Shown: positions 1 to 64,000 of the stretch, piece by piece | How positions within the stretch are numbered: position 1 is the stretch's first letter | Layout of the letters: each line of letters opens with the position of its first letter | The notes under the pieces: generated by a model | The model's input: the letters and a program-made list of their open reading frames with translations, nothing else | Told to the model about the DNA's origin: nothing | Databases searched by the model: none | Program-made: the position numbers and the translations under genes | Virus record (IMG/VR): IMGVR_UViG_3300042463_001065 | Coordinates: 48,068 to 112,067 of that record | Strand: one strand, 5' to 3' | Source: a virus | DNA: 64,000 nt

Positions 1-2
1 CA

Positions 3-3000
3 TATGCATTTAGTTTAGATTGGACTGATTATGGTGATACTGGAACAACGATTGGTCAAAAAATGATTGCTGACGCAATTAACTGTGAAGACAAGTTTTT
101 TGAATTTAATTATAATAGAGTTTATACTGTTTCAAGTTTTATTGATAGGTGGAAGTGGGGGTTTAATAGGTCAAGACATTTAGGGATAAAAGAAATTACA
201 AATAGGGAATGTAGTACAACTACAAATAGGATGCCTGTAAATGACGGTGTTAGAAATTTTGATTTAATATTTTTCTTAGCAAACATTGTAATAACATTAT
301 TTTCTTTGTTAGCGGTTGTGTTAATACCATTATTACATTTAATTGCAAAATTTTGGCCAGTTGCTAGATGGGCATTAAGTATTGGTGTACCATTATTTTT
401 AGGTTATTTAACAGTAAACTTTACTTTAGCTGCAATTGCTGCATTTCCGGCTATTGGTTTAATGATTTTGAGTGCGGGTACTGCATTAATTTTTGGGTTA
501 GCTACCGCTTTTTATATTTTAAAAGTGAGCCCACTAATTAACGCAACATCAAATCTGAGAGGAATTACATTGCCCTCCATGACATATCCAGACTGTGAAG
601 CTTGTTCATGTGATCCACAATCACTTAATGTTGAAGAAATAGTTGGAGATGGAACAAACGGTAATTTAACTGTTATTTCAGTAAGAAATAATCAAATATA
701 TACTAGAAAAAATTCATCATTTTTATCTGATTTAAATTCTAATAATTTTTGGGCAAATACACCGAATGAAGAAAATTGTTCTGCCGGTGGTGACGATAAT
801 AATGATTGTTCAGACAGTCCTGCATTTTGTAATTTGAGGACAGAAGCATTTAATGGAGGTGCGTTGTTGGAGAGACAAAAATATACATTAAACTCATACG
901 GAATAAAATACTCATTAGCTGGTTACCCAAATGGAACAGTACAAGGAACACCAATAAACAGATTATTCTTTCCTCAAGGAAGAATATTCTTTCAAACCGG
1001 TATAACGTACTCACAAAGAATAAATTTGGCAAATATAAGACAAAGATATTTTGATACACAAACACCATCTATCCAAAATATAATAACAACAACAATTGAA
1101 AATGATGGGTACACTTCCCAACCGTTCACCGATAATGTTATGGTTTTATTGTGTGATACTGGTACAATTGATAGTTTACCTTCAGGTTCACTTTTAACAT
1201 TTACCAACCCTGATAATGTTGACGATAAAAATAAAGATGGGTATAACGTAAGTGGCGTTACAGAAAATCAATTTGGGGGTAAAGGAATAACAGGAACATC
1301 ACAAACTGCAACAACCGTTACTTTAACATACATTAAATCAGATTCCTCAGTAGGGACTGCAAATTTATATTTAACTGGATCAACAACACAAAGAGAATAT
1401 AAATTTAAAGGAGGATTAGAATACTTTCAAGTAATTACCGGAATGACAGCACTCAAAGCCGCACAATTAGTTAATGGATCTGTACCATCAGGACAATATC
1501 CTTTTAATTTCATAGGAACTTTTTTCACAAGGGCAACCACTTGGATATATTATAGACAAAGTTGTGGCGGAGAACCAACGGTAAAGTCATTAATAAATCC
1601 ACTAACAATTAATGGAAATTCATGGGAAAATTTGAATGTTTTAATTTTAGTAAGAGGGGTGGACCCTTTTAGTGAAAAACAAGTAATTAAATATGATTTG
1701 TCTAAATTATTCGGATATGCTAATAACTCACAAACAGTAAAAGGTAAATTTTATTTAAACATACCTATACAACCAAATAGTGGAGGACCTGGTGCTGATT
1801 GGTGGATAAATGCCAAAACACCTGAATCACACGAAGTTGATTTTCCATTTGATAGTGGATTGTCTACATTATATCACAAACCATTTAATTTTAGACCCGA
1901 CCCAAATTTATTTTCGGCATTTACTACAACATCAATAAAATACTATTCGGCATTAGACAAAAAAAGAATATTATATACACCATACAAAGTTTATTCTACT
2001 GATGATTATGATTTAAGTAATTGCCTTGTAGTTGCAAATAATAATTTTGGTGGTTTATACATTGATAACGGACTAACTGATTGGTCTTTTTATGGGACGC
2101 AACAAACATACAAAATGCAAGTTAGGAACGCACAAAATCAAGACGAACAGGTATTTCAAGGAAACGTTGAAGGGGGGTCGTTTTTATACACTAATATTAA
2201 TTTTGTAAATAATAATGGAGATTATATTGCCGATATGGATTTTTTAAATGAACAAACTGTTACAAATTATGTAAATTCGGCAAGTGGTGCAAATAATGGT
2301 GGAAGTAATGGTTTTGGAAATGGACACAGAAAACCAAGACTTTTTGCCCCGGCATATTTTAAAGAAACACCTAACTTATCTAAAACAATGACATTTGATA
2401 CGAATGTTGATAATGCTAGAATAATTATAAGGTCAGATAGACTCCCAACATCTGACACAACACAAACAAATGGTAACAATGGTTACGCATTGTATCAAAA
2501 CGATAATTTTACAATATATAGAATTTTAGATAGTGGGGATGTTGTACAATTGGGAGGGATACAAACTGATTATACAGGAAACTCTGATGATTATGCTGAA
2601 GACGCTATTTCAGGAACAACATCAGTACTTTCAACATTTAGTTGTGAAGGGATGGTTCCATTACCTTGTTATAGCGGATCAGGAGATAATTTTGGTGTAA
2701 AATCACCATGTCCCGAAAATGAAAATCCAACAAGAATAACAAAAGGGTGTTATAAGTTAATTCAAGAACCATATTTAAATAATGGTGCTATTTTAAGAGA
2801 TTATAATAATTTCTTTGAGTGGAAATCAAGATTTAGATTATTATTTGGGGCATGTAGAGGTGTGATAAGTCACGTATTTCAAAATAATTGGGTAAATGGT
2901 ACTTTATATTCTTATGCGTTTAAAAAGAAAACTATATTTGATGCACAAAATAATCCTAAAAAATACGTCTTTTGTGGGTCAAAAGATTTTGACTTAGTAC

Positions 3001-4025
3001 CAGGAAGACAAAATCAAGGACCAATTTATTTAGATGATCAAACAAATACTTTTTATTATAGATCCACACCATACGTTTTACAACAAAACGGAACAAACGT
3101 GATAGGTTATTTTATTGGTCAAGAACCAAAATATAATGGAAACCACATTAAAAATATTTATGGAAAAGGAGTCAACCAAAGAAATTTACATTTTCCTACG
3201 ACTATTATGGATTTGGGACCAAGAGACCAATTTGCAAAAGAAATTTGCTTGAACCCACAATTAGAAAATTATCTAGTAGAAACAATACAATCAACATCGT
3301 TTAATGATACAAGTGATCTACTTTTATTATTTATAGTGTCAAGATTAGTTAATACAGGTTTTTGGGAGTTGGCACTTAGTAGAGGTGACGCATCAATTAA
3401 CCAACTTTTTTCAAGATCAGATGATAGAATTGATGGTGATGTGGCTCAAATGTTTAGTATTAATTCAGAATATGGAATCATACCATTTAATGAACAATTC
3501 TACGGAAATGATGATATAGTTTTAGGAACACCTAATGAGATATTTTATGGTGTGTTGTTCTCAGCTATCACACAAAATAGAGTCGCTTTAACTCCAGGAT
3601 TCGCCACTTTTGGGAACATCCAACAACTTGTAGGGTACCCTAAAACACAAGTAGTCCCTATGTATAATTGGGAAATAAGAAATGATCAAGGTCAGGCAAC
3701 TACAACCCCAAGTACTATATTTGGAACCGAAAAAAATGATTGGTTAACCGACATTCCATTAAATACTAATCAAATGTATTCTGTACCTTATCAAAACATG
3801 TCGTTTACAGGTGCCGATTATTTTAAAGCGACTAACGGTCCTAGTACTGGGTATATTTTTAATTACAACAATTTGGGAGAAAGAGATTATGTATGGTCAA
3901 ACCCAAGTAATCAAAATAAACCAAATTTTGTTGTAGGTGCACCATATCATTTTTATTTTGGTCTTGGTAAAGGAAAAACCGCATTAAACAGATTTATAAC
4001 TAAGTATATTATAGGTACTGAATAG
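3..4025 (+). CDS. Large virion protein with N-terminal membrane segments (5'-partial)
   Basis: The frame is open to the left edge of the window, so the true start lies outside; 1,340 codons are visible and the first internal ATG is at 63. Counted from the edge, residues about 85-175 are strongly hydrophobic and could form three or four membrane helices. They follow a Trp/Arg-rich stretch (RWKWGFNRSR) and precede a Cys cluster (CEACSCD). The remaining ~1,100 residues are Asn/Thr/Gly/Tyr-rich, beta-type sequence with no family I recognise. It heads a tightly packed run of structural genes, with 1 nt to the next one. I infer a baseplate or tail component. Membrane helices are odd in such a protein and could act in cell-envelope penetration. 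Confidence 0.75.
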   Translation, partial: YAFSLDWTDYGDTGTTIGQKMIADAINCEDKFFEFNYNRVYTVSSFIDRWKWGFNRSRHLGIKEITNRECSTTTNRMPVNDGVRNFDLIFFLANIVITLFSLLAVVLIPLLHLIAKFWPVARWALSIGVPLFLGYLTVNFTLAAIAAFPAIGLMILSAGTALIFGLATAFYILKVSPLINATSNLRGITLPSMTYPDCEACSCDPQSLNVEEIVGDGTNGNLTVISVRNNQIYTRKNSSFLSDLNSNNFWANTPNEENCSAGGDDNNDCSDSPAFCNLRTEAFNGGALLERQKYTLNSYGIKYSLAGYPNGTVQGTPINRLFFPQGRIFFQTGITYSQRINLANIRQRYFDTQTPSIQNIITTTIENDGYTSQPFTDNVMVLLCDTGTIDSLPSGSLLTFTNPDNVDDKNKDGYNVSGVTENQFGGKGITGTSQTATTVTLTYIKSDSSVGTANLYLTGSTTQREYKFKGGLEYFQVITGMTALKAAQLVNGSVPSGQYPFNFIGTFFTRATTWIYYRQSCGGEPTVKSLINPLTINGNSWENLNVLILVRGVDPFSEKQVIKYDLSKLFGYANNSQTVKGKFYLNIPIQPNSGGPGADWWINAKTPESHEVDFPFDSGLSTLYHKPFNFRPDPNLFSAFTTTSIKYYSALDKKRILYTPYKVYSTDDYDLSNCLVVANNNFGGLYIDNGLTDWSFYGTQQTYKMQVRNAQNQDEQVFQGNVEGGSFLYTNINFVNNNGDYIADMDFLNEQTVTNYVNSASGANNGGSNGFGNGHRKPRLFAPAYFKETPNLSKTMTFDTNVDNARIIIRSDRLPTSDTTQTNGNNGYALYQNDNFTIYRILDSGDVVQLGGIQTDYTGNSDDYAEDAISGTTSVLSTFSCEGMVPLPCYSGSGDNFGVKSPCPENENPTRITKGCYKLIQEPYLNNGAILRDYNNFFEWKSRFRLLFGACRGVISHVFQNNWVNGTLYSYAFKKKTIFDAQNNPKKYVFCGSKDFDLVPGRQNQGPIYLDDQTNTFYYRSTPYVLQQNGTNVIGYFIGQEPKYNGNHIKNIYGKGVNQRNLHFPTTIMDLGPRDQFAKEICLNPQLENYLVETIQSTSFNDTSDLLLLFIVSRLVNTGFWELALSRGDASINQLFSRSDDRIDGDVAQMFSINSEYGIIPFNEQFYGNDDIVLGTPNEIFYGVLFSAITQNRVALTPGFATFGNIQQLVGYPKTQVVPMYNWEIRNDQGQATTTPSTIFGTEKNDWLTDIPLNTNQMYSVPYQNMSFTGADYFKATNGPSTGYIFNYNNLGERDYVWSNPSNQNKPNFVVGAPYHFYFGLGKGKTALNRFITKYIIGTE

Positions 4026-4026
4026 A

Positions 4027-5784
4027 ATGAGAAAGCAAGATGAAATAAGAATAGTTTTAGGTAACAAGCGTTTTGCTGGTTCGTCTAATCAACCTGTGCA
4101 AATACAATTACCCCTTATTGGTGAAAGACGTGAAATGGTACAAGGCGACCGAGCCACTTTAATAAACCTTAGAGAAATATTTGATAGTGAAAGACAAAAC
4201 TCAAGTATTTTTAGATTGAATGGTAAAATTGTAAATATTTTTGATAATGTAACTTCAGGAAAAACAGATTATACACCATTTAAAAACTATCTTTATTATT
4301 TAGATCCTGTTAATTCTATTAATACTGGAGTATGGAAAGGATATCCACAATACGATGAATTTTCAATCATAAGAGATAGCGCAATACCTGGACATGTTAG
4401 TTTTGTTCCAAAAAGTGCAACAACATATAATTGGATGACATACGTGTCATATGCTTTTAGTAGTACAACCGCACAAACAATGTCATTTGTTGATGAAGAT
4501 TTTAATGTAACAAATGCTAATTTTAATGTTGCGGATGGAATACCATTTGTTATAAAAAACAAAACTCAAAATGGAAAAAATTTAGTTTATTTTTATTGTG
4601 CAACAAACCATAATTTAACTGTAGGACAGTACGTAAAATTAAATATAACAATAGACGGTAAAGACACATTTCAAGTTTATAGTTTGGGCGATGACACATA
4701 TAGGTCTGAACTTAGGGTTTTTGCGATATATAATTTAAAGTTTCCTGATAACGATATTATTGACGGAACTTATGGAAATTTTAAAAGAATAGTAGATTTA
4801 AATAATACTGGAGATACGACTTCTAGATACTATGTTAGGTTACATAAAATTTTAACATCAAATAATGAGACATTTTTAACAAAAATGGCCTTTGAAAATA
4901 ACGCATTTCCTATTAAAAGAAAATTGGAGTATTCCGCATTGACACCAAATAACCAACAAAGAATTTCAGTTAAAGATGGCACGCAAAGTTATGGGTTTAC
5001 AGTTAATAAAGATATTGACACATTTAATTTATTAGATAATAACGGAAAACCCATTACCGAACTTTTTGTTACAATAGTGAATAGAGGTTACATGGGATGG
5101 TTTAATAAACCACCACAATCTTTACAAAGATCAATTGACATAGGGTGGGAGTTTAACTTTTTACAAAATACAACAGACCCCTGGTGGAATCATACATCAA
5201 CAGATAACAAAGAAAACATAACAGTAAGTTCGTATCAAATGGCCGGATTCACTTTTTATTATAATAATTTTTTGAACGTTGATGATGTTATTAAAGGGGA
5301 TTTTTGCGAATACAATGATATTGAACAAAAAGAATACGTGTTATCACCAATATACCATAAGTACTCATACAATCCTGATGTTTTTAATATATCACAACCA
5401 ATACCTGCTAATTTTGGTCAGGCAATTGCCGTTGCTGTTTCAAATTATACAAACACAGTGTTATACCCTCCTGGGTATCTTTATAAACCACATTATTCAA
5501 TACCTATAAGAACCTTTAGTGATTATATTGAAAATGCGGCACTTGAAGATATAGATAACGTACCTTTTCACTCTTATTATTCTAACACTAATGGACAATT
5601 TTATTGGAGAGATATATATAACTATGGATTTGTTGATAGTGAGGGTATTGGTTTAGATATGCCCTTTATGAACGGAGCTCACTATCCGTTCAAAACAATA
5701 AATTTTATACATTTTCCAACCAAAAGAAATACATCTTTTATTTATAATGAAATAAATCTTCCAACAAACGATACTTGTGAATAA
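4027..5784 (+). CDS. Probable tail/baseplate structural protein
   Basis: This 585-residue protein starts at an ATG 1 nt after the stop of the preceding gene. It has no signal peptide or membrane segment. It is rich in Asn, Thr, Phe and Tyr, with the beta-strand-like composition common in phage tail proteins. The N-terminus (LGNKRFAGSSNQPVQIQLP) precedes a basic-acidic mixed region, but I recognise no catalytic motif. Its place in the structural run suggests a baseplate or tail part. Its end overlaps the next gene by 8 nt, so the two are probably translationally coupled. Confidence 0.75.
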   Translation: MRKQDEIRIVLGNKRFAGSSNQPVQIQLPLIGERREMVQGDRATLINLREIFDSERQNSSIFRLNGKIVNIFDNVTSGKTDYTPFKNYLYYLDPVNSINTGVWKGYPQYDEFSIIRDSAIPGHVSFVPKSATTYNWMTYVSYAFSSTTAQTMSFVDEDFNVTNANFNVADGIPFVIKNKTQNGKNLVYFYCATNHNLTVGQYVKLNITIDGKDTFQVYSLGDDTYRSELRVFAIYNLKFPDNDIIDGTYGNFKRIVDLNNTGDTTSRYYVRLHKILTSNNETFLTKMAFENNAFPIKRKLEYSALTPNNQQRISVKDGTQSYGFTVNKDIDTFNLLDNNGKPITELFVTIVNRGYMGWFNKPPQSLQRSIDIGWEFNFLQNTTDPWWNHTSTDNKENITVSSYQMAGFTFYYNNFLNVDDVIKGDFCEYNDIEQKEYVLSPIYHKYSYNPDVFNISQPIPANFGQAIAVAVSNYTNTVLYPPGYLYKPHYSIPIRTFSDYIENAALEDIDNVPFHSYYSNTNGQFYWRDIYNYGFVDSEGIGLDMPFMNGAHYPFKTINFIHFPTKRNTSFIYNEINLPTNDTCE

Positions 5785-6694
5785 TAAATATTTTAGAAAA
5801 ACAATCACAGCTCAGGATCAATATTTAGATATTCCTTTGGAAATTAATTTTGATATGCTTGGAAGAGAAGACGGTGTTGCAAGTTTTGAAAATGAAGTAA
5901 TTTCTGAAATATTAAATCCAATCTCTGATTTTGAAATAACAAAGTTTGCACACTCAGAATACGATGAAGTAATAACAACAACAACACAAGTTGTAATAAT
6001 AAATCCAAATACAGGACAACAAAGTGTAGTTAATTTACCAATTAATATTACAAATGTACAAAAAACCTCCACAAATTACGAGTTTTATTTTTTTGATTAT
6101 TTAACTGGGGTTACAGCATCAACAACAACAAATTGGGCGACAGATTATGAAAACGCAACATTTACCGACAGCGAAATTTATTATTTTGCAAATTCATTCA
6201 AAGGAAGTTTTTTTAAATTAGATTTTTATGACTCACCACAAAATGAAAATCAAACTTTATTATTAAGTGTTATTTTACCAACACAACAAGGACTTAAAGA
6301 ACCGGGAACAATAGGACCACCATTAAACCAAACCGCGGTACAAGTAAAAAAACCTAAATTTGTTTTGGACTACACAGGGGCAGATAAAGAAGGGTTTTAT
6401 ATATATTGGTTAAAAGATAAAAATTATTTAAACATTACAGAATTTTACGTTGGTGCGAAATTCTTTAATGCAAAAACAGGTCAATTTGTTAGAATGATGA
6501 ATAGACCACAGTCAACATTCATTGGTCAAAACATGTTTAATTTAGACAAACCATTATATTTTTATTACAAATATGTTATTGATTATAACACAAACGAATA
6601 TAAAGTTTACACTTACAATAATAACTTTCAAAACGCACAAAGAGTCGGAACAGGTATTTTACCTATAAAATGGTATGAATATGTTAACCCATAA
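5777..6694 (+). CDS. Probable tail/baseplate structural protein (GTG start)
   Basis: This 305-residue protein most likely starts at GTG 5777, inside the last codons of the gene before it; the next in-frame ATG would remove about 27 residues. No known domain is visible. The sequence is rich in Asn, Thr, Phe and Tyr and contains a Pro-rich turn near residues 175-200. Its stop overlaps the ATG of the next gene (TAATG), a junction used repeatedly in this block and a sign of coupled translation. The structural role is inferred from context. Confidence 0.7.
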   Translation: MNNKYFRKTITAQDQYLDIPLEINFDMLGREDGVASFENEVISEILNPISDFEITKFAHSEYDEVITTTTQVVIINPNTGQQSVVNLPINITNVQKTSTNYEFYFFDYLTGVTASTTTNWATDYENATFTDSEIYYFANSFKGSFFKLDFYDSPQNENQTLLLSVILPTQQGLKEPGTIGPPLNQTAVQVKKPKFVLDYTGADKEGFYIYWLKDKNYLNITEFYVGAKFFNAKTGQFVRMMNRPQSTFIGQNMFNLDKPLYFYYKYVIDYNTNEYKVYTYNNNFQNAQRVGTGILPIKWYEYVNP

Positions 6695-7776
6695 TGGAAT
6701 CAGAAAGAATTAATATAATAATATCACCTGAAGTATTAAATCGTGACATATTTAATATTACTTATAACGGAATAACTTTTGGGTCTTATTCGGGATTGTC
6801 TCAAGTTTTAAGTGGAGGAACAAATGGAGAATCATTATTAACTGGATTAACTATACCTATTTTATTTACACAATCATATAATGATTTAGGTTATTATAGT
6901 ACGTTTGACGGACTATCCAACCAATTAGATGTTGTCACAAACTTTGTCATATCAGGTAACCCAACTTCACAATATAATGTCAGACTTTATAATAGTGCAG
7001 GTTATACGTATAATAGTTTTTTGGAATTGTCAAATTACAAAGTAGATTGGGGAGATGGTTTAGTTAGTCAATATTTGAGTGTTAATCAAAGTAGTTTAGA
7101 TCACACGTATTCACCAACACCACAAAATTATACAATTAAAATGGTTCAGAGTAACCCCTGGGGGATAACTGAAATACAAAAAACAATAACATTACCTTTT
7201 ACAGGTGTTACCGTTGATAATGAACCAGGTAATATAACATTCACACAACAAGGAGGAAATTGGTCCGGAATACCAATTAGTTACGATTACATATTTACAG
7301 GAGATAGTGAAAATAATATTCCCTCACAAATATCAAGTTCATATTTACAAGTACCTTTTGTGGTTTCAGGGTATACTAATTCAAGATTGGCACTCCTTAG
7401 AAGATGGGGACCTAACCCATATACGGTTGGATACATATTAACCCCAATAAAAGGAGTGATTGGATATGTTACTGAAATTAACCCAACGTACACAGCATAT
7501 ACGGTTAATGATATTAATTATGTTGATTTCAATAATGGTAAAACTTTGTTCTTGGTTAATTCATCAGGTTTAACTGCTAATGATTTAGTTGTATCCGCAA
7601 TAACTAAAGATGAAATACTTTTAGATTTTGTAATGGATCCTGAAATACAATCTGACGTATTTGTTGAAAGAGGTAAATACAGTGCTGTTGAGGGATTACA
7701 AAGATTAGGTGAGGTTGATAATTTGGGTGATTTAATAAGATATGGATATGGTTATTTTAAAATTAATAATACATAA
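6694..7776 (+). CDS. Structural protein with a PKD-like domain
   Basis: This 360-residue protein has a PKD-type (Ig-like) fold signature at about residues 105-170: VDWGDG followed by an HTYSPTPQNYTIKM segment, the classic WGDG...HxY pattern. PKD domains are extracellular binding or spacer modules, and in phages they decorate tails and capsids. The start shares its first base with the upstream stop. A 31-nt gap with a late-type A+T motif follows, so this gene probably ends the first structural transcription unit. Confidence 0.75.
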   Translation: MESERINIIISPEVLNRDIFNITYNGITFGSYSGLSQVLSGGTNGESLLTGLTIPILFTQSYNDLGYYSTFDGLSNQLDVVTNFVISGNPTSQYNVRLYNSAGYTYNSFLELSNYKVDWGDGLVSQYLSVNQSSLDHTYSPTPQNYTIKMVQSNPWGITEIQKTITLPFTGVTVDNEPGNITFTQQGGNWSGIPISYDYIFTGDSENNIPSQISSSYLQVPFVVSGYTNSRLALLRRWGPNPYTVGYILTPIKGVIGYVTEINPTYTAYTVNDINYVDFNNGKTLFLVNSSGLTANDLVVSAITKDEILLDFVMDPEIQSDVFVERGKYSAVEGLQRLGEVDNLGDLIRYGYGYFKINNT

Positions 7777-7792
7777 AAAACAATATAAACTC

Positions 7793-7804
7793 TATTTATA
7801 AATA
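7793..7804 (+). promoter_or_regulatory. Late-type A+T motif, exact TATTTATAAATA
   Basis: The 12-mer lies 3 nt before the ATG at 7808 and contains TATAAATA, the consensus of T4 late promoters. Close variants recur before many structural and leader-bearing genes in the window. Promoter activity is inferred. Confidence 0.5.
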
Positions 7805-7807
7805 AAA

Positions 7808-8716
7808 ATGGCATTAGGAGCATACGGTACAGTTAGACCCGCAGATGTGTCACCACAAGATGTTGACATTATTCTGAATTACACACCATCAAGGGATGTA
7901 ACAAATAATTTTGTGTTAAAAAAATTAAATAGTACAAATATTCTTACACCATATTTTCACAATTCACAAACAGGTGGTGTTAATGGTAAAGAAATATTAG
8001 GTGGGTTGTATAATTTAAGATTACCCGCAAACGAATTTAATCAAATAGGTATCTATACTTTATATATAAGACCTGCAGAGATTAGAACAACAATTACTGA
8101 TTGTGGAGTTCTATCTGCGTTACCTAATGTAAAAGGAATAATTGTTGATTTAAATGATGTCCCTGCAGAATTCAGAAATAAATTTACAGCACAAGGTTTA
8201 GTTGGGTTTAGAGTTGAATATTTAAATTCTGATGGTACAAAAATACCTAATTTTTATAGAATAATCACATCTTCATTTTTTTGTGAACCTGTGGTTACTG
8301 ATCAAACAAACACATCACAAAAATCTATTAGATATAGGTATTTAGACACGGGAAGTGATTTATTATTTTGCACTTTATCGCCATCCGCATCACCAACAAA
8401 TAAACCTAACGCAACACCATTTATTGGTCAACCAAACCAAGAAATTATAATTAGTAATACGTATTTTAATCCATTTACTGTTGATATACAAATTGCTGAA
8501 CACGATATTGATACATTGGCAATCGCTCTTTATGGTAATCAAACTAAGAGTATTGAGGATGGAATATACACTCTTTATGATACTGCTGGAAATATTTACA
8601 AACAATATAACTTGTTTGAGGTTAGAGACACATTTAACGAATTACTTTATGAAGTAAGACAAGATAGAGGTTTGAATATTGATTTTAGTAAAAACTTTAC
8701 AAATATTATTAGTTAA
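7808..8716 (+). CDS. Probable structural protein
   Basis: This 302-residue protein starts 3 nt after a late-type A+T motif. The N-terminus (MALGAYGTVRPADVSPQDVD) and the rest show alternating hydrophobic residues without any recognised family motif, and there is no signal peptide. A Pro/Ser/Ala-rich linker lies near residues 193-210. It is coupled to the next gene through a TAATG overlap. The position between the baseplate-like genes and the 1,000-residue tail protein supports a virion role, but the exact part is unknown. Confidence 0.72.
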   Translation: MALGAYGTVRPADVSPQDVDIILNYTPSRDVTNNFVLKKLNSTNILTPYFHNSQTGGVNGKEILGGLYNLRLPANEFNQIGIYTLYIRPAEIRTTITDCGVLSALPNVKGIIVDLNDVPAEFRNKFTAQGLVGFRVEYLNSDGTKIPNFYRIITSSFFCEPVVTDQTNTSQKSIRYRYLDTGSDLLFCTLSPSASPTNKPNATPFIGQPNQEIIISNTYFNPFTVDIQIAEHDIDTLAIALYGNQTKSIEDGIYTLYDTAGNIYKQYNLFEVRDTFNELLYEVRQDRGLNIDFSKNFTNIIS

Positions 8717-11700
8717 TGGCTAAAACTAAATTCATATGTCCAACACCACCACCTGTAGGTTCGGGTACTTTTTCTGATGATTTGGTCGGAGTACAATTAG
8801 TATCGGGAGGAGGTCTGACTCTTGGGAATTTTCAGTTCACAAGATCGGTTTACGAAAAAGTTAGTAGAACTTTTAGTACTGGAATATTTTCTGACCCATT
8901 CAACTTAGAAAATTTAAATATACAAAGTTTAGAAGAATCAAAAAAAATTATAGAAAAAAACTTTAAAGTTTACCCAAATTTTGATTTATCACAAATAACT
9001 AGTTTTTCTCTATATGGTTCTTTAAGTAAAAGAATTTCATCATCTATAAATAAAATTATTAATTATTTTCCTGCAGCAATTGAGGTAAACTTTACTAATT
9101 TAATTCTACAAACAGGTAACACCGCATTTAATATATCATATGATGTTATTGACAATGAAACAACATTTAATATTGACTCAAACTTTTTTAGAAATCCTTT
9201 TGACATTGATTTTTCAATTAATGCAAACTCTAATGTTAAAAACAGACCTATAAAAGTTTCTAAATATAGAGACCTCACAAGTAATTACCAAGACTTTGCT
9301 GTTTTTGTAGGAGAAACAAATAACGAATACAAAATAGTAGATTTAATACCAACAAGTTCAGTAACCGGGGGTACCGTAACAATTACAGTACAAGGAAACC
9401 CGTTTTCCTCAACCACCACTACAGAAACAATTTTATTAAAACCTAACAAATTAATAACGGAAAAAATATTTCAAGATGATTTTGATGAAGTTGAAGATTA
9501 TTTGTTAAATAGATATGCATATCCGCAATATACTACTAAGTTTAGTTATCCGGATTATGATGATAATGGAAATTATATTATCATAAATAAAATTTTAACA
9601 TGGTCACTAGATGGTTTATGGAATTTGGATATAAGAACAAGTCAGTTTGATGAATATTTAACAAATTTGCAATATATAACAGAAAGATTAGACGAATACA
9701 AAACAAATTTAGTAAGTAGATTTTTAATTTCAGGATCATTAAAAGAATTTGATACAAATGATCAGAAAATAGAAAAAACTTTACAAATTTACGGTAGAAG
9801 TTTTGACGAGACTAAAAAATTTATAGATGCTTTGGCTAACATAATATCTGTAAATTATGTTGTAAAAAATGATATACCATCCGCTCTATTAGCAAACTTA
9901 GCTGCGACTTTAGGGATTGACCCAAACATATCACCAATAACTAATGACTCATTACTACAATCAGTTTTTTCAACGACAAACGATATAATATATCCTGGAC
10001 AAGGTAAAGAAGATACCCCCGCAGAACTAAATTATCAATACTATAGGAATTTAATTCTTAATTCTGGTTTTTTATTTAGATCAAAAGGAACTAGAACCTC
10101 AATTGAATATATTATGAGAATGATTGGTGCACCTGATGCCCTAATAGAATTTAATGAGTATGTGTATTTAGCCGATCAAAAGATTTCTTTAGACGATTTT
10201 TATGAAAAATATGCAAAAATATCAGGAGGTACTACTTACATAGAATCACCAACACTAGATTCAACTAATGTGTTTTCAATTTTAGGAACACAATATACCG
10301 GATTTACAACATCAGGAGTCATAAAATCAACATTACCTGATTTAAATAATTACCCAATTAATATAGATACCGGATACCCCGAAATGCCAACTGAAAGTGA
10401 TTCATTTTTCTTTCAAAAAGGTGCGGGTTGGTTTGAAACCACTCCCGATCATAGATCAACAGAAGAAATAGATTTTACATTATCAAATTTTACCGTATCA
10501 CCATCCATAATAGTTACAAAATTGAAGCCTTTTACCTATGGGCAGGACTATTTAAATAGATATGAAAAATTTCCAACAATGGATATTGGATACGGATTAA
10601 CAAAAACTATAGATAATAAAAAATCATGGAAAAAAGATGAGGTCGGACTTAGAAAAAATACACAAAGTTCGGCACCAACAAATTACCTCTTAGAAAATGA
10701 AGGACAGGTTATAAACGTAAAAAACATGGAATTATATCTTAACATGGGACAAGGTATAACTTATGATATTTGGGAAATGTCTTCAAGATATGGATACCCA
10801 ATCCCAAATTCGGGATTAACTGCACCATACCCATCACCAGGTCTTAATGATTGGACAATAATAGACCCCAAACCAAATAAAAAAACGTTTTTTGAGTTTG
10901 CTCAAACTTTTTACAACAATTTAATTAATGTAAGAAATAGGCAAACAATATCAGATGGAAAAACGGGAGGTTATCCTGCGTTACAGTCAATATTTTGGAA
11001 ATATTTACAAACTGACCAAGTTTTGAATATACCAAACAATAAGTTTACCTATCAAAAAATGATAGATTTTACTTTGGGGTTAGGTGATTATTGGATACGA
11101 CTTGTTGAACAATTTGTACCGGCAACAACTATTTGGAATACAGGGCAGAAATTAGATAATTCAGTATTTCATAGACAAAAATTTGTTTGGAGAAGACAAA
11201 GAGGTTGTACTTTTATATTAGGCGATTTAAAAAATACCGATTGTTTGCCTTGTGAATATAATGGAGAACCCTATACTTATGATTGTATTGATCAAACAAC
11301 ACAATGTTCTTTACCCACTTTTGACCCAATTGCTGTTTTAAATGAAAAAATAAATCAGTTATATACAAGTAGTGGATTTACAAGTGCTAATTGTGATTCT
11401 TCCTCTATGGTATCAACTTGGTATATTGAATTAACATTAAAAGATACTATAACAAATATTGAAGATACTTTGGTTTTTGAACCTTTTTATGTTGGTTACG
11501 GTCAGAATGCGGTTGACATAACAACAGGATTACCGATTGATTATTTTCAAGTAATAAATGCTATTGATTCTAAACTTCAGTATTTATATCAGTACGGATT
11601 AAATTATTATTTTTCAGGTGGGGTATTAACGATTAGTAATTCTAGTTGTTATGATAATTTTACAAATAAACTTCTAAACCTATATGTTGGTTTAGATTTA

Positions 11701-11718
11701 CAAATTAATTGTGGATAA
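8716..11718 (+). CDS. Large baseplate/tail structural protein
   Basis: This 1,000-residue protein overlaps both neighbours through TAATG junctions. Residues ~435-475 contain YRNLILNSGFLFRSKGTR followed by IEYIMRMIGAPDALIEFNE. I remember this pattern from tail/baseplate proteins of T4-like environmental phages, but I could not confirm it here. The C-terminal quarter is Cys-rich (CTFILGD, CLPCEY, CDSSS), which may mean disulfides or bound metal. There is no signal peptide. A baseplate wedge or fibre-attachment role is inferred from size, position and the adhesin genes that follow. Confidence 0.75.
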   Translation: MAKTKFICPTPPPVGSGTFSDDLVGVQLVSGGGLTLGNFQFTRSVYEKVSRTFSTGIFSDPFNLENLNIQSLEESKKIIEKNFKVYPNFDLSQITSFSLYGSLSKRISSSINKIINYFPAAIEVNFTNLILQTGNTAFNISYDVIDNETTFNIDSNFFRNPFDIDFSINANSNVKNRPIKVSKYRDLTSNYQDFAVFVGETNNEYKIVDLIPTSSVTGGTVTITVQGNPFSSTTTTETILLKPNKLITEKIFQDDFDEVEDYLLNRYAYPQYTTKFSYPDYDDNGNYIIINKILTWSLDGLWNLDIRTSQFDEYLTNLQYITERLDEYKTNLVSRFLISGSLKEFDTNDQKIEKTLQIYGRSFDETKKFIDALANIISVNYVVKNDIPSALLANLAATLGIDPNISPITNDSLLQSVFSTTNDIIYPGQGKEDTPAELNYQYYRNLILNSGFLFRSKGTRTSIEYIMRMIGAPDALIEFNEYVYLADQKISLDDFYEKYAKISGGTTYIESPTLDSTNVFSILGTQYTGFTTSGVIKSTLPDLNNYPINIDTGYPEMPTESDSFFFQKGAGWFETTPDHRSTEEIDFTLSNFTVSPSIIVTKLKPFTYGQDYLNRYEKFPTMDIGYGLTKTIDNKKSWKKDEVGLRKNTQSSAPTNYLLENEGQVINVKNMELYLNMGQGITYDIWEMSSRYGYPIPNSGLTAPYPSPGLNDWTIIDPKPNKKTFFEFAQTFYNNLINVRNRQTISDGKTGGYPALQSIFWKYLQTDQVLNIPNNKFTYQKMIDFTLGLGDYWIRLVEQFVPATTIWNTGQKLDNSVFHRQKFVWRRQRGCTFILGDLKNTDCLPCEYNGEPYTYDCIDQTTQCSLPTFDPIAVLNEKINQLYTSSGFTSANCDSSSMVSTWYIELTLKDTITNIEDTLVFEPFYVGYGQNAVDITTGLPIDYFQVINAIDSKLQYLYQYGLNYYFSGGVLTISNSSCYDNFTNKLLNLYVGLDLQINCG

Positions 11719-14474
11719 TGGCTTGTATTACTGGATTTACTACTGGTGGTTATTATAGTTATACCGATTGTTGTGGTGTATTACAAGTTGGTTTTGCCGG
11801 TGGATTGGATACGGTATGTGTTGATACGGCATTTTCAGGATCATCTATTGGACTTATTTTAGATCCTATAAGTGTTTGTGTTCAAGACTGTAGTACGGGA
11901 CCACTAAGTTATACTTTTTCAGTAACAGGTGTTTGTGATAACCCCACGGGTGCGGTTACATTTTCATCATTTGGAGGTGTATCACCTTATACTATAGATA
12001 ATATCACACCTTTAGGTAGCGGTTTAAGTGCCCAAACAAGTTCAGGTCAAATAACATTCACAGGTCTGACTGGTGGTACATATGTGTTTAGATTGAATGA
12101 CTCATTAGGTCTTCAAAATAACGAACTTTTTATAAATTTATTAGTTTCTGATTGTTTTTCTGCAAATATTTTAAATACAACAGGAACTTTATGTGGAGAA
12201 AATAATGGTAGTTTTGAGGTTAGTGGTACATCGGTAAATGCACCATACACCATACTTGTTTATAGTGGTGTATCTGATTATGTTGGAAGTTTTAATGCAA
12301 TAACATTCCCATACCAAATTAACGGTTTACCACCATCAATATATCATGCGGTTGTATATGATTATGGTTTGGCTACTGCGATAACTGAAAATGTTGTTAT
12401 AAGTGCTAGCACAAATATTGATTATGGTTTTTGGGTTGTTGATGCCGGAACTTGTGTTATTAATACTGGTAAAGTTGCGGTTACAGGGGTAACTGGAACA
12501 GGACCTTATACGTATTTGTGGTCAGATGGTCAAACCACACAGTTGGCTACAGGTTTAACTGCCGGTAACTACTCAGTAACTGTTACCGATTTTTATGGAT
12601 GTCAAGTCACAAAACAAGCGACAGTTGGGATTGCACAACCACTTGGAGTACTTTCTATAACCCCAACAGAACCAAATTGTTTTACGTCAAATGGATCATT
12701 ACAAATAACAATGTCAGGTGGTACCGGACCTTATTTTTATTCGGCAAATACTGGACAAGTTGGTTACACATTATCAAATACTTTTACTATAAGTTCATTA
12801 CCTGCGGGTAGTTACTCTATTTTAGTAAGAGACGCAAATTACTGCCCAATTATTGTTAATACTTCATTAAATACTGTTGGAGGATTTAACGTTGTTGGAA
12901 ACAATATAACAAATTCAAGTTGTAATCAAAGTAGCGGATCAATAACAACAACAATAAGTGGATTAATTGGATTTTATTTATACACATTAACCGGTTTATC
13001 TACAAATCAAGTTTACACTTTTTACACACAAAGTCAAAATGTTACATTTCCAAATCTACAAAATGATACTTATGTTTTAACAATATCAGGAGAAAGTTCG
13101 GGTTGTGGTTATGCTGAAACTTTGGTTGTTAATTCAGATGAAAAATTTAGTGTTGATGTTTCCGTTACTAATGCGACTTGCGAATTGAGTAATGGTTTAA
13201 TTACTGTAAATGTTGGAACGGGATACACTAATTGGCAAACAGGAGGACAATTAGATTATATTTTAACAGGAACACCACCAATTATTGATACAACTCTTAG
13301 CTCAATGACTTTTAGTAATTTGGCTCCCGGTATATACACAATACAAGTAAGGGACGAAGATGATTGTATTGTTTCAGATACATTTACAATAGGAACAACA
13401 CCACAACTTGACAGTGCAGTTTTTGTGAATAATTGTGTATTTGGTAATGATGGAACCGCAAATGTGTCTATTTTTGATGGTACACCACCATTTACATACG
13501 ATTGGTCAGATAATGTACCACCACTACAAACGGGTAGTACTGTAACTGGTTTATCGGGTGGATCGTATACTGTTACGGTTACTGATAATAGTGGATGTAC
13601 AAACTACCTTTCTTTTGTTATTGACTGTACTTTCACACAAATAACAGGTTTTACAAGGTACAGTATTTGTTCAGATAATAATTTTACAACAACTTCAGGT
13701 ACAAAAAGAGGTATTACCGAAATGGTGTCTGAAGGGTTTTTGGATTTAACGTCAGGTTATACTAATTGTTTATTAAATAGTTACATTTTAGAATGTGAAA
13801 TCAATTTGAATGGAAGTGCGTTTACTCAAACTATTATTGTTGAAAACGATGCTGGATGGCAATCGGCAATTGAGACAATATTATCATCAATACCCGAAGT
13901 TGGTGAATATAGTGTGAATCTATTGAATAACACAATACAAATAAAATCTAATTGTCAAGGAGGTGTTGACCCATTAGGTAACGCAGGGTTTAACCTATCT
14001 TTAAATATTGATTACGATATTTCTTGTCAAGATGTTATACCAACACCAACTCCGAGCCCAACTCCTACCGCAACACCAACACCAACTCCGAGTCCAACAC
14101 CAACTCCGAGTCCAACACCAACTCCGAGTCCAACTCCGAGCCCAACACCTGCACCAACAACGGTCAATTATGCTTGGTTTACTAATGGACCATTTAACTA
14201 CCCATCTTCATCAACCGTACCTTGTAGTGCATACGCCGCAGCGGGATGTAGTTCACAAACTTTTTACACGGCAACACCAACAATTACAGTGGGTACTATA
14301 ATTTATGTTGATCAAAATCTTACAATACCTGCAACAGGATGGGTATATAATTTAGGATCGTCTGGTGGTGGTTGGGGTAGAAATTACTTATCAAATGACT
14401 GTCCTGTGGTTGGACTTAGATACGTTGTTCAAGTAGGTGCTAGTGCTAATGTTTTAAACGTTTATCAGTGTTAA
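11718..14474 (+). CDS. Adhesin-like tail fibre with SprB-type repeats and a Ser/Thr-Pro stalk
   Basis: I chose ATG 11718, which overlaps the upstream stop as TAATG, over a TTG nine bases earlier; this gives 918 residues. About seven ~75-residue repeats fill residues ~75-640. Each contains a [11 protein letters not shown]-like turn, a [13 protein letters not shown]-like strand pair and a Cys, the signature of SprB repeats in flavobacterial gliding adhesins. Residues ~773-815 are a Ser/Thr-Pro stalk. The last ~100 residues form a Cys-containing domain with a YVDQNLTIP motif that recurs in the 543-residue fibre downstream. It probably binds the host surface. Similar repeats reappear at 20.7-22.3 kb. 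Confidence 0.85.
14038..14160 (+). repeat. In-frame tandem repeat coding the Ser/Thr-Pro stalk
   Basis: An imperfect 18-bp unit, roughly ACTCCGAGTCCAACACCA, is repeated in frame and encodes TPSPTP. The copies are near-identical at the DNA level, so the array can expand or shrink by slippage and so change stalk length. Confidence 0.85.
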
Positions 14475-14475
14475 T

Positions 14476-14763
14476 ATGCCGTATTCAATAGACATAACAG
14501 GAGTTTCAGGGGGGACCGCACCAATAGCGTTCTATGCTTGTGATGAATATGGGAATAATTGCACACTTTTAGGTTACGCACCCGGAATATATGTTTTACC
14601 AACATTATTACAGACCGCAACTACCATTATGGTTAAATCGGTTGATAGTACGGGTTGTATTTACTTCAAAATTATTTCTTGTGCTCCTGAAGATGATTAT
14701 TTTATCCTTACAGAATTAGGTGATTTTTTAACAACAGAAGGTGGGGACGCGTTAGTTTGGTAG
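14476..14763 (+). CDS. Small fibre-associated protein, paralogue 1
   Basis: This 95-residue protein starts 1 nt after the large adhesin. It shares a pattern with the products of 14782-15069 and 20482-20700: a short Gly-rich start, a [AWL]xCD motif (FYACDEYG here), a second Cys, and an [IV]K[IS][IV]Dxxx[CG] segment (MVKSVDSTGCIYFKI). There is no signal peptide or membrane segment. The motif resembles half of an SprB-like repeat. Because each copy follows a fibre gene, it may be a fibre tip, cap or assembly partner; this is inference. Confidence 0.7.
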   Translation: MPYSIDITGVSGGTAPIAFYACDEYGNNCTLLGYAPGIYVLPTLLQTATTIMVKSVDSTGCIYFKIISCAPEDDYFILTELGDFLTTEGGDALVW

Positions 14764-14770
14764 TTATACA

Positions 14771-14778
14771 TATTTATT
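14771..14778 (+). promoter_or_regulatory. Late-type A+T motif TATTTATT
   Basis: The motif lies 3 nt before the ATG at 14782 in an 18-nt intergenic gap. It matches the recurring TATTTATW element; promoter function is inferred. Confidence 0.35.
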
Positions 14779-14781
14779 ATT

Positions 14782-15069
14782 ATGATAATTAATATAACAG
14801 GAGATACTGGTGGAGTTGAACCATATGACGTTTATTTATGCGACCCAACAAATACAGGTTGTTTTTATATATCAGGGCTAACTTCAATACCGGCAACAAT
14901 TGTGATTGACACACAATCATATTTTCCTTACGAAACTTTTTTATATTTAAAAATTATTGACACTATCGGATGCATAAAATTATATCCAATAGATTGTGTT
15001 AATTTCAAGGCTTTCCAAGATGGAATATTCTTTGATTTTATGGACGGAATACCATTTTCGTTTCAATAA
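14782..15069 (+). CDS. Small fibre-associated protein, paralogue 2
   Basis: This 95-residue protein has the same layout as the preceding gene: ITGDTGGVEPYDVYLCD at the N-terminus, then LYLKIIDTIGCIKLYPIDC. Both end in a short extra strand region (FFDFMDGIPFSF here) of similar length. The tandem position points to local duplication followed by strong divergence at the DNA level. Function is unknown; a fibre accessory role is inferred from position. Confidence 0.7.
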   Translation: MIINITGDTGGVEPYDVYLCDPTNTGCFYISGLTSIPATIVIDTQSYFPYETFLYLKIIDTIGCIKLYPIDCVNFKAFQDGIFFDFMDGIPFSFQ

Positions 15070-15084
15070 AAAATATTAATAATA

Positions 15085-15096
15085 TATTTATAAAAT
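15085..15096 (+). promoter_or_regulatory. Late-type A+T motif TATTTATAAAAT
   Basis: The motif lies 5 nt before the ATG at 15102 in a 32-nt gap and is one of the recurring elements in front of virion genes. Confidence 0.4.
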
Positions 15097-15101
15097 AAAA
15101 T

Positions 15102-16724
15102 ATGCCAACATATCAATTACTTACTGATAGAACATTAGCACAAACATCGGCAATAACACCGACAACACTAATACATATTGTATACACCGGAGACCCTTCA
15201 CAAAATCCTGCAGGATCTTCTTATAAGGCGGAACTACAACAATTGTTAACAATATTTAAAGATACTTTTGTTACCGGAGGAACTTATAGTTCGGGCACAG
15301 CAACATTTACAAATAGTACTGGAGGTACGTTTAACGTTACAGGCTTTTTTACGGGAAGTACGGATGTTAGAGTAACAGGGGCAACATATTCAAATAACAG
15401 TTTTACGTATATAAATAATACGGGAGGAACATTTTCAGTATTATTCAATACCGTAACAGGACTAACAACCAATGGAAATTTAACAGTTACCGGCACGACT
15501 TCATCAAACACAATATCTGCAACAACATACCAAAATTTACCAACAGACATTAGAGTAACAGGAGCAACATACTCTAATAACGCATTTACATACACAAATA
15601 ACACTGGTGGAACATATAGTGTATTATTTAATACTGTGACAGGGTTAACGGTGAATGGACAACTATCGGTAACAGGTAATACAGGATTAGGAACGTCTTC
15701 ACCAAGTACAAGATTAGATATAACATCATCAAATACCTCCTCTGCGGTGAATAATACTTTAAGATTTACCGACACGGATACTATATCCGCGAATAACCAA
15801 TTTAAAGGAAAAATAGAATTTTATAGTAACGATACTGGTGGTGTCGGAGTTAAAAGTTATATAGGAGGTGTCACAAACACAGCATCTGAAGGGAGTTTAA
15901 TATTTGGAACAACAGGAGCAACCGGTTCACTAACAGGAGGGACAACTGTTGGTGAAAGAATGAGAATTGATAGTAGTGGTAATGTAGGTATTGGAACGTC
16001 TTCACCATCATATAAATTAGACGTGAATTCAGGTGATTTTGTTATTGACGAAATTGCAATTAGGGCGGTAAATAATGAATCAACACCTAAAGGTGTGTTA
16101 ATAATTCCTACGGCAGATGATGATTCATATAATTATAATACAATTTCAGGTGATACGGTTATTGTTGCTACTGGAGGTAGAAGTCTAGTGATTGGTGCTG
16201 GAGGTGTAGGATCTGGATTTAGATTTAGTGGAACCTCAACACCAACACCAACATCCGCAGTAGTAACCACTGGAGCTAGATTGGGTATAGGATCTGCCTT
16301 TTACACATCATCGGAACAACCATCAACAAATATAGATGTGGATGGTAATGGTAGATTTAGGACTGTTGGAGCGACGGCATTTTTTGCCAATCTTAATATT
16401 ACCTCAGACGGTACATTAACAACCGCAACTTCTGATATTAGATTAAAAGAAAATATTGAACCATTAACTAATTCGTTAGAAAAACTCTTACAACTTTCAG
16501 GTGTTACTTATAGTTGGATTGGTCAAGAAGGAAAAAAAATTGGTTTTATTGCTCAAGAAGTTGAAAAAGTTATACCTGAGTTAGTCTTCATTAATAATAA
16601 TACTGAAGATAAAATTAAAGGAATACATATGGACAACATAACCGCGGTTTTGGTTGAAGCAATCAAGGAACAACAAAAAATTATTGAGGAACTAAAGGTA
16701 AGAATTAGTAATTTAGAATCTTAA
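15102..16724 (+). CDS. Tail fibre/spike with C-terminal S74 intramolecular chaperone
   Basis: This 540-residue protein ends in a Peptidase_S74 (endosialidase-type) chaperone domain at about residues 443-540. SDIRLKENI carries the Ser and, five residues later, the Lys of the self-cleavage dyad. Next come a GFIAQEVEKVIPE segment and a terminal coiled coil. This family trimerises beta-helical fibres and then cuts itself off. Two tandem ~62-residue copies of [IV]RVTGATYSNN...NNTGGT begin near residues 88 and 151, followed by GLGTSSPSTRLDI and GIGTSSPSYKLDV repeats typical of S74 fibres. Role: trimeric receptor-binding fibre. Confidence is high for the domain and inferred for the receptor role. 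Confidence 0.9.
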   Translation: MPTYQLLTDRTLAQTSAITPTTLIHIVYTGDPSQNPAGSSYKAELQQLLTIFKDTFVTGGTYSSGTATFTNSTGGTFNVTGFFTGSTDVRVTGATYSNNSFTYINNTGGTFSVLFNTVTGLTTNGNLTVTGTTSSNTISATTYQNLPTDIRVTGATYSNNAFTYTNNTGGTYSVLFNTVTGLTVNGQLSVTGNTGLGTSSPSTRLDITSSNTSSAVNNTLRFTDTDTISANNQFKGKIEFYSNDTGGVGVKSYIGGVTNTASEGSLIFGTTGATGSLTGGTTVGERMRIDSSGNVGIGTSSPSYKLDVNSGDFVIDEIAIRAVNNESTPKGVLIIPTADDDSYNYNTISGDTVIVATGGRSLVIGAGGVGSGFRFSGTSTPTPTSAVVTTGARLGIGSAFYTSSEQPSTNIDVDGNGRFRTVGATAFFANLNITSDGTLTTATSDIRLKENIEPLTNSLEKLLQLSGVTYSWIGQEGKKIGFIAQEVEKVIPELVFINNNTEDKIKGIHMDNITAVLVEAIKEQQKIIEELKVRISNLES

Positions 16725-16765
16725 TTTTTATTTACAAACTATTTTCAAAAATCTATTTTTAGATT

Positions 16766-18001
16766 ATGAAAATATTTATTCAAATCGCATCTTATAGAGA
16801 TCCGGAATTAATACCAACAATCAAATCATGCTTAGAAAATTCTAAACATCCTGAGAATTTAGTTTTTGGAATTGCAAGACAATTTCATCCTGACGATAAG
16901 TTTGACGATCTTACTGAATATGAAATTGACGATAGGTTTAGAGTTTTAAACATACCACACCAAGAATCAAAAGGTGTTTGTTGGGCTCGTAATCAAGTAC
17001 AACAACTATATAAAGACGAGGAATATACCTTACAGATAGATTCACATATGAGATTTGAAAAAGATTGGGATGAGACTCTAATAGGTATGATTAAACAACT
17101 GCAAGACTTAGGAATACCAAAACCACTATTAACAGGTTACGTATCTTCTTACGACCCAAATAACGACCCAAACGGAAGAGTAAGAGTGCCTTGGCGAATG
17201 GTATTTGACAAATTTATACCTGAAGGTGCCGTTTTCTTCTTACCTGAAGCAATTCCTGATTGGCAAAATATTGATACGCCGATACCATCAAGATTTTATT
17301 CCGCCCATTTTTGTTTTACATTAGGTCAATTTAGTAAAGAAGTTCAACACAACCCTGATTTTTATTTTCATGGAGAAGAGATATCAATCGCAGTTAGGGC
17401 CTTCACTCACGGATATGATTTATTTCACCCCCATAAAGTGGTTATTTGGCATGAATATACAAGAAATGGTAGAGTAAAACAGTGGGACGACGATAAAGAA
17501 TGGTATAAAAAGAATGAAAGTGCACATTTATTAAATAGGAAACTTTTTGGTATGGATGGTGAAAATCAAGAAGGACATGTTGGAAAATATGGTTTAGGAA
17601 ATGTTAGGGCATTAAGGGATTATGAAAAATACGCTGGATTGTTGTTTGAAAAAAGATCAGTACAAGAATACACACTACAAAAAAATTACCCACCAAATCC
17701 TGAAATAGAAAACGAAAAAGAATGGGAAAAAAGTTTTTCATCTATGTTTGAACATGAAATAAGTTTAGATAAAAACAATTTCACACAAGATGATTATGAT
17801 TTTTGGGCGGTAATATATCACGACGAAAACGGACAAGAAATTTATAGAAAAGATGCAACAGAATCGGAAATTAATAATTACATAAAAAATGAAATAACAA
17901 TAAGAAGGCAATTTTTAACATATAGAAAACCCAAGTCATGGACTGTTTGGGCTCATTCTAAAACAAAAGATTGGTTAGAAAAATTAGAAGGGGCCGTATG
18001 A
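16766..18001 (+). CDS. GlcNAc-type glycosyltransferase
   Basis: This 411-residue protein matches the pattern of the GlcNAc glycosyltransferase family (PF11397 type). It opens with IFIQIASYRDPEL, has GVCWARNQVQ near residue 73, and has a QIDSHMRFEKDWDE segment with the DxH metal/sugar motif near residue 92. A second acidic motif, FHGEEISIAVRAFTHGYD, follows near residue 205. There is no signal peptide, so it would act in the host cytoplasm. It sits between fibre genes and overlaps the next transferase-like gene by 4 nt (ATGA). Likely targets are the Thr-rich fibre stalks, but host glycan or DNA modification cannot be excluded. Confidence 0.85.
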   Translation: MKIFIQIASYRDPELIPTIKSCLENSKHPENLVFGIARQFHPDDKFDDLTEYEIDDRFRVLNIPHQESKGVCWARNQVQQLYKDEEYTLQIDSHMRFEKDWDETLIGMIKQLQDLGIPKPLLTGYVSSYDPNNDPNGRVRVPWRMVFDKFIPEGAVFFLPEAIPDWQNIDTPIPSRFYSAHFCFTLGQFSKEVQHNPDFYFHGEEISIAVRAFTHGYDLFHPHKVVIWHEYTRNGRVKQWDDDKEWYKKNESAHLLNRKLFGMDGENQEGHVGKYGLGNVRALRDYEKYAGLLFEKRSVQEYTLQKNYPPNPEIENEKEWEKSFSSMFEHEISLDKNNFTQDDYDFWAVIYHDENGQEIYRKDATESEINNYIKNEITIRRQFLTYRKPKSWTVWAHSKTKDWLEKLEGAV

Positions 18002-18789
18002 TTGAAAATCCAACTATAGTTACCGCATTATTTGATATTGGAAGGGACAAGTGGTCTAACTATGGGTTATCTTACCACACATATATGATGTGGATGAGAA
18101 ACTTACTTTTGTTTGACTCTAAAATGGTAATATATACGGAAGAAAAGTTTGAAGGTTTTATAAAAGAACAAAGAAGTGTTGTTGACCCCAATTTAGATAA
18201 AACGATCATAATCATAGACAAAATTGAAAATTTAGATTCATATAAGATGTTTCATGAAAAGGTTTTTAATCTAATGATATCTGAAAATTTTAAATCTAAA
18301 ATACATTTCAAAGTCCCCGAAATGACAGAATCGTTATACAACATCGTAATTTTCAATAAACCATACTTCATTAAAAGCTCAATAGAAAAGAAACATTTTG
18401 ATTCTGATATGTTCATTTGGTGTGATGCTGGGGTTCTTAGAAACGATAACCCTGAAATTAAACGAGGGTTCCCGAATGTTGAAAAAATTAATCAAAAATA
18501 TAATGATAAAATAACATTTTTTAGTCATCACGAAGAGTTTTTAGTTCCCGATAGACCATTTCATTTACTATCACAATTTAGATATATTCATGGAGGTTGT
18601 TTTTTTGTTCCTAATAATGGGGTTATATATCCATTTATTAAACATTTTATAACTTTAATACAAAACCACTTAGACTTGGAGTTTGTTGGTAGCGAAGAAA
18701 AATATTTGGATTTCTGTTATTTAGACAATAAAGAAAATTATAATATCATAAAGTCCGATTGGAGGCAATATTTTGACATTTTCAAATGA
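17998..18789 (+). CDS. HtrL/YibB-like putative glycosyltransferase
   Basis: I start this gene at ATG 17998, which overlaps the upstream stop as ATGA, and not at the earlier in-frame codon; the protein has 263 residues. IVTALFDIGRDKW near the N-terminus, the MVIYTEE strand and FIWCDAGVLRN near residue 140 match the pattern of HtrL_YibB proteins, which are relatives of sugar transferases with a D-x-G site. It is translationally coupled to the GlcNAc-transferase gene, which suggests a two-step glycan assembly on the same target. The catalytic role is inferred from the family, whose biochemistry is poorly known. Confidence 0.7.
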   Translation: MIENPTIVTALFDIGRDKWSNYGLSYHTYMMWMRNLLLFDSKMVIYTEEKFEGFIKEQRSVVDPNLDKTIIIIDKIENLDSYKMFHEKVFNLMISENFKSKIHFKVPEMTESLYNIVIFNKPYFIKSSIEKKHFDSDMFIWCDAGVLRNDNPEIKRGFPNVEKINQKYNDKITFFSHHEEFLVPDRPFHLLSQFRYIHGGCFFVPNNGVIYPFIKHFITLIQNHLDLEFVGSEEKYLDFCYLDNKENYNIIKSDWRQYFDIFK

Positions 18790-18818
18790 GTTACTATACA
18801 ATAAAACAAACTTATGAT

Positions 18819-18826
18819 TATTTATA
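18819..18826 (+). promoter_or_regulatory. Late-type A+T motif TATTTATA
   Basis: The motif lies 19 nt before the fibre gene start at 18846 in a 56-nt gap. It is one of the recurring elements before virion genes. Confidence 0.4.
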
Positions 18827-18845
18827 TAATAAAGTCTAAAGTTTA

Positions 18846-20477
18846 ATGGCGGATTTAAGATTTCAAGGTTGTTGTTATGATGGTTACCAATATGTAACTA
18901 ACGACGCCGCTTGGGTTGCTACCGGTGGTACCGCAACAACAGGTTTAACATATCATTTTTCAGGTGACCCCGTTGTTCCTGATGGTTGTTATACTATTGT
19001 CTCGGCATTTACGAGTGGTTTTACCGCAACAACATTTTCAATATTTGACGGTGTTTATACCATTCAAACAGATTGTTCTGATACACTTTGTTTGACTGGT
19101 GATTGTTGTAGCAATGACATATGTATTAATATATCAATTAACACATATTCAGGGTACAATGGAACATATGAGGTTGCTGGGAACTATAATAGTTACCCAT
19201 ATTGGACGGGTGGAACTGTGCCAGGATACCTTTATTTTAATAATACTAAGTGGTGTTTAACTTCAGGTTTAACCGCAACATGTCTATTTTATGGACCTAA
19301 CCCAACAACGTCAAGTTGTCCCGATATTGATGAAACTTTATATTATTCGGGGGTTTGTTTCCCAACACCAACACCATACGATCCGTGCTCAATATTAGAT
19401 TTTGATATTGTTTTAGAATGTGCGTTTCCGACACCTACACCGACAGTAACACCAACCCCCACACCGACAGTAACACCAACCCCTACACCAACCCCCACAA
19501 TAGATATTTGTTCAGGGTATACTGTAGGTGTTTCATTTTCGGCAATAACACCAACTCCTACACCAACCCCTACACCAACACCCACACCACCTGTTTATCC
19601 ATATAATGTAGTTTCAGGTGTGACTTTTGTAATTGATAGTGGTAATTTTGTTTGTGTTAATGTAAATAAATTAGTGGATTGTAATAGTAGTGATATATTC
19701 TTTGTCAGTGGACCAATAATATATTCAGGATCACCAATCGTAACAGGAACAACTATTTTAGGTTTAATTAATGACCAATATAAGTGTTTAACATATACCG
19801 AAAACGTATTTGGTAGTCCTGCCGATTATTTACAAGGAGTAATAAGCGCATCAACAAGTGGATGCTCATATTGTACAGTTCCTGCACCGACACCGACACC
19901 TACTCCAACACCAACACCTACTCCAACACCAACCGCAACGCCAGTGATAACACCAACATACGCACCAAACACAGTATTTGTTTTTACATCATGTACAGAC
20001 AACTCAATGATTATTCAATACACTTACCCTCCATATAATGTTAATATTGGGGATATATTAAAAACAACATCAGGAGCATGTTACTCCTATATTGGTAACT
20101 ATTATTCATATACACCACCTGTTGGATATATTTGGTCTTATGTTGAAACATTTACCGCAACAACCGCAACAACATATACAAATTGTGTAAATTGTTTAAT
20201 ACCAACACCTCAACCAACACTATCTTATAGTATTTGGAGAGCAAGGGGTGAGTTCTCACTTTCTTGTCCTGTATGTGAATTAACAAATGGTGGATCAGTA
20301 ATAACATTCTATACCTCATCTTCTGATTCTGTAATACAAACGGGGGTATATATTTATGAAGATCAAACATTAACTACACCTGTTATTGTTGACTACATAA
20401 AATATGGAACTAAAATATATAGTGTAGACGTTGATGGGAAATTAACTGAAATATGTAACGTAAACGGAAATTGTTAA
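18846..20477 (+). CDS. Cys-rich tail fibre with three Thr-Pro stalks
   Basis: This 543-residue protein alternates small Cys-containing domains with Thr-Pro linkers at about residues 194-220, 235-249 and 346-369. The N-terminus has several Cys pairs (GCCYDGYQ, CLTGDCCSND). The C-terminal ~100 residues contain VYIYEDQTLTTP, related to the YVDQNLTIP motif at the end of the adhesin at 11.7-14.5 kb, so both probably share a tip domain. There is no signal peptide or membrane segment. I infer a host-binding fibre whose stalks are candidates for O-glycosylation by the adjacent transferases. Confidence 0.8.
   Translation: MADLRFQGCCYDGYQYVTNDAAWVATGGTATTGLTYHFSGDPVVPDGCYTIVSAFTSGFTATTFSIFDGVYTIQTDCSDTLCLTGDCCSNDICINISINTYSGYNGTYEVAGNYNSYPYWTGGTVPGYLYFNNTKWCLTSGLTATCLFYGPNPTTSSCPDIDETLYYSGVCFPTPTPYDPCSILDFDIVLECAFPTPTPTVTPTPTPTVTPTPTPTPTIDICSGYTVGVSFSAITPTPTPTPTPTPTPPVYPYNVVSGVTFVIDSGNFVCVNVNKLVDCNSSDIFFVSGPIIYSGSPIVTGTTILGLINDQYKCLTYTENVFGSPADYLQGVISASTSGCSYCTVPAPTPTPTPTPTPTPTPTATPVITPTYAPNTVFVFTSCTDNSMIIQYTYPPYNVNIGDILKTTSGACYSYIGNYYSYTPPVGYIWSYVETFTATTATTYTNCVNCLIPTPQPTLSYSIWRARGEFSLSCPVCELTNGGSVITFYTSSSDSVIQTGVYIYEDQTLTTPVIVDYIKYGTKIYSVDVDGKLTEICNVNGNC
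19426..19950 (+). repeat. Three in-frame Thr-Pro coding repeat blocks
   Basis: Blocks at about 19426-19503, 19549-19590 and 19883-19950 are built from ACACCNACN-type hexamers coding TPTP. They are interrupted by ~30- to 95-residue folded segments and are not spaced like a CRISPR array. Confidence 0.8.
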
Positions 20478-20481
20478 AAGT

Positions 20482-20700
20482 ATGCCAACATTAGTAACAT
20501 TAACAGCAACAACAGGAACCTTACCACTAAATTTGTGGATATGTGATAGTACTGGTGCGACAGCCACTTGTATTTATTACGATACTGTCACATCTTTACC
20601 ATATCCGTTTGTTTTACCTCCAGTATATGAAACTTACCCTTCATATGCATTAAAAATTATAGATGCTAATTTATGCATTTATTATGAATTATCACCATAA
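20482..20700 (+). CDS. Small fibre-associated protein, paralogue 3
   Basis: This 72-residue protein lies 4 nt after the Cys-rich fibre. Its pattern (LPLNLWICDST, a second Cys, YALKIIDANLCIYYEL) matches the two 95-residue proteins at 14.5-15.1 kb but lacks their C-terminal ~20 residues. It is the third copy placed directly after a fibre gene, which supports a shared fibre-linked role. Function is otherwise unknown. Confidence 0.65.
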   Translation: MPTLVTLTATTGTLPLNLWICDSTGATATCIYYDTVTSLPYPFVLPPVYETYPSYALKIIDANLCIYYELSP

Positions 20701-20715
20701 ATTAAACTATAAATT

Positions 20716-22338
20716 ATGCCAGGATACAGTGCAAATACATGTGATATTATAACTTTGTACCCTTTAGGGGTGACTTGTAGTACTATTAGTGCTTTTACAC
20801 CATTTACAGTTGATGGTGTTGCTTCATTAATCATTACAGGAGGAACACCTCCATATAGTGTGACTTGGGAAAACGGAGCACAAACACAATTTTTGGCTGG
20901 TGTCGCTGCCGGTGATTATACCGCAACAGTAACTGATTATTATGGAGATTTTACAGCAACAACCACATGTACCGTCCCTTATAGTACGTTTTATTTAGAG
21001 GAGTTCTATGATTGTAATGACTTTAATAATAAACTATACTATGTTGCTAATTTAGAAAACCAAACACAAACGGGAGTAACATTTACACTTAATTCTCAAC
21101 TTGGTTGTTGGATATCTAACGGCCTTATATTGTATTCTGGTCAAAGTTATTATAATTATAATGTTATAACAACATCAGGACCATTTTTAAACTGTACCGA
21201 TTGTTTACCGATCACACCACAACTTGAAAACACATCAGGGTTATGTCTAACATCACAAATAATTACACCCGGTTTACCACCAACAATTGCAACAACACAA
21301 TACCAATTTTATTCTGCTAATACTATAAATAATTACCCTTCTTGGACAAGTAATACATTAACTATGTATTATAATAATAGTGCAACACAATGGATGATTT
21401 CAGGTTGGACTCAAACGGGTATACCACTTTTACAATCAACACTTTCCCCACCAATTGGTATATGGACGTATAACGGACCAGGAACTGCGATTGTGACACA
21501 AGGTGATTGTGTAAGTAGTTTTGACATTACAACTAGCACAATCAACCCAACTTGTGAAGGGGTTAGTAACGGTAAAATTGTTGTAAATTCAGTTGTTGGG
21601 GGTACTTCTCCATACACATATTCAATAAATGGAATAACTTTTCAAATATCAAACATATTTTTAGGTTTGGCTGATGGAACATATACGGTTTATGTAAAAG
21701 ATTTGATTGGTAATATTAGTACAAAACTAGTGACTTTATCAAATCAAAACCCAATAACAAATTACCAAGTAACGTTGAATTTAGTACCACCAAACCCAAC
21801 AGTAACAAACACATCAATCTCAAGAGAATGTACTTATAATTGGGAGGTATCAGTAACACCAACATTACCTGCAAACAGAGAAATAAACTTTACAATTATT
21901 CACACGTCAAGTTTATCTGGTGGAACTTCCTCTAATGCAGTTCCAACATTAACATATGTAGGAACAACAGGAACTACGGGTGGAGGACAATTTTTAACAT
22001 CTAACGTATCTCAAACAAGTAACACATCTCTCACTGTAGGATGTCACCCAATTTATTACACAACAGGAATTACAAGAATATACAGTGCAAAAATAGTTGG
22101 CACAGGTAAAGTGACTGGGCAAGTTTTTATGAAAGTTACAACACCAAACGGAAATGCGACTTGTGCACCATATGCTAAAATAAATGACACAATAACCGTA
22201 AATGGTACTATATTATTGAATAATGGTCCTTGCGAAACAGTAATACCACCAATAAATACTTTGACTTTTGGTGTCTCAAAACAAGCAAATACTGTTTACT
22301 ACGGTTTAGGTGGAGGTATAGGGGTTGGTAACATATGA
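20716..22338 (+). CDS. Adhesin-like fibre with SprB-type repeats
   Basis: This 540-residue protein has SprB-like repeats near residues 25-90 (GGTPPYSVTWENG, then AGDYTATVTDYYG) and 275-340 (GGTSPYTYSING, then LADGTYTVYVKDLIGN). The middle contains FYSANTINNYPSW-type segments and several Cys. The C-terminal region (~350-540) is a Thr/Asn-rich beta domain. It resembles the 918-residue adhesin but lacks a Thr-Pro stalk. A role in receptor binding is inferred. Its stop overlaps the next gene, a putative sugar transferase, by 4 nt. Confidence 0.8.
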   Translation: MPGYSANTCDIITLYPLGVTCSTISAFTPFTVDGVASLIITGGTPPYSVTWENGAQTQFLAGVAAGDYTATVTDYYGDFTATTTCTVPYSTFYLEEFYDCNDFNNKLYYVANLENQTQTGVTFTLNSQLGCWISNGLILYSGQSYYNYNVITTSGPFLNCTDCLPITPQLENTSGLCLTSQIITPGLPPTIATTQYQFYSANTINNYPSWTSNTLTMYYNNSATQWMISGWTQTGIPLLQSTLSPPIGIWTYNGPGTAIVTQGDCVSSFDITTSTINPTCEGVSNGKIVVNSVVGGTSPYTYSINGITFQISNIFLGLADGTYTVYVKDLIGNISTKLVTLSNQNPITNYQVTLNLVPPNPTVTNTSISRECTYNWEVSVTPTLPANREINFTIIHTSSLSGGTSSNAVPTLTYVGTTGTTGGGQFLTSNVSQTSNTSLTVGCHPIYYTTGITRIYSAKIVGTGKVTGQVFMKVTTPNGNATCAPYAKINDTITVNGTILLNNGPCETVIPPINTLTFGVSKQANTVYYGLGGGIGVGNI

Positions 22339-23189
22339 TAAAAAGAGCAGTTTATTCTTTATGGACAAAACCTATGAACGGTAAAACCGTAGGGTTTAAT
22401 ACTGAAAAAAATTTAATAGAGTGTTTTGCTTTATCGTTACATTATACAAAAAAATGGTTTGATGAGGTGTATTTAGTTACCGATTTTGAAGGTAAAGACT
22501 TAGTTGAAAAGTATGGTTTGTCTTTTGATAATATTGATACAAGTTTGGAACATGCTATGATGGGTATTTATGAAAACCATTGGTCATTAGGAAAAATTTA
22601 TGCGTGCAAACTACAAAAAGAACCTTTTATACATATAGATATTGACGTTATATTATTCAAACCACTTCCGGATAAATTTTTAAAATCAGATGCTGCTTTT
22701 CAAAACTTAGAAACTGAGTCACAAAAATATTGGTATAAATGGTTATTAGATCATGCTGAAAAAAATTATACAAGTAAACCAAAATGGTTTGATACCGAAA
22801 AAGTCAAAGCATATAATTGCGGAGTTATTGCGTTCAATAAATTAGACGTAATACAAGAATGGTGGACGGAATCGTTAAATTACATAAAATTTTTAGACGA
22901 GTCAAAGTTTAACTACGATCACCATTTATCTTGTTTAATATATGAGCAATTTTGTATATATTGTATTTGTAAATTTTATAAATATAACGTTGATTTATTA
23001 ACGTTTTATGGTGAAAGTCATGAAAAATATATGGGAACTATTTCCGAAGAATTGGCAAAAAAATTAGGATATACTCACCTAATAGCTGCAAGTAAAAGAG
23101 ACCCACTCATAGAAAAAAAAATAAAAAATAGACTTTTAGAAGAGGGAATTACGATTAAAAAAAATAACAAAGATTTAAGTATTTATTAG
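22335..23189 (+). CDS. Putative glycosyltransferase (GT-A-like)
   Basis: This 284-residue protein starts within the stop of the preceding fibre gene (ATGA). It has FIHIDIDVILFKPLP near residue 95, a DxD motif on a strand as in GT-A sugar transferases, then AYNCGVIAFNK near residue 160, which fits the conserved NxG region of such enzymes. There is no signal peptide. As the third transferase-like gene inside the fibre cluster and coupled to a fibre gene, it is a candidate for modifying that fibre. Substrate is unknown. Confidence 0.7.
   Translation: MIKRAVYSLWTKPMNGKTVGFNTEKNLIECFALSLHYTKKWFDEVYLVTDFEGKDLVEKYGLSFDNIDTSLEHAMMGIYENHWSLGKIYACKLQKEPFIHIDIDVILFKPLPDKFLKSDAAFQNLETESQKYWYKWLLDHAEKNYTSKPKWFDTEKVKAYNCGVIAFNKLDVIQEWWTESLNYIKFLDESKFNYDHHLSCLIYEQFCIYCICKFYKYNVDLLTFYGESHEKYMGTISEELAKKLGYTHLIAASKRDPLIEKKIKNRLLEEGITIKKNNKDLSIY
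23179..23186 (+). promoter_or_regulatory. Late-type A+T motif TATTTATT
   Basis: The motif lies in the last codons of the transferase gene, 4 nt before the ATG at 23191 of the next structural gene. It fits the recurring late-type element. Confidence 0.35.
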
Positions 23190-23190
23190 T

Positions 23191-25377
23191 ATGTCATACA
23201 TTATTAAAACAACAAGTGGTTTAATTAATACAATTTTAACTGACGCCGCAAGAAAAAAGATTTCACAAGGTAAATTTGACATTTCCTATTTTCAAGTAGG
23301 AGATAGTGAAGTTTGTTATAATAGTATTACAAATCAAAACTACGTTGAATTAAATGTTTTGGCACCACAATATAATGCGGACAATTTAGTACCAGCCCCT
23401 GAATATAATAGATTAAACGTTAAATACCCACTTTTTGTTGATCCAAATTCAGGTAGTACTTTTGGTATTCCTTATGATTCGTCTTTTGTTGACAACATTT
23501 ACAACTCGGCAGCACCAAGAGGATTTTTCACAGGAAATACATTATACACATCATCTGCGTATACAATCAATCCCAACTTTACAATATCAAACACCAATTT
23601 AACATCAGGTAATACTATTGTAATTTCTGCAAATACTGTTGATGTAACGGTATCAGGAACTGTAACACCTGGTATGTTTATGACTTTGTTTACGGGTGGA
23701 TATAGTCCTATGACTGCAAGTACACCTATGTTTACATATGTGGTAGTTGGTGTAACGGGAGACACTTCATCAGCAACAACAGTAACGATAGAATTGGATA
23801 GACAAGTACCTAATTTTTCTACGATGGGTTATAGTGGAAATAGTAACATTGTTTTTTATCCATCAGGTATGACTGTAATTTATGATTCAGTAACACCTGA
23901 ACCATATTGGGCAACAAACGTATTTAATTTTGAAACAAACTGCGATGTTTCACAATCAGACGTAAAAGTTTGGAATATGAACATTCCTTGGACTGAATCA
24001 CCGGCAGGGGTCTTTAATAATACTAACCAAGATTTTAATCTATATAGCGGTAGAACCTATGTCGGAACAAAAGAATATTTAGGTTATAAAACAAACGCAG
24101 GTCAAGTAGATACTGGTTCAGTATATTTTAATAACTCATTAGGTGATAAAATTACAGTACCACCATCAGACCAAAAGGCGATCGCAATAGTTCATTATAC
24201 AAATCAATCAATAGATAATTTTTATGGTGAAAAGTTTGCACAACAGGAATATGATCCTGCAAATCCAGGAGCAACAGGACAAGCAAGAAATCTTAAAATT
24301 GGTTTGCCATGGTTAATGTGGCATAAAAATCCAGATAAAACCATTGGTGAATATTTCTTTACTGACCCAAGTGGATTTACACCGGATTTGTTTCAAACGT
24401 ATTACATAAAATCTAAACGAAGTGCTGATTTTAATAATCCGGGAATTAGATACTATAACCTTTGGGACACACATGTAACATCAACAGGATACCCAAATAG
24501 AGTTGGAAAAGTATTTCCTGATTTGAAAATGGTGGTTTTTGATGATGATGAAATTGTTGCATCATTAAATTACAAGACAAACCGAAGTTGGACGTTACCA
24601 GCGCCTAAAGTAGGTACAATAATACCAAATGCCTGTGACGGTGTTCTTGGAGACACTGAAGGGTTACTTAGTGCAAATACCGAACAGGTTTTTGTTACTT
24701 ATAGGTTTAATAGTAGTGCATTTACAAACACATTACACTGTAATTATTATACAAACATAACTCCGATTTTATATGACCCAACACAATCAACATATAATAT
24801 ATTTTTAAAATTTGGTAACGAATTTCCATTTTTACAATCAAACAATTTAACAGTACCATCAGGATTTACTGCTAATGAAATGAAAGTTCTAGTTCAAAAA
24901 ACAAGTACAGGAACTACAAGACCGGTTGCAACACAATGGAGAGAAATTGATGTTATGTCTCAATTATCAGGTTATTCGGTAAATGGATTTATTACTTTAA
25001 GCGGTTTAACTGGCACAACATTCCAAATAACAAAAGATATGTATGATAACGCACCAACATATAATTTAGCAAATTACATTGATTTACCAACACTTAATCA
25101 ATCAGGAGTAACTTTAAATTTTGGTGGGGAATACTATTTTTATGGAACATTACAGACAGATATTCAAGCAACAATTTATGTTATGAATTATCTTTGTAAT
25201 TTAGGACAGACACAGTTTTTAAAATCATCAAATCCGACATGGGATGGAATAACACCTCCTTACATAACCGAAGTTGGGCTTTACAATGCAGATAAAGAAC
25301 TTATGGTTATTTCTAAGATACAATCTCCACAAAAAAGACAGGGGATTCAACAGTATCCTGTTAAACTTGATTTTTAA
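23191..25377 (+). CDS. Large tail/fibre structural protein
   Basis: This 728-residue protein begins MSYIIKTTSGLINTILTD and continues with SYFQVGDSEV, a start reminiscent of tail-fibre or baseplate-attachment proteins with a collar-like N-terminus. I cannot name the family with certainty. The rest is Thr/Asn/Tyr-rich beta-type sequence without membrane segments. It closes the structural block. The next gene, six bases on, belongs to DNA metabolism. Confidence 0.72.
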   Translation: MSYIIKTTSGLINTILTDAARKKISQGKFDISYFQVGDSEVCYNSITNQNYVELNVLAPQYNADNLVPAPEYNRLNVKYPLFVDPNSGSTFGIPYDSSFVDNIYNSAAPRGFFTGNTLYTSSAYTINPNFTISNTNLTSGNTIVISANTVDVTVSGTVTPGMFMTLFTGGYSPMTASTPMFTYVVVGVTGDTSSATTVTIELDRQVPNFSTMGYSGNSNIVFYPSGMTVIYDSVTPEPYWATNVFNFETNCDVSQSDVKVWNMNIPWTESPAGVFNNTNQDFNLYSGRTYVGTKEYLGYKTNAGQVDTGSVYFNNSLGDKITVPPSDQKAIAIVHYTNQSIDNFYGEKFAQQEYDPANPGATGQARNLKIGLPWLMWHKNPDKTIGEYFFTDPSGFTPDLFQTYYIKSKRSADFNNPGIRYYNLWDTHVTSTGYPNRVGKVFPDLKMVVFDDDEIVASLNYKTNRSWTLPAPKVGTIIPNACDGVLGDTEGLLSANTEQVFVTYRFNSSAFTNTLHCNYYTNITPILYDPTQSTYNIFLKFGNEFPFLQSNNLTVPSGFTANEMKVLVQKTSTGTTRPVATQWREIDVMSQLSGYSVNGFITLSGLTGTTFQITKDMYDNAPTYNLANYIDLPTLNQSGVTLNFGGEYYFYGTLQTDIQATIYVMNYLCNLGQTQFLKSSNPTWDGITPPYITEVGLYNADKELMVISKIQSPQKRQGIQQYPVKLDF

Positions 25378-25383
25378 TTATAT

Positions 25384-25989
25384 ATGGAAGAAAAAAGAGA
25401 TTTAAAGAACACACCTAAAGTTCTTGGACTTGACATATCCACCAAAACGATTGGTTGGAGTCTTTTTGACATAAAAACTCAAGAATTATTGGAACTTACT
25501 CATTTTTCTCCGGTGATAAAACCAAAACCCGAAGATAAAATTGAAGAATTACTATTAAAAGTAGTTGCATTTGAAGAAAAACTAATCAACTATAAAAATT
25601 TAGGAATTACTAAAGTTGTTATTGAAGAACCATTACTTAACTCAAATAATGTTTGGACGGTAGGTACGTTACTAAGATACAATTCTATGATTACAAAATC
25701 AATTTATGACATTTTAGGAATAATACCATCATACATTTCAACCTATAATTCTAGAAAATTTGCATGGCCTGATTTTGTTCAAGTAAACAATAAAGGAAAA
25801 TTTGTATTATTTGGTGGTTTACCAAAAGATGTTGATAAAAAAGAATTAATTTGGAAAAAAGTATCTGACAAAGAACCACAAATCACTTGGCACTATACAA
25901 AAAACAACACACTTAAAAAAGAATGTTTTGATATGGCGGATTCTTATACTTGTGTTTTAGGTTATATGAAACAAGAAAAGATTTGGTAA
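25384..25989 (+). CDS. RuvC-like Holliday-junction resolvase
   Basis: This 201-residue protein has the RNase H-fold pattern of RuvC-type nucleases. GLDISTKTIGWSLFD supplies the first Asp near residue 16, VVIEEPLL supplies Glu near residue 79, and CFDMADSYTCVLGY near the C-terminus supplies the last acidic residues. Length is close to RuvC's usual ~170-200. It probably cuts branched DNA before packaging or during recombination, working with the gp46/gp47-like pair downstream. It lies between the structural and replication blocks. Confidence 0.85.
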   Translation: MEEKRDLKNTPKVLGLDISTKTIGWSLFDIKTQELLELTHFSPVIKPKPEDKIEELLLKVVAFEEKLINYKNLGITKVVIEEPLLNSNNVWTVGTLLRYNSMITKSIYDILGIIPSYISTYNSRKFAWPDFVQVNNKGKFVLFGGLPKDVDKKELIWKKVSDKEPQITWHYTKNNTLKKECFDMADSYTCVLGYMKQEKIW

Positions 25990-26014
25990 TCACAGTTTTT
26001 TTTATTTTATTGTA

Positions 26015-26026
26015 TATTTATTAATA
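26015..26026 (+). promoter_or_regulatory. Late-type A+T motif TATTTATTAATA
   Basis: The motif is 10 nt before the ATG of the leader-bearing gene at 26037, the only leader gene inside the DNA-metabolism block. It contains TATTAATA, one mismatch from the T4 late consensus. Confidence 0.45.
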
Positions 26027-26036
26027 AAATAAAATT

Positions 26037-26438
26037 ATGAAAAGAATTATTAGATTAACAGAATCAGATCTTACAAGAATCGTAAGACGAGTTATTAGTG
26101 AACAAACATTAACCCCTAAATCAGATATGATTGGAAAAACATTTAAATTGAATGGTAAAATGTGTAAAGTTGAAAAGGCGTTACAATTACCAAACGATGG
26201 AGGTGTTTTGATTTTACCAGACATGGCTAGTGGTTGTAGAAAAAATAACGGTGTAGTTGGTATGGAAAAAGGATATATTTATTTAGGTAGTGGTAATTCA
26301 GTTATGAGTATGTTTGAGTGGGATACAACAACAAATAATTGGAAGGATCTTGGAGAAGGAGAATTATCTGAACCTAGAAATCCATTAGGTAGTATTGCAT
26401 TTGTAACTACGGAATCTTATAGAAGAAGAAACTATTAA
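26037..26438 (+). CDS. Leader-bearing small protein, probably packed in the virion
   Basis: This 133-residue protein begins with the basic amphipathic leader MKRIIRLTESDLTRIVRR, ending VISE-Q near residue 22. The body (~23-133) has no recognised family; FKLNGKMCKVEKALQLP and MEKGYIYLGSG are its clearest segments. The leader DNA is nearly identical to that at 60050. By analogy with T4 capsid-targeting sequences, cleavage after ISE is predicted. The gene has its own late-type motif and a strong terminator, so it is a single-gene unit. The body's function is unknown. Confidence 0.8.
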   Translation: MKRIIRLTESDLTRIVRRVISEQTLTPKSDMIGKTFKLNGKMCKVEKALQLPNDGGVLILPDMASGCRKNNGVVGMEKGYIYLGSGNSVMSMFEWDTTTNNWKDLGEGELSEPRNPLGSIAFVTTESYRRRNY

Positions 26439-26460
26439 ATAAAAGAAATTTAAAATTATT

Positions 26461-26488
26461 AACCCACCCCATAAAGGTGGGTTTTTTG
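26461..26488 (+). terminator. Rho-independent terminator
   Basis: AACCCACC and GGTGGGTT form an 8-bp stem around a 7-nt loop (CCATAAA), followed by a T run. It closes the leader-protein gene at 26037. Confidence 0.9.
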
Positions 26489-26491
26489 TTG

Positions 26492-26522
26492 TTTGACTAT
26501 TCACCCTTATTTCTTATCTTTT
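26492..26522 (+). promoter_or_regulatory. Bacteroidota-type promoter (TTTG-N19-TATCTTTT)
   Basis: TTTG at 26492-26495, a 19-nt spacer, and TATCTTTT at 26515-26522 fit the -33/-7 pattern. The primase ATG starts exactly 4 nt later, which implies a leaderless or near-leaderless mRNA. Confidence 0.7.
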
Positions 26523-26526
26523 ATGT

Positions 26527-27447
26527 ATGAAAGAAGAGTCACTATTAGTTGACCTTATTGAGAATATTTTTGGTGAACCGAAAAACGTAAATGAATATAG
26601 TGGTCAAATATCTGTTGACTGCCCAGTTTGTTCCTATGAGATAAAAGGTTTATCAAAAACCGATGGTAAGGGAAATTTAGAAATAAATTATTTTAATCAC
26701 ATTTATAAATGCTGGAGTTGTTCTGAAACACACGACACTCACGGGCATTTGGGTAGGTTAATTGAACAGTTTGGATCAAAAAAAGATAAAAAAACATATA
26801 ATCTCATCAGACCTGATAAGGTAGAAAAAAAACAAAAAGTATATAAAGAGTTAGAATTACCAAAAGAGTATAAAAAGTTTGAGGAAATACACCCACTACA
26901 CGTACCAAGAAAAGAGGCGTTTAATTACCTTAAAAAAAGAGGTATAACTCAAGAAACAATAGATAAGTATAATATTGGTCTTTGTGTTGAGGGTGATTAT
27001 GCCGGTCGTATTATTGTTCCGTCATTTAATAAAAAGGGAGAGTTAAACTTTTTTGTATCAAGGTCGTGGAACCCAAAATCAAAATTAAAATACAAAAATC
27101 CTGAAGCAGCCAAAGACTTCCTTATATTTAACGAAAGTTTAATTGATTGGAAAAAAGACATATACCTTGTTGAGGGTGTGTTTGATTCTTTCTTTTTAGA
27201 CAATTCAATTGCATTGTTAGGTAAATACGTTAATGATAATCTATGGGAAAAATTATACGAAAAGGCAAAAAAAGATATAATTGTTTGTCTTGATGGAGAC
27301 GCATTTGAAGATGCTAAAAATATATACGACAAATTAAACGGAGGAAAACTTTATGGTAGGGTTAAGTTGATGAAACTACCAAAAGATAAAGACGTTTGCG
27401 ACCTAAGAGGTCAAATAAACGAATACATAGTAGAAGAAAAAGAATGA
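26527..27447 (+). CDS. DnaG-type DNA primase (zinc finger plus TOPRIM)
   Basis: This 306-residue protein has a zinc-binding domain at ~28-75 (CPVC, then CWSC; a His-rich stretch HDTHGHLG follows) and a TOPRIM region at ~205-275: YLVEGVFDSFFL gives the Glu motif and VCLDGDAFEDA the DxD motif. The order matches DnaG, but it is about half the bacterial length and has no helicase part; phage primases are often this short. It would make RNA primers for lagging-strand synthesis. It overlaps the next gene by 4 nt and starts right after a Bacteroidota-type promoter. Confidence 0.88.
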   Translation: MKEESLLVDLIENIFGEPKNVNEYSGQISVDCPVCSYEIKGLSKTDGKGNLEINYFNHIYKCWSCSETHDTHGHLGRLIEQFGSKKDKKTYNLIRPDKVEKKQKVYKELELPKEYKKFEEIHPLHVPRKEAFNYLKKRGITQETIDKYNIGLCVEGDYAGRIIVPSFNKKGELNFFVSRSWNPKSKLKYKNPEAAKDFLIFNESLIDWKKDIYLVEGVFDSFFLDNSIALLGKYVNDNLWEKLYEKAKKDIIVCLDGDAFEDAKNIYDKLNGGKLYGRVKLMKLPKDKDVCDLRGQINEYIVEEKE

Positions 27448-28310
27448 ACTTAAAAGAAATAGCAAAAGAAATACGAGATATCTTATCAGAAAGACAAAAA
27501 GAGTTAGAATTAACTTTTGAAGAAGATAAACATAGATACACCATGAAAGATATTGATGGAACAATCAGAGATGATTTTCCGTCCGTATCAAAAGTAATGA
27601 AGTTATTTTATGATGATTTTCCCACTGAGGAAGCAGCAAGAAATAAGGCAAAAGGAGATCCATACGTTATGCAAACACTACTTGCAGAATGGGAAGAGGC
27701 CGGTAGAATATCAACCAATATGGGAAGTAGAGTCCATTATGAATTGGAGATTGAAACAATCAAAAGACATGGAATCAAAAAAGAGGTTAGACAACCACTT
27801 TATGAGTGTGATATGGCTATGATTATGAAAGGTGATCGTATGATTAAGGCGGGTTATAAGTTTTTGAAACTCATGGAAGATAGAGGTGCCGTCCTATTAG
27901 ATACTGAGATAGTTTTAGGTCATCCGGAGTTAGGGTATACCGGTCAACCCGATAAAGTTTGGTTAATGTTTAATAAACTAAAAACAGGGTTTGGTATTGT
28001 TATTACCGATTGGAAAACCAATAAAAAGAAAAACATGGAATCTAACGACTACACAAAACCAATGAGAGAACCATTTAAATACCTACCAAACAACGCTCTT
28101 GGTCACTACAACACACAACTACCTTTATATGGGAAGGTGTTATTAAAAATGTTGGAAGGAACAAAATATGGTGATATTCCATTTTATGGTTGTGTAATTG
28201 TTCACTTAACGGAAGAACAAGATTTTACCGAGTATAGAGTAGAAAGAAAGGTAATTGATGAGATAATAAACATGGATATTAAAGAACGTTTGACAAACTT
28301 AAAAAATTAA
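27444..28310 (+). CDS. PD-(D/E)XK exonuclease-like protein
   Basis: I take ATG 27444, which overlaps the primase stop as ATGA, giving 288 residues. GYTGQPDKVW and ITDWKTNKKKN near residues 167-195 form the PD...DxK catalytic core, and YNTQLPLYGKVL near residue 218 supplies the QxxxY motif typical of RecB/Cas4-like nucleases. A role in phage recombination or DNA processing is inferred, fitting the primase and gp46/gp47-like neighbours. No Fe-S cysteine cluster is visible, so Cas4 itself is unlikely. Confidence 0.82.
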   Translation: MNLKEIAKEIRDILSERQKELELTFEEDKHRYTMKDIDGTIRDDFPSVSKVMKLFYDDFPTEEAARNKAKGDPYVMQTLLAEWEEAGRISTNMGSRVHYELEIETIKRHGIKKEVRQPLYECDMAMIMKGDRMIKAGYKFLKLMEDRGAVLLDTEIVLGHPELGYTGQPDKVWLMFNKLKTGFGIVITDWKTNKKKNMESNDYTKPMREPFKYLPNNALGHYNTQLPLYGKVLLKMLEGTKYGDIPFYGCVIVHLTEEQDFTEYRVERKVIDEIINMDIKERLTNLKN

Positions 28311-28318
28311 ACTATAAT
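28290..28318 (+). promoter_or_regulatory. Exact E. coli-like -35/-10 sequence
   Basis: TTGACA at 28290-28295 and TATAAT at 28313-28318 are separated by 17 nt and lie just before the small gene at 28324. In an A+T-rich genome this can occur by chance, and Bacteroidota sigma factors prefer TAnnTTTG. Confidence 0.3.
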
Positions 28319-28323
28319 GTAAT

Positions 28324-28443
28324 ATGAAACCAGAGATAACAATTGCTTGGTGGTATAATACCACTTGGGATAAAGAAGTAGGAAAAATAAAAGTAAAATA
28401 TAAAACAAAATGGAAGAAATCATCAAACCAAAAATCAATCTAA
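28324..28443 (+). CDS. Small basic protein, 39 residues
   Basis: The frame encodes MKPEITIAWWYNTTWDKEVG and a Lys-rich tail. It starts 14 nt after the nuclease gene and overlaps the next gene by 34 nt. A good start position and filling of an otherwise empty gap support it, but the length is short and no homologue is recognised. Confidence 0.45.
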   Translation: MKPEITIAWWYNTTWDKEVGKIKVKYKTKWKKSSNQKSI

Positions 28444-28625
28444 GAGATCAACCAACCATTGATTGTGAAAAATGTAAATCAACATTCTTTAAAGAAGTCA
28501 CCATGTTAAAAAGAGTACCAAAACTATTAACCGGAAGTCCAGAAGATACTATTGTACCATTCCCAACTTATATGTGTAATGATTGTGGAAACGTAAATGA
28601 AGACTTTAAATTATTTGATAAGTAA
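28410..28625 (+). CDS. Small zinc-ribbon protein
   Basis: This 71-residue protein has two Cys pairs, CEKC near residue 20 and CNDC near residue 55, spaced like a four-Cys zinc ribbon. There is no further motif. It overlaps the next small gene as TAATG within a chain of tiny genes between the nuclease and the gp47-like gene. It could bind nucleic acid or another protein. Confidence 0.7.
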   Translation: MEEIIKPKINLRDQPTIDCEKCKSTFFKEVTMLKRVPKLLTGSPEDTIVPFPTYMCNDCGNVNEDFKLFDK

Positions 28626-28771
28626 TGGAAATAGGTAAGATGACCATAAGTGAAGCGTATCCTCACCTTAAAGTGATTGCTAATGCTTATGGATTAAAAT
28701 TGAACAGATCTAAAGAATTTAAGTTTGCTAGAATTATTTTAGCAAATCTTTATAATCGTGAATTAATATAA
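28625..28771 (+). CDS. Small helical protein, 48 residues
   Basis: The frame encodes MEIGKMTISEAYPHLKVIA and a C-terminal helix ending NLYNRELI. Its ATG shares a base with the upstream stop, and 4 nt separate it from the next gene; this close packing is the main support. Its function is unknown. Confidence 0.6.
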   Translation: MEIGKMTISEAYPHLKVIANAYGLKLNRSKEFKFARIILANLYNRELI

Positions 28772-28775
28772 AATT

Positions 28776-28976
28776 ATGGGAAAAAAATTAGTATGGTATG
28801 AATCTTACACAACAATCTGTAAGTATTCTACAGAGTTAACAGATGAAGAAGCAAAACTTTTTGAAGAAGATGAAGAGAAGTTTTACGAAGAAGTGGACTT
28901 TAGGGGTGACCAAGAATTAGAGTGGGATAAAATCCAAGACGAAGATGAATATGATTTTAGTATTGAGGAGGATTAA
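28776..28976 (+). CDS. Small acidic protein, 66 residues
   Basis: It begins MGKKLVWYESYTTICKYS and then becomes very acidic, with many Glu/Asp to the end. Such small acidic phage proteins often bind and inhibit host proteins or mimic DNA, but nothing here proves it. It is spaced 2 nt from the next gene. Confidence 0.65.
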   Translation: MGKKLVWYESYTTICKYSTELTDEEAKLFEEDEEKFYEEVDFRGDQELEWDKIQDEDEYDFSIEED

Positions 28977-28978
28977 AT

Positions 28979-29221
28979 ATGACACACAAAGAATTTTATA
29001 TATGGTTAGATGGATTTATGACCAATAGACGTTGGACAGCTATTCAACAGATTGATATTGAAACCATTCAAGAAAAAATGCACGAAGTTAAAGATGTTGA
29101 CCCTTTTTTCCCGAACCCTAAAATTAACGTACCTAGATTTGAACCAGTACCAATACCCCCAAACCCATTCAAAGACGATGGATATGATGATTTAGGGAGA
29201 CCACCAAAAATTGTAATGTAA
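28979..29221 (+). CDS. Small protein with Pro-rich tail, 80 residues
   Basis: The first ~45 residues look helical (FYIWLDGFMTNRRWTAIQQ), and the second half is Pro/Asn-rich (VPIPPNPFKDDGYDDLG). I recognise no family. The stop overlaps the start of the gp47-like gene, so it is probably co-translated with it. Confidence 0.65.
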   Translation: MTHKEFYIWLDGFMTNRRWTAIQQIDIETIQEKMHEVKDVDPFFPNPKINVPRFEPVPIPPNPFKDDGYDDLGRPPKIVM

Positions 29222-30000
29222 TGATAAAAAAACTTGTACACTTTTCTGACTTACACATCAGATTATTTAAAGACCACGACCTTTACCGGTCAATACTTGA
29301 AGACGCAATCAATCAATGGAAAGAAATTAAACCTGATAGAATTGTTTTTACAGGAGACCTTGTACATTCTAAAAACCAAATGACACCTGAGCTTATTGAA
29401 ATGGTTAGTTGGATTTTAAAAGAATGTTCATATATTGCAAAGACAATAATCATTCCTGGTAATCACGACTTTTTAGTGAATAATATTGATAGGTTAGACG
29501 CATTATCTCCGATTATCGACTCATTAAATAACAAAAACATTGTTTATTACAAAGACAGAGGCGTTTATGAAGATGATAATATTAGTTGGTGTGTTTACTC
29601 ACAGTATCAAGGAAATATTCCACCTGACATTTCAGAAGCAAAAGGTATTAAAGTTGGTTTATTTCACGGACCAATACAAGGAATGACAACTGACTTAGGT
29701 TATGACTTTGGAGACCATGCATACGACACTGAAAAGTTTGATGGATTAGATATTGTATTATGTGGAGATATTCACAAAAGACAGGAATTTAGTTTTAAAA
29801 CAGGTAAAGGTTATATGATTGGATCACCAATTCAACAGAACATCGGAGAGAGTATCCGAAATCACGGTTTCGGAACTTACGATTTCGGAACTAAAGAATA
29901 TATCTATACGGACCTTGAAAACCCAAAACCGTTTTTAAAGTTCTCAATAAAATCTTTTGAAGATATTGAAAATGGTGTAGAAAAACTCGTAAATTTGTAA
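29221..30000 (+). CDS. gp47/SbcD/Mre11-like metallophosphoesterase
   Basis: This 259-residue protein carries the phosphoesterase motifs in order: FSDLHIR near residue 7, VFTGDLVHS near residue 41, PGNHDF near residue 80 and CGDIHKRQEF near residue 181. These coordinate two metals in Mre11/SbcD/T4 gp47 nucleases. It would pair with the gp46-like ATPase encoded at 32.1-34.4 kb to resect DNA ends for recombination-dependent replication. It is shorter than SbcD because the C-terminal capping region is reduced. Confidence 0.88.
   Translation: MIKKLVHFSDLHIRLFKDHDLYRSILEDAINQWKEIKPDRIVFTGDLVHSKNQMTPELIEMVSWILKECSYIAKTIIIPGNHDFLVNNIDRLDALSPIIDSLNNKNIVYYKDRGVYEDDNISWCVYSQYQGNIPPDISEAKGIKVGLFHGPIQGMTTDLGYDFGDHAYDTEKFDGLDIVLCGDIHKRQEFSFKTGKGYMIGSPIQQNIGESIRNHGFGTYDFGTKEYIYTDLENPKPFLKFSIKSFEDIENGVEKLVNL
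29966..29997 (+). promoter_or_regulatory. Bacteroidota-type promoter (TTG-N21-TAAATTTG)
   Basis: TTG at 29966-29968 and TAAATTTG at 29990-29997 lie at the end of the gp47-like gene. The methylase ATG follows exactly 4 nt later. Confidence 0.55.
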
Positions 30001-30001
30001 A

Positions 30002-30829
30002 ATGATTAATACACCATTTAACTATACTGGATCAAAATTTATGTTATTAGAACAACTAATACCAAATTTTGATTATAGTAAAAAATATTTTGTTGATTTG
30101 TTTTGTGGTGGAGGGTCTGTTTATACTAACATTGTAAAAGACTATGAAAAGATATTAGTTAATGATATTATTGGTGAATTAGTGGAAATCCAAAAAGGTT
30201 TAGTAAATGACTCTGAAACAATAATACAAAAAACCAAATCAATAGTTGTAGATAAAAATGATGTTGATGGGTTTTTAGAATTAAGAAAAAGTTTTAATAA
30301 CGAAAAGAGTCCTGAAAAATTATGGGCACTGATGTTGTCTTGTACTAATAACATGATGAGATTTAACAAAAAATTTGAGTTTAATCAAACCTTTGGAAAA
30401 AGATCATGGAACGACTCAACAGAAAAAAAAGTTAATGATTTTGTAAAACACATTTCAGAGTACAAAGAAAAGTTATTTTTCACGTCAAAAGATTTTACAG
30501 AAATTAAACCACAAAATCCAAGCATGATTTATATTGATCCACCATACACAAACACAGAAGCGGGTTATAATTCTTATTGGTCCAAAACAAAAGAAAGTCA
30601 GTTGTATGATTACATACTTGAAATTGATAGGTTGGGACATTCATTTGCGTTAAGTGGTGTACTTGGTGAACATAAAAATGGAGAAAAATCTGATATTATA
30701 TATAAATTATTAGAAGATGGTTTTAACCATAAAATTTTAGAATTTGACTACGAAAAAGTTGCTAGAAAGAAAAACTCAAAAAATAGTCAAGAAATTATGA
30801 TTTATAACTATAATGGAATTGAAGGATAA
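30002..30829 (+). CDS. D12-class adenine-N6 DNA methyltransferase (Dam-like), copy 1
   Basis: This 275-residue protein has the D12/Dam layout: FNYTGSKFMLL at the N-terminus (F-x-G-x-K motif), FVDLFCGGGSV as the SAM-binding loop near residue 36, and YIDPPYTNTEAGY near residue 175 as the catalytic DPPY. It would methylate adenine in a short site, for self-protection or regulation of phage DNA. It lies between the gp47- and gp46-like genes and has its own promoter. Confidence 0.88.
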   Translation: MINTPFNYTGSKFMLLEQLIPNFDYSKKYFVDLFCGGGSVYTNIVKDYEKILVNDIIGELVEIQKGLVNDSETIIQKTKSIVVDKNDVDGFLELRKSFNNEKSPEKLWALMLSCTNNMMRFNKKFEFNQTFGKRSWNDSTEKKVNDFVKHISEYKEKLFFTSKDFTEIKPQNPSMIYIDPPYTNTEAGYNSYWSKTKESQLYDYILEIDRLGHSFALSGVLGEHKNGEKSDIIYKLLEDGFNHKILEFDYEKVARKKNSKNSQEIMIYNYNGIEG

Positions 30830-31427
30830 AAAGATAACACAGGCAGTTTCTGAATATTGTAAACTTAATAATATTGAAGATGTAGATGGGTTTATTAAAA
30901 AATGTTTTCAGTCAGGATTTAATATTGAGAAGTACGGACTTTTGGGAAAAACACTTAATGAAGATGAAAAATACTTAAAAACGGGTATTGTTGGTGAAAA
31001 ACAGGTAGAAATTGAGGTAATCCGTGAAATACGGGTAGAAGTACCTGTTGAGGTAATTAAGGAAGTTGAAAAGATTGTTGAAGTTATTAAAGAGGTCCCT
31101 GTTGAAAAGATTGTCACAAAAATAGAATACATTAGTGACAAAAAGATTGAAAATGATTTAAATGAAACAATAACTAAAAAGGACGAAGAAATAGATAAAC
31201 TTAGTCAAACTTTAGATGAACTTAGACGTAATTTAGACATTCCTGTAGATGATAATAAAACAAAAATGTTACAACAGACAATACAAAACCTTAACACAGA
31301 AATAAGGGAATTAAAAAAGAAAATTGAAGAATTAGAAAAAAAATTGTTAGAAAAACCAAAACAACTTGTAGATGTTCCTGCCAAGTTTCATGGTGGATCT
31401 AACCTAAACGATGACTTATACAAATAA
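30813..31427 (+). CDS. Coiled-coil protein with Val/Glu repeats
   Basis: This 204-residue protein overlaps the methylase end by 17 nt. Residues ~68-115 are a low-complexity run of IREIRVEVPVEVIKEVEK-type units, and residues ~120-185 form a long coiled coil. A similar VIIEKIVEVPVYVEK segment occurs in the membrane protein at 37 kb. The function is unknown; such repeats often serve as spacers or oligomerisation rods. Confidence 0.7.
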   Translation: MELKDKKITQAVSEYCKLNNIEDVDGFIKKCFQSGFNIEKYGLLGKTLNEDEKYLKTGIVGEKQVEIEVIREIRVEVPVEVIKEVEKIVEVIKEVPVEKIVTKIEYISDKKIENDLNETITKKDEEIDKLSQTLDELRRNLDIPVDDNKTKMLQQTIQNLNTEIRELKKKIEELEKKLLEKPKQLVDVPAKFHGGSNLNDDLYK

Positions 31428-31428
31428 T

Positions 31429-31779
31429 ATGAATTTAGTAATTTGGGCAATGGTTGCCTACGGAATGACAAACATATTGGTCTATGGATCAATATTCGGT
31501 GGATTAAGACAATCCATACACAATTGGGGTAATAACCCATTATCTCCATTTAACTTTTTAGGTAAATTCCTATCTGGTCTTATTTCCTGTGTTTTATGCA
31601 CATCAACATGGGTTGGTTTCTTTTTATCATTAGCGTATTTTTCACCAAACGCGGATTTGATTGGACTTAATAAAATTTTATCCGTATTCTTTGACGGGAT
31701 GTTATCTGCCGGATTGGTATGGGCAATTAATTCAATAATAGAATGGTTTGAAGAAAATAGACCAAGTAATAACAAGTAA
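31429..31779 (+). CDS. Small membrane protein
   Basis: I start at ATG 31429, 1 nt after the upstream stop; the protein has 116 residues. Hydrophobic segments at ~3-22, ~40-65 and ~80-105 suggest three membrane helices, with a CVLCTSTWVGFF motif in the second. The pattern recalls the DUF1360 membrane proteins of phages and bacteria, but I cannot confirm it. It would sit in the host inner membrane. Confidence 0.65.
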   Translation: MNLVIWAMVAYGMTNILVYGSIFGGLRQSIHNWGNNPLSPFNFLGKFLSGLISCVLCTSTWVGFFLSLAYFSPNADLIGLNKILSVFFDGMLSAGLVWAINSIIEWFEENRPSNNK

Positions 31780-31780
31780 T

Positions 31781-31810
31781 AATAACTAATAATAACTAAT
31801 AATAACTAAT
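31781..31810 (+). repeat. Three perfect 10-bp tandem repeats
   Basis: AATAACTAAT is repeated three times, with a degenerate fourth copy (AACAAGTAAT) just before it. The array fills the gap between two genes and contains stop codons on the plus strand. Slippage probably changes its length. Confidence 0.9.
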
Positions 31811-31811
31811 A

Positions 31812-32063
31812 ATGGGAAAAGCAGCAAAAGCACACAGAGCAAAAGTAGCAAAAAGAAACGCTAACATGAAAGTACAAGAAAAAAGAATGCAAAAAGTTTG
31901 GCAAGAGGCTTTTGAAGAACAAATGAATGCAATGAAAGAGAAATTTGCATCAATGTCAGGAGACACTATGTCGGGATTAACTGGATTATTAGAAGATGAG
32001 AAAGAAACAATACAAGAAGAATCCGAATCAACAGAACCTATTTCAGGAGATCAGACCGTTTAA
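31812..32063 (+). CDS. Small Ala/Lys-rich helical protein, 83 residues
   Basis: It begins MGKAAKAHRAKVAKRNANMK, basic and helical, and ends acidic (EDEKETIQEESEST). The basic-to-acidic gradient and lack of hydrophobic segments suggest a nucleic-acid-associated or scaffold-like helical protein. It sits 10 nt before the gp46-like gene. The function is unknown. Confidence 0.65.
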   Translation: MGKAAKAHRAKVAKRNANMKVQEKRMQKVWQEAFEEQMNAMKEKFASMSGDTMSGLTGLLEDEKETIQEESESTEPISGDQTV

Positions 32064-32073
32064 TTATAATATC

Positions 32074-34407
32074 ATGACAAAAGATATAGAATTTTCAAAA
32101 TTTGATAACCCTACTATTCAAGTGGTATGGGAAGATTATAATGAAAATTTCACCCAAGACAAAATCAAAAGTGTTAAACATTACTTTCAAAAAAAGTATA
32201 ACACAACAAACGTCAATGTAATAACAAAGGCGAAAGTAGAAAAAGAAGAGGGTGAGCAAACAGTAGATGTGTCTGTGAATATCATGGACACAAACTACCA
32301 AGTTGAGTTACTTAGACAGTTTCTAACAAGTAAAAACTACGACAAACATTTGGATGATATTTTAAACCATAATAAGATGGTTGAAAATAAAATGCAAGAA
32401 ACTGAAACGGATACTGCGGTTTTTAAAAAATGGTTTATTAAAAATATTGAGTTTTCTAACTTCCTGTCATACGGTGAAAATCAAAAAGTAGATTTTGAAA
32501 AAACAGGAGGACTAACAGTTATTGAATCAAACCCACCAAACTTCGGAGGAAAAACTGTCTTGTCTGTTGATCTATTATTGTTTTTATTCTTTAATGAAAC
32601 AACAAAAACAACAAAATCCGAAGAGATATTCAATAGATTTACTGATAAAGATAAAGTAACAGTAAAAGGTGAAATTGTTATTGATGGTGATGAGTATATT
32701 ATTGTTAGAAATGTTGAAAGAAAAATGTCTAAAAAAGGTGAATGGAATGTTAAAACCGAACTAGACTTTTTTAAAAAACTATCTGACGGAACACTTCAAA
32801 ACTTTACAGGGGAACAAAGAAGAGAAACCGAAAAGTTTATCAAAGAGTCTATTGGAACAAAAGAAGATTTCTTAATGACAATACTTACAACCGCAACAAA
32901 TCTTGAAGAACTAATTGATTCAAAGCCAACCGCAAGAGGTCAGGTACTTTCAAGATTTATGGGACTTGATTTTTTAAGAAGAAAAGAAGATGTTGCAAAA
33001 TCAATTTACTCAGACTTTTCTAAATCAATGTTGTCTAATATCTATAACACTGAACAGTTAAAAACTGATAATGAAAATAGTGAGATAAAAATAACTGAAC
33101 TGAAGTCTAATATTGAATCATATAGACTTGAATTGATAAATATTGATGCAAATCTAACAAAAGGTAGGGATTATCGCGATGACATGATGTCTAAAAAACA
33201 TACAGATATTGATGTTGAATTAAGTAGATTGAACCCAAGTCAAGTTAAACAAGAAATTGAAGGACATGAATATCAGATTGAACAAACAAAACTAAAACTT
33301 AACGAACTTAAGGTTGTTGAACCAAAAGAATATTACAAAGAGGAGGAACACGATAAAACTAAAGAAGAATATTCAAGACTTAATAAAGAGTTAATTCAGA
33401 TTGAAACAAAAATAGAAGAAGTTGAAAAACTAAAGAGTTCTGTTCAGGGTGGAATCAAATGTGAACATTGTGGAATAGATTTAATGAGTGCTAGTATTAC
33501 ACAACAAAAAATATTTGAACTTGATGGTTATATCATGCAAAAAGACAATGTTTGGACCACAATGCAGGTTTTATCAGGCATAGAACAAACGTTTGTGAGG
33601 TTGAAAAAGGATTTTGATGAATATGAAAAAAACAAACTTATTAAAGAAAAATACGATGCAACAATTGAAAACTATCAGTTAAAAATACAAGGACTTCAAA
33701 CAAAACTTACTCAATATGATAAGATGCTTGATAAGATAAAAGAAAATGAACATATTGATGGTATGCTAATTAAAGCTAACTTAAGAATTGAAGATTTAGA
33801 AAGACAAAAAACACAAAAACAAAACCAAATTAATGGTGATGAGTATTCAATTAAAACGTTAGAAGAGAAAATCAAAACAAACTTGAATAACATCATTAAA
33901 ATTACTGAAGAGGAAGAAAAAGAAAGGATATATAAGATATATTTGGAAGCTTACGGTAAAAATGGTATTTCTAAAATCATAATGAAAACAATGATACCGT
34001 TAATTAACTCAGAACTACAAAGATTGATGGAAGAAAGTGCTTACTTCAAACTTCAGATTCAAATTAATGATAAAAATGAGGTTGAATTTAGTATGATTGA
34101 TAATGGTACTGGTGTTGAAAAGCTAATGTCTTCAGGAAGTGGATATGAAAGAACAATTGCCTCACTTGCTTTACGTTCGGTGTTAAGTAAGATATGTAGT
34201 TTACCAAAACCAAACTTAATTGTTTTTGATGAGGTATTTGGTAAAATCTCAAATGAAAACTTAGAAATGGTCCATAATTTCTTCATGGGGATTAAAGATT
34301 TCTTCCCAACTATTTTACTAATAAGTCATAACCCGATAGTTAATGCCTGGAGTGACAACACAATAAAAATTTCAAAAGAAGATAATATTTCAAAAGTTTT
34401 TCAATAA
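32074..34407 (+). CDS. gp46/SbcC/Rad50-like SMC ATPase
   Basis: I place the start at ATG 32074 because the longer frame overlaps the preceding gene by 68 nt; the protein has 777 residues. After an unusual ~115-residue N-terminal extension come FSNFLSYGENQKVDFE and a P-loop region NPPNFGGKTVLS, in which GKT is kept but the first Gly of the Walker A motif is replaced. Long coiled coils flank a zinc hook (CEHCGID near residue 470). MSSGSGYERTIASLALRS is the ABC signature and LIVFDEVFGKIS the Walker B. It would form the end-resection complex with the gp47-like enzyme. Confidence 0.88.
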   Translation: MTKDIEFSKFDNPTIQVVWEDYNENFTQDKIKSVKHYFQKKYNTTNVNVITKAKVEKEEGEQTVDVSVNIMDTNYQVELLRQFLTSKNYDKHLDDILNHNKMVENKMQETETDTAVFKKWFIKNIEFSNFLSYGENQKVDFEKTGGLTVIESNPPNFGGKTVLSVDLLLFLFFNETTKTTKSEEIFNRFTDKDKVTVKGEIVIDGDEYIIVRNVERKMSKKGEWNVKTELDFFKKLSDGTLQNFTGEQRRETEKFIKESIGTKEDFLMTILTTATNLEELIDSKPTARGQVLSRFMGLDFLRRKEDVAKSIYSDFSKSMLSNIYNTEQLKTDNENSEIKITELKSNIESYRLELINIDANLTKGRDYRDDMMSKKHTDIDVELSRLNPSQVKQEIEGHEYQIEQTKLKLNELKVVEPKEYYKEEEHDKTKEEYSRLNKELIQIETKIEEVEKLKSSVQGGIKCEHCGIDLMSASITQQKIFELDGYIMQKDNVWTTMQVLSGIEQTFVRLKKDFDEYEKNKLIKEKYDATIENYQLKIQGLQTKLTQYDKMLDKIKENEHIDGMLIKANLRIEDLERQKTQKQNQINGDEYSIKTLEEKIKTNLNNIIKITEEEEKERIYKIYLEAYGKNGISKIIMKTMIPLINSELQRLMEESAYFKLQIQINDKNEVEFSMIDNGTGVEKLMSSGSGYERTIASLALRSVLSKICSLPKPNLIVFDEVFGKISNENLEMVHNFFMGIKDFFPTILLISHNPIVNAWSDNTIKISKEDNISKVFQ

Positions 34408-34412
34408 ATTTG
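34405..34412 (+). promoter_or_regulatory. -7 box TAAATTTG
   Basis: The box overlaps the stop codon of the gp46-like gene and lies exactly 4 nt before the ATG at 34417. No good -33 element is visible. Confidence 0.4.
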
Positions 34413-34416
34413 TATA

Positions 34417-34950
34417 ATGAGAACAAAAGAAGAGTGGGAAAATAGGTATCAGTGTGTCAAACGATTAATGTCTGTGATGGATTTACTTTCTAATGATTTT
34501 GAAGGTAATAATCAAATATTAGAGACTTGTGCAACAATGTTAAGAAATCCCATCATATTTGATAATAATGTTAAGGTAGTCAAAACAAGACTACCTTATT
34601 ATATTGAAAATATGAATCAAGAAACTGAAGATCATTTAATAGGAATTAGTAATATTGTTTTATATATGTATAAAAGGGGGTTACACAATAAGTGGAATAA
34701 TGTTGAAGACTTTAAAAAAACATTAAAGGCTTTGAATGTATTATTACCAATAGAAAAAAGTTTAAATAATAGTAAAGTTTTTAAACACCAGTGGAGTTTT
34801 AGTTATGATGATATTGAATCATGTATAAATTGGGATAAAAAATTAGAATCAGTTGGTATTACAGAATTAGTTTGTAACGAAACAAACCAAAAAGTGTCTG
34901 TCTCTAAAATTAGAGAAGATTGGTACAAATCAAATAAAGAATATTTATAA
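34417..34950 (+). CDS. Unknown protein, 177 residues
   Basis: This is a mostly helical, soluble protein with no recognised motif. It begins MRTKEEWENRYQCVKRLMS and ends REDWYKSNKEYL. It starts 4 nt after a TAAATTTG box, like other early genes. It lies between the gp46-like ATPase and the sigma factor, so an accessory role in DNA metabolism or early takeover is possible. Confidence 0.65.
   Translation: MRTKEEWENRYQCVKRLMSVMDLLSNDFEGNNQILETCATMLRNPIIFDNNVKVVKTRLPYYIENMNQETEDHLIGISNIVLYMYKRGLHNKWNNVEDFKKTLKALNVLLPIEKSLNNSKVFKHQWSFSYDDIESCINWDKKLESVGITELVCNETNQKVSVSKIREDWYKSNKEYL
34942..34949 (+). promoter_or_regulatory. Late-type A+T motif TATTTATA
   Basis: The motif lies in the last codons of the preceding gene, 5 nt before the ATG at 34955. 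Because it is inside coding sequence, chance is more likely here. Confidence 0.25.
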
Positions 34951-34954
34951 TAAC

Positions 34955-35593
34955 ATGCTAGGAATATCAAAAAAAATATATAACTTTGTACTATATATAA
35001 AAAGTAAATTAATGAGAAAAAGACAACCAAAACAAGATCCCTCTTATATGTTATTTATTTTTGGAGATTTTGATGAGCAAGAAAACTTGGCAACAAATTT
35101 GTCGTCTCAGTTATTAACAGTCGTATCTTCACCATTTTTAAAGTTTACTTATGGTGAGTACGGTGTTGTTTTTCATTTTAGAAGTAAAGAAGTTTTTTCT
35201 GACCTCAAAGAGTATATTGATATGGGTATGTCAGAAATCACCGAACAATACTTTTTAATGGAAGTAACTAAGAACGTGGATATAAAAATGCCAAGAAAAC
35301 TAAAGAAAGATTTTTTGAATATTGACGGAGAAGAAAAAAAGAAAGAAACAAAAACAGGAGAAATAAATGTAGAAAGTAAATTAAAAGAAAGAAAAGAAGA
35401 ATTAAGAAATTTTACGTTTGAATTTTTAATGCCAACGGACTTTAATCAAATGGCTCAAAAAAACGAACCTGATTATTCACCAACGGTAGATGAAATATTA
35501 GACAAAATATCAGAGAACGGAATTGAATCATTAACAGAGAAAGAAAAAGAGATTTTAGACAATTATGGAAAGAGAAAAGATGGAGGACATTAA
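34955..35593 (+). CDS. Unknown protein, 212 residues
   Basis: The N-terminus (MLGISKKIYNFVLYIKSK) is short and amphipathic, not a clear membrane helix. The first half contains YMLFIFGDFDEQENLATN and a strand-rich region; the second half is Lys/Glu-rich and helical. No family is recognised. Its end overlaps the sigma-factor gene, so the two are probably coupled. A partner or regulator of the sigma factor is conceivable but unproven. Confidence 0.65.
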   Translation: MLGISKKIYNFVLYIKSKLMRKRQPKQDPSYMLFIFGDFDEQENLATNLSSQLLTVVSSPFLKFTYGEYGVVFHFRSKEVFSDLKEYIDMGMSEITEQYFLMEVTKNVDIKMPRKLKKDFLNIDGEEKKKETKTGEINVESKLKERKEELRNFTFEFLMPTDFNQMAQKNEPDYSPTVDEILDKISENGIESLTEKEKEILDNYGKRKDGGH

Positions 35594-36380
35594 GTCGTCA
35601 AACCCTTTGAATCAGGATGAGATTCAAATTTATTTAAAAGACATTAGAAAACTGAAGGTTATGACACCTGAAAGAGAAAAATTCTTATCACAACGTATAG
35701 CATCAAATGATTGTACGGAAAGAGAAAGAGAACAGATTCAGAAAGAAATGTTGGAAGGTAATTTACGTTTTGTAATTACTGTAGCAAAACAATACCAAAA
35801 TCAAGGTATTGACTTGTCTGACCTGATAGCTGAAGGAAACTTTGGGCTTATGAAGGCAATTAAAAACTTTGATTGGACTAAAAACAACCGTTTTATATCA
35901 TATGCTGTATGGTGGATTAAGCAATCAATTTTACAATCTCTTAATGAAAATTCAAGAACAATAAGGCTTCCGGTTAATGTTGTTCAGGATATGCAAAAAG
36001 AAAAAAAAGAAAACGAAAAGACTAATAAAGAACTTTCCGACAAGTTTGCTTCCCTCCCAAGAATGGTTGATCTTGATATGCATATTAATGAAGACGGAGA
36101 CACTTTAATAGACATCATTAAAAACAATAATGTTGAATCGCCTGATGAAATATTCTCAACAAAAGACATCTTGAAAGAAAAAATGATAAAAATAATGAGT
36201 GTGTTAGATAACAGAGAAAAGTTAATTGTTGAAGACTATTATGGAATAACCGGAACACCAAGAACTTTAGAAGACATTGGAACCGATTTTGGACTAACAA
36301 AAGAAAGGGTTAGACAAATTAAAGAAAAGGCTCTTCGTAAGTTAAGAAACGAATGTTCAGATTTATTTGAATATTTATGA
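35565..36380 (+). CDS. Phage-encoded RpoD-like sigma factor
   Basis: This 271-residue sigma-70 family protein has region 1.2 (IQIYLKDIRKL), region 2 (EGNLRFVITVAKQYQNQG, then FISYAVWWIKQSILQSL), region 3 and a region-4 helix-turn-helix (LEDIGTDFGLTKERVRQIKE). It lacks region 1.1 and is close in size to the short RpoD of Bacteroidota, from which it seems derived, and not to T4 gp55. An alternative start is ATG 35580, preceded by a purine-rich stretch. It probably redirects host RNA polymerase to phage promoters; the TATTTATWAATA motifs are candidate targets. Confidence 0.9.
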   Translation: MEREKMEDIKSSNPLNQDEIQIYLKDIRKLKVMTPEREKFLSQRIASNDCTEREREQIQKEMLEGNLRFVITVAKQYQNQGIDLSDLIAEGNFGLMKAIKNFDWTKNNRFISYAVWWIKQSILQSLNENSRTIRLPVNVVQDMQKEKKENEKTNKELSDKFASLPRMVDLDMHINEDGDTLIDIIKNNNVESPDEIFSTKDILKEKMIKIMSVLDNREKLIVEDYYGITGTPRTLEDIGTDFGLTKERVRQIKEKALRKLRNECSDLFEYL

Positions 36381-36387
36381 TAAAAAA

Positions 36388-36419
36388 TTTGGCAGATTAA
36401 AAAAAAGAGTATATCTTTG
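36388..36419 (+). promoter_or_regulatory. Bacteroidota-type promoter (TTTG-N20-TATCTTTG)
   Basis: TTTG at 36388-36391 and TATCTTTG at 36412-36419 form a near-ideal -33/-7 pair just after the sigma-factor gene. No plus-strand gene follows; the transcript would meet a terminator within ~70 nt. Confidence 0.7.
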
Positions 36420-36423
36420 TAAT

Positions 36424-36493
36424 GTATTCAAAAAGACCTATTTGTCTTCATACTTATAGGCAACCACACTCACGGCGGTGTGGTTTTTTTTTT
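36424..36493 (+). ncRNA. Candidate ~70-nt small RNA with own promoter and terminator
   Basis: Between the TATCTTTG box and the T run is a short non-coding stretch with two hairpins: AAGAC-CTATTT-GTCTT at 36433-36448 and the terminator stem at 36462-36485. No reading frame of note is present, and the next gene is on the minus strand and converging. The layout is that of an independently transcribed small RNA. Its target is unknown. Confidence 0.55.
36462..36493 (+). terminator. Rho-independent terminator
   Basis: AACCACAC and GTGTGGTT form an 8-bp stem around TCACGGCG, followed by eight or more T. It works in plus orientation only. It ends the small RNA and would also stop read-through from the sigma-factor gene. 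Confidence 0.9.
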
Positions 36494-36920
36494 AATAATA
36501 ATCTTCGTCTTCTTCTGTGCTTGGTACGACAATTCTCATTTGACCTGGCAGTAAACCAAAATCTTCTTTTTTCATTACAGTAACAACCGCTAAGTTCCAA
36601 GAGTTTAACCCGCGTAAAGTCGGTTCTATTATCACATTAAGAAAATCACCACCTTCCCTACTAATCGCAAATCGTTTTTTATTTCTTATATTGTGTGAAA
36701 CAATTTGTGTTGCGATTTCATCTAAAGCACTTGTAACCAGTCTTTCAATATTTTCAAGATATATGTAATCATCGTGTCTTGATTGTCTTTTATTTAAATG
36801 AACACCGGTATCGTGCTTTGAAATTCTAAATTCAATATCAATATTTGTGATCACATCTGAAATCACTTCTTCTAATAATAAGTGTTTTAATATTGTCTCT
36901 CTTAATAATGATCTTTTCAT
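36492..36920 (-). CDS. Unknown minus-strand protein with leader-like start
   Basis: This 142-residue protein begins MKRSLLRETILKHLLLEEV, a basic amphipathic helix with an LLE site, similar in style to the virion leaders elsewhere in the window. The body contains GVHLNKRQSRHDDYIYLE and TLRGLNSWNLAVVTVMKK, and the end is acidic. It is one of the few minus-strand genes and is divergent from the membrane-protein gene at 36961. The function is unknown. Confidence 0.65.
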   Translation of the reverse strand: MKRSLLRETILKHLLLEEVISDVITNIDIEFRISKHDTGVHLNKRQSRHDDYIYLENIERLVTSALDEIATQIVSHNIRNKKRFAISREGGDFLNVIIEPTLRGLNSWNLAVVTVMKKEDFGLLPGQMRIVVPSTEEDEDYY

Positions 36921-36935
36921 AACCTTTATTATAAG

Positions 36936-36947
36936 TATTTATTAATT
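36936..36947 (+). promoter_or_regulatory. Late-type A+T motif TATTTATTAATT
   Basis: The motif lies in the 40-nt divergent gap, 13 nt before the ATG at 36961. Its near-palindromic sequence means it could also serve the minus-strand gene. Confidence 0.4.
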
Positions 36948-36960
36948 ATAGTTTATTATT

Positions 36961-38148
36961 ATGAAGGAAAAATTTTTACCTTGGTTTTTATTATTTTGTG
37001 CTCTTGGCCTATCGGGAACTGCTGCGTATTATAGTGTTGTTGGTTTATCTGTGGTTTTTGTTGGGGTAGCATTACCTGTAATTATTATGGGGTCGTTTTT
37101 AGAGGTGTCTAAGATTGCAATTGCAACATATCTACACGACAAGTGGAAAGAGACCTATGGAGTGTTAAAAATTTATTTAACAATCGCTCTCATCACATTA
37201 TCTTTAATAACATCATTAGGAATATATGGACTATTAAGTACTGGATTTCAAGGTAACATATCAAAATTAGAAATCGGTGAAAAACAAGTTAAAAATGTTG
37301 AAGTTAAGAAAAAAAGATTTGAAGAAATAAAAATTGAATTAACAAAAGAAAAAACAACACTTGATGGTGATATAACAAAATTAAGAGATGGTCTTTCTAA
37401 TAACACCACAACACAATCTGTAGATCGTAAGACAGGACAATTAATCACAAAGGAAAATAATAACAATAGAAAATCGTTTGAAGGACAACTAAAAGATGCT
37501 CAAACAAGAAGGGACACAATAGCAAAGAAAATTGATGTGTTTAACGATAGTATTACAAAATTGGATGTTGATATTTTGAATATGGAGTCTAAAGAAATCG
37601 GTGCTGGTGAATTGGGAGCCATTAAATATTTGAGTGAGGTTTTAGGTTGGGATATAAAAAGAACCGCAAATTTATTTATACTGATTTTAATATTTGTTTT
37701 TGATCCATTAGCAATCACACTTGTAATTGCAACAAACCAAGCGTTTAAAGGAAAAAGAAAAGACAATGACACCCCACAAGTGCCCCACAAGTACCCCGTA
37801 ATTACCCCTCAAGTTACCATACATGATACCATACATGATACCGTACATGATAGTAACCAAGTAAGTGACCAAGTAAGTGACCAAGTACCGACTAACTACC
37901 GACCAAGTACCGACCAAGTAGATCCGGTAATTATTGAAAAGATAGTTGAGGTCCCTGTTTATGTTGAAAAAGGAGGATCACCTATAGAAGAGTATTTTGG
38001 AAAAGAAGATTTGATTGATTTACAAAAAATAGAAACTGATGAAGTGGTAGAACCACAAATAGAACAAGAATCAAATGTTCAAGAAGAACCTAAACGTTTA
38101 TCCTACTCAAACAGGAATGGAAAATCTTTACGATTTAACAGATTTTAG
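36961..38148 (+). CDS. Membrane protein with coiled coil and repetitive tail
   Basis: This 395-residue protein has hydrophobic segments near residues 6-28, 30-52, 70-95 and 236-258. A periplasmic or cytosolic coiled coil (~100-220) separates the third and fourth. The tail (~280-320) has HDTIHDTVHDS and DQVSDQVSDQVP repeats, then an IVEVPVYVEKGG stretch like that in the coiled-coil protein at 31 kb. The layout suggests an inner-membrane anchor with a long stalk. The function is unknown; envelope remodelling or lysis control is possible. Confidence 0.7.
   Translation: MKEKFLPWFLLFCALGLSGTAAYYSVVGLSVVFVGVALPVIIMGSFLEVSKIAIATYLHDKWKETYGVLKIYLTIALITLSLITSLGIYGLLSTGFQGNISKLEIGEKQVKNVEVKKKRFEEIKIELTKEKTTLDGDITKLRDGLSNNTTTQSVDRKTGQLITKENNNNRKSFEGQLKDAQTRRDTIAKKIDVFNDSITKLDVDILNMESKEIGAGELGAIKYLSEVLGWDIKRTANLFILILIFVFDPLAITLVIATNQAFKGKRKDNDTPQVPHKYPVITPQVTIHDTIHDTVHDSNQVSDQVSDQVPTNYRPSTDQVDPVIIEKIVEVPVYVEKGGSPIEEYFGKEDLIDLQKIETDEVVEPQIEQESNVQEEPKRLSYSNRNGKSLRFNRF
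37818..37920 (+). repeat. In-frame short tandem repeats in membrane-protein tail
   Basis: Three copies of a ~12-bp unit (ACATGATACCAT type) are followed by three copies of an AGTGACCAAGTA-type unit and two of ACCGACCAAGTA. They encode HDT and DQV-type repeats and are likely to vary in number. Confidence 0.8.
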
Positions 38149-38722
38149 TCCTTTAGGTTCAAATAGTAAAAAAAAACAAATTATACTAACTGAAACAAAA
38201 AGATCGCTTAGAAACTACATAAATTCTTTAAAATACAGATATAATAAAAAAAATCCGTATTTACCTAACTATGTAATAGAAAAAACAGGTCAAATTTATC
38301 AAATTATGAGGCCTGAAAATTATTCAAATTACATGGGTCAAAAAAGTGTTGACGAAAACGCAATTATTATCAGTATTGAAAATTTAGGATGGTTCAAAAA
38401 AAATCCTTTAGATAATACGTTTGTTAATTGGGTTGGTGATATTTATAAAAAAGAAGTGTACGAAAAAAAGTGGAGAGACTATTTTTTTTGGGACCCACAT
38501 AAAGAATTACAAATAAATAAGTTATCCGAACTAATAATTGAACTTTGTGATGATTTTAATATCCCAAAAAAATGTTTAGGACACAACGTTAAAGAAGATG
38601 GGGTTGAAAATTTTAACGGAATTGTCACTAAAAGTAATTTTAACTTTATATATAGAGATGTTAACCCATCTTTTGATTTTAAACTTTTAAAAAAAAATAT
38701 AGAAAATGATGAACCAATATGA
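38117..38722 (+). CDS. Amidase_2-like protein lacking most metal ligands
   Basis: I prefer ATG 38117 (201 residues, 32-nt overlap) to ATG 38075, which overlaps more. YVIEKTGQIYQIMRPENYSN, AIIISIENLGWF and CLGHNVKEDG follow the order of N-acetylmuramoyl-L-alanine amidase (Amidase_2). The usual HHT start of the family reads LTE here, the HAG motif reads YMG, and the C-terminal K-x-DPG site is altered, so only the GH histidine remains. It may bind peptidoglycan without cutting it, or be an unusual endolysin. The neighbouring spanin-like genes fit a lysis or envelope role. Confidence 0.65.
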   Translation: MENLYDLTDFSPLGSNSKKKQIILTETKRSLRNYINSLKYRYNKKNPYLPNYVIEKTGQIYQIMRPENYSNYMGQKSVDENAIIISIENLGWFKKNPLDNTFVNWVGDIYKKEVYEKKWRDYFFWDPHKELQINKLSELIIELCDDFNIPKKCLGHNVKEDGVENFNGIVTKSNFNFIYRDVNPSFDFKLLKKNIENDEPI

Positions 38723-39257
38723 TGAAATAAAAAATTTACTTAAAAAATCAAGAATGTTGATGGAACAGTCTGGACCACTAAACATTGCAAAAAGCATTGA
38801 AGATAATATTAGTGATGAAACCACAGGAAAAGAAATAGACCCAGAAAAAGTAAAAAAAGATAAAAGTAAAACTTATAGAATTTCCGGCGGTTTATTAACT
38901 TTACACGGAAAAGAAAAAAAGGATTTAGAACTAACTACAGATGAAAAAACATCTTATCAAGAAACTATGGATGAATTTGTTGCGGACGTATCTGATTTAT
39001 CTGACTTTGGGATTTTGAACGTTTATCCAAATGAAGTACAGTGGAGTGGTAAAGTAATTGACTTTGATTTAGAATTTTTCTTTTCAATTGGAGAAACAAA
39101 CGGAGTTTATATTAATGGAGACATGATTAAATTGGACGAAAGACTTACTGAGTTAATCGGTAAATTAACAACTTATTATGAAAAGTTTAAAACAAAATGG
39201 GCTAAGGTCATATCAACGAGAAGAAAAACCCAATTTAAGAAGGAAGAAACAAAATAA
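38706..39257 (+). CDS. Unknown protein with leader-like start, 183 residues
   Basis: It begins MMNQYDEIKNLLKKSRMLME-Q, a basic helix ending in an LME site like the virion leaders. The body includes a Lys/Glu-rich linker and a compact segment with YRISGGLLTLHGKEK and VQWSGKVIDFDLEFFFSI. No family is recognised. It overlaps the amidase-like gene by 17 nt and sits 2 nt before a membrane-anchored coiled-coil gene. Confidence 0.65.
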   Translation: MMNQYDEIKNLLKKSRMLMEQSGPLNIAKSIEDNISDETTGKEIDPEKVKKDKSKTYRISGGLLTLHGKEKKDLELTTDEKTSYQETMDEFVADVSDLSDFGILNVYPNEVQWSGKVIDFDLEFFFSIGETNGVYINGDMIKLDERLTELIGKLTTYYEKFKTKWAKVISTRRKTQFKKEETK

Positions 39258-39259
39258 TT

Positions 39260-39613
39260 ATGAAAGATTTTTTAACAAACAATTTTAAATATATATTGAT
39301 GGTAATATTTGGGTCACTTTTAATTTTTTTATTAGTAAGGACATTTACTGAGGACACAAGTAACCCAAAAGATTTACAAAATAAGTTAGACGCTATTGAT
39401 AATAAAATTAAAGATTTAAATACTAATTTAGACAAATATAACGATTCAATATCCTCTTATAAAAAAGACATAGAAAAATTAGATTCATCAATCAATAATA
39501 TTAGAATTCAAAAAAAAGTAGTTAATAACTATTACGATGAAAAGGCTAATGAAATAAAGGTACTAACAGCAAAACAAGTTGACAGTACATTAAGAAAAAG
39601 ATATAAATATTGA
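39260..39613 (+). CDS. Membrane-anchored coiled-coil protein (spanin-like candidate)
   Basis: This 117-residue protein has one N-terminal membrane helix (~10-28, YILMVIFGSLLIFLLV) followed by a coiled coil to the end. That is the layout of an inner-membrane spanin, but also of many structural anchors. It precedes by 1 nt a second small protein with a signal-like start and a coiled coil, and follows an amidase-like gene, so a lysis cassette is a reasonable guess. Confidence 0.6.
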   Translation: MKDFLTNNFKYILMVIFGSLLIFLLVRTFTEDTSNPKDLQNKLDAIDNKIKDLNTNLDKYNDSISSYKKDIEKLDSSINNIRIQKKVVNNYYDEKANEIKVLTAKQVDSTLRKRYKY

Positions 39614-39614
39614 T

Positions 39615-40031
39615 ATGAAAAAAATAATACTTTTGTTTTTTATTTTTAATTTTTTAACCGTTTTTGGTCAAAAAACTCCTGAAACTGATAGCTCTGAAAT
39701 ATGTTTTCCTTATCATGTTGGGCAAAAAATATTACTTGATTTAAATGATTATGATAAAGTTAAAGATTTACTTAAATTAAGTGAAAATGAAATTGATACA
39801 CTTAATTTGATAATAAATAAAAAAGATGGAATTATTAAATTTATGGAGCAAAAAGACACTACTTATCAAAAAATCATCGGGTTCAAAGACGAAAAATTTA
39901 ATTTAGTTAGTGAAGAAAATAAAAATTTAAGAAGCGATATCCATAAGTTAAAAACAAAAAACACTATTATTGAAATAGTTGCTGGATTTTTTGTAATGTC
40001 AATAACCTATTTACAGTTTTTTACACCATGA
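39615..40031 (+). CDS. Exported coiled-coil protein with C-terminal membrane segment
   Basis: This 138-residue protein starts with a typical export signal (MKKIILLFFIFNFLTVFGQ, predicted cut near FGQ). A coiled coil (~45-115) follows, and a hydrophobic C-terminal helix (IIEIVAGFFVMSITYLQFF). There is no lipobox Cys, so it is not a classic outer-membrane spanin, but a periplasmic rod with a C-terminal anchor fits a u-spanin-like or partner role. It overlaps the next gene by 4 nt. Confidence 0.6.
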   Translation: MKKIILLFFIFNFLTVFGQKTPETDSSEICFPYHVGQKILLDLNDYDKVKDLLKLSENEIDTLNLIINKKDGIIKFMEQKDTTYQKIIGFKDEKFNLVSEENKNLRSDIHKLKTKNTIIEIVAGFFVMSITYLQFFTP

Positions 40032-40498
40032 TAACAAAAAAACAAATTTTAGAAAATGAAACTAAAGAAGCTACAGGTGCAGCATCTGCCGGTGGATTTT
40101 CGGCCCCTTTATTTAGTATGTTTTCAGATGACAAGAAAGCAAAAAAAGAATACAAAAAAAATAAAGTTGAGGGTGAATTTAAAGAGGCAACAAGTAGTTC
40201 TTCAGTTGGATCATATGATGCTCCTGGATTTGAAGATGTTAAAATGAAAGGTAACAATTTAAAAGGTGGAGGTAGATCTTGGAAAAAAACACAAATACCT
40301 GGAGGTTCTTTTGTTCAAATAGATAAAAAATGTAAAACATTCCCGTATTGTAGTCAGGGTAATAGTAAAGATAAACCGGTAAAATATTTAAAAAATTCAC
40401 CAATATCCGAAGCAATTTATAACGTGTCTTTAAGGACTGGACTTACAGAAGATGAGATAAAAAAGATTATATTAAATAAAACAATTGGTAATTTATAA
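40028..40498 (+). CDS. Small basic protein with repeated Ala/Ser-Gly motif
   Basis: This 156-residue protein has an internal repeat: KEATGAASAGGFSAPLF near residue 13 and KEATSSSSVGSYDAPGF near residue 52. The second half is basic with two Cys (KKCKTFPYCSQG) and a helical C-terminus (AIYNVSLRTGLTEDEIKKI). It may be a small virion or scaffold protein, but this is inference from the company of leader-bearing genes. Confidence 0.65.
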   Translation: MITKKQILENETKEATGAASAGGFSAPLFSMFSDDKKAKKEYKKNKVEGEFKEATSSSSVGSYDAPGFEDVKMKGNNLKGGGRSWKKTQIPGGSFVQIDKKCKTFPYCSQGNSKDKPVKYLKNSPISEAIYNVSLRTGLTEDEIKKIILNKTIGNL

Positions 40499-40507
40499 AC
40501 AATAAGA

Positions 40508-40519
40508 TATTTATTAATA
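40508..40519 (+). promoter_or_regulatory. Late-type A+T motif TATTTATTAATA
   Basis: The motif ends at the first base of the start codon at 40519, so if it is a -10 element, transcription would start inside the gene or use a later start. It may therefore act in another way here. Confidence 0.3.
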
Positions 40520-41667
40520 TGGACAGAAAAATTATGAATATAGTAAAAAGAGTAATGGCTGAAGGTTCAGACAAAATGTGCTCAGAATGTAGTGGAAGAA
40601 TGATGGAAGGTCAATGCATGGAGTGCGGTATGACTGAGGGCGAAATAGAAGAAAAATTACATGGAAAACAATATAAGTTAGATAAGAACAAAAACGGTAG
40701 ACTTGATAAAAATGATTTTGCAATGATTAGAAGAAAAAAATCCGAAATGAAAGAAGGGTCTGAAAACATGTGTGAGTGTGGTGGGTATATGAAAGAAGGA
40801 GAATGCATGGAGTGCGGTATGACTGAGGGCGAAATAGAAGAAAAATTACATGGAAAACAATATAAGTTAGATAAGAACAAAAACGGTAAATTAGATAGTC
40901 AAGATTTTAAAATGTTAAGAAAAGAGTCATATGAGTTAGTTCTTGATGAAACAGGAGAGAAATTTATTTTTACTGAAAATGAAATTATAAATATAATAGA
41001 AAACATTATACTTGAAGAAAAGAAAAAATCTAACAGTAAAAATAAATCTAAAACCAAAGACGTTTTCAAAGACGCCCAAAAAAAATCAAAAAAACAAAAT
41101 GATGATTATATAGGTGATGTTGTTAAGAAAATGAAAGACTACTTGAAAGACGCATCAAAAGGTGATTATGAAATGGAACCTAAACATTTCCCAAAAGGTA
41201 ATGGTGAATTGGCTAAAATGTCTAAACATGCCTATACCCCTTCAGACACCACGCAAGAATATATTGACAACTTTACTGCGGCAGGACTTGAAAATCTTGA
41301 TTTTGACGACATACACCCAAATGAAGAGTGGATGGATGATTTATTGCAAGGTTCTTCTAGAACCGGAAACAATCCTGAGTGGGCTAATGCTGTAGAAACA
41401 CCATCAAATAAGAAAAGAAATCAAATAAGAAAAGATAATTTGTTAAGAGCTCTACAAAGAAAGGCATACCAAAAAGACCCACAACCTGTTAAAAACGACA
41501 CAACAGGGGAAGGAAGTGGTGATGGAACAAGTAAGTTAATTGATATGTTAAAGTCAAGTAAGAAAAAAACTAAAACAGTTAAAGAAAATTTCCAAATTAA
41601 CGAAAACGTTAAAAATAATATAATGGAAATAAAAAAACTTATTGGTTATCAGAAAAAAACACAATAA
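40519..41667 (+). CDS. Leader-bearing protein with duplicated Cys-cluster/EF-hand module
   Basis: This 382-residue protein begins with a leader (MDRKIMNIVKRVMAE, cut predicted after MAE). Two ~63-residue modules follow (residues ~18-75 and ~83-138). Each has CxxC-type Cys pairs (CSEC/CMEC, CECG/CMEC) and an EF-hand-like loop (LDKNKNGRLDKNDF; the second reads GKLDSQDF) with Ca-ligand spacing. The rest is Lys-rich and low in complexity, ending with a second INE/MEIKKLIGYQ segment. Zinc and calcium binding are inferred from the motifs. It is probably an internal virion protein. Confidence 0.7.
   Translation: MDRKIMNIVKRVMAEGSDKMCSECSGRMMEGQCMECGMTEGEIEEKLHGKQYKLDKNKNGRLDKNDFAMIRRKKSEMKEGSENMCECGGYMKEGECMECGMTEGEIEEKLHGKQYKLDKNKNGKLDSQDFKMLRKESYELVLDETGEKFIFTENEIINIIENIILEEKKKSNSKNKSKTKDVFKDAQKKSKKQNDDYIGDVVKKMKDYLKDASKGDYEMEPKHFPKGNGELAKMSKHAYTPSDTTQEYIDNFTAAGLENLDFDDIHPNEEWMDDLLQGSSRTGNNPEWANAVETPSNKKRNQIRKDNLLRALQRKAYQKDPQPVKNDTTGEGSGDGTSKLIDMLKSSKKKTKTVKENFQINENVKNNIMEIKKLIGYQKKTQ
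40613..40699 (+). repeat. 87-bp perfect direct repeat, copy 1
   Basis: This copy is identical base for base to 40802-40888 and codes the Cys/EF-hand module. No synonymous changes separate the copies, so the duplication is recent or kept alike by gene conversion. Confidence 0.92.
40802..40888 (+). repeat. 87-bp perfect direct repeat, copy 2
   Basis: Second copy of the 87-bp repeat, in the same frame 189 bp downstream. Recombination between copies would remove exactly one 63-residue module. Confidence 0.92.
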
Positions 41668-41706
41668 TATCTTTCGTTTTTAAATTAACAGTATTATTAT
41701 TTGTTT

Positions 41707-42198
41707 ATGTCTACTAATAATAATATGGACCAATTTTTAGAGTGGTTGGTCAAGCCAATGTCCCAAGAAGACATAACGTCTTGGTATTTAGCCAATAACA
41801 TAACTTTAGAACTTACAGAGTTGTTTAGGGATTTTTGTGTATCATTTCTAAAATTATTAGAGGAAACTTATTTGGGGGATGAATATGAAAATTCTAATGA
41901 TACTAAAGTCGGTATGACCGAACAACAAAAAAAAGATCACTTAAAATGGTGTTGGGAAAAAACCATAAGTAACTTTCAAAAAGAAAATGTTTTATTTTTT
42001 TTCAATGAAAAAGACACTATATTTTTGAAGGATCTTTTCTATGATGTGTTTTATAATCAGAATGATAAAAAAGGACAAGAAAATGCTTTTGATTTTTTTG
42101 TTCAAATATTTGGATATGAAAGTAAGAAAAGTAAATCAGATATTGAAATTTTTACAGATATATATAAAACACTTGAAAGATCTTTAAAAAACACTTAA
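41707..42198 (+). CDS. Unknown acidic helical protein, 163 residues
   Basis: I start at ATG 41707, not at the upstream TTG. The protein is helical and rich in aromatic residues (MDQFLEWLVKPMSQEDITSW, then VLFFFNEKDTIFLKDLFYDV), without signal or membrane segments. No motif is recognised. It stands between the EF-hand protein and the histone-like gene. Confidence 0.65.
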   Translation: MSTNNNMDQFLEWLVKPMSQEDITSWYLANNITLELTELFRDFCVSFLKLLEETYLGDEYENSNDTKVGMTEQQKKDHLKWCWEKTISNFQKENVLFFFNEKDTIFLKDLFYDVFYNQNDKKGQENAFDFFVQIFGYESKKSKSDIEIFTDIYKTLERSLKNT

Positions 42199-42262
42199 TA
42201 TCTATTGACATTATATAAGACATAATTAGTTTTTTTTAAAATAAATTTTAATAAATAAAAAA

Positions 42263-42448
42263 ATGGAAACTTTAGAACAAATAAAAACATTAACAGAAAC
42301 TTTAACTGCTGAAACTGCTAAATTTTATAGTAAAGGGAATAATTCTGCAGGTACTAGAGCAAGAAAGGCAGCACAAGAACTTAAAGGTTTGATGCAAAAA
42401 CTTAGAAATGAAATTTTAGAAGAAACTAAAAAAGAAAAAAATGATTAA
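42263..42448 (+). CDS. Hc1-like (histone H1-like) DNA-binding protein
   Basis: This 61-residue protein matches the pattern of the Hc1 family: a helix, then KFYSKGNNSAGTRARKAAQE near residue 21, then LKGLMQKLRNEI. Bacteroidota carry such short basic nucleoid proteins. Unlike chlamydial Hc1, it has no long Lys/Ala tail and its end is mixed in charge. It probably coats or compacts phage or host DNA. It overlaps the next small gene by 8 nt. Confidence 0.78.
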   Translation: METLEQIKTLTETLTAETAKFYSKGNNSAGTRARKAAQELKGLMQKLRNEILEETKKEKND

Positions 42449-42632
42449 TTTATACTCACAATTGACGGGGTTTGTATTTATATTTTCTATTATTGCAATA
42501 ATAGGGTTGGCCGTCTCATTTATAAGTGCCTTTTTCTCAACCCCACCTAAACCTTTTGAAATGACAATAGGTGAAAGATTAACATACGGTCTTTTATTAT
42601 CATATATCATTTCATATTTAATTTACTTTTAA
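42441..42632 (+). CDS. Small membrane protein, 63 residues
   Basis: It has two hydrophobic segments (~8-33 and ~48-62) around a short loop with STPPKPFEMTIGERL. The 8-nt overlap with the histone-like gene and 1-nt gap to the next gene support coding. It could be holin-like or a superinfection-control membrane peptide; nothing decides between these. Confidence 0.6.
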   Translation: MINLYSQLTGFVFIFSIIAIIGLAVSFISAFFSTPPKPFEMTIGERLTYGLLLSYIISYLIYF

Positions 42633-42633
42633 C

Positions 42634-43074
42634 ATGATTTTTGGACAGTTCATTAACAAAATAAATAAATACTTATATTCTGTTAGAATATTAAAAAATT
42701 ACGTAAGTTTTGATCTTACATTTCCAAGCACATGGATAATGTTAAAGAAAATACCAGAAGGGGTTGAAATACTTCAAAACGATAATGGAGATGGATCTAA
42801 AATAACATCATTTGTTTGCGAAAATAACACACAACTTATAAATAAACTTGAAAATATTGTGGATGCTATTATTAAAACAAACATTGAAAGAGAAGAAAAA
42901 GAAAGGTTATTCAAATCTAAAGTCCAAGAACTAAAAAATATTTTTGAAAATGAAAATCTTGAAAGTTTAAAGGGACTAAAGTTTGATATTGAACAATTAA
43001 CAAAACTAATTGAAAATGAATCAAAAGAACTCACTGACGAAATTACAGAAACAACTGAAAATATTAGAGGATGA
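42634..43074 (+). CDS. Unknown protein with C-terminal coiled coil, 146 residues
   Basis: The N-terminal half (FGQFINKINKYLYSVRILKN, then YVSFDLTFPSTWIMLKKIP) looks folded and strand-rich; from ~75 on it is coiled coil (NIEREEKERLFKSKVQELKN). No membrane segment is present. It is followed by an overlapping frame of a smaller coiled-coil protein, perhaps its partner. Confidence 0.65.
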   Translation: MIFGQFINKINKYLYSVRILKNYVSFDLTFPSTWIMLKKIPEGVEILQNDNGDGSKITSFVCENNTQLINKLENIVDAIIKTNIEREEKERLFKSKVQELKNIFENENLESLKGLKFDIEQLTKLIENESKELTDEITETTENIRG

Positions 43075-43228
43075 AGATAAGAGTATACAAAACTTTTCAG
43101 AAAATTACAAAAAAAAGTTTTCTGAAGAACTTAAAAAAATGGATCCAAAAGAAATTAAGAATACGATTTTAGTTGAAAAAAAATATACCTTATGGCAAAG
43201 AATATTGAAAACTTTAGGGATCAATTAA
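43016..43228 (+). CDS. Small coiled-coil protein ending TLWQRILKTLG
   Basis: I use ATG 43016, giving 70 residues; a TTG 6 bases earlier is also possible. It overlaps the preceding gene by 59 nt. The first part is coiled coil and the end (KKYTLWQRILKTLGIN) is a basic amphipathic helix. The function is unknown. Confidence 0.55.
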   Translation: MNQKNSLTKLQKQLKILEDEDKSIQNFSENYKKKFSEELKKMDPKEIKNTILVEKKYTLWQRILKTLGIN

Positions 43229-43413
43229 CTAAGTTAGCCGAATCTGTTGAAATTTTAGAAAACACGTTTTTAAATGAAGGTAATATTGAAATAAAGGTGT
43301 CTTTAGACGAAGACACCTTTTTAAGTTTGATGGATAACCTTAAAAATAAAAATAAAGAAGATAAAGTTGTTATATCAATAGGGAGTGTTGATTTTACCTT
43401 TTTGAAAAAGTAG
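43192..43413 (+). CDS. Small protein, 73 residues
   Basis: It begins MAKNIENFRDQLTKLAESVE, helical, then has IEIKVSLDEDTFLSLMDNL and a strand-rich end. It overlaps the gene before by 37 nt and converges with the minus-strand gene by 20 nt. No family is recognised. Confidence 0.55.
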   Translation: MAKNIENFRDQLTKLAESVEILENTFLNEGNIEIKVSLDEDTFLSLMDNLKNKNKEDKVVISIGSVDFTFLKK

Positions 43414-44035
43414 TTTTTAATCTATATAACCTTTTTTTGTCATATCCTTTCTTTTCTAATAACTCATATAACCATTTCCTTTGTGCTGAAGAAACATCTC
43501 TTACAAAAATACCATCAAGCCTTTTTTTCTCATAAAAATACTCCTCAATTTTATTTAAAAGCCTTTCGGAATCCGTTTTATCCTTCAATGAAAATAAACT
43601 AACATCTGAGTCCAATTGAATACAAATTTTATTGTGTAAAGTGAATATATTTTTTAGTTCGGTATTATTGCAGTAGGTGTTAATTATTTCACCAAAAGAT
43701 ATTTTATTTTGTGTTTGCCAATCAAAAACCTTTTCCTCAACATAGTATTTTTTTAAATCTAAAAAAACATAATCAGGATCTTCTAAATTAACAGGATTAT
43801 TTCTACCCAGATCATCGGTAATAAATAAACTTTTTTGGACATTACTTGTGTTAGTAAGTAGACCCAACTCATACTCAACAGGGGTTGCGTTCTCTATAAC
43901 TTTTTCAAAAACAATTTTATTATTTTTTATTATATCATCAAATTTCTTTTTTGCATTCATTTCTGTTGCATATGAATTGATAATTTTTCTTTTTTTCTTA
44001 TTTTTGAATAATACAATTAAATAGTTACGCTTCAT
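43394..44035 (-). CDS. Unknown minus-strand protein, 213 residues
   Basis: It begins MKRNYLIVLFKNKKKRKIINS and contains LFITDDLGRNNPVNLEDPDY and a basic C-terminus (KKGYDKKRLYRLKTTFSKR). There is no signal peptide. It is divergent from dnaJ, sharing 2 bp at the starts, and convergent with the small gene at 43192. No function can be given. Confidence 0.65.
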   Translation of the reverse strand: MKRNYLIVLFKNKKKRKIINSYATEMNAKKKFDDIIKNNKIVFEKVIENATPVEYELGLLTNTSNVQKSLFITDDLGRNNPVNLEDPDYVFLDLKKYYVEEKVFDWQTQNKISFGEIINTYCNNTELKNIFTLHNKICIQLDSDVSLFSLKDKTDSERLLNKIEEYFYEKKRLDGIFVRDVSSAQRKWLYELLEKKGYDKKRLYRLKTTFSKR

Positions 44036-45035
44036 GAAAAATTATTATGAAATTTTAGGTGTCTCAGAAGATTCATCACAAGATGAAATAAAAAAGGCCT
44101 ATAGAAAATTAAGTAAACAATACCACCCAGATGTAAACCCTGAAGGTGAAGAAAAGTTTAAAGACATTGCTGAGGCCTACGATAATATTGGGGATGTAAA
44201 AAAACGAGAAGAATATAATATGAGACGTAACAACCCTTTTTCTGAAATGGGTGGTGGTGGTTTTGACATACATAGTATGTTTGAACAAATGGTGAACGGA
44301 CAAAGACAACAAAGAAGGGCTCCTGACAAAGTTATAAATTTAGAAATAACACCTGTAGAATCTTTTTTTGGGGTTAAAAAAGAAATTAATGTAGATGTTT
44401 TAGAAAATTGTGTAACCTGTAATGGTTCTGGTGGTGATAGACACATTTGTAATAATTGTAACGGTAACGGGTTTATTTATCAGATTTTTGGTACCGGAAT
44501 GTTTAAACAACAAATTCAGATGGCTTGTAATGTTTGTAATGGTGCGGGTAGTAAAATTGTTAAACATTGCGGTACATGTAACGGTAATGGTAGAACTAGA
44601 AACCCACAAAAAATTAACGTATCAATACCACCAAATTCAGATAATGGGGATTTTATGAGAGTAAGAGGTAAAGGTGATTATTCAAATAGTACCAACACTA
44701 ATGGGGACTTAATATTAAAAATTAATTTAAATGAAAATACCGATTTTCAAAAAAGTGGGTATGACTTAATTTATAACAAAAAATTAGACGTATTAAATAT
44801 AATCACTGACGATACTATAGATATTGAACATCCTGAAGGTACTTTAAGGATTTCAATACCAAAAACATTGGATTCAGACAAACCATTAAGAATACCAGGT
44901 AAAGGGTATAAAACACCACAAGGAAATGGTAATTTTTACATAAAACTGTCAATCCAAAAAAATAGTGAAATTGATCAGGATATTAGGGTTAAGATTAAAG
45001 AATTACTTCAAAAGAGAGATGAGGTCTCTAATTAA
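44034..45035 (+). CDS. dnaJ: DnaJ co-chaperone
   Basis: This 333-residue protein is a complete class I DnaJ. It has a J domain (~1-65) with the HPD motif in YHPDVNPEGEEKF, a short Gly-rich region (MGGGGFD), four CxxCxGxG zinc motifs (CVTCNGSG, CNNCNGNG, CNVCNGAG, CGTCNGNG) and a beta-rich client-binding C-terminus. It would recruit host DnaK for phage protein folding or assembly. It is shorter than bacterial DnaJ (~375), mainly in the Gly/Phe linker. It starts divergently from the minus-strand gene. Confidence 0.93.
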   Translation: MKNYYEILGVSEDSSQDEIKKAYRKLSKQYHPDVNPEGEEKFKDIAEAYDNIGDVKKREEYNMRRNNPFSEMGGGGFDIHSMFEQMVNGQRQQRRAPDKVINLEITPVESFFGVKKEINVDVLENCVTCNGSGGDRHICNNCNGNGFIYQIFGTGMFKQQIQMACNVCNGAGSKIVKHCGTCNGNGRTRNPQKINVSIPPNSDNGDFMRVRGKGDYSNSTNTNGDLILKINLNENTDFQKSGYDLIYNKKLDVLNIITDDTIDIEHPEGTLRISIPKTLDSDKPLRIPGKGYKTPQGNGNFYIKLSIQKNSEIDQDIRVKIKELLQKRDEVSN

Positions 45036-45066
45036 CTCTATAGTTCCGTAAATAGAGGTAAATAAC

Positions 45067-45177
45067 ATGAATATACCTAAAAAAATGAATGATTTTTGTG
45101 TTACTGATAATCTTTGTTTACAAGTCCTACATCCTGTAACTTGTGTTGCTTTTTTTTGTTTCATAGTTATATTTTAA
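45067..45177 (+). CDS. Possible 36-residue Cys-containing peptide
   Basis: A small frame in the 188-nt gap after dnaJ starts MNIPKKMNDFCVTDNLCLQ, has four Cys and ends hydrophobic (FFCFIVIF). No ribosome site or promoter is evident. It may be spurious; I list it as the only candidate in this gap. Confidence 0.25.
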   Translation: MNIPKKMNDFCVTDNLCLQVLHPVTCVAFFCFIVIF

Positions 45178-45187
45178 TTAAGTTCGG

Positions 45188-45219
45188 TTTGAAAATAAAT
45201 ATTTAAAACACTATATTTG
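45188..45219 (+). promoter_or_regulatory. Bacteroidota-type promoter (TTTG-N20-TATATTTG)
   Basis: TTTG at 45188-45191 and TATATTTG at 45212-45219 lie exactly 4 nt before the methylase ATG at 45224. Confidence 0.7.
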
Positions 45220-45223
45220 TATT

Positions 45224-46063
45224 ATGTTAAGTTATATTGGAGGTAAGAGTAAGATTGGAAAGTGGATAGTCCCTTTCTATGATAAAGATATGGAGGTCTA
45301 TTTAGAGACTTTTGGTGGTATGTATTGGTGTTTTTATAACATGGACCTAAAACAATACCCTAACCTAAAGAAAGTTGTTTATAACGACTTTAATCCATTA
45401 AATTACAATTTATTCAAGTGCGTACAAAACCCTTCTGAATTGTTAAGGGCGATTAATTCAATAGATTGTCAAAAACAGGGAGTTGACGTAACTCCTGAAA
45501 TGTATAAAGAACAATTTGTAAGGTTTCAGACTGAAATTTTCAGTCAAGGTTTCAGCGTAAACCCTGGTGATTATGAAGTAGCCGCCAAATACGTCTATAT
45601 TCTTACGCAAGTATTTAGTGGATCAAAACCCGAGACATCTAATTTTATTGACCTTAAAGGTAAGTATAAGTCAAAGTATCTAACATTCAGAGATAAGTTA
45701 TCAAAACCTGATTGGGTAGACCACTTTTTAAAAATCACTGATGTTGAAAACATGGATTTTTCTGACGTTATTGATAAATACGACTCACCATCCACATATA
45801 TCTATTTGGATCCACCATATTGGAAAACAGAAAACTATTACTCAAACCACGACTTTGATAGACAAGATCACGAAAGGTTAGCAAAAGTTCTACATGGTGT
45901 TCAGGGTAAATTTTCTTTATCTTATTATGATTTTGAATTATTGCACGAATGGTTTCCTGAAGATAGTTACCGTTGGGTTAAAAAAGAGTTCGCTAAGGCC
46001 GCTTCTGCAAAGAAAGGTGAAAAACAAAATATGGGAGAAGAGTTATTGATTATGAATTATTAA
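45224..46063 (+). CDS. D12-class adenine-N6 DNA methyltransferase, copy 2
   Basis: This 279-residue protein has YIGGKSKIGKWIVPF at the N-terminus, YLETFGGMYWCFYNM as a SAM-binding loop, and YIYLDPPYWKTENYYS near residue 190. It shares the D12 layout with the methylase at 30 kb but little sequence, so the two probably come from different sources and recognise different sites. The SAM loop FGGMYW differs from the usual FxGxG. It has its own leaderless-type promoter. Confidence 0.82.
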   Translation: MLSYIGGKSKIGKWIVPFYDKDMEVYLETFGGMYWCFYNMDLKQYPNLKKVVYNDFNPLNYNLFKCVQNPSELLRAINSIDCQKQGVDVTPEMYKEQFVRFQTEIFSQGFSVNPGDYEVAAKYVYILTQVFSGSKPETSNFIDLKGKYKSKYLTFRDKLSKPDWVDHFLKITDVENMDFSDVIDKYDSPSTYIYLDPPYWKTENYYSNHDFDRQDHERLAKVLHGVQGKFSLSYYDFELLHEWFPEDSYRWVKKEFAKAASAKKGEKQNMGEELLIMNY

Positions 46064-46074
46064 AATATTTTTCT

Positions 46075-46082
46075 TATATTTG
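46075..46082 (+). promoter_or_regulatory. -7 box TATATTTG followed by late-type motif
   Basis: TATATTTG at 46075-46082 has no well-spaced -33 TTG. It is followed 3 nt later by TATTTATTAATA at 46086-46097, so the gene at 46110 may have both early and late control. Confidence 0.4.
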
Positions 46083-46085
46083 TGA

Positions 46086-46097
46086 TATTTATTAATA
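46086..46097 (+). promoter_or_regulatory. Late-type A+T motif TATTTATTAATA
   Basis: The motif lies 12 nt before the ATG at 46110 and is one of the exact 12-mer matches in front of a leader-bearing gene. Confidence 0.5.
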
Positions 46098-46109
46098 AAA
46101 ACTTTAATT

Positions 46110-47486
46110 ATGGCTATTAGATTTACGAGTATTTTAAGAGATTTAATTGTTGAAAGCTCAAGATTCCAAGTATTATTTGACAAATACGTTAAACCAAACA
46201 AAGAAACAAGAAAAGGTATGATGCCTTTTCATGTATTGTTTGAAATAATTGCTGCAGACCCAACATCAAGAGTTCCGGAAGGAATGGAGGCGATTAACGC
46301 TAAACCCGAAGATATGGAAAAAGTAAAAATTGGTAAATACACCCAATGGTTACTTAAAAACTTCACTAACCCTAATGTTGAATTAAGTAGTGGTATTACA
46401 GACCCTAATAGTCCTGCGGTTAAACAAGCTATTAAAGAATATCAGGCATTATTTTTAGAAGACTTGTACAAAGTAACAGGTGACTTAATGAAGTTTGAAA
46501 GATTTAAAAATAGATTACCACAAGAATATAGAGATATAAATAAGTTAACTCCTGAAACACTTTATGATCAAGTAAAAGATTTTAGTTTAGAAAAAACTAA
46601 GGCAACTGCTGACGAGAAAAAAGAGGCATCAACATCATACCAACATCCAGGTGCTGAAGAAGTTAAAAGATTTGGTAATTGGACGGTTGTTAAAATTTCA
46701 AATACAGGACAGATAGGTAAAGACGCCGCATGTTTTTATGGTGGATATTATTTAGAACCACAAAAAGGTGAAACAAGATGGTGTACATCATCACCTGGTC
46801 TTACTTGGTTTGATAGATACATTAAAGATGGTCCTTTATATGTTGTAATACCTAATTCACCTACAAAATTCACAGGAAGTATGGAAGTTGGTGAAAAAAC
46901 AGGATTACCGGCATTAAGATACCAATTCCACTTCCCATCTAATCAATATATGGACCCTGCCGATAGACAAATTGATTTGGTTAAATTTTTACAAGATAGT
47001 GAAGAAGGGCTTAGAGAATACTTTAAACCTCAATTCATGATGGGTCTTTCACAAAATAATGGTGAAAAAGTATCTGTTAATTATCCGGGTGATTCAGCAT
47101 CTAAATTTATTGCATTATATGGTTTTGAAGAGTTCTTTGATACATTACCTGAAAACATTAAAAGATTAGAATTTACACATAAAGGAGGAGGTCAGGCATT
47201 TAATTTAGATTTACCTGAAAGAATCGGAGACTTTAAACAGTTAAGCGCATTACACCTTGTTGGTTGTGTATCTAAAATACCTGATAGTATTTGTAACTTA
47301 AAAGAGTTGAAGTTCTTATCTTTACCTGATAATCCAAACTTACAACCATTACCAGCATGTTTAGCAGAATTACCTAAACTATCAATTATTAATATTAAAA
47401 ATAGCAAACTTGATGGAACTATTCCTGACGCATTAAGACAAAGAGCAGAAAGAGACGGAAACTTCTTTATTTTTGACCAAAAGTAA
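46110..47486 (+). CDS. Leader-bearing protein with WCT motif and leucine-rich repeats
   Basis: This 458-residue protein starts with a leader-like helix (MAIRFTSILRDLIVE-S, IVE site). A central domain (~190-290) has DAACFYGGYYLEPQKGETRW, then CTSS and GPLYVVIPNS. The C-terminal ~110 residues form leucine-rich repeats (RLEFTHKGG, LSALHLVGCVSKIPDSI, LKFLSLPDNPNLQPLP). LRRs bind proteins, so it may be a virion-delivered effector that acts on a host protein. The central motif loosely resembles the PcfJ-like HCV motif of the 47.8-kb protein. Function is inferred only. Confidence 0.75.
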   Translation: MAIRFTSILRDLIVESSRFQVLFDKYVKPNKETRKGMMPFHVLFEIIAADPTSRVPEGMEAINAKPEDMEKVKIGKYTQWLLKNFTNPNVELSSGITDPNSPAVKQAIKEYQALFLEDLYKVTGDLMKFERFKNRLPQEYRDINKLTPETLYDQVKDFSLEKTKATADEKKEASTSYQHPGAEEVKRFGNWTVVKISNTGQIGKDAACFYGGYYLEPQKGETRWCTSSPGLTWFDRYIKDGPLYVVIPNSPTKFTGSMEVGEKTGLPALRYQFHFPSNQYMDPADRQIDLVKFLQDSEEGLREYFKPQFMMGLSQNNGEKVSVNYPGDSASKFIALYGFEEFFDTLPENIKRLEFTHKGGGQAFNLDLPERIGDFKQLSALHLVGCVSKIPDSICNLKELKFLSLPDNPNLQPLPACLAELPKLSIINIKNSKLDGTIPDALRQRAERDGNFFIFDQK

Positions 47487-47507
47487 AAAAGTCTCAAATA
47501 AATTTCT

Positions 47508-47515
47508 TATCTTTG
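47508..47515 (+). promoter_or_regulatory. -7 box TATCTTTG
   Basis: The box lies 23 nt before the gene at 47539. No -33 TTG at 19-21 nt is visible, so it is weak or needs an activator. Confidence 0.4.
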
Positions 47516-47538
47516 TTTATTGAATAAAAAATAAAGTT

Positions 47539-47820
47539 ATGGGAAATTTAGATATTGAAATATATATGACAAACTTTAAGGGGTTTTTTGATAAGAACCC
47601 CGATCAGTTAAGACAACTTATAGGTGATATAGACCCCAAAAAGTTTTTTAATGGTGTTAAAAAAATAGTTGAATTTAATTCAGAAGACGACGAAAAACCA
47701 TTAGAACCAACAAGAAAACAACTTATAGATTTAATAGTAAAACTCAATGGTGACAAAAAAGGTGTAGATAAAGTAATGCCACATATGCAACATCACATGG
47801 GTTTAATTTGTATGAATTAG
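47539..47820 (+). CDS. Small unknown protein, 93 residues
   Basis: It begins MGNLDIEIYMTNFKGFFDKN and ends with a His/Met-rich helix (KVMPHMQHHMGLICMN), which might bind a metal. It has no other motif. It is preceded by a TATCTTTG box and followed 21 nt later by the PcfJ-like gene. Confidence 0.62.
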   Translation: MGNLDIEIYMTNFKGFFDKNPDQLRQLIGDIDPKKFFNGVKKIVEFNSEDDEKPLEPTRKQLIDLIVKLNGDKKGVDKVMPHMQHHMGLICMN

Positions 47821-47841
47821 TAACACTTAAATAATTTTTTT

Positions 47842-49539
47842 ATGTCAGATATGACAGTCCTTTTTAAAGAAGAGGTTAAACTATACGAAACTTACTTTTA
47901 TGAAGATTTTAATTCAATAAATGTAGAAGGTGAAGATGAAGATCCTTTTAAAATAACTACACGTCGGCATTATGTACCAATTAACCCACATAAGTCCTAT
48001 GTTGGTAATTTCACATGTAAACATGGAAGAGATGGTTGTGAGCATGGTGAGGAAGTATATTTAAAAAACTACTCCAATTTATTAACTAGTTGTTATTTAA
48101 ATAGAAATTTATATGTTATTGAAGAAAATGATGATAAGATTGCATTAAAAGTTTTTAATTACAGAAACAATAGAGAAGTCGGTAAAAGGTATTTCAAGAC
48201 AAGAAAAACAATTTATTATCTAACATTTAATTATAAGAGAAAGTTATTTTATACTGGGGAAGCAGCATTTAAAAGAAAACAAAAAATAGGGTTCAAATGT
48301 AAAATAAATATAACAAATTTATTTAACACGTTTGTTTATTCGCCACTGTCCCAACGGTATACCGAAGGGAATAGTGATACTGTTTTTAACATTTTTTTAA
48401 ATAGAATTATTGAAAAATTAGGTCTTAATATTGAATCAAATAAAAAACCAAAGGAGAAGTATTATGAAATTATTCTTCAAAACGGAAAAATCAAATACCC
48501 AAACGCATTTTTAAAGTTTTCTGAAATGTTTGCACCATTTAAAGATGTTAGAAAACACGACGCAAACTTGGTTACATGGTTAATGAAAAAATACAATTTA
48601 AAAGGTAGAAAAATAAAATCACTACTTAATAGATATGATAATATTGACCTTAATGGTGTTGTTCAATTATACCATTTTTTAGGACAAGACTTATTTAATA
48701 AAATTAAAGATGAAGTTTTTATAACTGAAAAAATTTATTCAGATTATAATCCCATTTATGAAGGAATACCAGCAGATCTTTTTTTAACAAAAAAAGAAAA
48801 AGAAAATATTGTAAGTGTTTTAAATGATACATCATCACAATATTTTATGAATTCTTTGATAGACCATCTCAGATTTAAAATTAAATTAGAAAATTATGGT
48901 GAAAATGTTAAATTATTGGCCAAAAATAGAGATGAATTTAATAATGAACACTCTGAATGGGCAACACTTATTGATTCTTATAGTAATGGTCACATCACAA
49001 GATTTTATGGAGAAGATTCGGTTTTAGTTGAAGACCCAATATTTACCCACGACAATACATACTTTCCAATACTTTTTAAAACCACAGAACAATACCAAGG
49101 AGAATCAATTCACCAGCACAACTGTGTAAGGACATACTCTGAAAAACCATACTGTTTTATCGTTTCATTAAGAAAGGGAGATAAAGATGGAATTGAAAGA
49201 GCAACAATAGAATACCAATTTACAAGAGACGGGTTAAGAAGATCACAAACTTTAGGTAAGTATAACATGCCACTTTTAGATGAATGGATTATACCTGTTG
49301 ATGAGTTAGATAGACGAGTTGATCACCTTTTTAGAAAAGAATTTATAAAATTACCCATTATGGTTAAAAAATATAAAAATGGTAAAACAACAAGGACTTT
49401 TGCAAAATTTAAAGAATTTGATGAAACAAAACCTATTTACGATATATACCCAATATGGGTTAATGAAGTAAATGAGAAAGTTATTATTGATAATAACGAT
49501 TATAATTATTTTGAAGAACTATTTATGGATCTACCTTAA
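47842..49539 (+). CDS. PcfJ-like protein
   Basis: This 565-residue protein contains GESIHQHNCVRTYSEKPYCF near residue 430, followed by IVSLRKGDKDGIERATIEYQ. That is the conserved HNCV...ATI pattern of PcfJ-like proteins (PF14284), found in phages and plasmids. The N-terminal half (~1-150) has a His/Cys patch (FTCKHGRDGCEHGEEVY) that may bind zinc. The family's biochemical role is unknown. It is soluble, with no signal peptide. Confidence 0.78.
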   Translation: MSDMTVLFKEEVKLYETYFYEDFNSINVEGEDEDPFKITTRRHYVPINPHKSYVGNFTCKHGRDGCEHGEEVYLKNYSNLLTSCYLNRNLYVIEENDDKIALKVFNYRNNREVGKRYFKTRKTIYYLTFNYKRKLFYTGEAAFKRKQKIGFKCKINITNLFNTFVYSPLSQRYTEGNSDTVFNIFLNRIIEKLGLNIESNKKPKEKYYEIILQNGKIKYPNAFLKFSEMFAPFKDVRKHDANLVTWLMKKYNLKGRKIKSLLNRYDNIDLNGVVQLYHFLGQDLFNKIKDEVFITEKIYSDYNPIYEGIPADLFLTKKEKENIVSVLNDTSSQYFMNSLIDHLRFKIKLENYGENVKLLAKNRDEFNNEHSEWATLIDSYSNGHITRFYGEDSVLVEDPIFTHDNTYFPILFKTTEQYQGESIHQHNCVRTYSEKPYCFIVSLRKGDKDGIERATIEYQFTRDGLRRSQTLGKYNMPLLDEWIIPVDELDRRVDHLFRKEFIKLPIMVKKYKNGKTTRTFAKFKEFDETKPIYDIYPIWVNEVNEKVIIDNNDYNYFEELFMDLP

Positions 49540-49541
49540 AC

Positions 49542-49886
49542 ATGGAAAAAGATAATAAAAACTTAATACCTAATAATATTATAGATATTTTTTTAACAAA
49601 AAATAAAATATATCCATCAATAATAAAAACAAAAAATATTGTTAAAGATGGGTTTAATTTACTAAAAGAAAAAAATGAATCTATTTGGTTATACTCTGAT
49701 TATGATGGTGTTAATATTATTTTAAAAGAAGGTTTAATAAAATACGGAAAAACTGATATTTTTTTGTATTTTAAAAAAGTCGACCACGAAAACATATATA
49801 ATTTAAACGTGTTATATTTACTTAAAGATAGTGATAATTTAATTTTTTTATTAAAAGGATTAAATAAATATTTTACAATAGATTAA
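49542..49886 (+). CDS. Unknown protein, 114 residues
   Basis: It is a small soluble protein beginning MEKDNKNLIPNNIIDIFLTK, with IWLYSDYDGVNIILKEGLI in the middle and a hydrophobic-helical end. It is tightly packed between the PcfJ-like gene and glutaredoxin (2 nt and 1 nt gaps), which supports coding. No function can be given. Confidence 0.62.
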   Translation: MEKDNKNLIPNNIIDIFLTKNKIYPSIIKTKNIVKDGFNLLKEKNESIWLYSDYDGVNIILKEGLIKYGKTDIFLYFKKVDHENIYNLNVLYLLKDSDNLIFLLKGLNKYFTID

Positions 49887-49887
49887 A

Positions 49888-50172
49888 ATGAAAGTAACTG
49901 TAGTATATACGATGAAGGGTTGTCCATTCTGTACAATGATTAAAGAAGAATTAGAAAAAGAAAACATACCGTTTATAGAAAGAGACATTGATGATTTTGA
50001 AGAAGAATACGATGAATTTACTAAATTAACGGAAAATGAGTACGTACCTGCATTAATGCTATTAACGTTAGATGAAAAAGATAATACAAGTAACATCCAA
50101 TTACTTGCACCCGAAAGAGATTTTCAAGATATATTTGAAGGTGTTGAGTTAGTAAAGGGATATGTTCTATAA
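49888..50172 (+). CDS. Glutaredoxin/thioredoxin-like protein
   Basis: This 94-residue protein has VVYTMKGCPFCTMIKEEL at the N-terminus, with the CPFC redox pair at residues 11-14, and YVPALMLL near residue 52 as the cis-Pro loop. It is extended at the C-terminus relative to the usual ~80-residue glutaredoxin. It probably reduces ribonucleotide reductase or virion disulfides, as T4 NrdC does. It converges with the minus-strand gene by 6 nt. Confidence 0.85.
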   Translation: MKVTVVYTMKGCPFCTMIKEELEKENIPFIERDIDDFEEEYDEFTKLTENEYVPALMLLTLDEKDNTSNIQLLAPERDFQDIFEGVELVKGYVL

Positions 50173-51033
50173 GAACATTAAATCCCCCGTACCTTGATAA
50201 TTTTCCCAACTTGGGACGTAGTTAACTTCAGACAAATAAGATAGTAAATTAAATTCAGATAAATCAAATTCATTTTTAATGTCTGATAGTTTAAAACTAA
50301 AATTATCTAAAATTAGACTTTCAAGTTTTTCTTTACTAATTGTTGTTTTATTAATGACCGAAAGATTAATGTTTTCAGAATCAATATCATCCACACCATT
50401 TTCAGATGTGATTAAAAGGTTTAAGTCACTTGAAAACCCTCTATTTAATAGGTTAAATGAAATTTTATTTAATAAAAAATGATAATATTTTTCACCATTA
50501 TCTGATAGACCATAAACTAAATCAGAAATATAAACATCATTTGAAAAATCATCCTTTACACAATTGTAATCTTTGAAGTTAGAAGAAATATAATCATGGT
50601 CATATTCTACATTATGTTCAAAATCATAAAATAAATTTTTATCATGAACTTTTAAATTTAAATAAAACCCTTCTTTTTGTAATTTGTTACATATTACGAG
50701 TAAATCATCTTTAATTTTTTTTGTTTGATTACTATTTTGAACATTAATATTTAACTTTCTATCTATTTTTTTGTTATAAATGATCACATCAATTACCCTA
50801 ACGGTTTTTACTAAATTTTCATCATAACCTTGATATAAGTCAGATAAAATATCTGAAACATTTACTATTTTTTCAGATGATGTAAAACCTTTAACAATAA
50901 AAAAACTCCTGACGTTTATAACTTTTATTTCTGTTATGGCATCAGGAGATACTTTATTAATTTCTTTAACAATAAGGTCCGCGAAAATATTACATAGATT
51001 TTTACCTGATAAAAAACTTGAAACTTCAATCAT
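50167..51033 (-). CDS. Unknown minus-strand protein, 288 residues
   Basis: The protein has alternating strands and helices: NIFADLIVKEINKVSPDAIT and VRSFFIVKGFTSSEKIVNVS near the N-terminus, then IVVIDVIIYN-like and many Asp/Asn residues. There is no signal peptide or membrane helix. I have a vague resemblance to SAM-synthetase-like N-terminal sequences in mind but see no catalytic motif, so I do not name it. Confidence 0.65.
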   Translation of the reverse strand: MIEVSSFLSGKNLCNIFADLIVKEINKVSPDAITEIKVINVRSFFIVKGFTSSEKIVNVSDILSDLYQGYDENLVKTVRVIDVIIYNKKIDRKLNINVQNSNQTKKIKDDLLVICNKLQKEGFYLNLKVHDKNLFYDFEHNVEYDHDYISSNFKDYNCVKDDFSNDVYISDLVYGLSDNGEKYYHFLLNKISFNLLNRGFSSDLNLLITSENGVDDIDSENINLSVINKTTISKEKLESLILDNFSFKLSDIKNEFDLSEFNLLSYLSEVNYVPSWENYQGTGDLMFL

Positions 51034-51100
51034 ATTAATTTTTTTAACTTTTTATTTTTAATTAATGTTATAAAAAATTAATATATGACTAAATAGTTTT

Positions 51101-51235
51101 TTATTTCTTATTGTAATACTTTTCTACAATTTTCTGTACCGCTTCCTTAACAGTATTGTTATTAGATTGTTGTTGTGTTTGAACAGGTTGTTGTGCCTGT
51201 TGACCATTGTTTTTATTTTTGCAACCGCATCCCAT
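51101..51235 (-). CDS. Small Cys-Gln-rich peptide, 44 residues
   Basis: It encodes MGCGCKNKNN at the N-terminus, a Gln-rich middle (QQAQQPVQTQQQSNNN) and a basic helix (VKEAVQKIVEKYYNKK). The two N-terminal Cys could bind metal. I recall similar MGCGC-type small proteins in large phages. A TATTTATA motif lies upstream on the minus strand. Confidence 0.6.
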   Translation of the reverse strand: MGCGCKNKNNGQQAQQPVQTQQQSNNNTVKEAVQKIVEKYYNKK

Positions 51236-51309
51236 GACTAAAATTTTTTAGAGGTTTATTTTATATATAAATATTTATAAACTATGAATATTCATTTGTA
51301 AACATAAAC

Positions 51310-51321
51310 TATTTATAAAAT
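51310..51321 (+). promoter_or_regulatory. Late-type A+T motif TATTTATAAAAT
   Basis: The motif directly precedes the ATG at 51322, and a second TATTTATA is at 51272-51279. The downstream copy is too close for an ordinary -10 element, so the upstream one is the likelier promoter. Confidence 0.4.
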
Positions 51322-52503
51322 ATGAGTTTAAATTCCTTAATTAAAAAAATAATAAAAGAAGAAACCGAAGAGTGGGTTGATGTTAGTCCTGAAGAGTATA
51401 AAGAACTTTTAGATTATGTTAATGGTGATGGTTCATTTATTAAAAGACTTCCTGACTATGCCGGTAAAAAAATTAGAATTACAGGTGAATTAGATCTTAG
51501 AGGGAATAAAAATGTGACAAATATAGATAGTGTTGATTTAGTAGAAGGAGATTTAGATATCAGTTATAGTTCTGTTTCTTATTTTGATAAAAATAAAGTA
51601 AGAGGTAGATTTGATTATTGGGGATCTGAAATGCAAAGATTAGAAAAATTAAAAATCCATAAACAAAGACTTGCACATCAAGACGTATTAAGACAGGATG
51701 ATTATTGGAATGTTGAAAATGATGACAAAGAATCAAATGAAACTGAAGCAATTTTTGAATACCTAAAAGAAAGTGGAAACGTAGAAGAAGGCGAAGATAA
51801 GTATTTTTTATTTAAAGAGAATTATAATCATTATGGTAATTCAAGTGTTTATTTGTGGTTAGGATCAAAAAACTTTGAAAGTGAATATGTTGTTTATGAA
51901 GGTGATAAAATATATGATGCGGCAAAAGAACAGTTAGAATCACAAATTGAGGAATCAGGTTTTGATACATTTAGAGAATGGGTTTGGGAAAATCATATTG
52001 ATGAAGATTATGTTAGACGTTATTTGTATGATGATTATAGTGAATACGTTAGACAAGCCCCTGAAGATTGGAATATAAATAAAGAATTAACAGATCAACA
52101 AAAAAGGTATTTAGAAATCCACCAAGCAAATATTGATAGATTAAATCAAAAACTTGAAGATGGTGGATTAACCGATGAAGAACAAGAAGAAATTGAAAGT
52201 GATATTTACGACTACCAACAACTAATAGATGACATTAATGAAAATCCAGAAGGTGACTATAATGAACAAGAAATTGAAGATACCATAGAAGGTATGGTTG
52301 ATGATAATAAAGATGATATCTTTAATGAATTAAAAAATAGAGGGTATGATAACCAAGATCTTTTAGATTTTGTGGATGTGGATGCCGCCATTGACTACGT
52401 AATTAGATCTGATGGGTATGGAAGTGTTTTAAACAGTTATGACGGAACAGAAAATGAATACACCGTCAATGGGAATGATTATTATGTTATGAGATATAAT
52501 TAA
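51322..52503 (+). CDS. Leader-bearing acidic protein, 393 residues
   Basis: It begins MSLNSLIKKIIKE-E, a basic leader with an IKE site. Residues ~45-85 look like leucine-rich repeat-type strands (LDLRGNKNVTNIDSVDL). From ~130 on it is very acidic, with Asp/Glu/Tyr-rich helices (WENHIDEDYVRRYLYDDYSE). The C-terminus is also acidic, like the leader-bearing gene at 63.5 kb. A DNA-mimic or internal virion role is possible but unproven. Confidence 0.7.
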   Translation: MSLNSLIKKIIKEETEEWVDVSPEEYKELLDYVNGDGSFIKRLPDYAGKKIRITGELDLRGNKNVTNIDSVDLVEGDLDISYSSVSYFDKNKVRGRFDYWGSEMQRLEKLKIHKQRLAHQDVLRQDDYWNVENDDKESNETEAIFEYLKESGNVEEGEDKYFLFKENYNHYGNSSVYLWLGSKNFESEYVVYEGDKIYDAAKEQLESQIEESGFDTFREWVWENHIDEDYVRRYLYDDYSEYVRQAPEDWNINKELTDQQKRYLEIHQANIDRLNQKLEDGGLTDEEQEEIESDIYDYQQLIDDINENPEGDYNEQEIEDTIEGMVDDNKDDIFNELKNRGYDNQDLLDFVDVDAAIDYVIRSDGYGSVLNSYDGTENEYTVNGNDYYVMRYN

Positions 52504-52541
52504 TAATTTACACCTACAAATTCTTTTACTATAATTTATTA

Positions 52542-53291
52542 ATGAAAACTGACTGGTTATTTCAAGACCCGATTGATTTAGAACACAAACAATTGGTACT
52601 TTTAGGTTATTTACAAAAATTAGATAAAAACTTAAATAGTTTTAAACTATATCCACAGTTTCAAGAAATATCATTACATCTTGCAAGTATCAATCTTTTA
52701 ATTGAAAAAGGTCAAATACTTACACTTAATAGAACACTCAAAGATCCTGATGATGAAATATTAATTTCAGATTTAATACCTGTTGATTGTCCCTTACTAA
52801 CAAAAGAAGAGATACTTGATGTATACCACATATGTAAATACTCATCAACAAAACTGACTGATTACTTTAACCATGCAAAGGCAATTTGGGATATTGTAAA
52901 TGACACAGTTTCAATTGACCCGGTACAAAACCCAAAAAACATTGAACCAAAACAAGGTCTTTTCTTTTTAGATTATGGTAGTAAGACTTATCTATATGAG
53001 TTTATTATAAAACCAATTAAGAAAGGAAACTTAGAAACAAAATGTCATATAAAAAGAATATGTGAATGTCTAAAAGGAGATTTTGATGAAAAACTAAAAG
53101 AGGTTAAAAAACCACTAATTAAAAATCTACAAGACCCAAAGGTTCATAGTAAATTGATAGTATTCACTATTAACCACAATAATAATTACCCACTCAAAGA
53201 AACATTGATTCCTATTGCAAAAAGGAAAATAATGAACTACATGATCCAATCAAAAATTATTAAACACAAAAATTTGACAAATAAAATTTAG
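52542..53291 (+). CDS. Unknown protein, 249 residues
   Basis: It begins MKTDWLFQDPIDLEHKQLVL, helical and soluble, with a strand-rich centre (GLFFLDYGSKTYLYEFIIKP) and a basic C-terminus. No motif is recognised. I recall similar starts in T4-like environmental phages, but this is memory, not evidence. Confidence 0.65.
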   Translation: MKTDWLFQDPIDLEHKQLVLLGYLQKLDKNLNSFKLYPQFQEISLHLASINLLIEKGQILTLNRTLKDPDDEILISDLIPVDCPLLTKEEILDVYHICKYSSTKLTDYFNHAKAIWDIVNDTVSIDPVQNPKNIEPKQGLFFLDYGSKTYLYEFIIKPIKKGNLETKCHIKRICECLKGDFDEKLKEVKKPLIKNLQDPKVHSKLIVFTINHNNNYPLKETLIPIAKRKIMNYMIQSKIIKHKNLTNKI

Positions 53292-53317
53292 TTTTATATT
53301 ATTGAAATAAAAAAGTC

Positions 53318-53512
53318 ATGGTAGTAAAACAAAGATCATTAAACGAGTTAAGACAAGAAAAAGAGTTCGGGTATAAACACCCATCAGTTCAAAAGAAAAA
53401 AATTAATGTTGACCCACAACATATAATCAATTTGGTTAGAGAAAACCCAAATGATATGGAGCTTGGAAAAAAAGTGAGAGGTTATTTAATCCAATTGGGA
53501 ATTTATGAGTAA
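53318..53512 (+). CDS. Small basic protein, 64 residues
   Basis: It begins MVVKQRSLNELRQEKEFGYK and ends LGKKVRGYLIQLGIYE. It overlaps the DUF3310 gene by 8 nt, which supports coding and co-translation. No family is recognised. Confidence 0.62.
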   Translation: MVVKQRSLNELRQEKEFGYKHPSVQKKKINVDPQHIINLVRENPNDMELGKKVRGYLIQLGIYE

Positions 53513-53726
53513 TGAACAAGTAAATCACCCCCAACATTATGGAGGTGAAGATAACATTTATGAAGCAATCAAAGTCATTGATGCTTGGGATCTTGGATTT
53601 AGTTTAGGAAATACTGTAAAGTATATTTCAAGAGCCGGTAAAAAAAATAAAGAAAAGGAGTTGGAGGACCTAAAAAAGGCGTTGTGGTATTTACAACATC
53701 ATATTGATACATTAGAGAAAAAATGA
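53505..53726 (+). CDS. DUF3310 protein (nucleotide-kinase-like)
   Basis: This 73-residue protein follows the DUF3310 pattern closely: VNHPQHYGGEDNIYEAIKVI, LGFSLGNTVKYISRAGKK and LEDLKKALWYLQHHID. The family includes the T7 gp1.7 C-terminal region, a nucleotide kinase that affects dTMP levels, and many small phage proteins. A role in nucleotide metabolism is therefore inferred. It overlaps the lipoprotein gene by 4 nt. Confidence 0.88.
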   Translation: MSNEQVNHPQHYGGEDNIYEAIKVIDAWDLGFSLGNTVKYISRAGKKNKEKELEDLKKALWYLQHHIDTLEKK

Positions 53727-54373
53727 AATATTTTTATTTTTTGTTAATATTGTTATTAACTTCCTGTATTGAAATAATTGAAGATTTAAAATTAAACTCC
53801 GACGGATCAGGAACTTTTAAGCATTCAATTAACCTTAGTCAAAGTAAAACCAAAACCTCAGCAATACTTGCTCTTGATAGTTTATATGGTGAAAAAGTTC
53901 CTGAAATATCTGAAATAAAACAAAAAATTAGTTTTTTTAAAAAAACATTACAAGAACAAGAAGGTATCACAAATGTTACTATCACAGAAGATTATGAAAA
54001 CTATATTGTAAGACTTCAGTGTGATTTTAAAAACGTGGAAATATTAGAAAGAGCATTAAAAAGTTCAGTATCAAAGTTATATCAAACAAATGAGTACGAC
54101 TATGATTGGGTATGTTACAAGGGTAAAACCTTAATTAGAAAGACACCGGTACTTTATTTAGATGATATTAGAAAGTTTGGTGATAAGGATATTGATAAGT
54201 TAAAAACAGGTACCTATACTTCAATAACAAGATTTGCATCTAAAATAGACACATTTGAAAACATAAATTCAATTAGGTCTAAAAGTAATATGGCTCTTAT
54301 GATAAAAGTTAGTCCTGATATGTTATTGATAAATCAAAACTTGTTAGATAATAAAATTAAATTACAAAAATGA
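53723..54373 (+). CDS. Bacteroidota-style lipoprotein
   Basis: This 216-residue protein has a lipoprotein signal peptide (MKYFYFLLILLLTSC, lipid Cys at residue 15). Then follows LKLNSDGSGTFKHSINLS, a start common in Bacteroidota surface lipoproteins. The body is helical and strand-mixed without catalytic motifs. It would be anchored to the outer membrane. A lipoprotein in a phage suggests superinfection exclusion or a captured host gene. It overlaps the genes on both sides by 4 nt. Confidence 0.8.
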   Translation: MKYFYFLLILLLTSCIEIIEDLKLNSDGSGTFKHSINLSQSKTKTSAILALDSLYGEKVPEISEIKQKISFFKKTLQEQEGITNVTITEDYENYIVRLQCDFKNVEILERALKSSVSKLYQTNEYDYDWVCYKGKTLIRKTPVLYLDDIRKFGDKDIDKLKTGTYTSITRFASKIDTFENINSIRSKSNMALMIKVSPDMLLINQNLLDNKIKLQK

Positions 54374-55218
54374 TAGAGACAAACAAGATTATAAATGGTG
54401 ACTGCGTTGAGGTCATGAAAACATTACCTGAAGGTTGTATTGACCTAATTGTGACCTCACCACCCTATGGTGTAGGTATTGCGTATGACGTACATGAAGA
54501 TGATGTTGAGTTTGAGGATTATCTTGTTTTTGCTAGAAACTGGCTTACAGAGGCTTATAGAGTATTAAAAGATGATGGTCGTATTGCATTAAATATACCA
54601 TACGAAGTTAACAGACAAAAAAAGGGTGGGAGAATTTTATTTGTTTCTGAGATGTATCAGTTGATGAAAGAAATTGGTTACGGATTTTTTGGTTTAGTTG
54701 ATTTAGAAGAAGATGCCCCACATAGACTTAAAACAACTGCATGGGGTTCTTGGATGTCACCATCATCACCATATATCTATAACCCAAAGGAGTGTGTAAT
54801 ACTTGCATACAAAAAATTTCATATTAAAAAGGTTAAAGGGGAGCCACAATGGAAGGGGACACCAACTGAAATTGAACAGGAAGACGGAACCATAAAAAAG
54901 AAAGTGGTCTATGAGGAACAAGATAAAAAAGAGTTTATGGATCTAGTATTTGCCCAATGGAAATATTTTGCAGATACAAAGTCTTTGACCAAGGCAACCT
55001 TTTCAATGGACATACCAACTAAAGCTATTAAAATATTGTCCTATAAAAATGACATTGTATTAGACCCTTTCACCGGTAGTGGTACTAGTTTAGTTGCTGC
55101 TGAAGTTCTCGGACGAAGGTGGTTAGGAATAGAATTATCACCAAACTATACTGAAATTGCAAAAACGAGAGTAGAATACTTCCAAAAGTTAGAAGAGATA
55201 AAAGAAGACCAACAGTAA
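54370..55218 (+). CDS. DNA methyltransferase (TSPPY class, N4-C/N6-A)
   Basis: This 282-residue protein has VTSPPYGVGIAYD near residue 30 (catalytic motif IV) and LDPFTGSGTSLVAAEVLGRR near residue 236 (SAM-binding motif I), i.e. the beta-class order. This group methylates N4-cytosine or N6-adenine. It is the third DNA methyltransferase in the window. It is coupled to the lipoprotein gene. A terminator stem covers its stop codon. Confidence 0.88.
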   Translation: MIETNKIINGDCVEVMKTLPEGCIDLIVTSPPYGVGIAYDVHEDDVEFEDYLVFARNWLTEAYRVLKDDGRIALNIPYEVNRQKKGGRILFVSEMYQLMKEIGYGFFGLVDLEEDAPHRLKTTAWGSWMSPSSPYIYNPKECVILAYKKFHIKKVKGEPQWKGTPTEIEQEDGTIKKKVVYEEQDKKEFMDLVFAQWKYFADTKSLTKATFSMDIPTKAIKILSYKNDIVLDPFTGSGTSLVAAEVLGRRWLGIELSPNYTEIAKTRVEYFQKLEEIKEDQQ

Positions 55219-55231
55219 TGTTGGTTTTTTT
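55209..55231 (+). terminator. Rho-independent terminator over a stop codon
   Basis: CCAACA-GTAA-TGTTGG followed by TTTTTTT. The stop codon of the methyltransferase lies across the loop, so gene and terminator share bases. Confidence 0.88.
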
Positions 55232-55242
55232 GTTTTGTTTCA

Positions 55243-55250
55243 TATTTATT
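55243..55250 (+). promoter_or_regulatory. Late-type A+T motif TATTTATT
   Basis: The motif lies 4 nt before the leader-bearing DHH gene at 55255, just after the terminator. Confidence 0.4.
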
Positions 55251-55254
55251 TAGT

Positions 55255-56994
55255 ATGAAAAGACTAATCAAAGAATCAGGAATTAGAGATATTAATTTAC
55301 TGGCAAAAAGATACAAGAAAGCTAAAATATACTTTCACCAAGATTTAGACGGAGTTACTACGGCAATTGCAATGAAAAACTACCTTGAACAAAACGGTAT
55401 TAATGTTGTTGATGCTGAAATTATTCAATACGGAGATAAAGAATTTGGAATAAAAAAACCTGAAGGTAGTGGTGAAGTTATGCCAGTATTAGTTGATTTT
55501 GCACACGGGAAACCAATGTTTGTTATTCATACAGACCATCACGACAGTCAAGCGGGAGTAGAAAAGGACACCGCAACAAACTTCAAAGCATCAAGATCAA
55601 ACGTTGAAACAATTTCACAAAGTATATCACCAAAAGAAATATTTACATCAGAAGACATACACCTAATATCAACAGTTGATTCTGCAAATTTTGCAGTAAA
55701 TGACATAACGCCAGAAATGGTAATGAATTATCTTTTCAAATATGATAAAAATGAATCATTGAAAAGAAATAAAATGTTAATGGGGCTTGTAACAAACAAA
55801 CTACTATTAGCATTTAAAAACAAACCAAAATTTTTAGAGCAACTTGTTTTAGAAGCAAAACCATCACTTTTGAGTATATTAAATTTGATTAAAAAGATTA
55901 TAAAAGAAAAAGGTTATGCGAATATAGATGATTTAGTAAAAAATCAAGAAGACTACGTTTCTAAAATGAAAAATTATAAAAATATTGATGTACAAGGTAA
56001 TGTGATTGTTCAATACGGAGGAGGATCAATGGTAAAGTCGGGATCTTATGATAGGTATACACCATTTAGAAATAATCCTGATGCTGATTTTATTGTAATG
56101 GCTTGGCCTAAAGGGTTGGTTCAATCCTCTTGCAACCCATATAAAAAAGAAAGAGCTTTAAAAGGTGTTGATTTAGGTGAGATAAAAGATGAGGTTTTAG
56201 ATGTTTTTAAGGGCGAATTAACTTCACAAAAAATAACATTTGGTACCCTAAAAAGATTATCTGAAATGGGAACGGAATATGGATCTGTTGGGTTTACATT
56301 TAAAGATATGATGGCAATATATGGAAATTCACCTTCATTTAAAATACAAGGCGATTATGGTAGTTTAAGAGATATTTTATCTAATATATCATCTAGACTA
56401 TATAGAAGTTTAAGTGAAAAACAAAGAATGTTATTAGATAAAGTTTCGGTTAATGGGTTAGATGTTATAAGGGCTAATTCAGGAGGACATAAATGTATTA
56501 CAAATATATCAGGTATTAATTTTTTATATAGTGGTAAAAAACAAGAAGGTGATAGAAAATATGTTGATCTATTAAAGGACATTCAAAAAACATTTGTTGA
56601 TATATTAAATAAAAAAATAGGATCACCAACTAATCTAAAAGAATCTAAAGAAAGTAATAAAAAAGGTGTTGAATCACTTTTAAAAAACCATATAAAAGGT
56701 AGTAAAACTTTATCTGAGAGTGAATGGGATTATATAATGGAAAAATTAGATTGTGTTGTTGATAATAGAGGACAATGGGATCACCCTGAAAAATGTACAA
56801 TGATTGAAAGTAATTCTATAACTATGAAAAACGTACCATACCCATTATTAGGTATTGATGATACGGGACATACTAAACTAATGTTACCAGAAAAATCGTA
56901 TAATTTTCCAGGTAATAACGTTTTTGAAATCCCACTTCAAGGAAAACACAAAACTCTTGGAATAGAATTATTAAAAAATTTATCAAATTACTAG
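55255..56994 (+). CDS. Leader-bearing DHH-family phosphoesterase
   Basis: This 579-residue protein starts with MKRLIKE-S (IKE site). The DHH core shows FHQDLDGVTTAIAM near residue 27 (DxDG), LVDFAHGK near residue 83, VIHTDHHDSQA near residue 95 (DHH) and STVDSANF near residue 143. A long middle region and a C-terminal segment with GGHKCITNISG near residue 410 complete it. DHH enzymes (RecJ, NrnA types) cut nucleic acid or small phosphodiesters. A virion-style leader on an enzyme suggests it could be injected, to attack host DNA, RNA or a signalling nucleotide. Confidence 0.82.
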   Translation: MKRLIKESGIRDINLLAKRYKKAKIYFHQDLDGVTTAIAMKNYLEQNGINVVDAEIIQYGDKEFGIKKPEGSGEVMPVLVDFAHGKPMFVIHTDHHDSQAGVEKDTATNFKASRSNVETISQSISPKEIFTSEDIHLISTVDSANFAVNDITPEMVMNYLFKYDKNESLKRNKMLMGLVTNKLLLAFKNKPKFLEQLVLEAKPSLLSILNLIKKIIKEKGYANIDDLVKNQEDYVSKMKNYKNIDVQGNVIVQYGGGSMVKSGSYDRYTPFRNNPDADFIVMAWPKGLVQSSCNPYKKERALKGVDLGEIKDEVLDVFKGELTSQKITFGTLKRLSEMGTEYGSVGFTFKDMMAIYGNSPSFKIQGDYGSLRDILSNISSRLYRSLSEKQRMLLDKVSVNGLDVIRANSGGHKCITNISGINFLYSGKKQEGDRKYVDLLKDIQKTFVDILNKKIGSPTNLKESKESNKKGVESLLKNHIKGSKTLSESEWDYIMEKLDCVVDNRGQWDHPEKCTMIESNSITMKNVPYPLLGIDDTGHTKLMLPEKSYNFPGNNVFEIPLQGKHKTLGIELLKNLSNY

Positions 56995-57006
56995 TTTTTT
57001 GTAACA

Positions 57007-57022
57007 TATTTATATATTTATA
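57007..57022 (+). promoter_or_regulatory. Doubled late-type A+T motif
   Basis: Two adjoining copies of TATTTATA occupy 57007-57014 and 57015-57022 after the DHH gene. The start of the 46-residue gene is 120 nt away, so the role is uncertain. Confidence 0.3.
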
Positions 57023-57062
57023 AAATACCTCTGACAAAATTCATTATTTTTTAAAAAAACAA

Positions 57063-57093
57063 TTGACAGTTTAGAATAAATGTTTTAGATTTG
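57063..57093 (+). promoter_or_regulatory. Bacteroidota-type promoter (TTG-N20-TAGATTTG)
   Basis: TTGAC at 57063 and TAGATTTG at 57086-57093, spaced 20 nt, would start the 46-residue gene at 57143 with a ~45-nt leader. Confidence 0.6.
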
Positions 57094-57142
57094 TAAAACA
57101 ATTAGGAAACGTCCTAATAATAAATTGAAATAATGTTAAGAC

Positions 57143-57283
57143 ATGAGTGAAGATCAAGTTGTAAATGAAATTTACGCCTACATCAATAACGAAGGTCAGA
57201 AAGTATATACACCTAATTATCAGTTTGCTGATATCATGGCTAAAAAATACGGAACTGACAAGGTGTACGTAGAAAAAAATTAA
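57143..57283 (+). CDS. Small protein, 46 residues
   Basis: It encodes MSEDQVVNEIYAYINNEGQK, then YTPNYQFADIMAKKYGTDKV. It is well balanced in composition and has its own promoter. It lies just upstream of the large RNA candidate. No family is recognised. Confidence 0.6.
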   Translation: MSEDQVVNEIYAYINNEGQKVYTPNYQFADIMAKKYGTDKVYVEKN

Positions 57284-57291
57284 CAAAGTAC

Positions 57292-57322
57292 TTGTCTAAT
57301 TGAAAAAAAAGACTTAACTTTG
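57292..57322 (+). promoter_or_regulatory. Bacteroidota-type promoter of the large RNA (TTG-N20-TAACTTTG)
   Basis: TTG at 57292-57294 and TAACTTTG at 57315-57322 form a -33/-7 pair directly before the hairpin-rich, G+C-rich stretch. The expected start is near 57327. Confidence 0.65.
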
Positions 57323-57327
57323 TAAAA

Positions 57328-58300
57328 GATTTGAAACTAAAGGAGATGAAAGATACTCGTTGTCAAGTCTAAAAAACGTTCTTTGAAAAACTAAAACCGA
57401 CTGAAATTGTCGTCACAATTATAAAAAGCGAATTAACACCTCCCTTTCTTTAAGTGTGAAACTAAATTAAGTCATTGGGCCGTGTATGGTCCATTAAAAT
57501 AAACCACGAAAGTGGGATAAAGTGAACCTAACGTGTAATGGGTTTGCGTCTTGGTGAGTCTTCGGACTTGTCGAGGTCGAGTACACAAGCGGGATACCGT
57601 TTAACCTTTAGTACCGAGGGCAACGCTGTAGGGAAAGTGGTTCGACGAACTGGCAATGTGGGTTGTCAGTTTGAGGTGGGAACACCAAGAGGAATAACCC
57701 GTAGGAATTATGCAAAAAATAAGATTATCCAATTTTATTATTGCGAGTTCCATTATGATAGGGTACTTAAAACCGAAAGGTATGTTCGTGTACAGGTGGT
57801 GCTGTTACCAACCCTAATGATTCCTTACCAAAGGAATTGTTTTGAAGTAATCTTGATGTATGGAAATGGGGACATTTCACAGAGTAGTTGAGTATCGATT
57901 CGTCCAAAAGATGGGTTGGCTCGGTTGGCAGACCACTACTTTGACAATCCACAACACAAACACTTTATGGAAAGTAATAAAACTAAATTATTAACTACAA
58001 AAAGGAAAAGTGTCTGTCAGGTTTGGATGAAAGGTGACTACATAGTAATGAGCCGTTCATTGCACACAAGGATCCCAAGTCTGAGTGTAATTATCCGAAA
58101 AACCTTTAGTCCCGCAAGGACGAACTGGGGAGGCATCCTCGGAAAGAGTCAAGTAAGATGAGAGTAATTCAAACCTCAAGGAGTGATTCACCTAAATAAT
58201 CGTCACTGAGGAATACTTCTCAAAAGGAAGTGGATAAGAGTAGAATAAATAATGACTCTAAAGGTTCTCAATAACAGGTGTAATCTCAACCTTTTTTTTA
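57328..58300 (+). ncRNA. Candidate giant structured RNA, ~970 nt
   Basis: No believable gene lies here; two open frames (117 and 81 codons) have odd composition and ignore the hairpins. G+C is far above the neighbourhood (33 of 60 bases at 57541-57600). Perfect hairpins include AATTGT-CGTC-ACAATT (57405), CCAC-GAAA-GTGG (57504), AGTC-TTCG-GACT (57557), GGTG-GGAA-CACC (57675), TTCCTT-ACCA-AAGGAA (57821), GTCC-CGCAA-GGAC (58109), GAGG-CAT-CCTC (58130) and ACTTC-N7-GAAGT (58215). GNRA and UUCG loops are typical of folded RNA. It may belong to or resemble GOLLD, ROOL or OLE, or be new. I see no tmRNA, RNase P or group I/II intron core. Confidence 0.8.
58262..58299 (+). terminator. Probable terminator of the large RNA
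   Basis: AGGTT and AACCT close a 21-nt loop, followed by eight T. The 5-bp stem is weak; a much stronger terminator follows at 58329. Confidence 0.55.
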
Positions 58301-58328
58301 AAACATGATTACTGGTAAAAAAAAATTG

Positions 58329-58360
58329 ATGGATGCAATAAAATTTGTATCCATTTTTTT
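58329..58360 (+). terminator. Strong Rho-independent terminator
   Basis: A 10-bp stem (ATGGATGCAA with TTGTATCCAT, one G-T pair) and a 6-nt loop are followed by T6. Its T run overlaps the -33 element of the next promoter. It is probably the main or backup end of the large RNA. Confidence 0.85.
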
Positions 58361-58388
58361 GTGCATTTAATTTTTTTTACTATCTTTG
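58358..58388 (+). promoter_or_regulatory. Bacteroidota-type promoter (TTTG-N19-TATCTTTG)
   Basis: TTTG at 58358-58361 and TATCTTTG at 58381-58388 lie exactly 4 nt before the ATG at 58393, a near-ideal leaderless arrangement. Confidence 0.75.
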
Positions 58389-58392
58389 TGTC

Positions 58393-58803
58393 ATGGAAAA
58401 CAAATATAAAACCGGAAAACACATCTTGGACAATCATATTAAGGCAGTTAAAAAATTAACTAAAGATACTGAAATTAAATTTTATAAAAATGAGGGTTAC
58501 TATTTTGACGACGACTTAAAAGGTGCGGTGGTTAAAATTAAATCCATTAGAAAATATAAACACAGAAGAACCGCTTGGACTGACAACCAAGAACAATATG
58601 TATACGAAGTTGATGTTATTGTAGACATGAGAAATAGTAGTTACTATTATAGTAATGATTATTGTACAAGACATTCAAGAAGATGTAACGGATATTTCAG
58701 AAATGGTATCTTAGGTACGGTGTTACAAGAATTGAAATATTTTTCAATAGATGGTCGTGACGATGTGAATATTTCAAAAATTGAGTACAAAAGTTTTTCA
58801 TAA
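58393..58803 (+). CDS. Unknown protein, first of a paralogous pair
   Basis: I start at ATG 58393, 4 nt after the -7 box; the longer frame would include the promoter. The 136-residue protein shares with the next gene a VDVIVDM strand, a Y-x-Y-S-N-x-Y-C segment (YYYSNDYCTRHSRRCNGY) and an EL/EFKYF end. Two conserved Cys (DYC, RRC) may pair or bind metal. The function is unknown; the promoter type suggests early expression. Confidence 0.75.
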   Translation: MENKYKTGKHILDNHIKAVKKLTKDTEIKFYKNEGYYFDDDLKGAVVKIKSIRKYKHRRTAWTDNQEQYVYEVDVIVDMRNSSYYYSNDYCTRHSRRCNGYFRNGILGTVLQELKYFSIDGRDDVNISKIEYKSFS

Positions 58804-58818
58804 TCAAAATAAAATCAC

Positions 58819-58826
58819 TATCTTTG
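58819..58826 (+). promoter_or_regulatory. -7 box TATCTTTG
   Basis: The box is followed by TGTC and the ATG at 58831, the same 13 bases plus start as at 58381. A -33 element is poor (TTTTTC). Confidence 0.6.
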
Positions 58827-58830
58827 TGTC

Positions 58831-59214
58831 ATGAAAGATGGTAGGGCAATTAAAGACACACAAATAAAAGCAATCAAAACAATTTTTAAAGACACATGTT
58901 TTGATATGAAACCAATGGCTGATTCTGGTTATGAGGAATTAACAGACGCGGTTTTAAAAATGGTTAACGTAAGAAAGTATAAAAAGGTATGGAATGGAAG
59001 TTTTATATTTGAAGTTGACGTAGTGGTAGATATGAAAATGGTCGGATGTTGGGTATACTCAAACAGATATTGTGAAAAATACAAAGTAAGATGTAATGGA
59101 TATTACAGACGTAAAATTACAAGAATATTAGAACACGAATTTAAATATTTTGGTTTTGATCTACATAGAGATGATTTAGTTGTTAAAAAAATAACTTACA
59201 AAGAAATTGTTTAA
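58831..59214 (+). CDS. Unknown protein, second of a paralogous pair
   Basis: This 127-residue protein aligns with the preceding gene along its length: VNVRKYKKVW, FEVDVVVDMKM, VYSNRYCEKYKVRCNGYYR and HEFKYFGFD. The DNA has diverged strongly while promoter and start are nearly identical. The two Cys positions are kept. The pair probably arose by duplication of a promoter-gene unit. The function is unknown. Confidence 0.75.
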   Translation: MKDGRAIKDTQIKAIKTIFKDTCFDMKPMADSGYEELTDAVLKMVNVRKYKKVWNGSFIFEVDVVVDMKMVGCWVYSNRYCEKYKVRCNGYYRRKITRILEHEFKYFGFDLHRDDLVVKKITYKEIV

Positions 59215-59252
59215 TTCAAAATTTATTCTTAACTTTACAATAAATAAAAAAT

Positions 59253-59516
59253 ATGGCAACACATAAACACGTAATGATAGTTCATCCTAAGTTTGGGGAA
59301 GTTTTAAATGAAACTTTTATGGATGAGGTTCAGTTCAAAATATTTTTAAATATGGTCCACTCTTCAATAGAGTTGAATCAAAACCTTTCAACCTTCAACG
59401 GTAAGGACTTTTTGGTTCACATACCAAGTTCAATACTGAAAGAGTCATTAGTTATTGGTAAGACAAAAGAAGTATCAATGGCTGAGGTGGTACTTGCAAA
59501 ATCTAAATTGGAGTAA
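59253..59516 (+). CDS. Small unknown protein, 87 residues
   Basis: It begins MATHKHVMIVHPKFGEVLNE and contains FNGKDFLVHIPSSILKESLV. It is strand-helix mixed and soluble. It ends 3 nt before the G+C-richer patch at 59.52 kb. No family is recognised. Confidence 0.65.
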   Translation: MATHKHVMIVHPKFGEVLNETFMDEVQFKIFLNMVHSSIELNQNLSTFNGKDFLVHIPSSILKESLVIGKTKEVSMAEVVLAKSKLE

Positions 59517-59519
59517 TAG

Positions 59520-59613
59520 TTTCTTTGTTAATCTTTAAAACAAAGTGGTGGCAGTTCGCACACATCTTGTGTCGACCCGAAAATAGGTGAGGTAATCCTC
59601 ACCTTTTTTTTAT
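59520..59613 (+). ncRNA. Possible small structured RNA with terminator
   Basis: The patch has no frame, contains GGCAGTTCGC and a CACA-CATCT-TGTG hairpin, and ends in a strong terminator stem. It may be a short RNA, or merely the 3' untranslated region of the gene before it. A tRNA fold does not close. Confidence 0.35.
59587..59613 (+). terminator. Rho-independent terminator
   Basis: GGTGAGG-TAAT-CCTCACC, a perfect 7-bp stem, is followed by nine T. Confidence 0.92.
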
Positions 59614-59623
59614 TATTGATATA

Positions 59624-59631
59624 TTTATATG
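59624..59631 (+). promoter_or_regulatory. Late-type A+T motif TATTTATG
   Basis: The motif lies 1 nt before the ATG at 59633, between terminator and leader-bearing gene. It deviates at the last base and is too close for a usual -10. Confidence 0.3.
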
Positions 59632-59632
59632 T

Positions 59633-60028
59633 ATGATAATTCAATTAACAGAATCACAATTAATAAATGTAATTAAAAATGTTACTAATAATAACAACAA
59701 TTATATATATGAAGACATATATGGTTCAGTTGAAAATACAAAATTTGAAGAAAATTACTTTTTAAATGAAGCCGAGTACCAAGGAAGAAAAGTCCAACTT
59801 GGAAAAATCATGCAGGGTGACATTAAAAAATTCAAAGTTTATGTTAAAAACGACAAAGGTAAAGTTGTTAAAGTAAACTTTGGTTTTGGTGGTAAATCGG
59901 CTAAAGGTAAAAGAATGGTTATAAAGAAAAATAACCCTGAAAGAAGAAAGTCTTTTAGAGCAAGACATAATTGTGATAATCCCGGTCCAAGATGGAAACC
60001 TAGATATTGGGCTTGTAGAACATGGTAA
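59633..60028 (+). CDS. Leader-bearing basic protein, 131 residues
   Basis: It begins MIIQLTESQLINVIKNV and reaches an [I/L]xE site near residue 25 (IYE) and another at LNE near residue 45. The body is basic: VYVKNDKGKVVKVNFGFGG, then NPERRKSFRARHNCDNPG and RYWACRTW, with two conserved Cys and two Trp. It looks like a small nucleic-acid-binding or capsid-internal protein. I recall this C-terminal pattern in environmental T4-like phages, but I give no name. Confidence 0.72.
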   Translation: MIIQLTESQLINVIKNVTNNNNNYIYEDIYGSVENTKFEENYFLNEAEYQGRKVQLGKIMQGDIKKFKVYVKNDKGKVVKVNFGFGGKSAKGKRMVIKKNNPERRKSFRARHNCDNPGPRWKPRYWACRTW

Positions 60029-60049
60029 TAAAATAAATAAATAAATAAA

Positions 60050-60400
60050 ATGAAAAGAATAGTTAGATTAACAGAATCAGATCTTACAAGAATTGTAAGA
60101 AGAGTAATACAAGAAGAAGAAGATGCTGTCATCGGATCAATTGAATCAGATATTAATTTAATTGATGACTCAGATCCTGATCCGGGGATTCTTCAAAAAA
60201 TAATAGATAAAATTGAAAATGCTGGTCATAACGTTGAAGATTTTGTAAAAAAACTAAGACGTGGAGGAGAAAAATTTATGAGGATATTAAACAAACAACC
60301 AGATTTTGATTTTAGATATAAAAGAAAAAAACCTTCTTTAATTAAGAATTTTTCAAAACCTCCTGGATTTATTGGAAAACCTGGAAAACATAAATTTTAA
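60050..60400 (+). CDS. Leader-bearing protein, 116 residues
   Basis: The leader reads MKRIVRLTESDLTRIVRR and ends VIQE-E near residue 22; its DNA is almost identical to the leader at 26037. The rest starts acidic (EEEDAVIGSIESDINLIDDS), then has a helix and a basic Pro/Lys-rich end. The shared leader with an unrelated body is direct evidence for leader shuffling. It is probably an internal virion protein. Confidence 0.78.
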   Translation: MKRIVRLTESDLTRIVRRVIQEEEDAVIGSIESDINLIDDSDPDPGILQKIIDKIENAGHNVEDFVKKLRRGGEKFMRILNKQPDFDFRYKRKKPSLIKNFSKPPGFIGKPGKHKF

Positions 60401-60421
60401 TAAAATAAAAAATAAAACAAA

Positions 60422-60979
60422 ATGAGTAGAAGTTATAGTAAAATTAGACACATGCAAGAATCCAACCAAAGATTGGAGAATAATTTTTTAAATGAACAAA
60501 ACGCAAATCTTGCGGGATTAAAGGCTAGAGTTGGTGCATCACTTGGTAACATATTTACAGGTGCCGATCAAGATAGATCACCAGCAATAGAAGCAGCATT
60601 TGCAAGAATAAAGGCTAAGAGTGATCAATTATATAATAGTTTAACAGACTACTCAACAGACCTTCAAAAAACCTTTACCGATAGAGAAAGAGAGATGTAT
60701 AACTCCATACAAAAAACATCAGGAAACGCCGAACAACAACAAAACATAGTTAATAACTTACAAAAACAAGTTGATTCAGAGACTGATGAGAATAAAAAAG
60801 AAAAACTACAAGAAAAATTGGCAAAAGAAACGGAAAAATTGGATAGACTTAATACAAAAACTCAGAATTACCAAGGAAGAAATGAACAATTAAGAAACAG
60901 TCTTGGTGTTTTAACAAAAAAAATTGATGAATTACAAAAAACAATTTTAGACTTTAATCCTAAGTTTATGAAAATGTAA
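60422..60979 (+). CDS. Leader-bearing coiled-coil protein, 185 residues
   Basis: It begins MSRSYSKIRHMQESNQRLEN and reaches NFLNE-Q near residue 25. The body has a Gly/Ala-rich segment (~30-45), then a long coiled coil (~70-175). The size, coil and leader recall scaffold or core proteins of T4-type proheads. It is followed 6 nt later by another leader-bearing gene. Confidence 0.7.
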   Translation: MSRSYSKIRHMQESNQRLENNFLNEQNANLAGLKARVGASLGNIFTGADQDRSPAIEAAFARIKAKSDQLYNSLTDYSTDLQKTFTDREREMYNSIQKTSGNAEQQQNIVNNLQKQVDSETDENKKEKLQEKLAKETEKLDRLNTKTQNYQGRNEQLRNSLGVLTKKIDELQKTILDFNPKFMKM

Positions 60980-60985
60980 AAAAAT

Positions 60986-61285
60986 ATGAGTAAAATTATC
61001 ATAACAGAGAGCCAATTAGAAAAAATGGTTAAGTTTTTAAATGAGAATCATGATGATGGTTCTTATATGGCAAAACAACAACTTTTTACAATCGCAACTT
61101 TGGCATATAAAATGTGGGAAATGATGGAAGAAGGTGAACAATTGGAAGATTGGATGGAAACAAAAATTGCCCAATCTGAACAATCAGTGACTGCTGTTGT
61201 TAAAACTTACATGTATGGAGAAGTTGAAGATAGATTAAAAGGTAGTGCTGGTCTTGATTTGGGTGGGTTAATTATCGGAACTTAA
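60986..61285 (+). CDS. Leader-bearing small protein, 99 residues
   Basis: It begins MSKIIITESQLEKMVKFLNE-N, with the same ITESQL start as at 59633 and an LNE site at residue 20. The body has LAYKMWEMMEEGEQLEDWME and a Gly-rich end (GSAGLDLGGLIIG). The helical middle is acidic. No family is recognised; it closes a run of four leader-type genes. Confidence 0.7.
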   Translation: MSKIIITESQLEKMVKFLNENHDDGSYMAKQQLFTIATLAYKMWEMMEEGEQLEDWMETKIAQSEQSVTAVVKTYMYGEVEDRLKGSAGLDLGGLIIGT

Positions 61286-61303
61286 AAAAATAAAATATAG
61301 ATT

Positions 61304-61337
61304 AATCCCCCTTTCTTAATTGACTGGGGGATTTTTA
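61304..61337 (+). terminator. Rho-independent terminator
   Basis: AATCCCCC at 61304-61311 pairs with GGGGGATT at 61326-61333, followed by a T-rich run. It ends the leader-gene cluster. Confidence 0.88.
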
Positions 61338-61361
61338 TTTTGTATAATTATTAAAAAAACT

Positions 61362-61538
61362 ATGTACGTAATTATTAAACATATTAAAGCAGACAGTAAA
61401 AAGAAAGTTCCTGTAATCTTATTAAACTCTGATAGTGAGATTTGGGAATTTGACACCATTAAGGAGGCTGAAGAAATGAGGGACATATTTGAATTAAACT
61501 CAGATTCAGGTCACAAATACGAGGTTAAAAAGATTTAA
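61362..61538 (+). CDS. Small unknown protein, 58 residues
   Basis: I start at ATG 61362, because the longer frame runs through the terminator. It encodes MYVIIKHIKADSKKKVPVIL and IWEFDTIKEAEEMRDIFELN, a strand-helix mix. It lies 6 nt before the tRNA. Confidence 0.65.
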   Translation: MYVIIKHIKADSKKKVPVILLNSDSEIWEFDTIKEAEEMRDIFELNSDSGHKYEVKKI

Positions 61539-61544
61539 CTAAAT

Positions 61545-61616
61545 GGTTCCGTGGTGAAAGGGATATCACAGTAGATTTCTAATCTTCTATTCCTGGTTCG
61601 AATCCAGGCGGAATCA
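61545..61616 (+). tRNA. tRNA-Arg (anticodon UCU)
   Basis: The acceptor stem (GGTTCCG with CGGAATC, one G-T pair), D arm (GTG...CAC), anticodon loop TTTCTAA with TCT at 34-36, and T arm (CCTGG-TTCGAAT-CCAGG) all form. The anticodon stem has one T-T mismatch. CCA is not encoded. It reads AGA, the main Arg codon of these genes. Confidence 0.9.
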
Positions 61617-61629
61617 CAAAACAAAAAAG

Positions 61630-61737
61630 ATGGAAGACACACACCAACAAATCCACGACGAGTTCATTAACAGTGAAGAGTTCATAAAATATCTTAAAGA
61701 ACTTGACGAATATTCAGAAAAATATGTATCTTTGTAG
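61630..61737 (+). CDS. Small acidic peptide, 35 residues
   Basis: It encodes MEDTHQQIHDEFINSEEFIK and a helical end. Its last codons contain the TATCTTTG box of the next gene. It lies 13 nt after the tRNA. Coding is plausible, but the length is short. Confidence 0.45.
   Translation: MEDTHQQIHDEFINSEEFIKYLKELDEYSEKYVSL
61703..61734 (+). promoter_or_regulatory. Bacteroidota-type promoter (TTG-N21-TATCTTTG)
   Basis: TTG at 61703-61705 and TATCTTTG at 61727-61734; the gene at 61749 starts 14 nt further, so this mRNA would carry a short leader. Confidence 0.6.
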
Positions 61738-61748
61738 AAATAAACAAA

Positions 61749-62048
61749 ATGAACAAAGAACTTATAACACTATTTTTCGCCATGGAACATGAATCAGACC
61801 ATTTAATTGAAATTTTCAACAAACAACAACTTTTAGAATTTTACATATCGGGTTGTGAATTAAGACTACGTTTAGAATCAAGACTTTTAAACTTCAATAA
61901 GTTTCAAAAAGAAACAGGTATAAGTCTTGGAAATTTACTTGTTAATAAACATAACGTGGCAAAACAACTTCACGTATTAAAAATGGCCTTAGAAAAACTT
62001 GGATTAAAAGGTTTAGAAGAAGATCAATACGCAATGTTAAATAACTAA
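61749..62048 (+). CDS. Small helical protein, 99 residues
   Basis: It begins MNKELITLFFAMEHESDHLI and is mostly helical (ELRLRLESRLLNFNKFQKET). No motif or membrane segment is visible. Its stop overlaps the next gene as TAATG. Confidence 0.65.
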   Translation: MNKELITLFFAMEHESDHLIEIFNKQQLLEFYISGCELRLRLESRLLNFNKFQKETGISLGNLLVNKHNVAKQLHVLKMALEKLGLKGLEEDQYAMLNN

Positions 62049-62341
62049 TGAAATCATTCAAGGACATAAAATTTAAACCACACAAATATGGTGAAGGACT
62101 TCATGGACTAATCTTTTTTGAAAATGGTTATGGTGTATCTGTTGTTAGATATAAGGCTACCTATGATGTTAATAATTATTCATCTTACACATCAAACGAT
62201 AGTGAGTGGGAGGTTGCTGTAATTTATGGTAATGAAAAGACTTGGGAAATATCTTACAACACTCATATTACTGATGACGTACTGGGTCATTTAACTGAAG
62301 GTGAGGTTGATTGGGTTATGTTTCAAGTTCAAGAACTATAA
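62048..62341 (+). CDS. Small unknown protein, 97 residues
   Basis: It begins MKSFKDIKFKPHKYGEGLHG and contains GYGVSVVRYKATYDVNNYSS and SEWEVAVIYGNEKTWEISYN, a strand-rich pattern suggesting a small beta fold. It is coupled to the gene before it. Confidence 0.65.
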   Translation: MKSFKDIKFKPHKYGEGLHGLIFFENGYGVSVVRYKATYDVNNYSSYTSNDSEWEVAVIYGNEKTWEISYNTHITDDVLGHLTEGEVDWVMFQVQEL

Positions 62342-62343
62342 GA

Positions 62344-62351
62344 TATTTATA
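62344..62351 (+). promoter_or_regulatory. Late-type A+T motif TATTTATA
   Basis: The motif lies just after a stop codon and 100 nt before the tRNA-like element, with no gene start nearby. It could drive that element. Confidence 0.3.
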
Positions 62352-62449
62352 GATAACCTCTCAGGGATTTTGTTATTTTTACCCTTTTGTCTAATACTCG
62401 GCCGTAAAAGCAATAAAGAAAAATTAACTCGGTAGTTAAGAATAACAAA

Positions 62450-62515
62450 GAAATCCGTGTGGTGTAATTGGTTAGCACAAAAATTGGTGTGGGTTTGACT
62501 CCCATCACGGTTTCT
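62450..62515 (+). tRNA. tRNA-like element lacking an anticodon arm (possible relic)
   Basis: CCGTG pairs with CACGG as the inner acceptor stem, with GAAA and TTTC extending it past one bulged T. A D arm (GTG-TAATTGGTTAG-CAC) and a T arm (GTGGG-TTTGACT-CCCAT) are present. Only AAAAATTG lies between D and T arms, so there is no anticodon arm. It may be a deleted tRNA, perhaps of Gln type by its D loop, or a tRNA-shaped RNA with another use. It cannot decode as it stands. Confidence 0.5.
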
Positions 62516-62532
62516 TTTTTCTAAAATGATCA

Positions 62533-62540
62533 TATTTATT
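62533..62540 (+). promoter_or_regulatory. Late-type A+T motif TATTTATT
   Basis: The motif lies 4 nt before the ATG at 62545, after the T run that follows the tRNA-like element. Confidence 0.35.
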
Positions 62541-62544
62541 TAAT

Positions 62545-63504
62545 ATGTCATTAGATCCAAACAAACTTTATGGAATTGCACAATCATTAGCTGAAGTTGC
62601 AAAAGACGAATACGGAGAAAACGGTTTTATTGGTTTTAATAAAATAGTTAATATTTGTAGAACTAATCATTTTGCATTACTTTTATTATCAAGAGTATCA
62701 ACACCTGCAGACAAAGTTAAACTTGTTTTTATGTCCTATCTTATTATTACAGGTAGATATAAAAAAGAAACTATTATTGGTTTATCTTCACGTCTTTTTT
62801 TATACGTTATTGATTTTTATGACAATACAGAAGAAATAAAACAAGAATGTAGTAACTGTTATGGTAGTGGTGATGAAGAATGTAGTAGATGTGACGGTAC
62901 GGGTAATCAAGATTGTAGATATTGTGATGGTGAAGGAAAAATTGAATGTTACGAATGTTATGGTGAAGGAACTGAAGAATGTAGGCATTGTGATGGTAAA
63001 GGAACTGAAACTGACACAGAAGAAGATGATGAAGGTGAAGAAGTAGAAGTTGAAGTGGATTGTGGTGGTTGTGGAGGTTCTGGAAAAGAAGATTGTAGAA
63101 ATTGTGGTGGACAAGGTGATTATGAATGTCCAGAGTGTGAAGGATCGGGTGGTAAAACTTGTGAAGATTGCGGAGGTTATGGATCATACACTTGTGGATA
63201 TTGTGATGGTTACGGTGAAGAAGATAGTGGTACATACAAGTATAATATCACAAGAGTAACATATATAACACTTGGAAATAAATTATCTGAATTTGAAGGG
63301 CGGGAAATGTTATTAAGTGACTTTGAAGAAATAGATGGTGATGATGAAAAAGTACCATTTTCTTTTACTGTAAATAAAAGATATTTTCCAGATGATGATA
63401 TAACAAAAGAAGAAAGACAAGAAAGGGTTGGTTTGGATGACGACTTTGTTGAAATAATTGATGCATACAAATTAGAAAATTATAGATACGAGATAAAGTT
63501 TTAA
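62545..63504 (+). CDS. Protein with ten DnaJ-type CxxCxGxG zinc motifs
   Basis: This 319-residue protein has a helical N-domain (~1-100; MSLDPNKLYGIAQSLAEVAK), then ten CxxCxGxG motifs between ~109 and ~230: CSNCYGSG, CSRCDGTG, CRYCDGEG, CYECYGEG, CRHCDGKG, CGGCGGSG, CRNCGGQG, CPECEGSG, CEDCGGYG, CGYCDGYG. An acidic loop (EEDDEGEEVEVEVD) splits them 5+5. DnaJ has four and also a J domain; this protein has no J domain. It should bind about five zinc ions and may hold clients for the phage DnaJ. The C-terminus is strand-rich. No family name is certain. Confidence 0.8.
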   Translation: MSLDPNKLYGIAQSLAEVAKDEYGENGFIGFNKIVNICRTNHFALLLLSRVSTPADKVKLVFMSYLIITGRYKKETIIGLSSRLFLYVIDFYDNTEEIKQECSNCYGSGDEECSRCDGTGNQDCRYCDGEGKIECYECYGEGTEECRHCDGKGTETDTEEDDEGEEVEVEVDCGGCGGSGKEDCRNCGGQGDYECPECEGSGGKTCEDCGGYGSYTCGYCDGYGEEDSGTYKYNITRVTYITLGNKLSEFEGREMLLSDFEEIDGDDEKVPFSFTVNKRYFPDDDITKEERQERVGLDDDFVEIIDAYKLENYRYEIKF

Positions 63505-63514
63505 AATAAGAAAC

Positions 63515-63526
63515 TATTTATAAATA
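63515..63526 (+). promoter_or_regulatory. Late-type A+T motif, exact TATTTATAAATA
   Basis: The same 12-mer as before the structural gene at 7808 lies 8 nt before the leader-bearing gene at 63535. Confidence 0.5.
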
Positions 63527-63534
63527 AAAAAATA

Positions 63535-64000
63535 ATGAAAAACGTAATAAGACTAACAGAAAGTGATTTAAGAAGAATCATTCAAAAAAGCATCAACGAA
63601 ATGGAAGATGAAGATTTCATGAGAGGTGCTGATAAAAATTGGGACGATCACGAAGAAGAAGATGACTTCAGCGATTTTGATAATACCATGTATGATGGAT
63701 TAGATGACGAAGATGATAGAACCATGAGAGGTAGATTTTTTGACGATGAGGAAGAAGATGAAGAGTGGGGAGAAACTGATAGAGGTGAAGAGGAGCTTCA
63801 AGATTTAATTGAAGAAGCAAGAGATATTTTGGAAAATGAATGTGATTATTCAATTGATGAAATTAATGAAATGGATGAATCGGATATAGTTGGTGCGTTA
63901 AATGATGAAGGTTATGATGATTTAGCTAACGACATTCAAGAATTAATGAATCAAGAAGGATTTGCTGATTTTGATGAACCATACGATTCAATAGGTGGAC
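63535..64000 (+). CDS. Leader-bearing acidic protein (3'-partial)
   Basis: The frame is open to the right edge; 155 codons are visible. The leader MKNVIRLTESDLRRIIQKS ends SINE-M near residue 22. The rest is extremely acidic (DDHEEEDDFSDFD, FFDDEEEDEEWGE), with NDEGYDDLANDIQELMNQEG further on. The acidity recalls the 51.3-kb leader protein. An internal virion role, perhaps as DNA mimic or charge balance, is inferred. Confidence 0.72.
   Translation, partial: MKNVIRLTESDLRRIIQKSINEMEDEDFMRGADKNWDDHEEEDDFSDFDNTMYDGLDDEDDRTMRGRFFDDEEEDEEWGETDRGEEELQDLIEEARDILENECDYSIDEINEMDESDIVGALNDEGYDDLANDIQELMNQEGFADFDEPYDSIGG

Follow-up and report, generated by a model that had tools for sequence, protein, structure and literature searches.

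A fibre gene cluster of a large aquatic phage with a GT60 transferase gene and Ser/Thr-Pro-rich stalks: a likely mucin-type O-glycosylation island

The fibre cluster and its transferase-type genes

The DNA analysed, referred to here as the window, is a 64,000-nucleotide stretch corresponding to positions 48068–112067 of an incomplete IMG/VR virus record (112,067 bases) from a large aquatic phage. It contains a cluster of fibre genes on the + strand, upstream of which lie a tail sheath gene and, as a weak match, a baseplate gp6/J-like gene. These two genes point to a contractile-tailed phage, and a Bacteroidota host would be consistent with the SprB repeats and the low GC.

The first gene of the cluster, fibre 1 (11709–14474), encodes an SprB-repeat protein (PF13573 in five stretches, E = 5e-20), probably starting at the ATG at 11718, with an (S/T)P stalk of 18 Ser/Thr residues near its C terminus (14040–14150). 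It is followed by two small fibre-like modules (14476–14763, with no Pfam match, and 14782–15069) that cluster by BLAST with a third at 20482–20715; the three short modules are homologous, and one is fused to larger fibres in relatives. Downstream is a fibre with a C-terminal Peptidase_S74 intramolecular chaperone (15102–16724; PF13884, E = 1.8e-19). The gene for the GT60 polypeptide GlcNAc-transferase, our proposed initiator (16766–18001; PF11397, E = 1.6e-67), starts 41 bp 3′ of the end of this S74 fibre gene, and its stop codon forms a 4-nt ATGA overlap with the start of an HtrL_YibB-type GT-A protein, the proposed extender (17998–18789; PF09612, E = 3.5e-19). For the latter, a TTG start at 17971 was dropped in favour of the ATG at 17998 within the overlap. 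Fibre 2 (18846–20477) carries three (S/T)P stalks, with 11 Thr (19428–19496), 7 Thr (19545–19589) and 9 Thr (19887–19943). Following the third small module, an SprB-repeat fibre without a stalk (20716–22338; PF13573, E = 1.5e-10) shares a second ATGA overlap, at 22335, with the gene for a DUF6734 protein that contains a DxD motif and is a possible accessory transferase (22335–23189; PF20508, E = 3.7e-41). Scans for promoters and terminators in the cluster did no better than on shuffled sequence. The original prediction of three transferase-type genes within a fibre cluster, each coupled or adjacent to fibre genes, agrees with this arrangement, and the types it had assigned are borne out by the Pfam matches (PF11397, PF09612 and PF20508).

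Long (S/T)P stalks had also been ascribed to the fibres in general. This is true of two fibres, whose four stalks total 45 Ser/Thr and 44 Pro residues, but not of the S74 fibre, the SprB fibre at 20716–22338 or the small modules. Within the stalks, Thr recurs at approximately every second residue, and several synonymous codons are in use for both Thr and Pro, indicating that the tracts are maintained as protein sequence rather than as simple repeats in the DNA. The two components of a mucin-type system, Ser/Thr/Pro-rich acceptor domains and a polypeptide transferase, as assigned by family, were both found at the locus.

Outside the cluster, an N-terminal tag similar to MKRIIRLTESDLTRIVRRVIxE, which may be a signal for capsid targeting or for processing, was seen on several unrelated small ORFs of the window (26037–26438, 59633–60028, 60050–60400 and 60986–61285) and on one elsewhere in the record that contains it (G000:C1:12959-13324). 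The window also contains an ORF with many DnaJ-type CxxCxGxG zinc-finger repeats (62545–63504) and a DnaJ homologue (44034–45035).

Family, catalytic motif and predicted folds

Against the PF11397 (GlcNAc) profile, the GT60 protein scored 228.9 bits (curated cut-off 21); it also matched phrog_24687 (glycosyltransferase, E = 5e-159), and relatives are encoded in 359 candidate IMG/VR stretches. The metal/UDP motif, Asp92-Ser93-His94 (17039–17047), is a DxH and not a DxD triad and was unchanged across 42 relatives. A further block, HGEEIS...WHEYTR (G203, E205 and H229), presumably parallels the GGEN...GH of GT27, as compared by eye. A published family analysis notes that GT27 and GT60 have DxH where other families have DxD, and groups these two retaining families together, citing their common O-glycosylation of polypeptide Ser/Thr (PMC7185993).

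A sequence search of the PDB with the GT60 protein gave no match, so a search by fold was required. The AlphaFold2 model (pLDDT 91.9) was compared with PDB entries using Foldseek, whereby the top matches, from E = 4e-10, were mostly polypeptide GalNAc-transferases; GalNAc-T2 and T4 led the matches, which also included PGANT9, T10 and TgGalNAc-T3, as well as TarS and GlfT2, and place the modelled protein in the GT-A fold near GT27. TM-scores of approximately 0.5 correspond to a fold relationship, not close homology. Polypeptide GalNAc-transferases are the initiators of mucin O-glycosylation. Although they provide the closest solved folds and have the DxH motif in common with the window protein, they belong to another family, use GalNAc as the sugar and carry a lectin domain, whereas the window protein has a different C-terminal part.

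Characterised GT60 enzymes act on polypeptides. TcOGNT1 of Trypanosoma cruzi, a member of the same CAZy/Pfam family, is reported to place GlcNAc directly on Thr of Thr-rich mucins, with other enzymes extending the glycan (cited in PMC9472816); it is a eukaryotic Golgi enzyme, whereas the window GT60 is a soluble phage protein that would act in the bacterial cytoplasm. Gnt1 of Dictyostelium and Toxoplasma, also GT60, is cytosolic and adds the first sugar of a sequential glycan, but it needs hydroxyproline at a single site of the cytosolic protein Skp1 (PMC6939170). By family, the window protein is probably a polypeptide GlcNAc-transferase, and alpha-GlcNAc transfer is predicted.

In one phage (G001:C1:6137-8300, on the contig of L238) and on bacterial contigs L476, L487, L489 and L492, two to three GT60 genes adjoin in tandem; the copies may serve different acceptors or act sequentially.

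The YibB-type protein scored 69.9 bits against PF09612 HtrL_YibB (curated cut-off 24.1) and 91.1 bits against the equivalog TIGR02192, far under the cut-off of 264.9, and is therefore a family relative only and not YibB itself. Its model (pLDDT 91.6) was nearest in fold to XXYLT1 (xyloside xylosyltransferase 1), blood-group GT6 enzymes and LARGE1, with some nucleotidyltransferases scoring nearly as well as the glycosyltransferases. XXYLT1, GT6 enzymes and LARGE1 all extend existing glycans. The protein at 22335–23189 scored 141.8 bits against PF20508 DUF6734 (curated cut-off 27) and has a single, near-identical viral relative among those found; a PDB search with its sequence gave no useful match. 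An accessory transferase is possible from its D102-I-D104 motif, read from the sequence. The YibB-type and DUF6734 proteins are more likely to be glycan extenders than initiators.

Association of GT60 with (S/T)P stalks in viruses and bacteria

For comparison across loci, a stalk ORF was defined as one with at least eight (S/T)P pairs within 40 residues. Such ORFs were present in 33 of 38 non-redundant GT60 phage loci, with the other five topping out at 3–7 pairs per 40 residues; they number 52 (73 per Mb), and every one shares the strand of GT60. None was found in 120 random viral loci (1.04 Mb); since the random loci were shorter than the GT60 loci, rates per Mb compare the two more fairly. 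Elsewhere in GT60 phage genomes, distant regions gave stalk ORFs in 4 of 20 cases, or 13 per Mb. A second GT60 clade had them in 43 of 56 loci, and in the XacN1 group no more than 7 of 17 loci had a stalk at 10 kb or less from GT60. When complete loci were collected by an upstream structural marker gene, GT60 and stalks occurred together in 36 of 39, stalks alone in two and neither in one; the last was the most distant locus of the set, and one of the two stalk-only contigs carried two GT60 genes farther off. The strict tract lay nearer to GT60 than under random placement (combined p = 4e-4, including two near-identical genomes) and more than 16 kb from it in 5 of 12 phage genomes. In the reverse test, GT60 was detected in 7 of 29 viral records selected for stalks vs. 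0 of 26 random records (p = 0.01). The pairing of GT60 with stalks is far above chance, among loci that are related by descent and hence not independent.

Enzyme families beside GT60 in other loci include GT7C, GT9, GT10, GT11, GT25, GT34, GT61 and PLOD-GT, together with FkbM methyltransferases, a sulfotransferase, a carbamoyltransferase and epimerases. One frequent neighbour, taken for a possible transferase, proved to be a DNA polymerase.

A tblastn search of 50,697 phage records found GT60 in three only, the cultured phages XacN1, RAS14 and CM1. All three contain (S/T)P x4 tracts, compared with none of 17 cultured phages that lack GT60 (Fisher p = 0.0009, or 0.006 with RAS14 and CM1 counted once, shared ancestry remaining in both figures). 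The GT60-less set covered baseplate relatives (PBECO4, Atu_ph07, SCTP-2, Phosso, PA5oct, Munch and Xanthomonas phage XbC2), the RaK2-like phages RaK2, GAP32 and CBB, and more distant phages such as T4 and phage G; the sole pattern match in Munch was the antisense of a Gly-Asp run and not an (S/T)P protein. By ORF counts, 253 kb of XacN1 yielded 15 stalk ORFs, with a maximum of 13 pairs, scattered over the genome, vs. none in 340 kb each of RaK2, SCTP-2 and Atu_ph07, where the maximum is three pairs.

XacN1, a Xanthomonas jumbo phage, resembles the window phage in encoding a GT60 protein (ORF334, 44% identical), a YibB protein and (S/T)P-rich proteins, and differs in that its stalk genes are spread genome-wide. 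In its published description, proteomics is reported to have revealed at least two glycoproteins, of unstated identity, and the phage-encoded glycosyltransferases ORF328 and ORF334 were suggested as their makers; the authors named no GT60 family and drew no link to stalks (PMC5852040). At the XacN1 locus (L083 14989-21946), GT60 is followed by a carbamoyltransferase, which suggests that the XacN1 glycan is carbamoylated, then by unknown ORFs and a YibB-domain fusion; the order in RAS14 (L084) is similar.

In bacterial assemblies, GC-rich repeats swamp the strict (S/T)P codon pattern over whole genomes, and ORF counts in control regions were employed instead. Of 41 bacterial GT60 loci, 14 had a stalk ORF, compared with none of the 20 control regions taken from genomes of the same set (p = 0.002); some of the GT60 contigs may be phage-derived. 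In Jiulongibacter sediminis (L479 7942-11224), two GT60 genes flank an (S/T)P-rich ORF, which offers a simple setting in a bacterium for examining enzyme–acceptor pairing.

A pairing of this kind could arise with no functional link, the (S/T)P tracts serving as flexible linkers or recombination points and GT60 being inherited along with the fibre module. Most loci do share ancestry, and many viral records have (S/T)P tracts without a detected GT60 (22 of the 29 selected for stalks, most of them fragments). We nevertheless consider this unlikely, given that the pairing recurs in separate settings (the window clade, the second GT60 clade, the XacN1 group and bacterial chromosomes), that the 17 cultured GT60-less phages have no stalks and that the genome-wide stalk ORFs of XacN1 go beyond what gene linkage alone explains.

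A proposed route to glycosylated stalks

The locus is likely to be a phage-encoded mucin-type O-glycosylation island, in which GT60 starts the glycans of the stalks and the YibB-type protein, perhaps with the DUF6734 protein, extends or varies them. Self-glycosylation of the stalks, as first proposed, is the best-supported reading, favoured by the substrates of GT60 enzymes, the predicted fold and a recurrent pairing that is absent from related phages lacking GT60. The analysis establishes the genes, GT60 family membership, the catalytic motif, the predicted folds and a strong, recurrent association with (S/T)P-rich proteins; what we propose for the acceptor, for the sugar and its linkage, for the order in which sugars are added and for the benefit is inferred.

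In the cytoplasm of the infected cell, GT60 would move GlcNAc, probably alpha-linked, from UDP-GlcNAc of the host, its sole requirement, onto many Thr/Ser residues in the stalks of fibre proteins that have just been synthesised. Further sugars would come from the YibB-type transferase coupled to it and perhaps from the DUF6734 protein; in other loci, extension and decoration would fall to the variable neighbours. An initiator that is conserved while the extenders beside it change fits a pathway with a fixed first step and variable outer sugars. Stalks built in this way would be stiff and extended, with a brush of sugars, and would serve to space and shield the parts that bind receptors. In the original prediction, the sugars were suggested to give resistance to proteases or concealment from host defences. 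Stiffness, spacing and shielding as benefits are suggested by analogy with mucins and with mycobacteriophage virion glycans. For the latter, glycans on phage structural proteins (Freeman et al. 2023), with a reported shielding role, are located on the C termini of capsid and tail tube subunits and not on fibre stalks (cited in PMC12619734).

That the transferases instead act on host surface glycans, for receptor masking or superinfection exclusion, and not on the virion, is in our judgement very unlikely. HtrL_YibB genes do occur in bacterial lipooligosaccharide loci (PMC4172580), and some phage transferases alter host serotype (cited in PMC12619734), but GT60 and its GT27 relatives have polypeptides as substrates, and action on the host gives no reason for embedding among late fibre genes or for the tracking of stalks.

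A route like that of Skp1, with a prolyl hydroxylase making stalk hydroxyproline for GT60 to glycosylate, is highly improbable. Proline makes up half of the stalk residues, and Gnt1 provides a precedent, being a GT60 enzyme of the cytosol whose substrate is hydroxyproline (PMC6939170), but the hydroxylase is mostly absent from GT60 phages: the PF13640 prolyl-hydroxylase-type oxygenase, the only family searched, was detected in just 2 of the 26 records of GT60 phages, and the present, incomplete record was not one of them. A suspected oxygenase elsewhere in this record (G000:C1:3355-3984) did not match PF13640.

Glycosylation of phage DNA is what phage transferases are best known for (cited in PMC12619734), but it is scarcely credible here, given that GT60 is not among the known DNA-modifying families, that the stalk association would be left without reason and that TET/JBP enzymes were found in 0 of 26 GT60 phage records in a search that had no positive control; one YibB-domain fusion neighbouring GT60 (L059:13471-15141) gave a weak hit on TAGT, the TET-associated glycosyltransferase (E = 1.6e-4), which would fit such a role.

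The general O-glycosylation of Bacteroidota, to which the original prediction had also appealed, likewise places O-linked glycans on bacterial proteins. Its sequon is D(S/T)(A/I/L/V/M/T). None occurs in the four stalks, and this system is therefore probably not involved.

To our knowledge, only a handful of cases of protein glycosylation by phages are known, and O-glycosylation of the mucin type is generally regarded as eukaryotic. A literature search, with most subscription journals outside its scope, found no paper tying GT60 to phage (S/T)P stalks. The recurrence of the pairing in many phages and some bacteria suggests that a mucin-like coat of sugars is probably made by these viruses themselves. 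The chances are about even that GT60 and (S/T)P-stalk proteins form a general prokaryotic system of large phages and diverse bacteria, cytoplasmic, sequential and mucin-type, with swappable extenders and decorators giving fibre brushes that vary by lineage. As a single marker, GT60 predicts which phages should have mucin-like glycoproteins; these comprise hundreds of environmental genomes as well as three phages in culture, which makes the question directly testable. If correct, the proposal would provide a source of bacterial-style polypeptide GlcNAc-transferases for study, and would bear on host recognition by fibres and on how the surroundings see phage particles.
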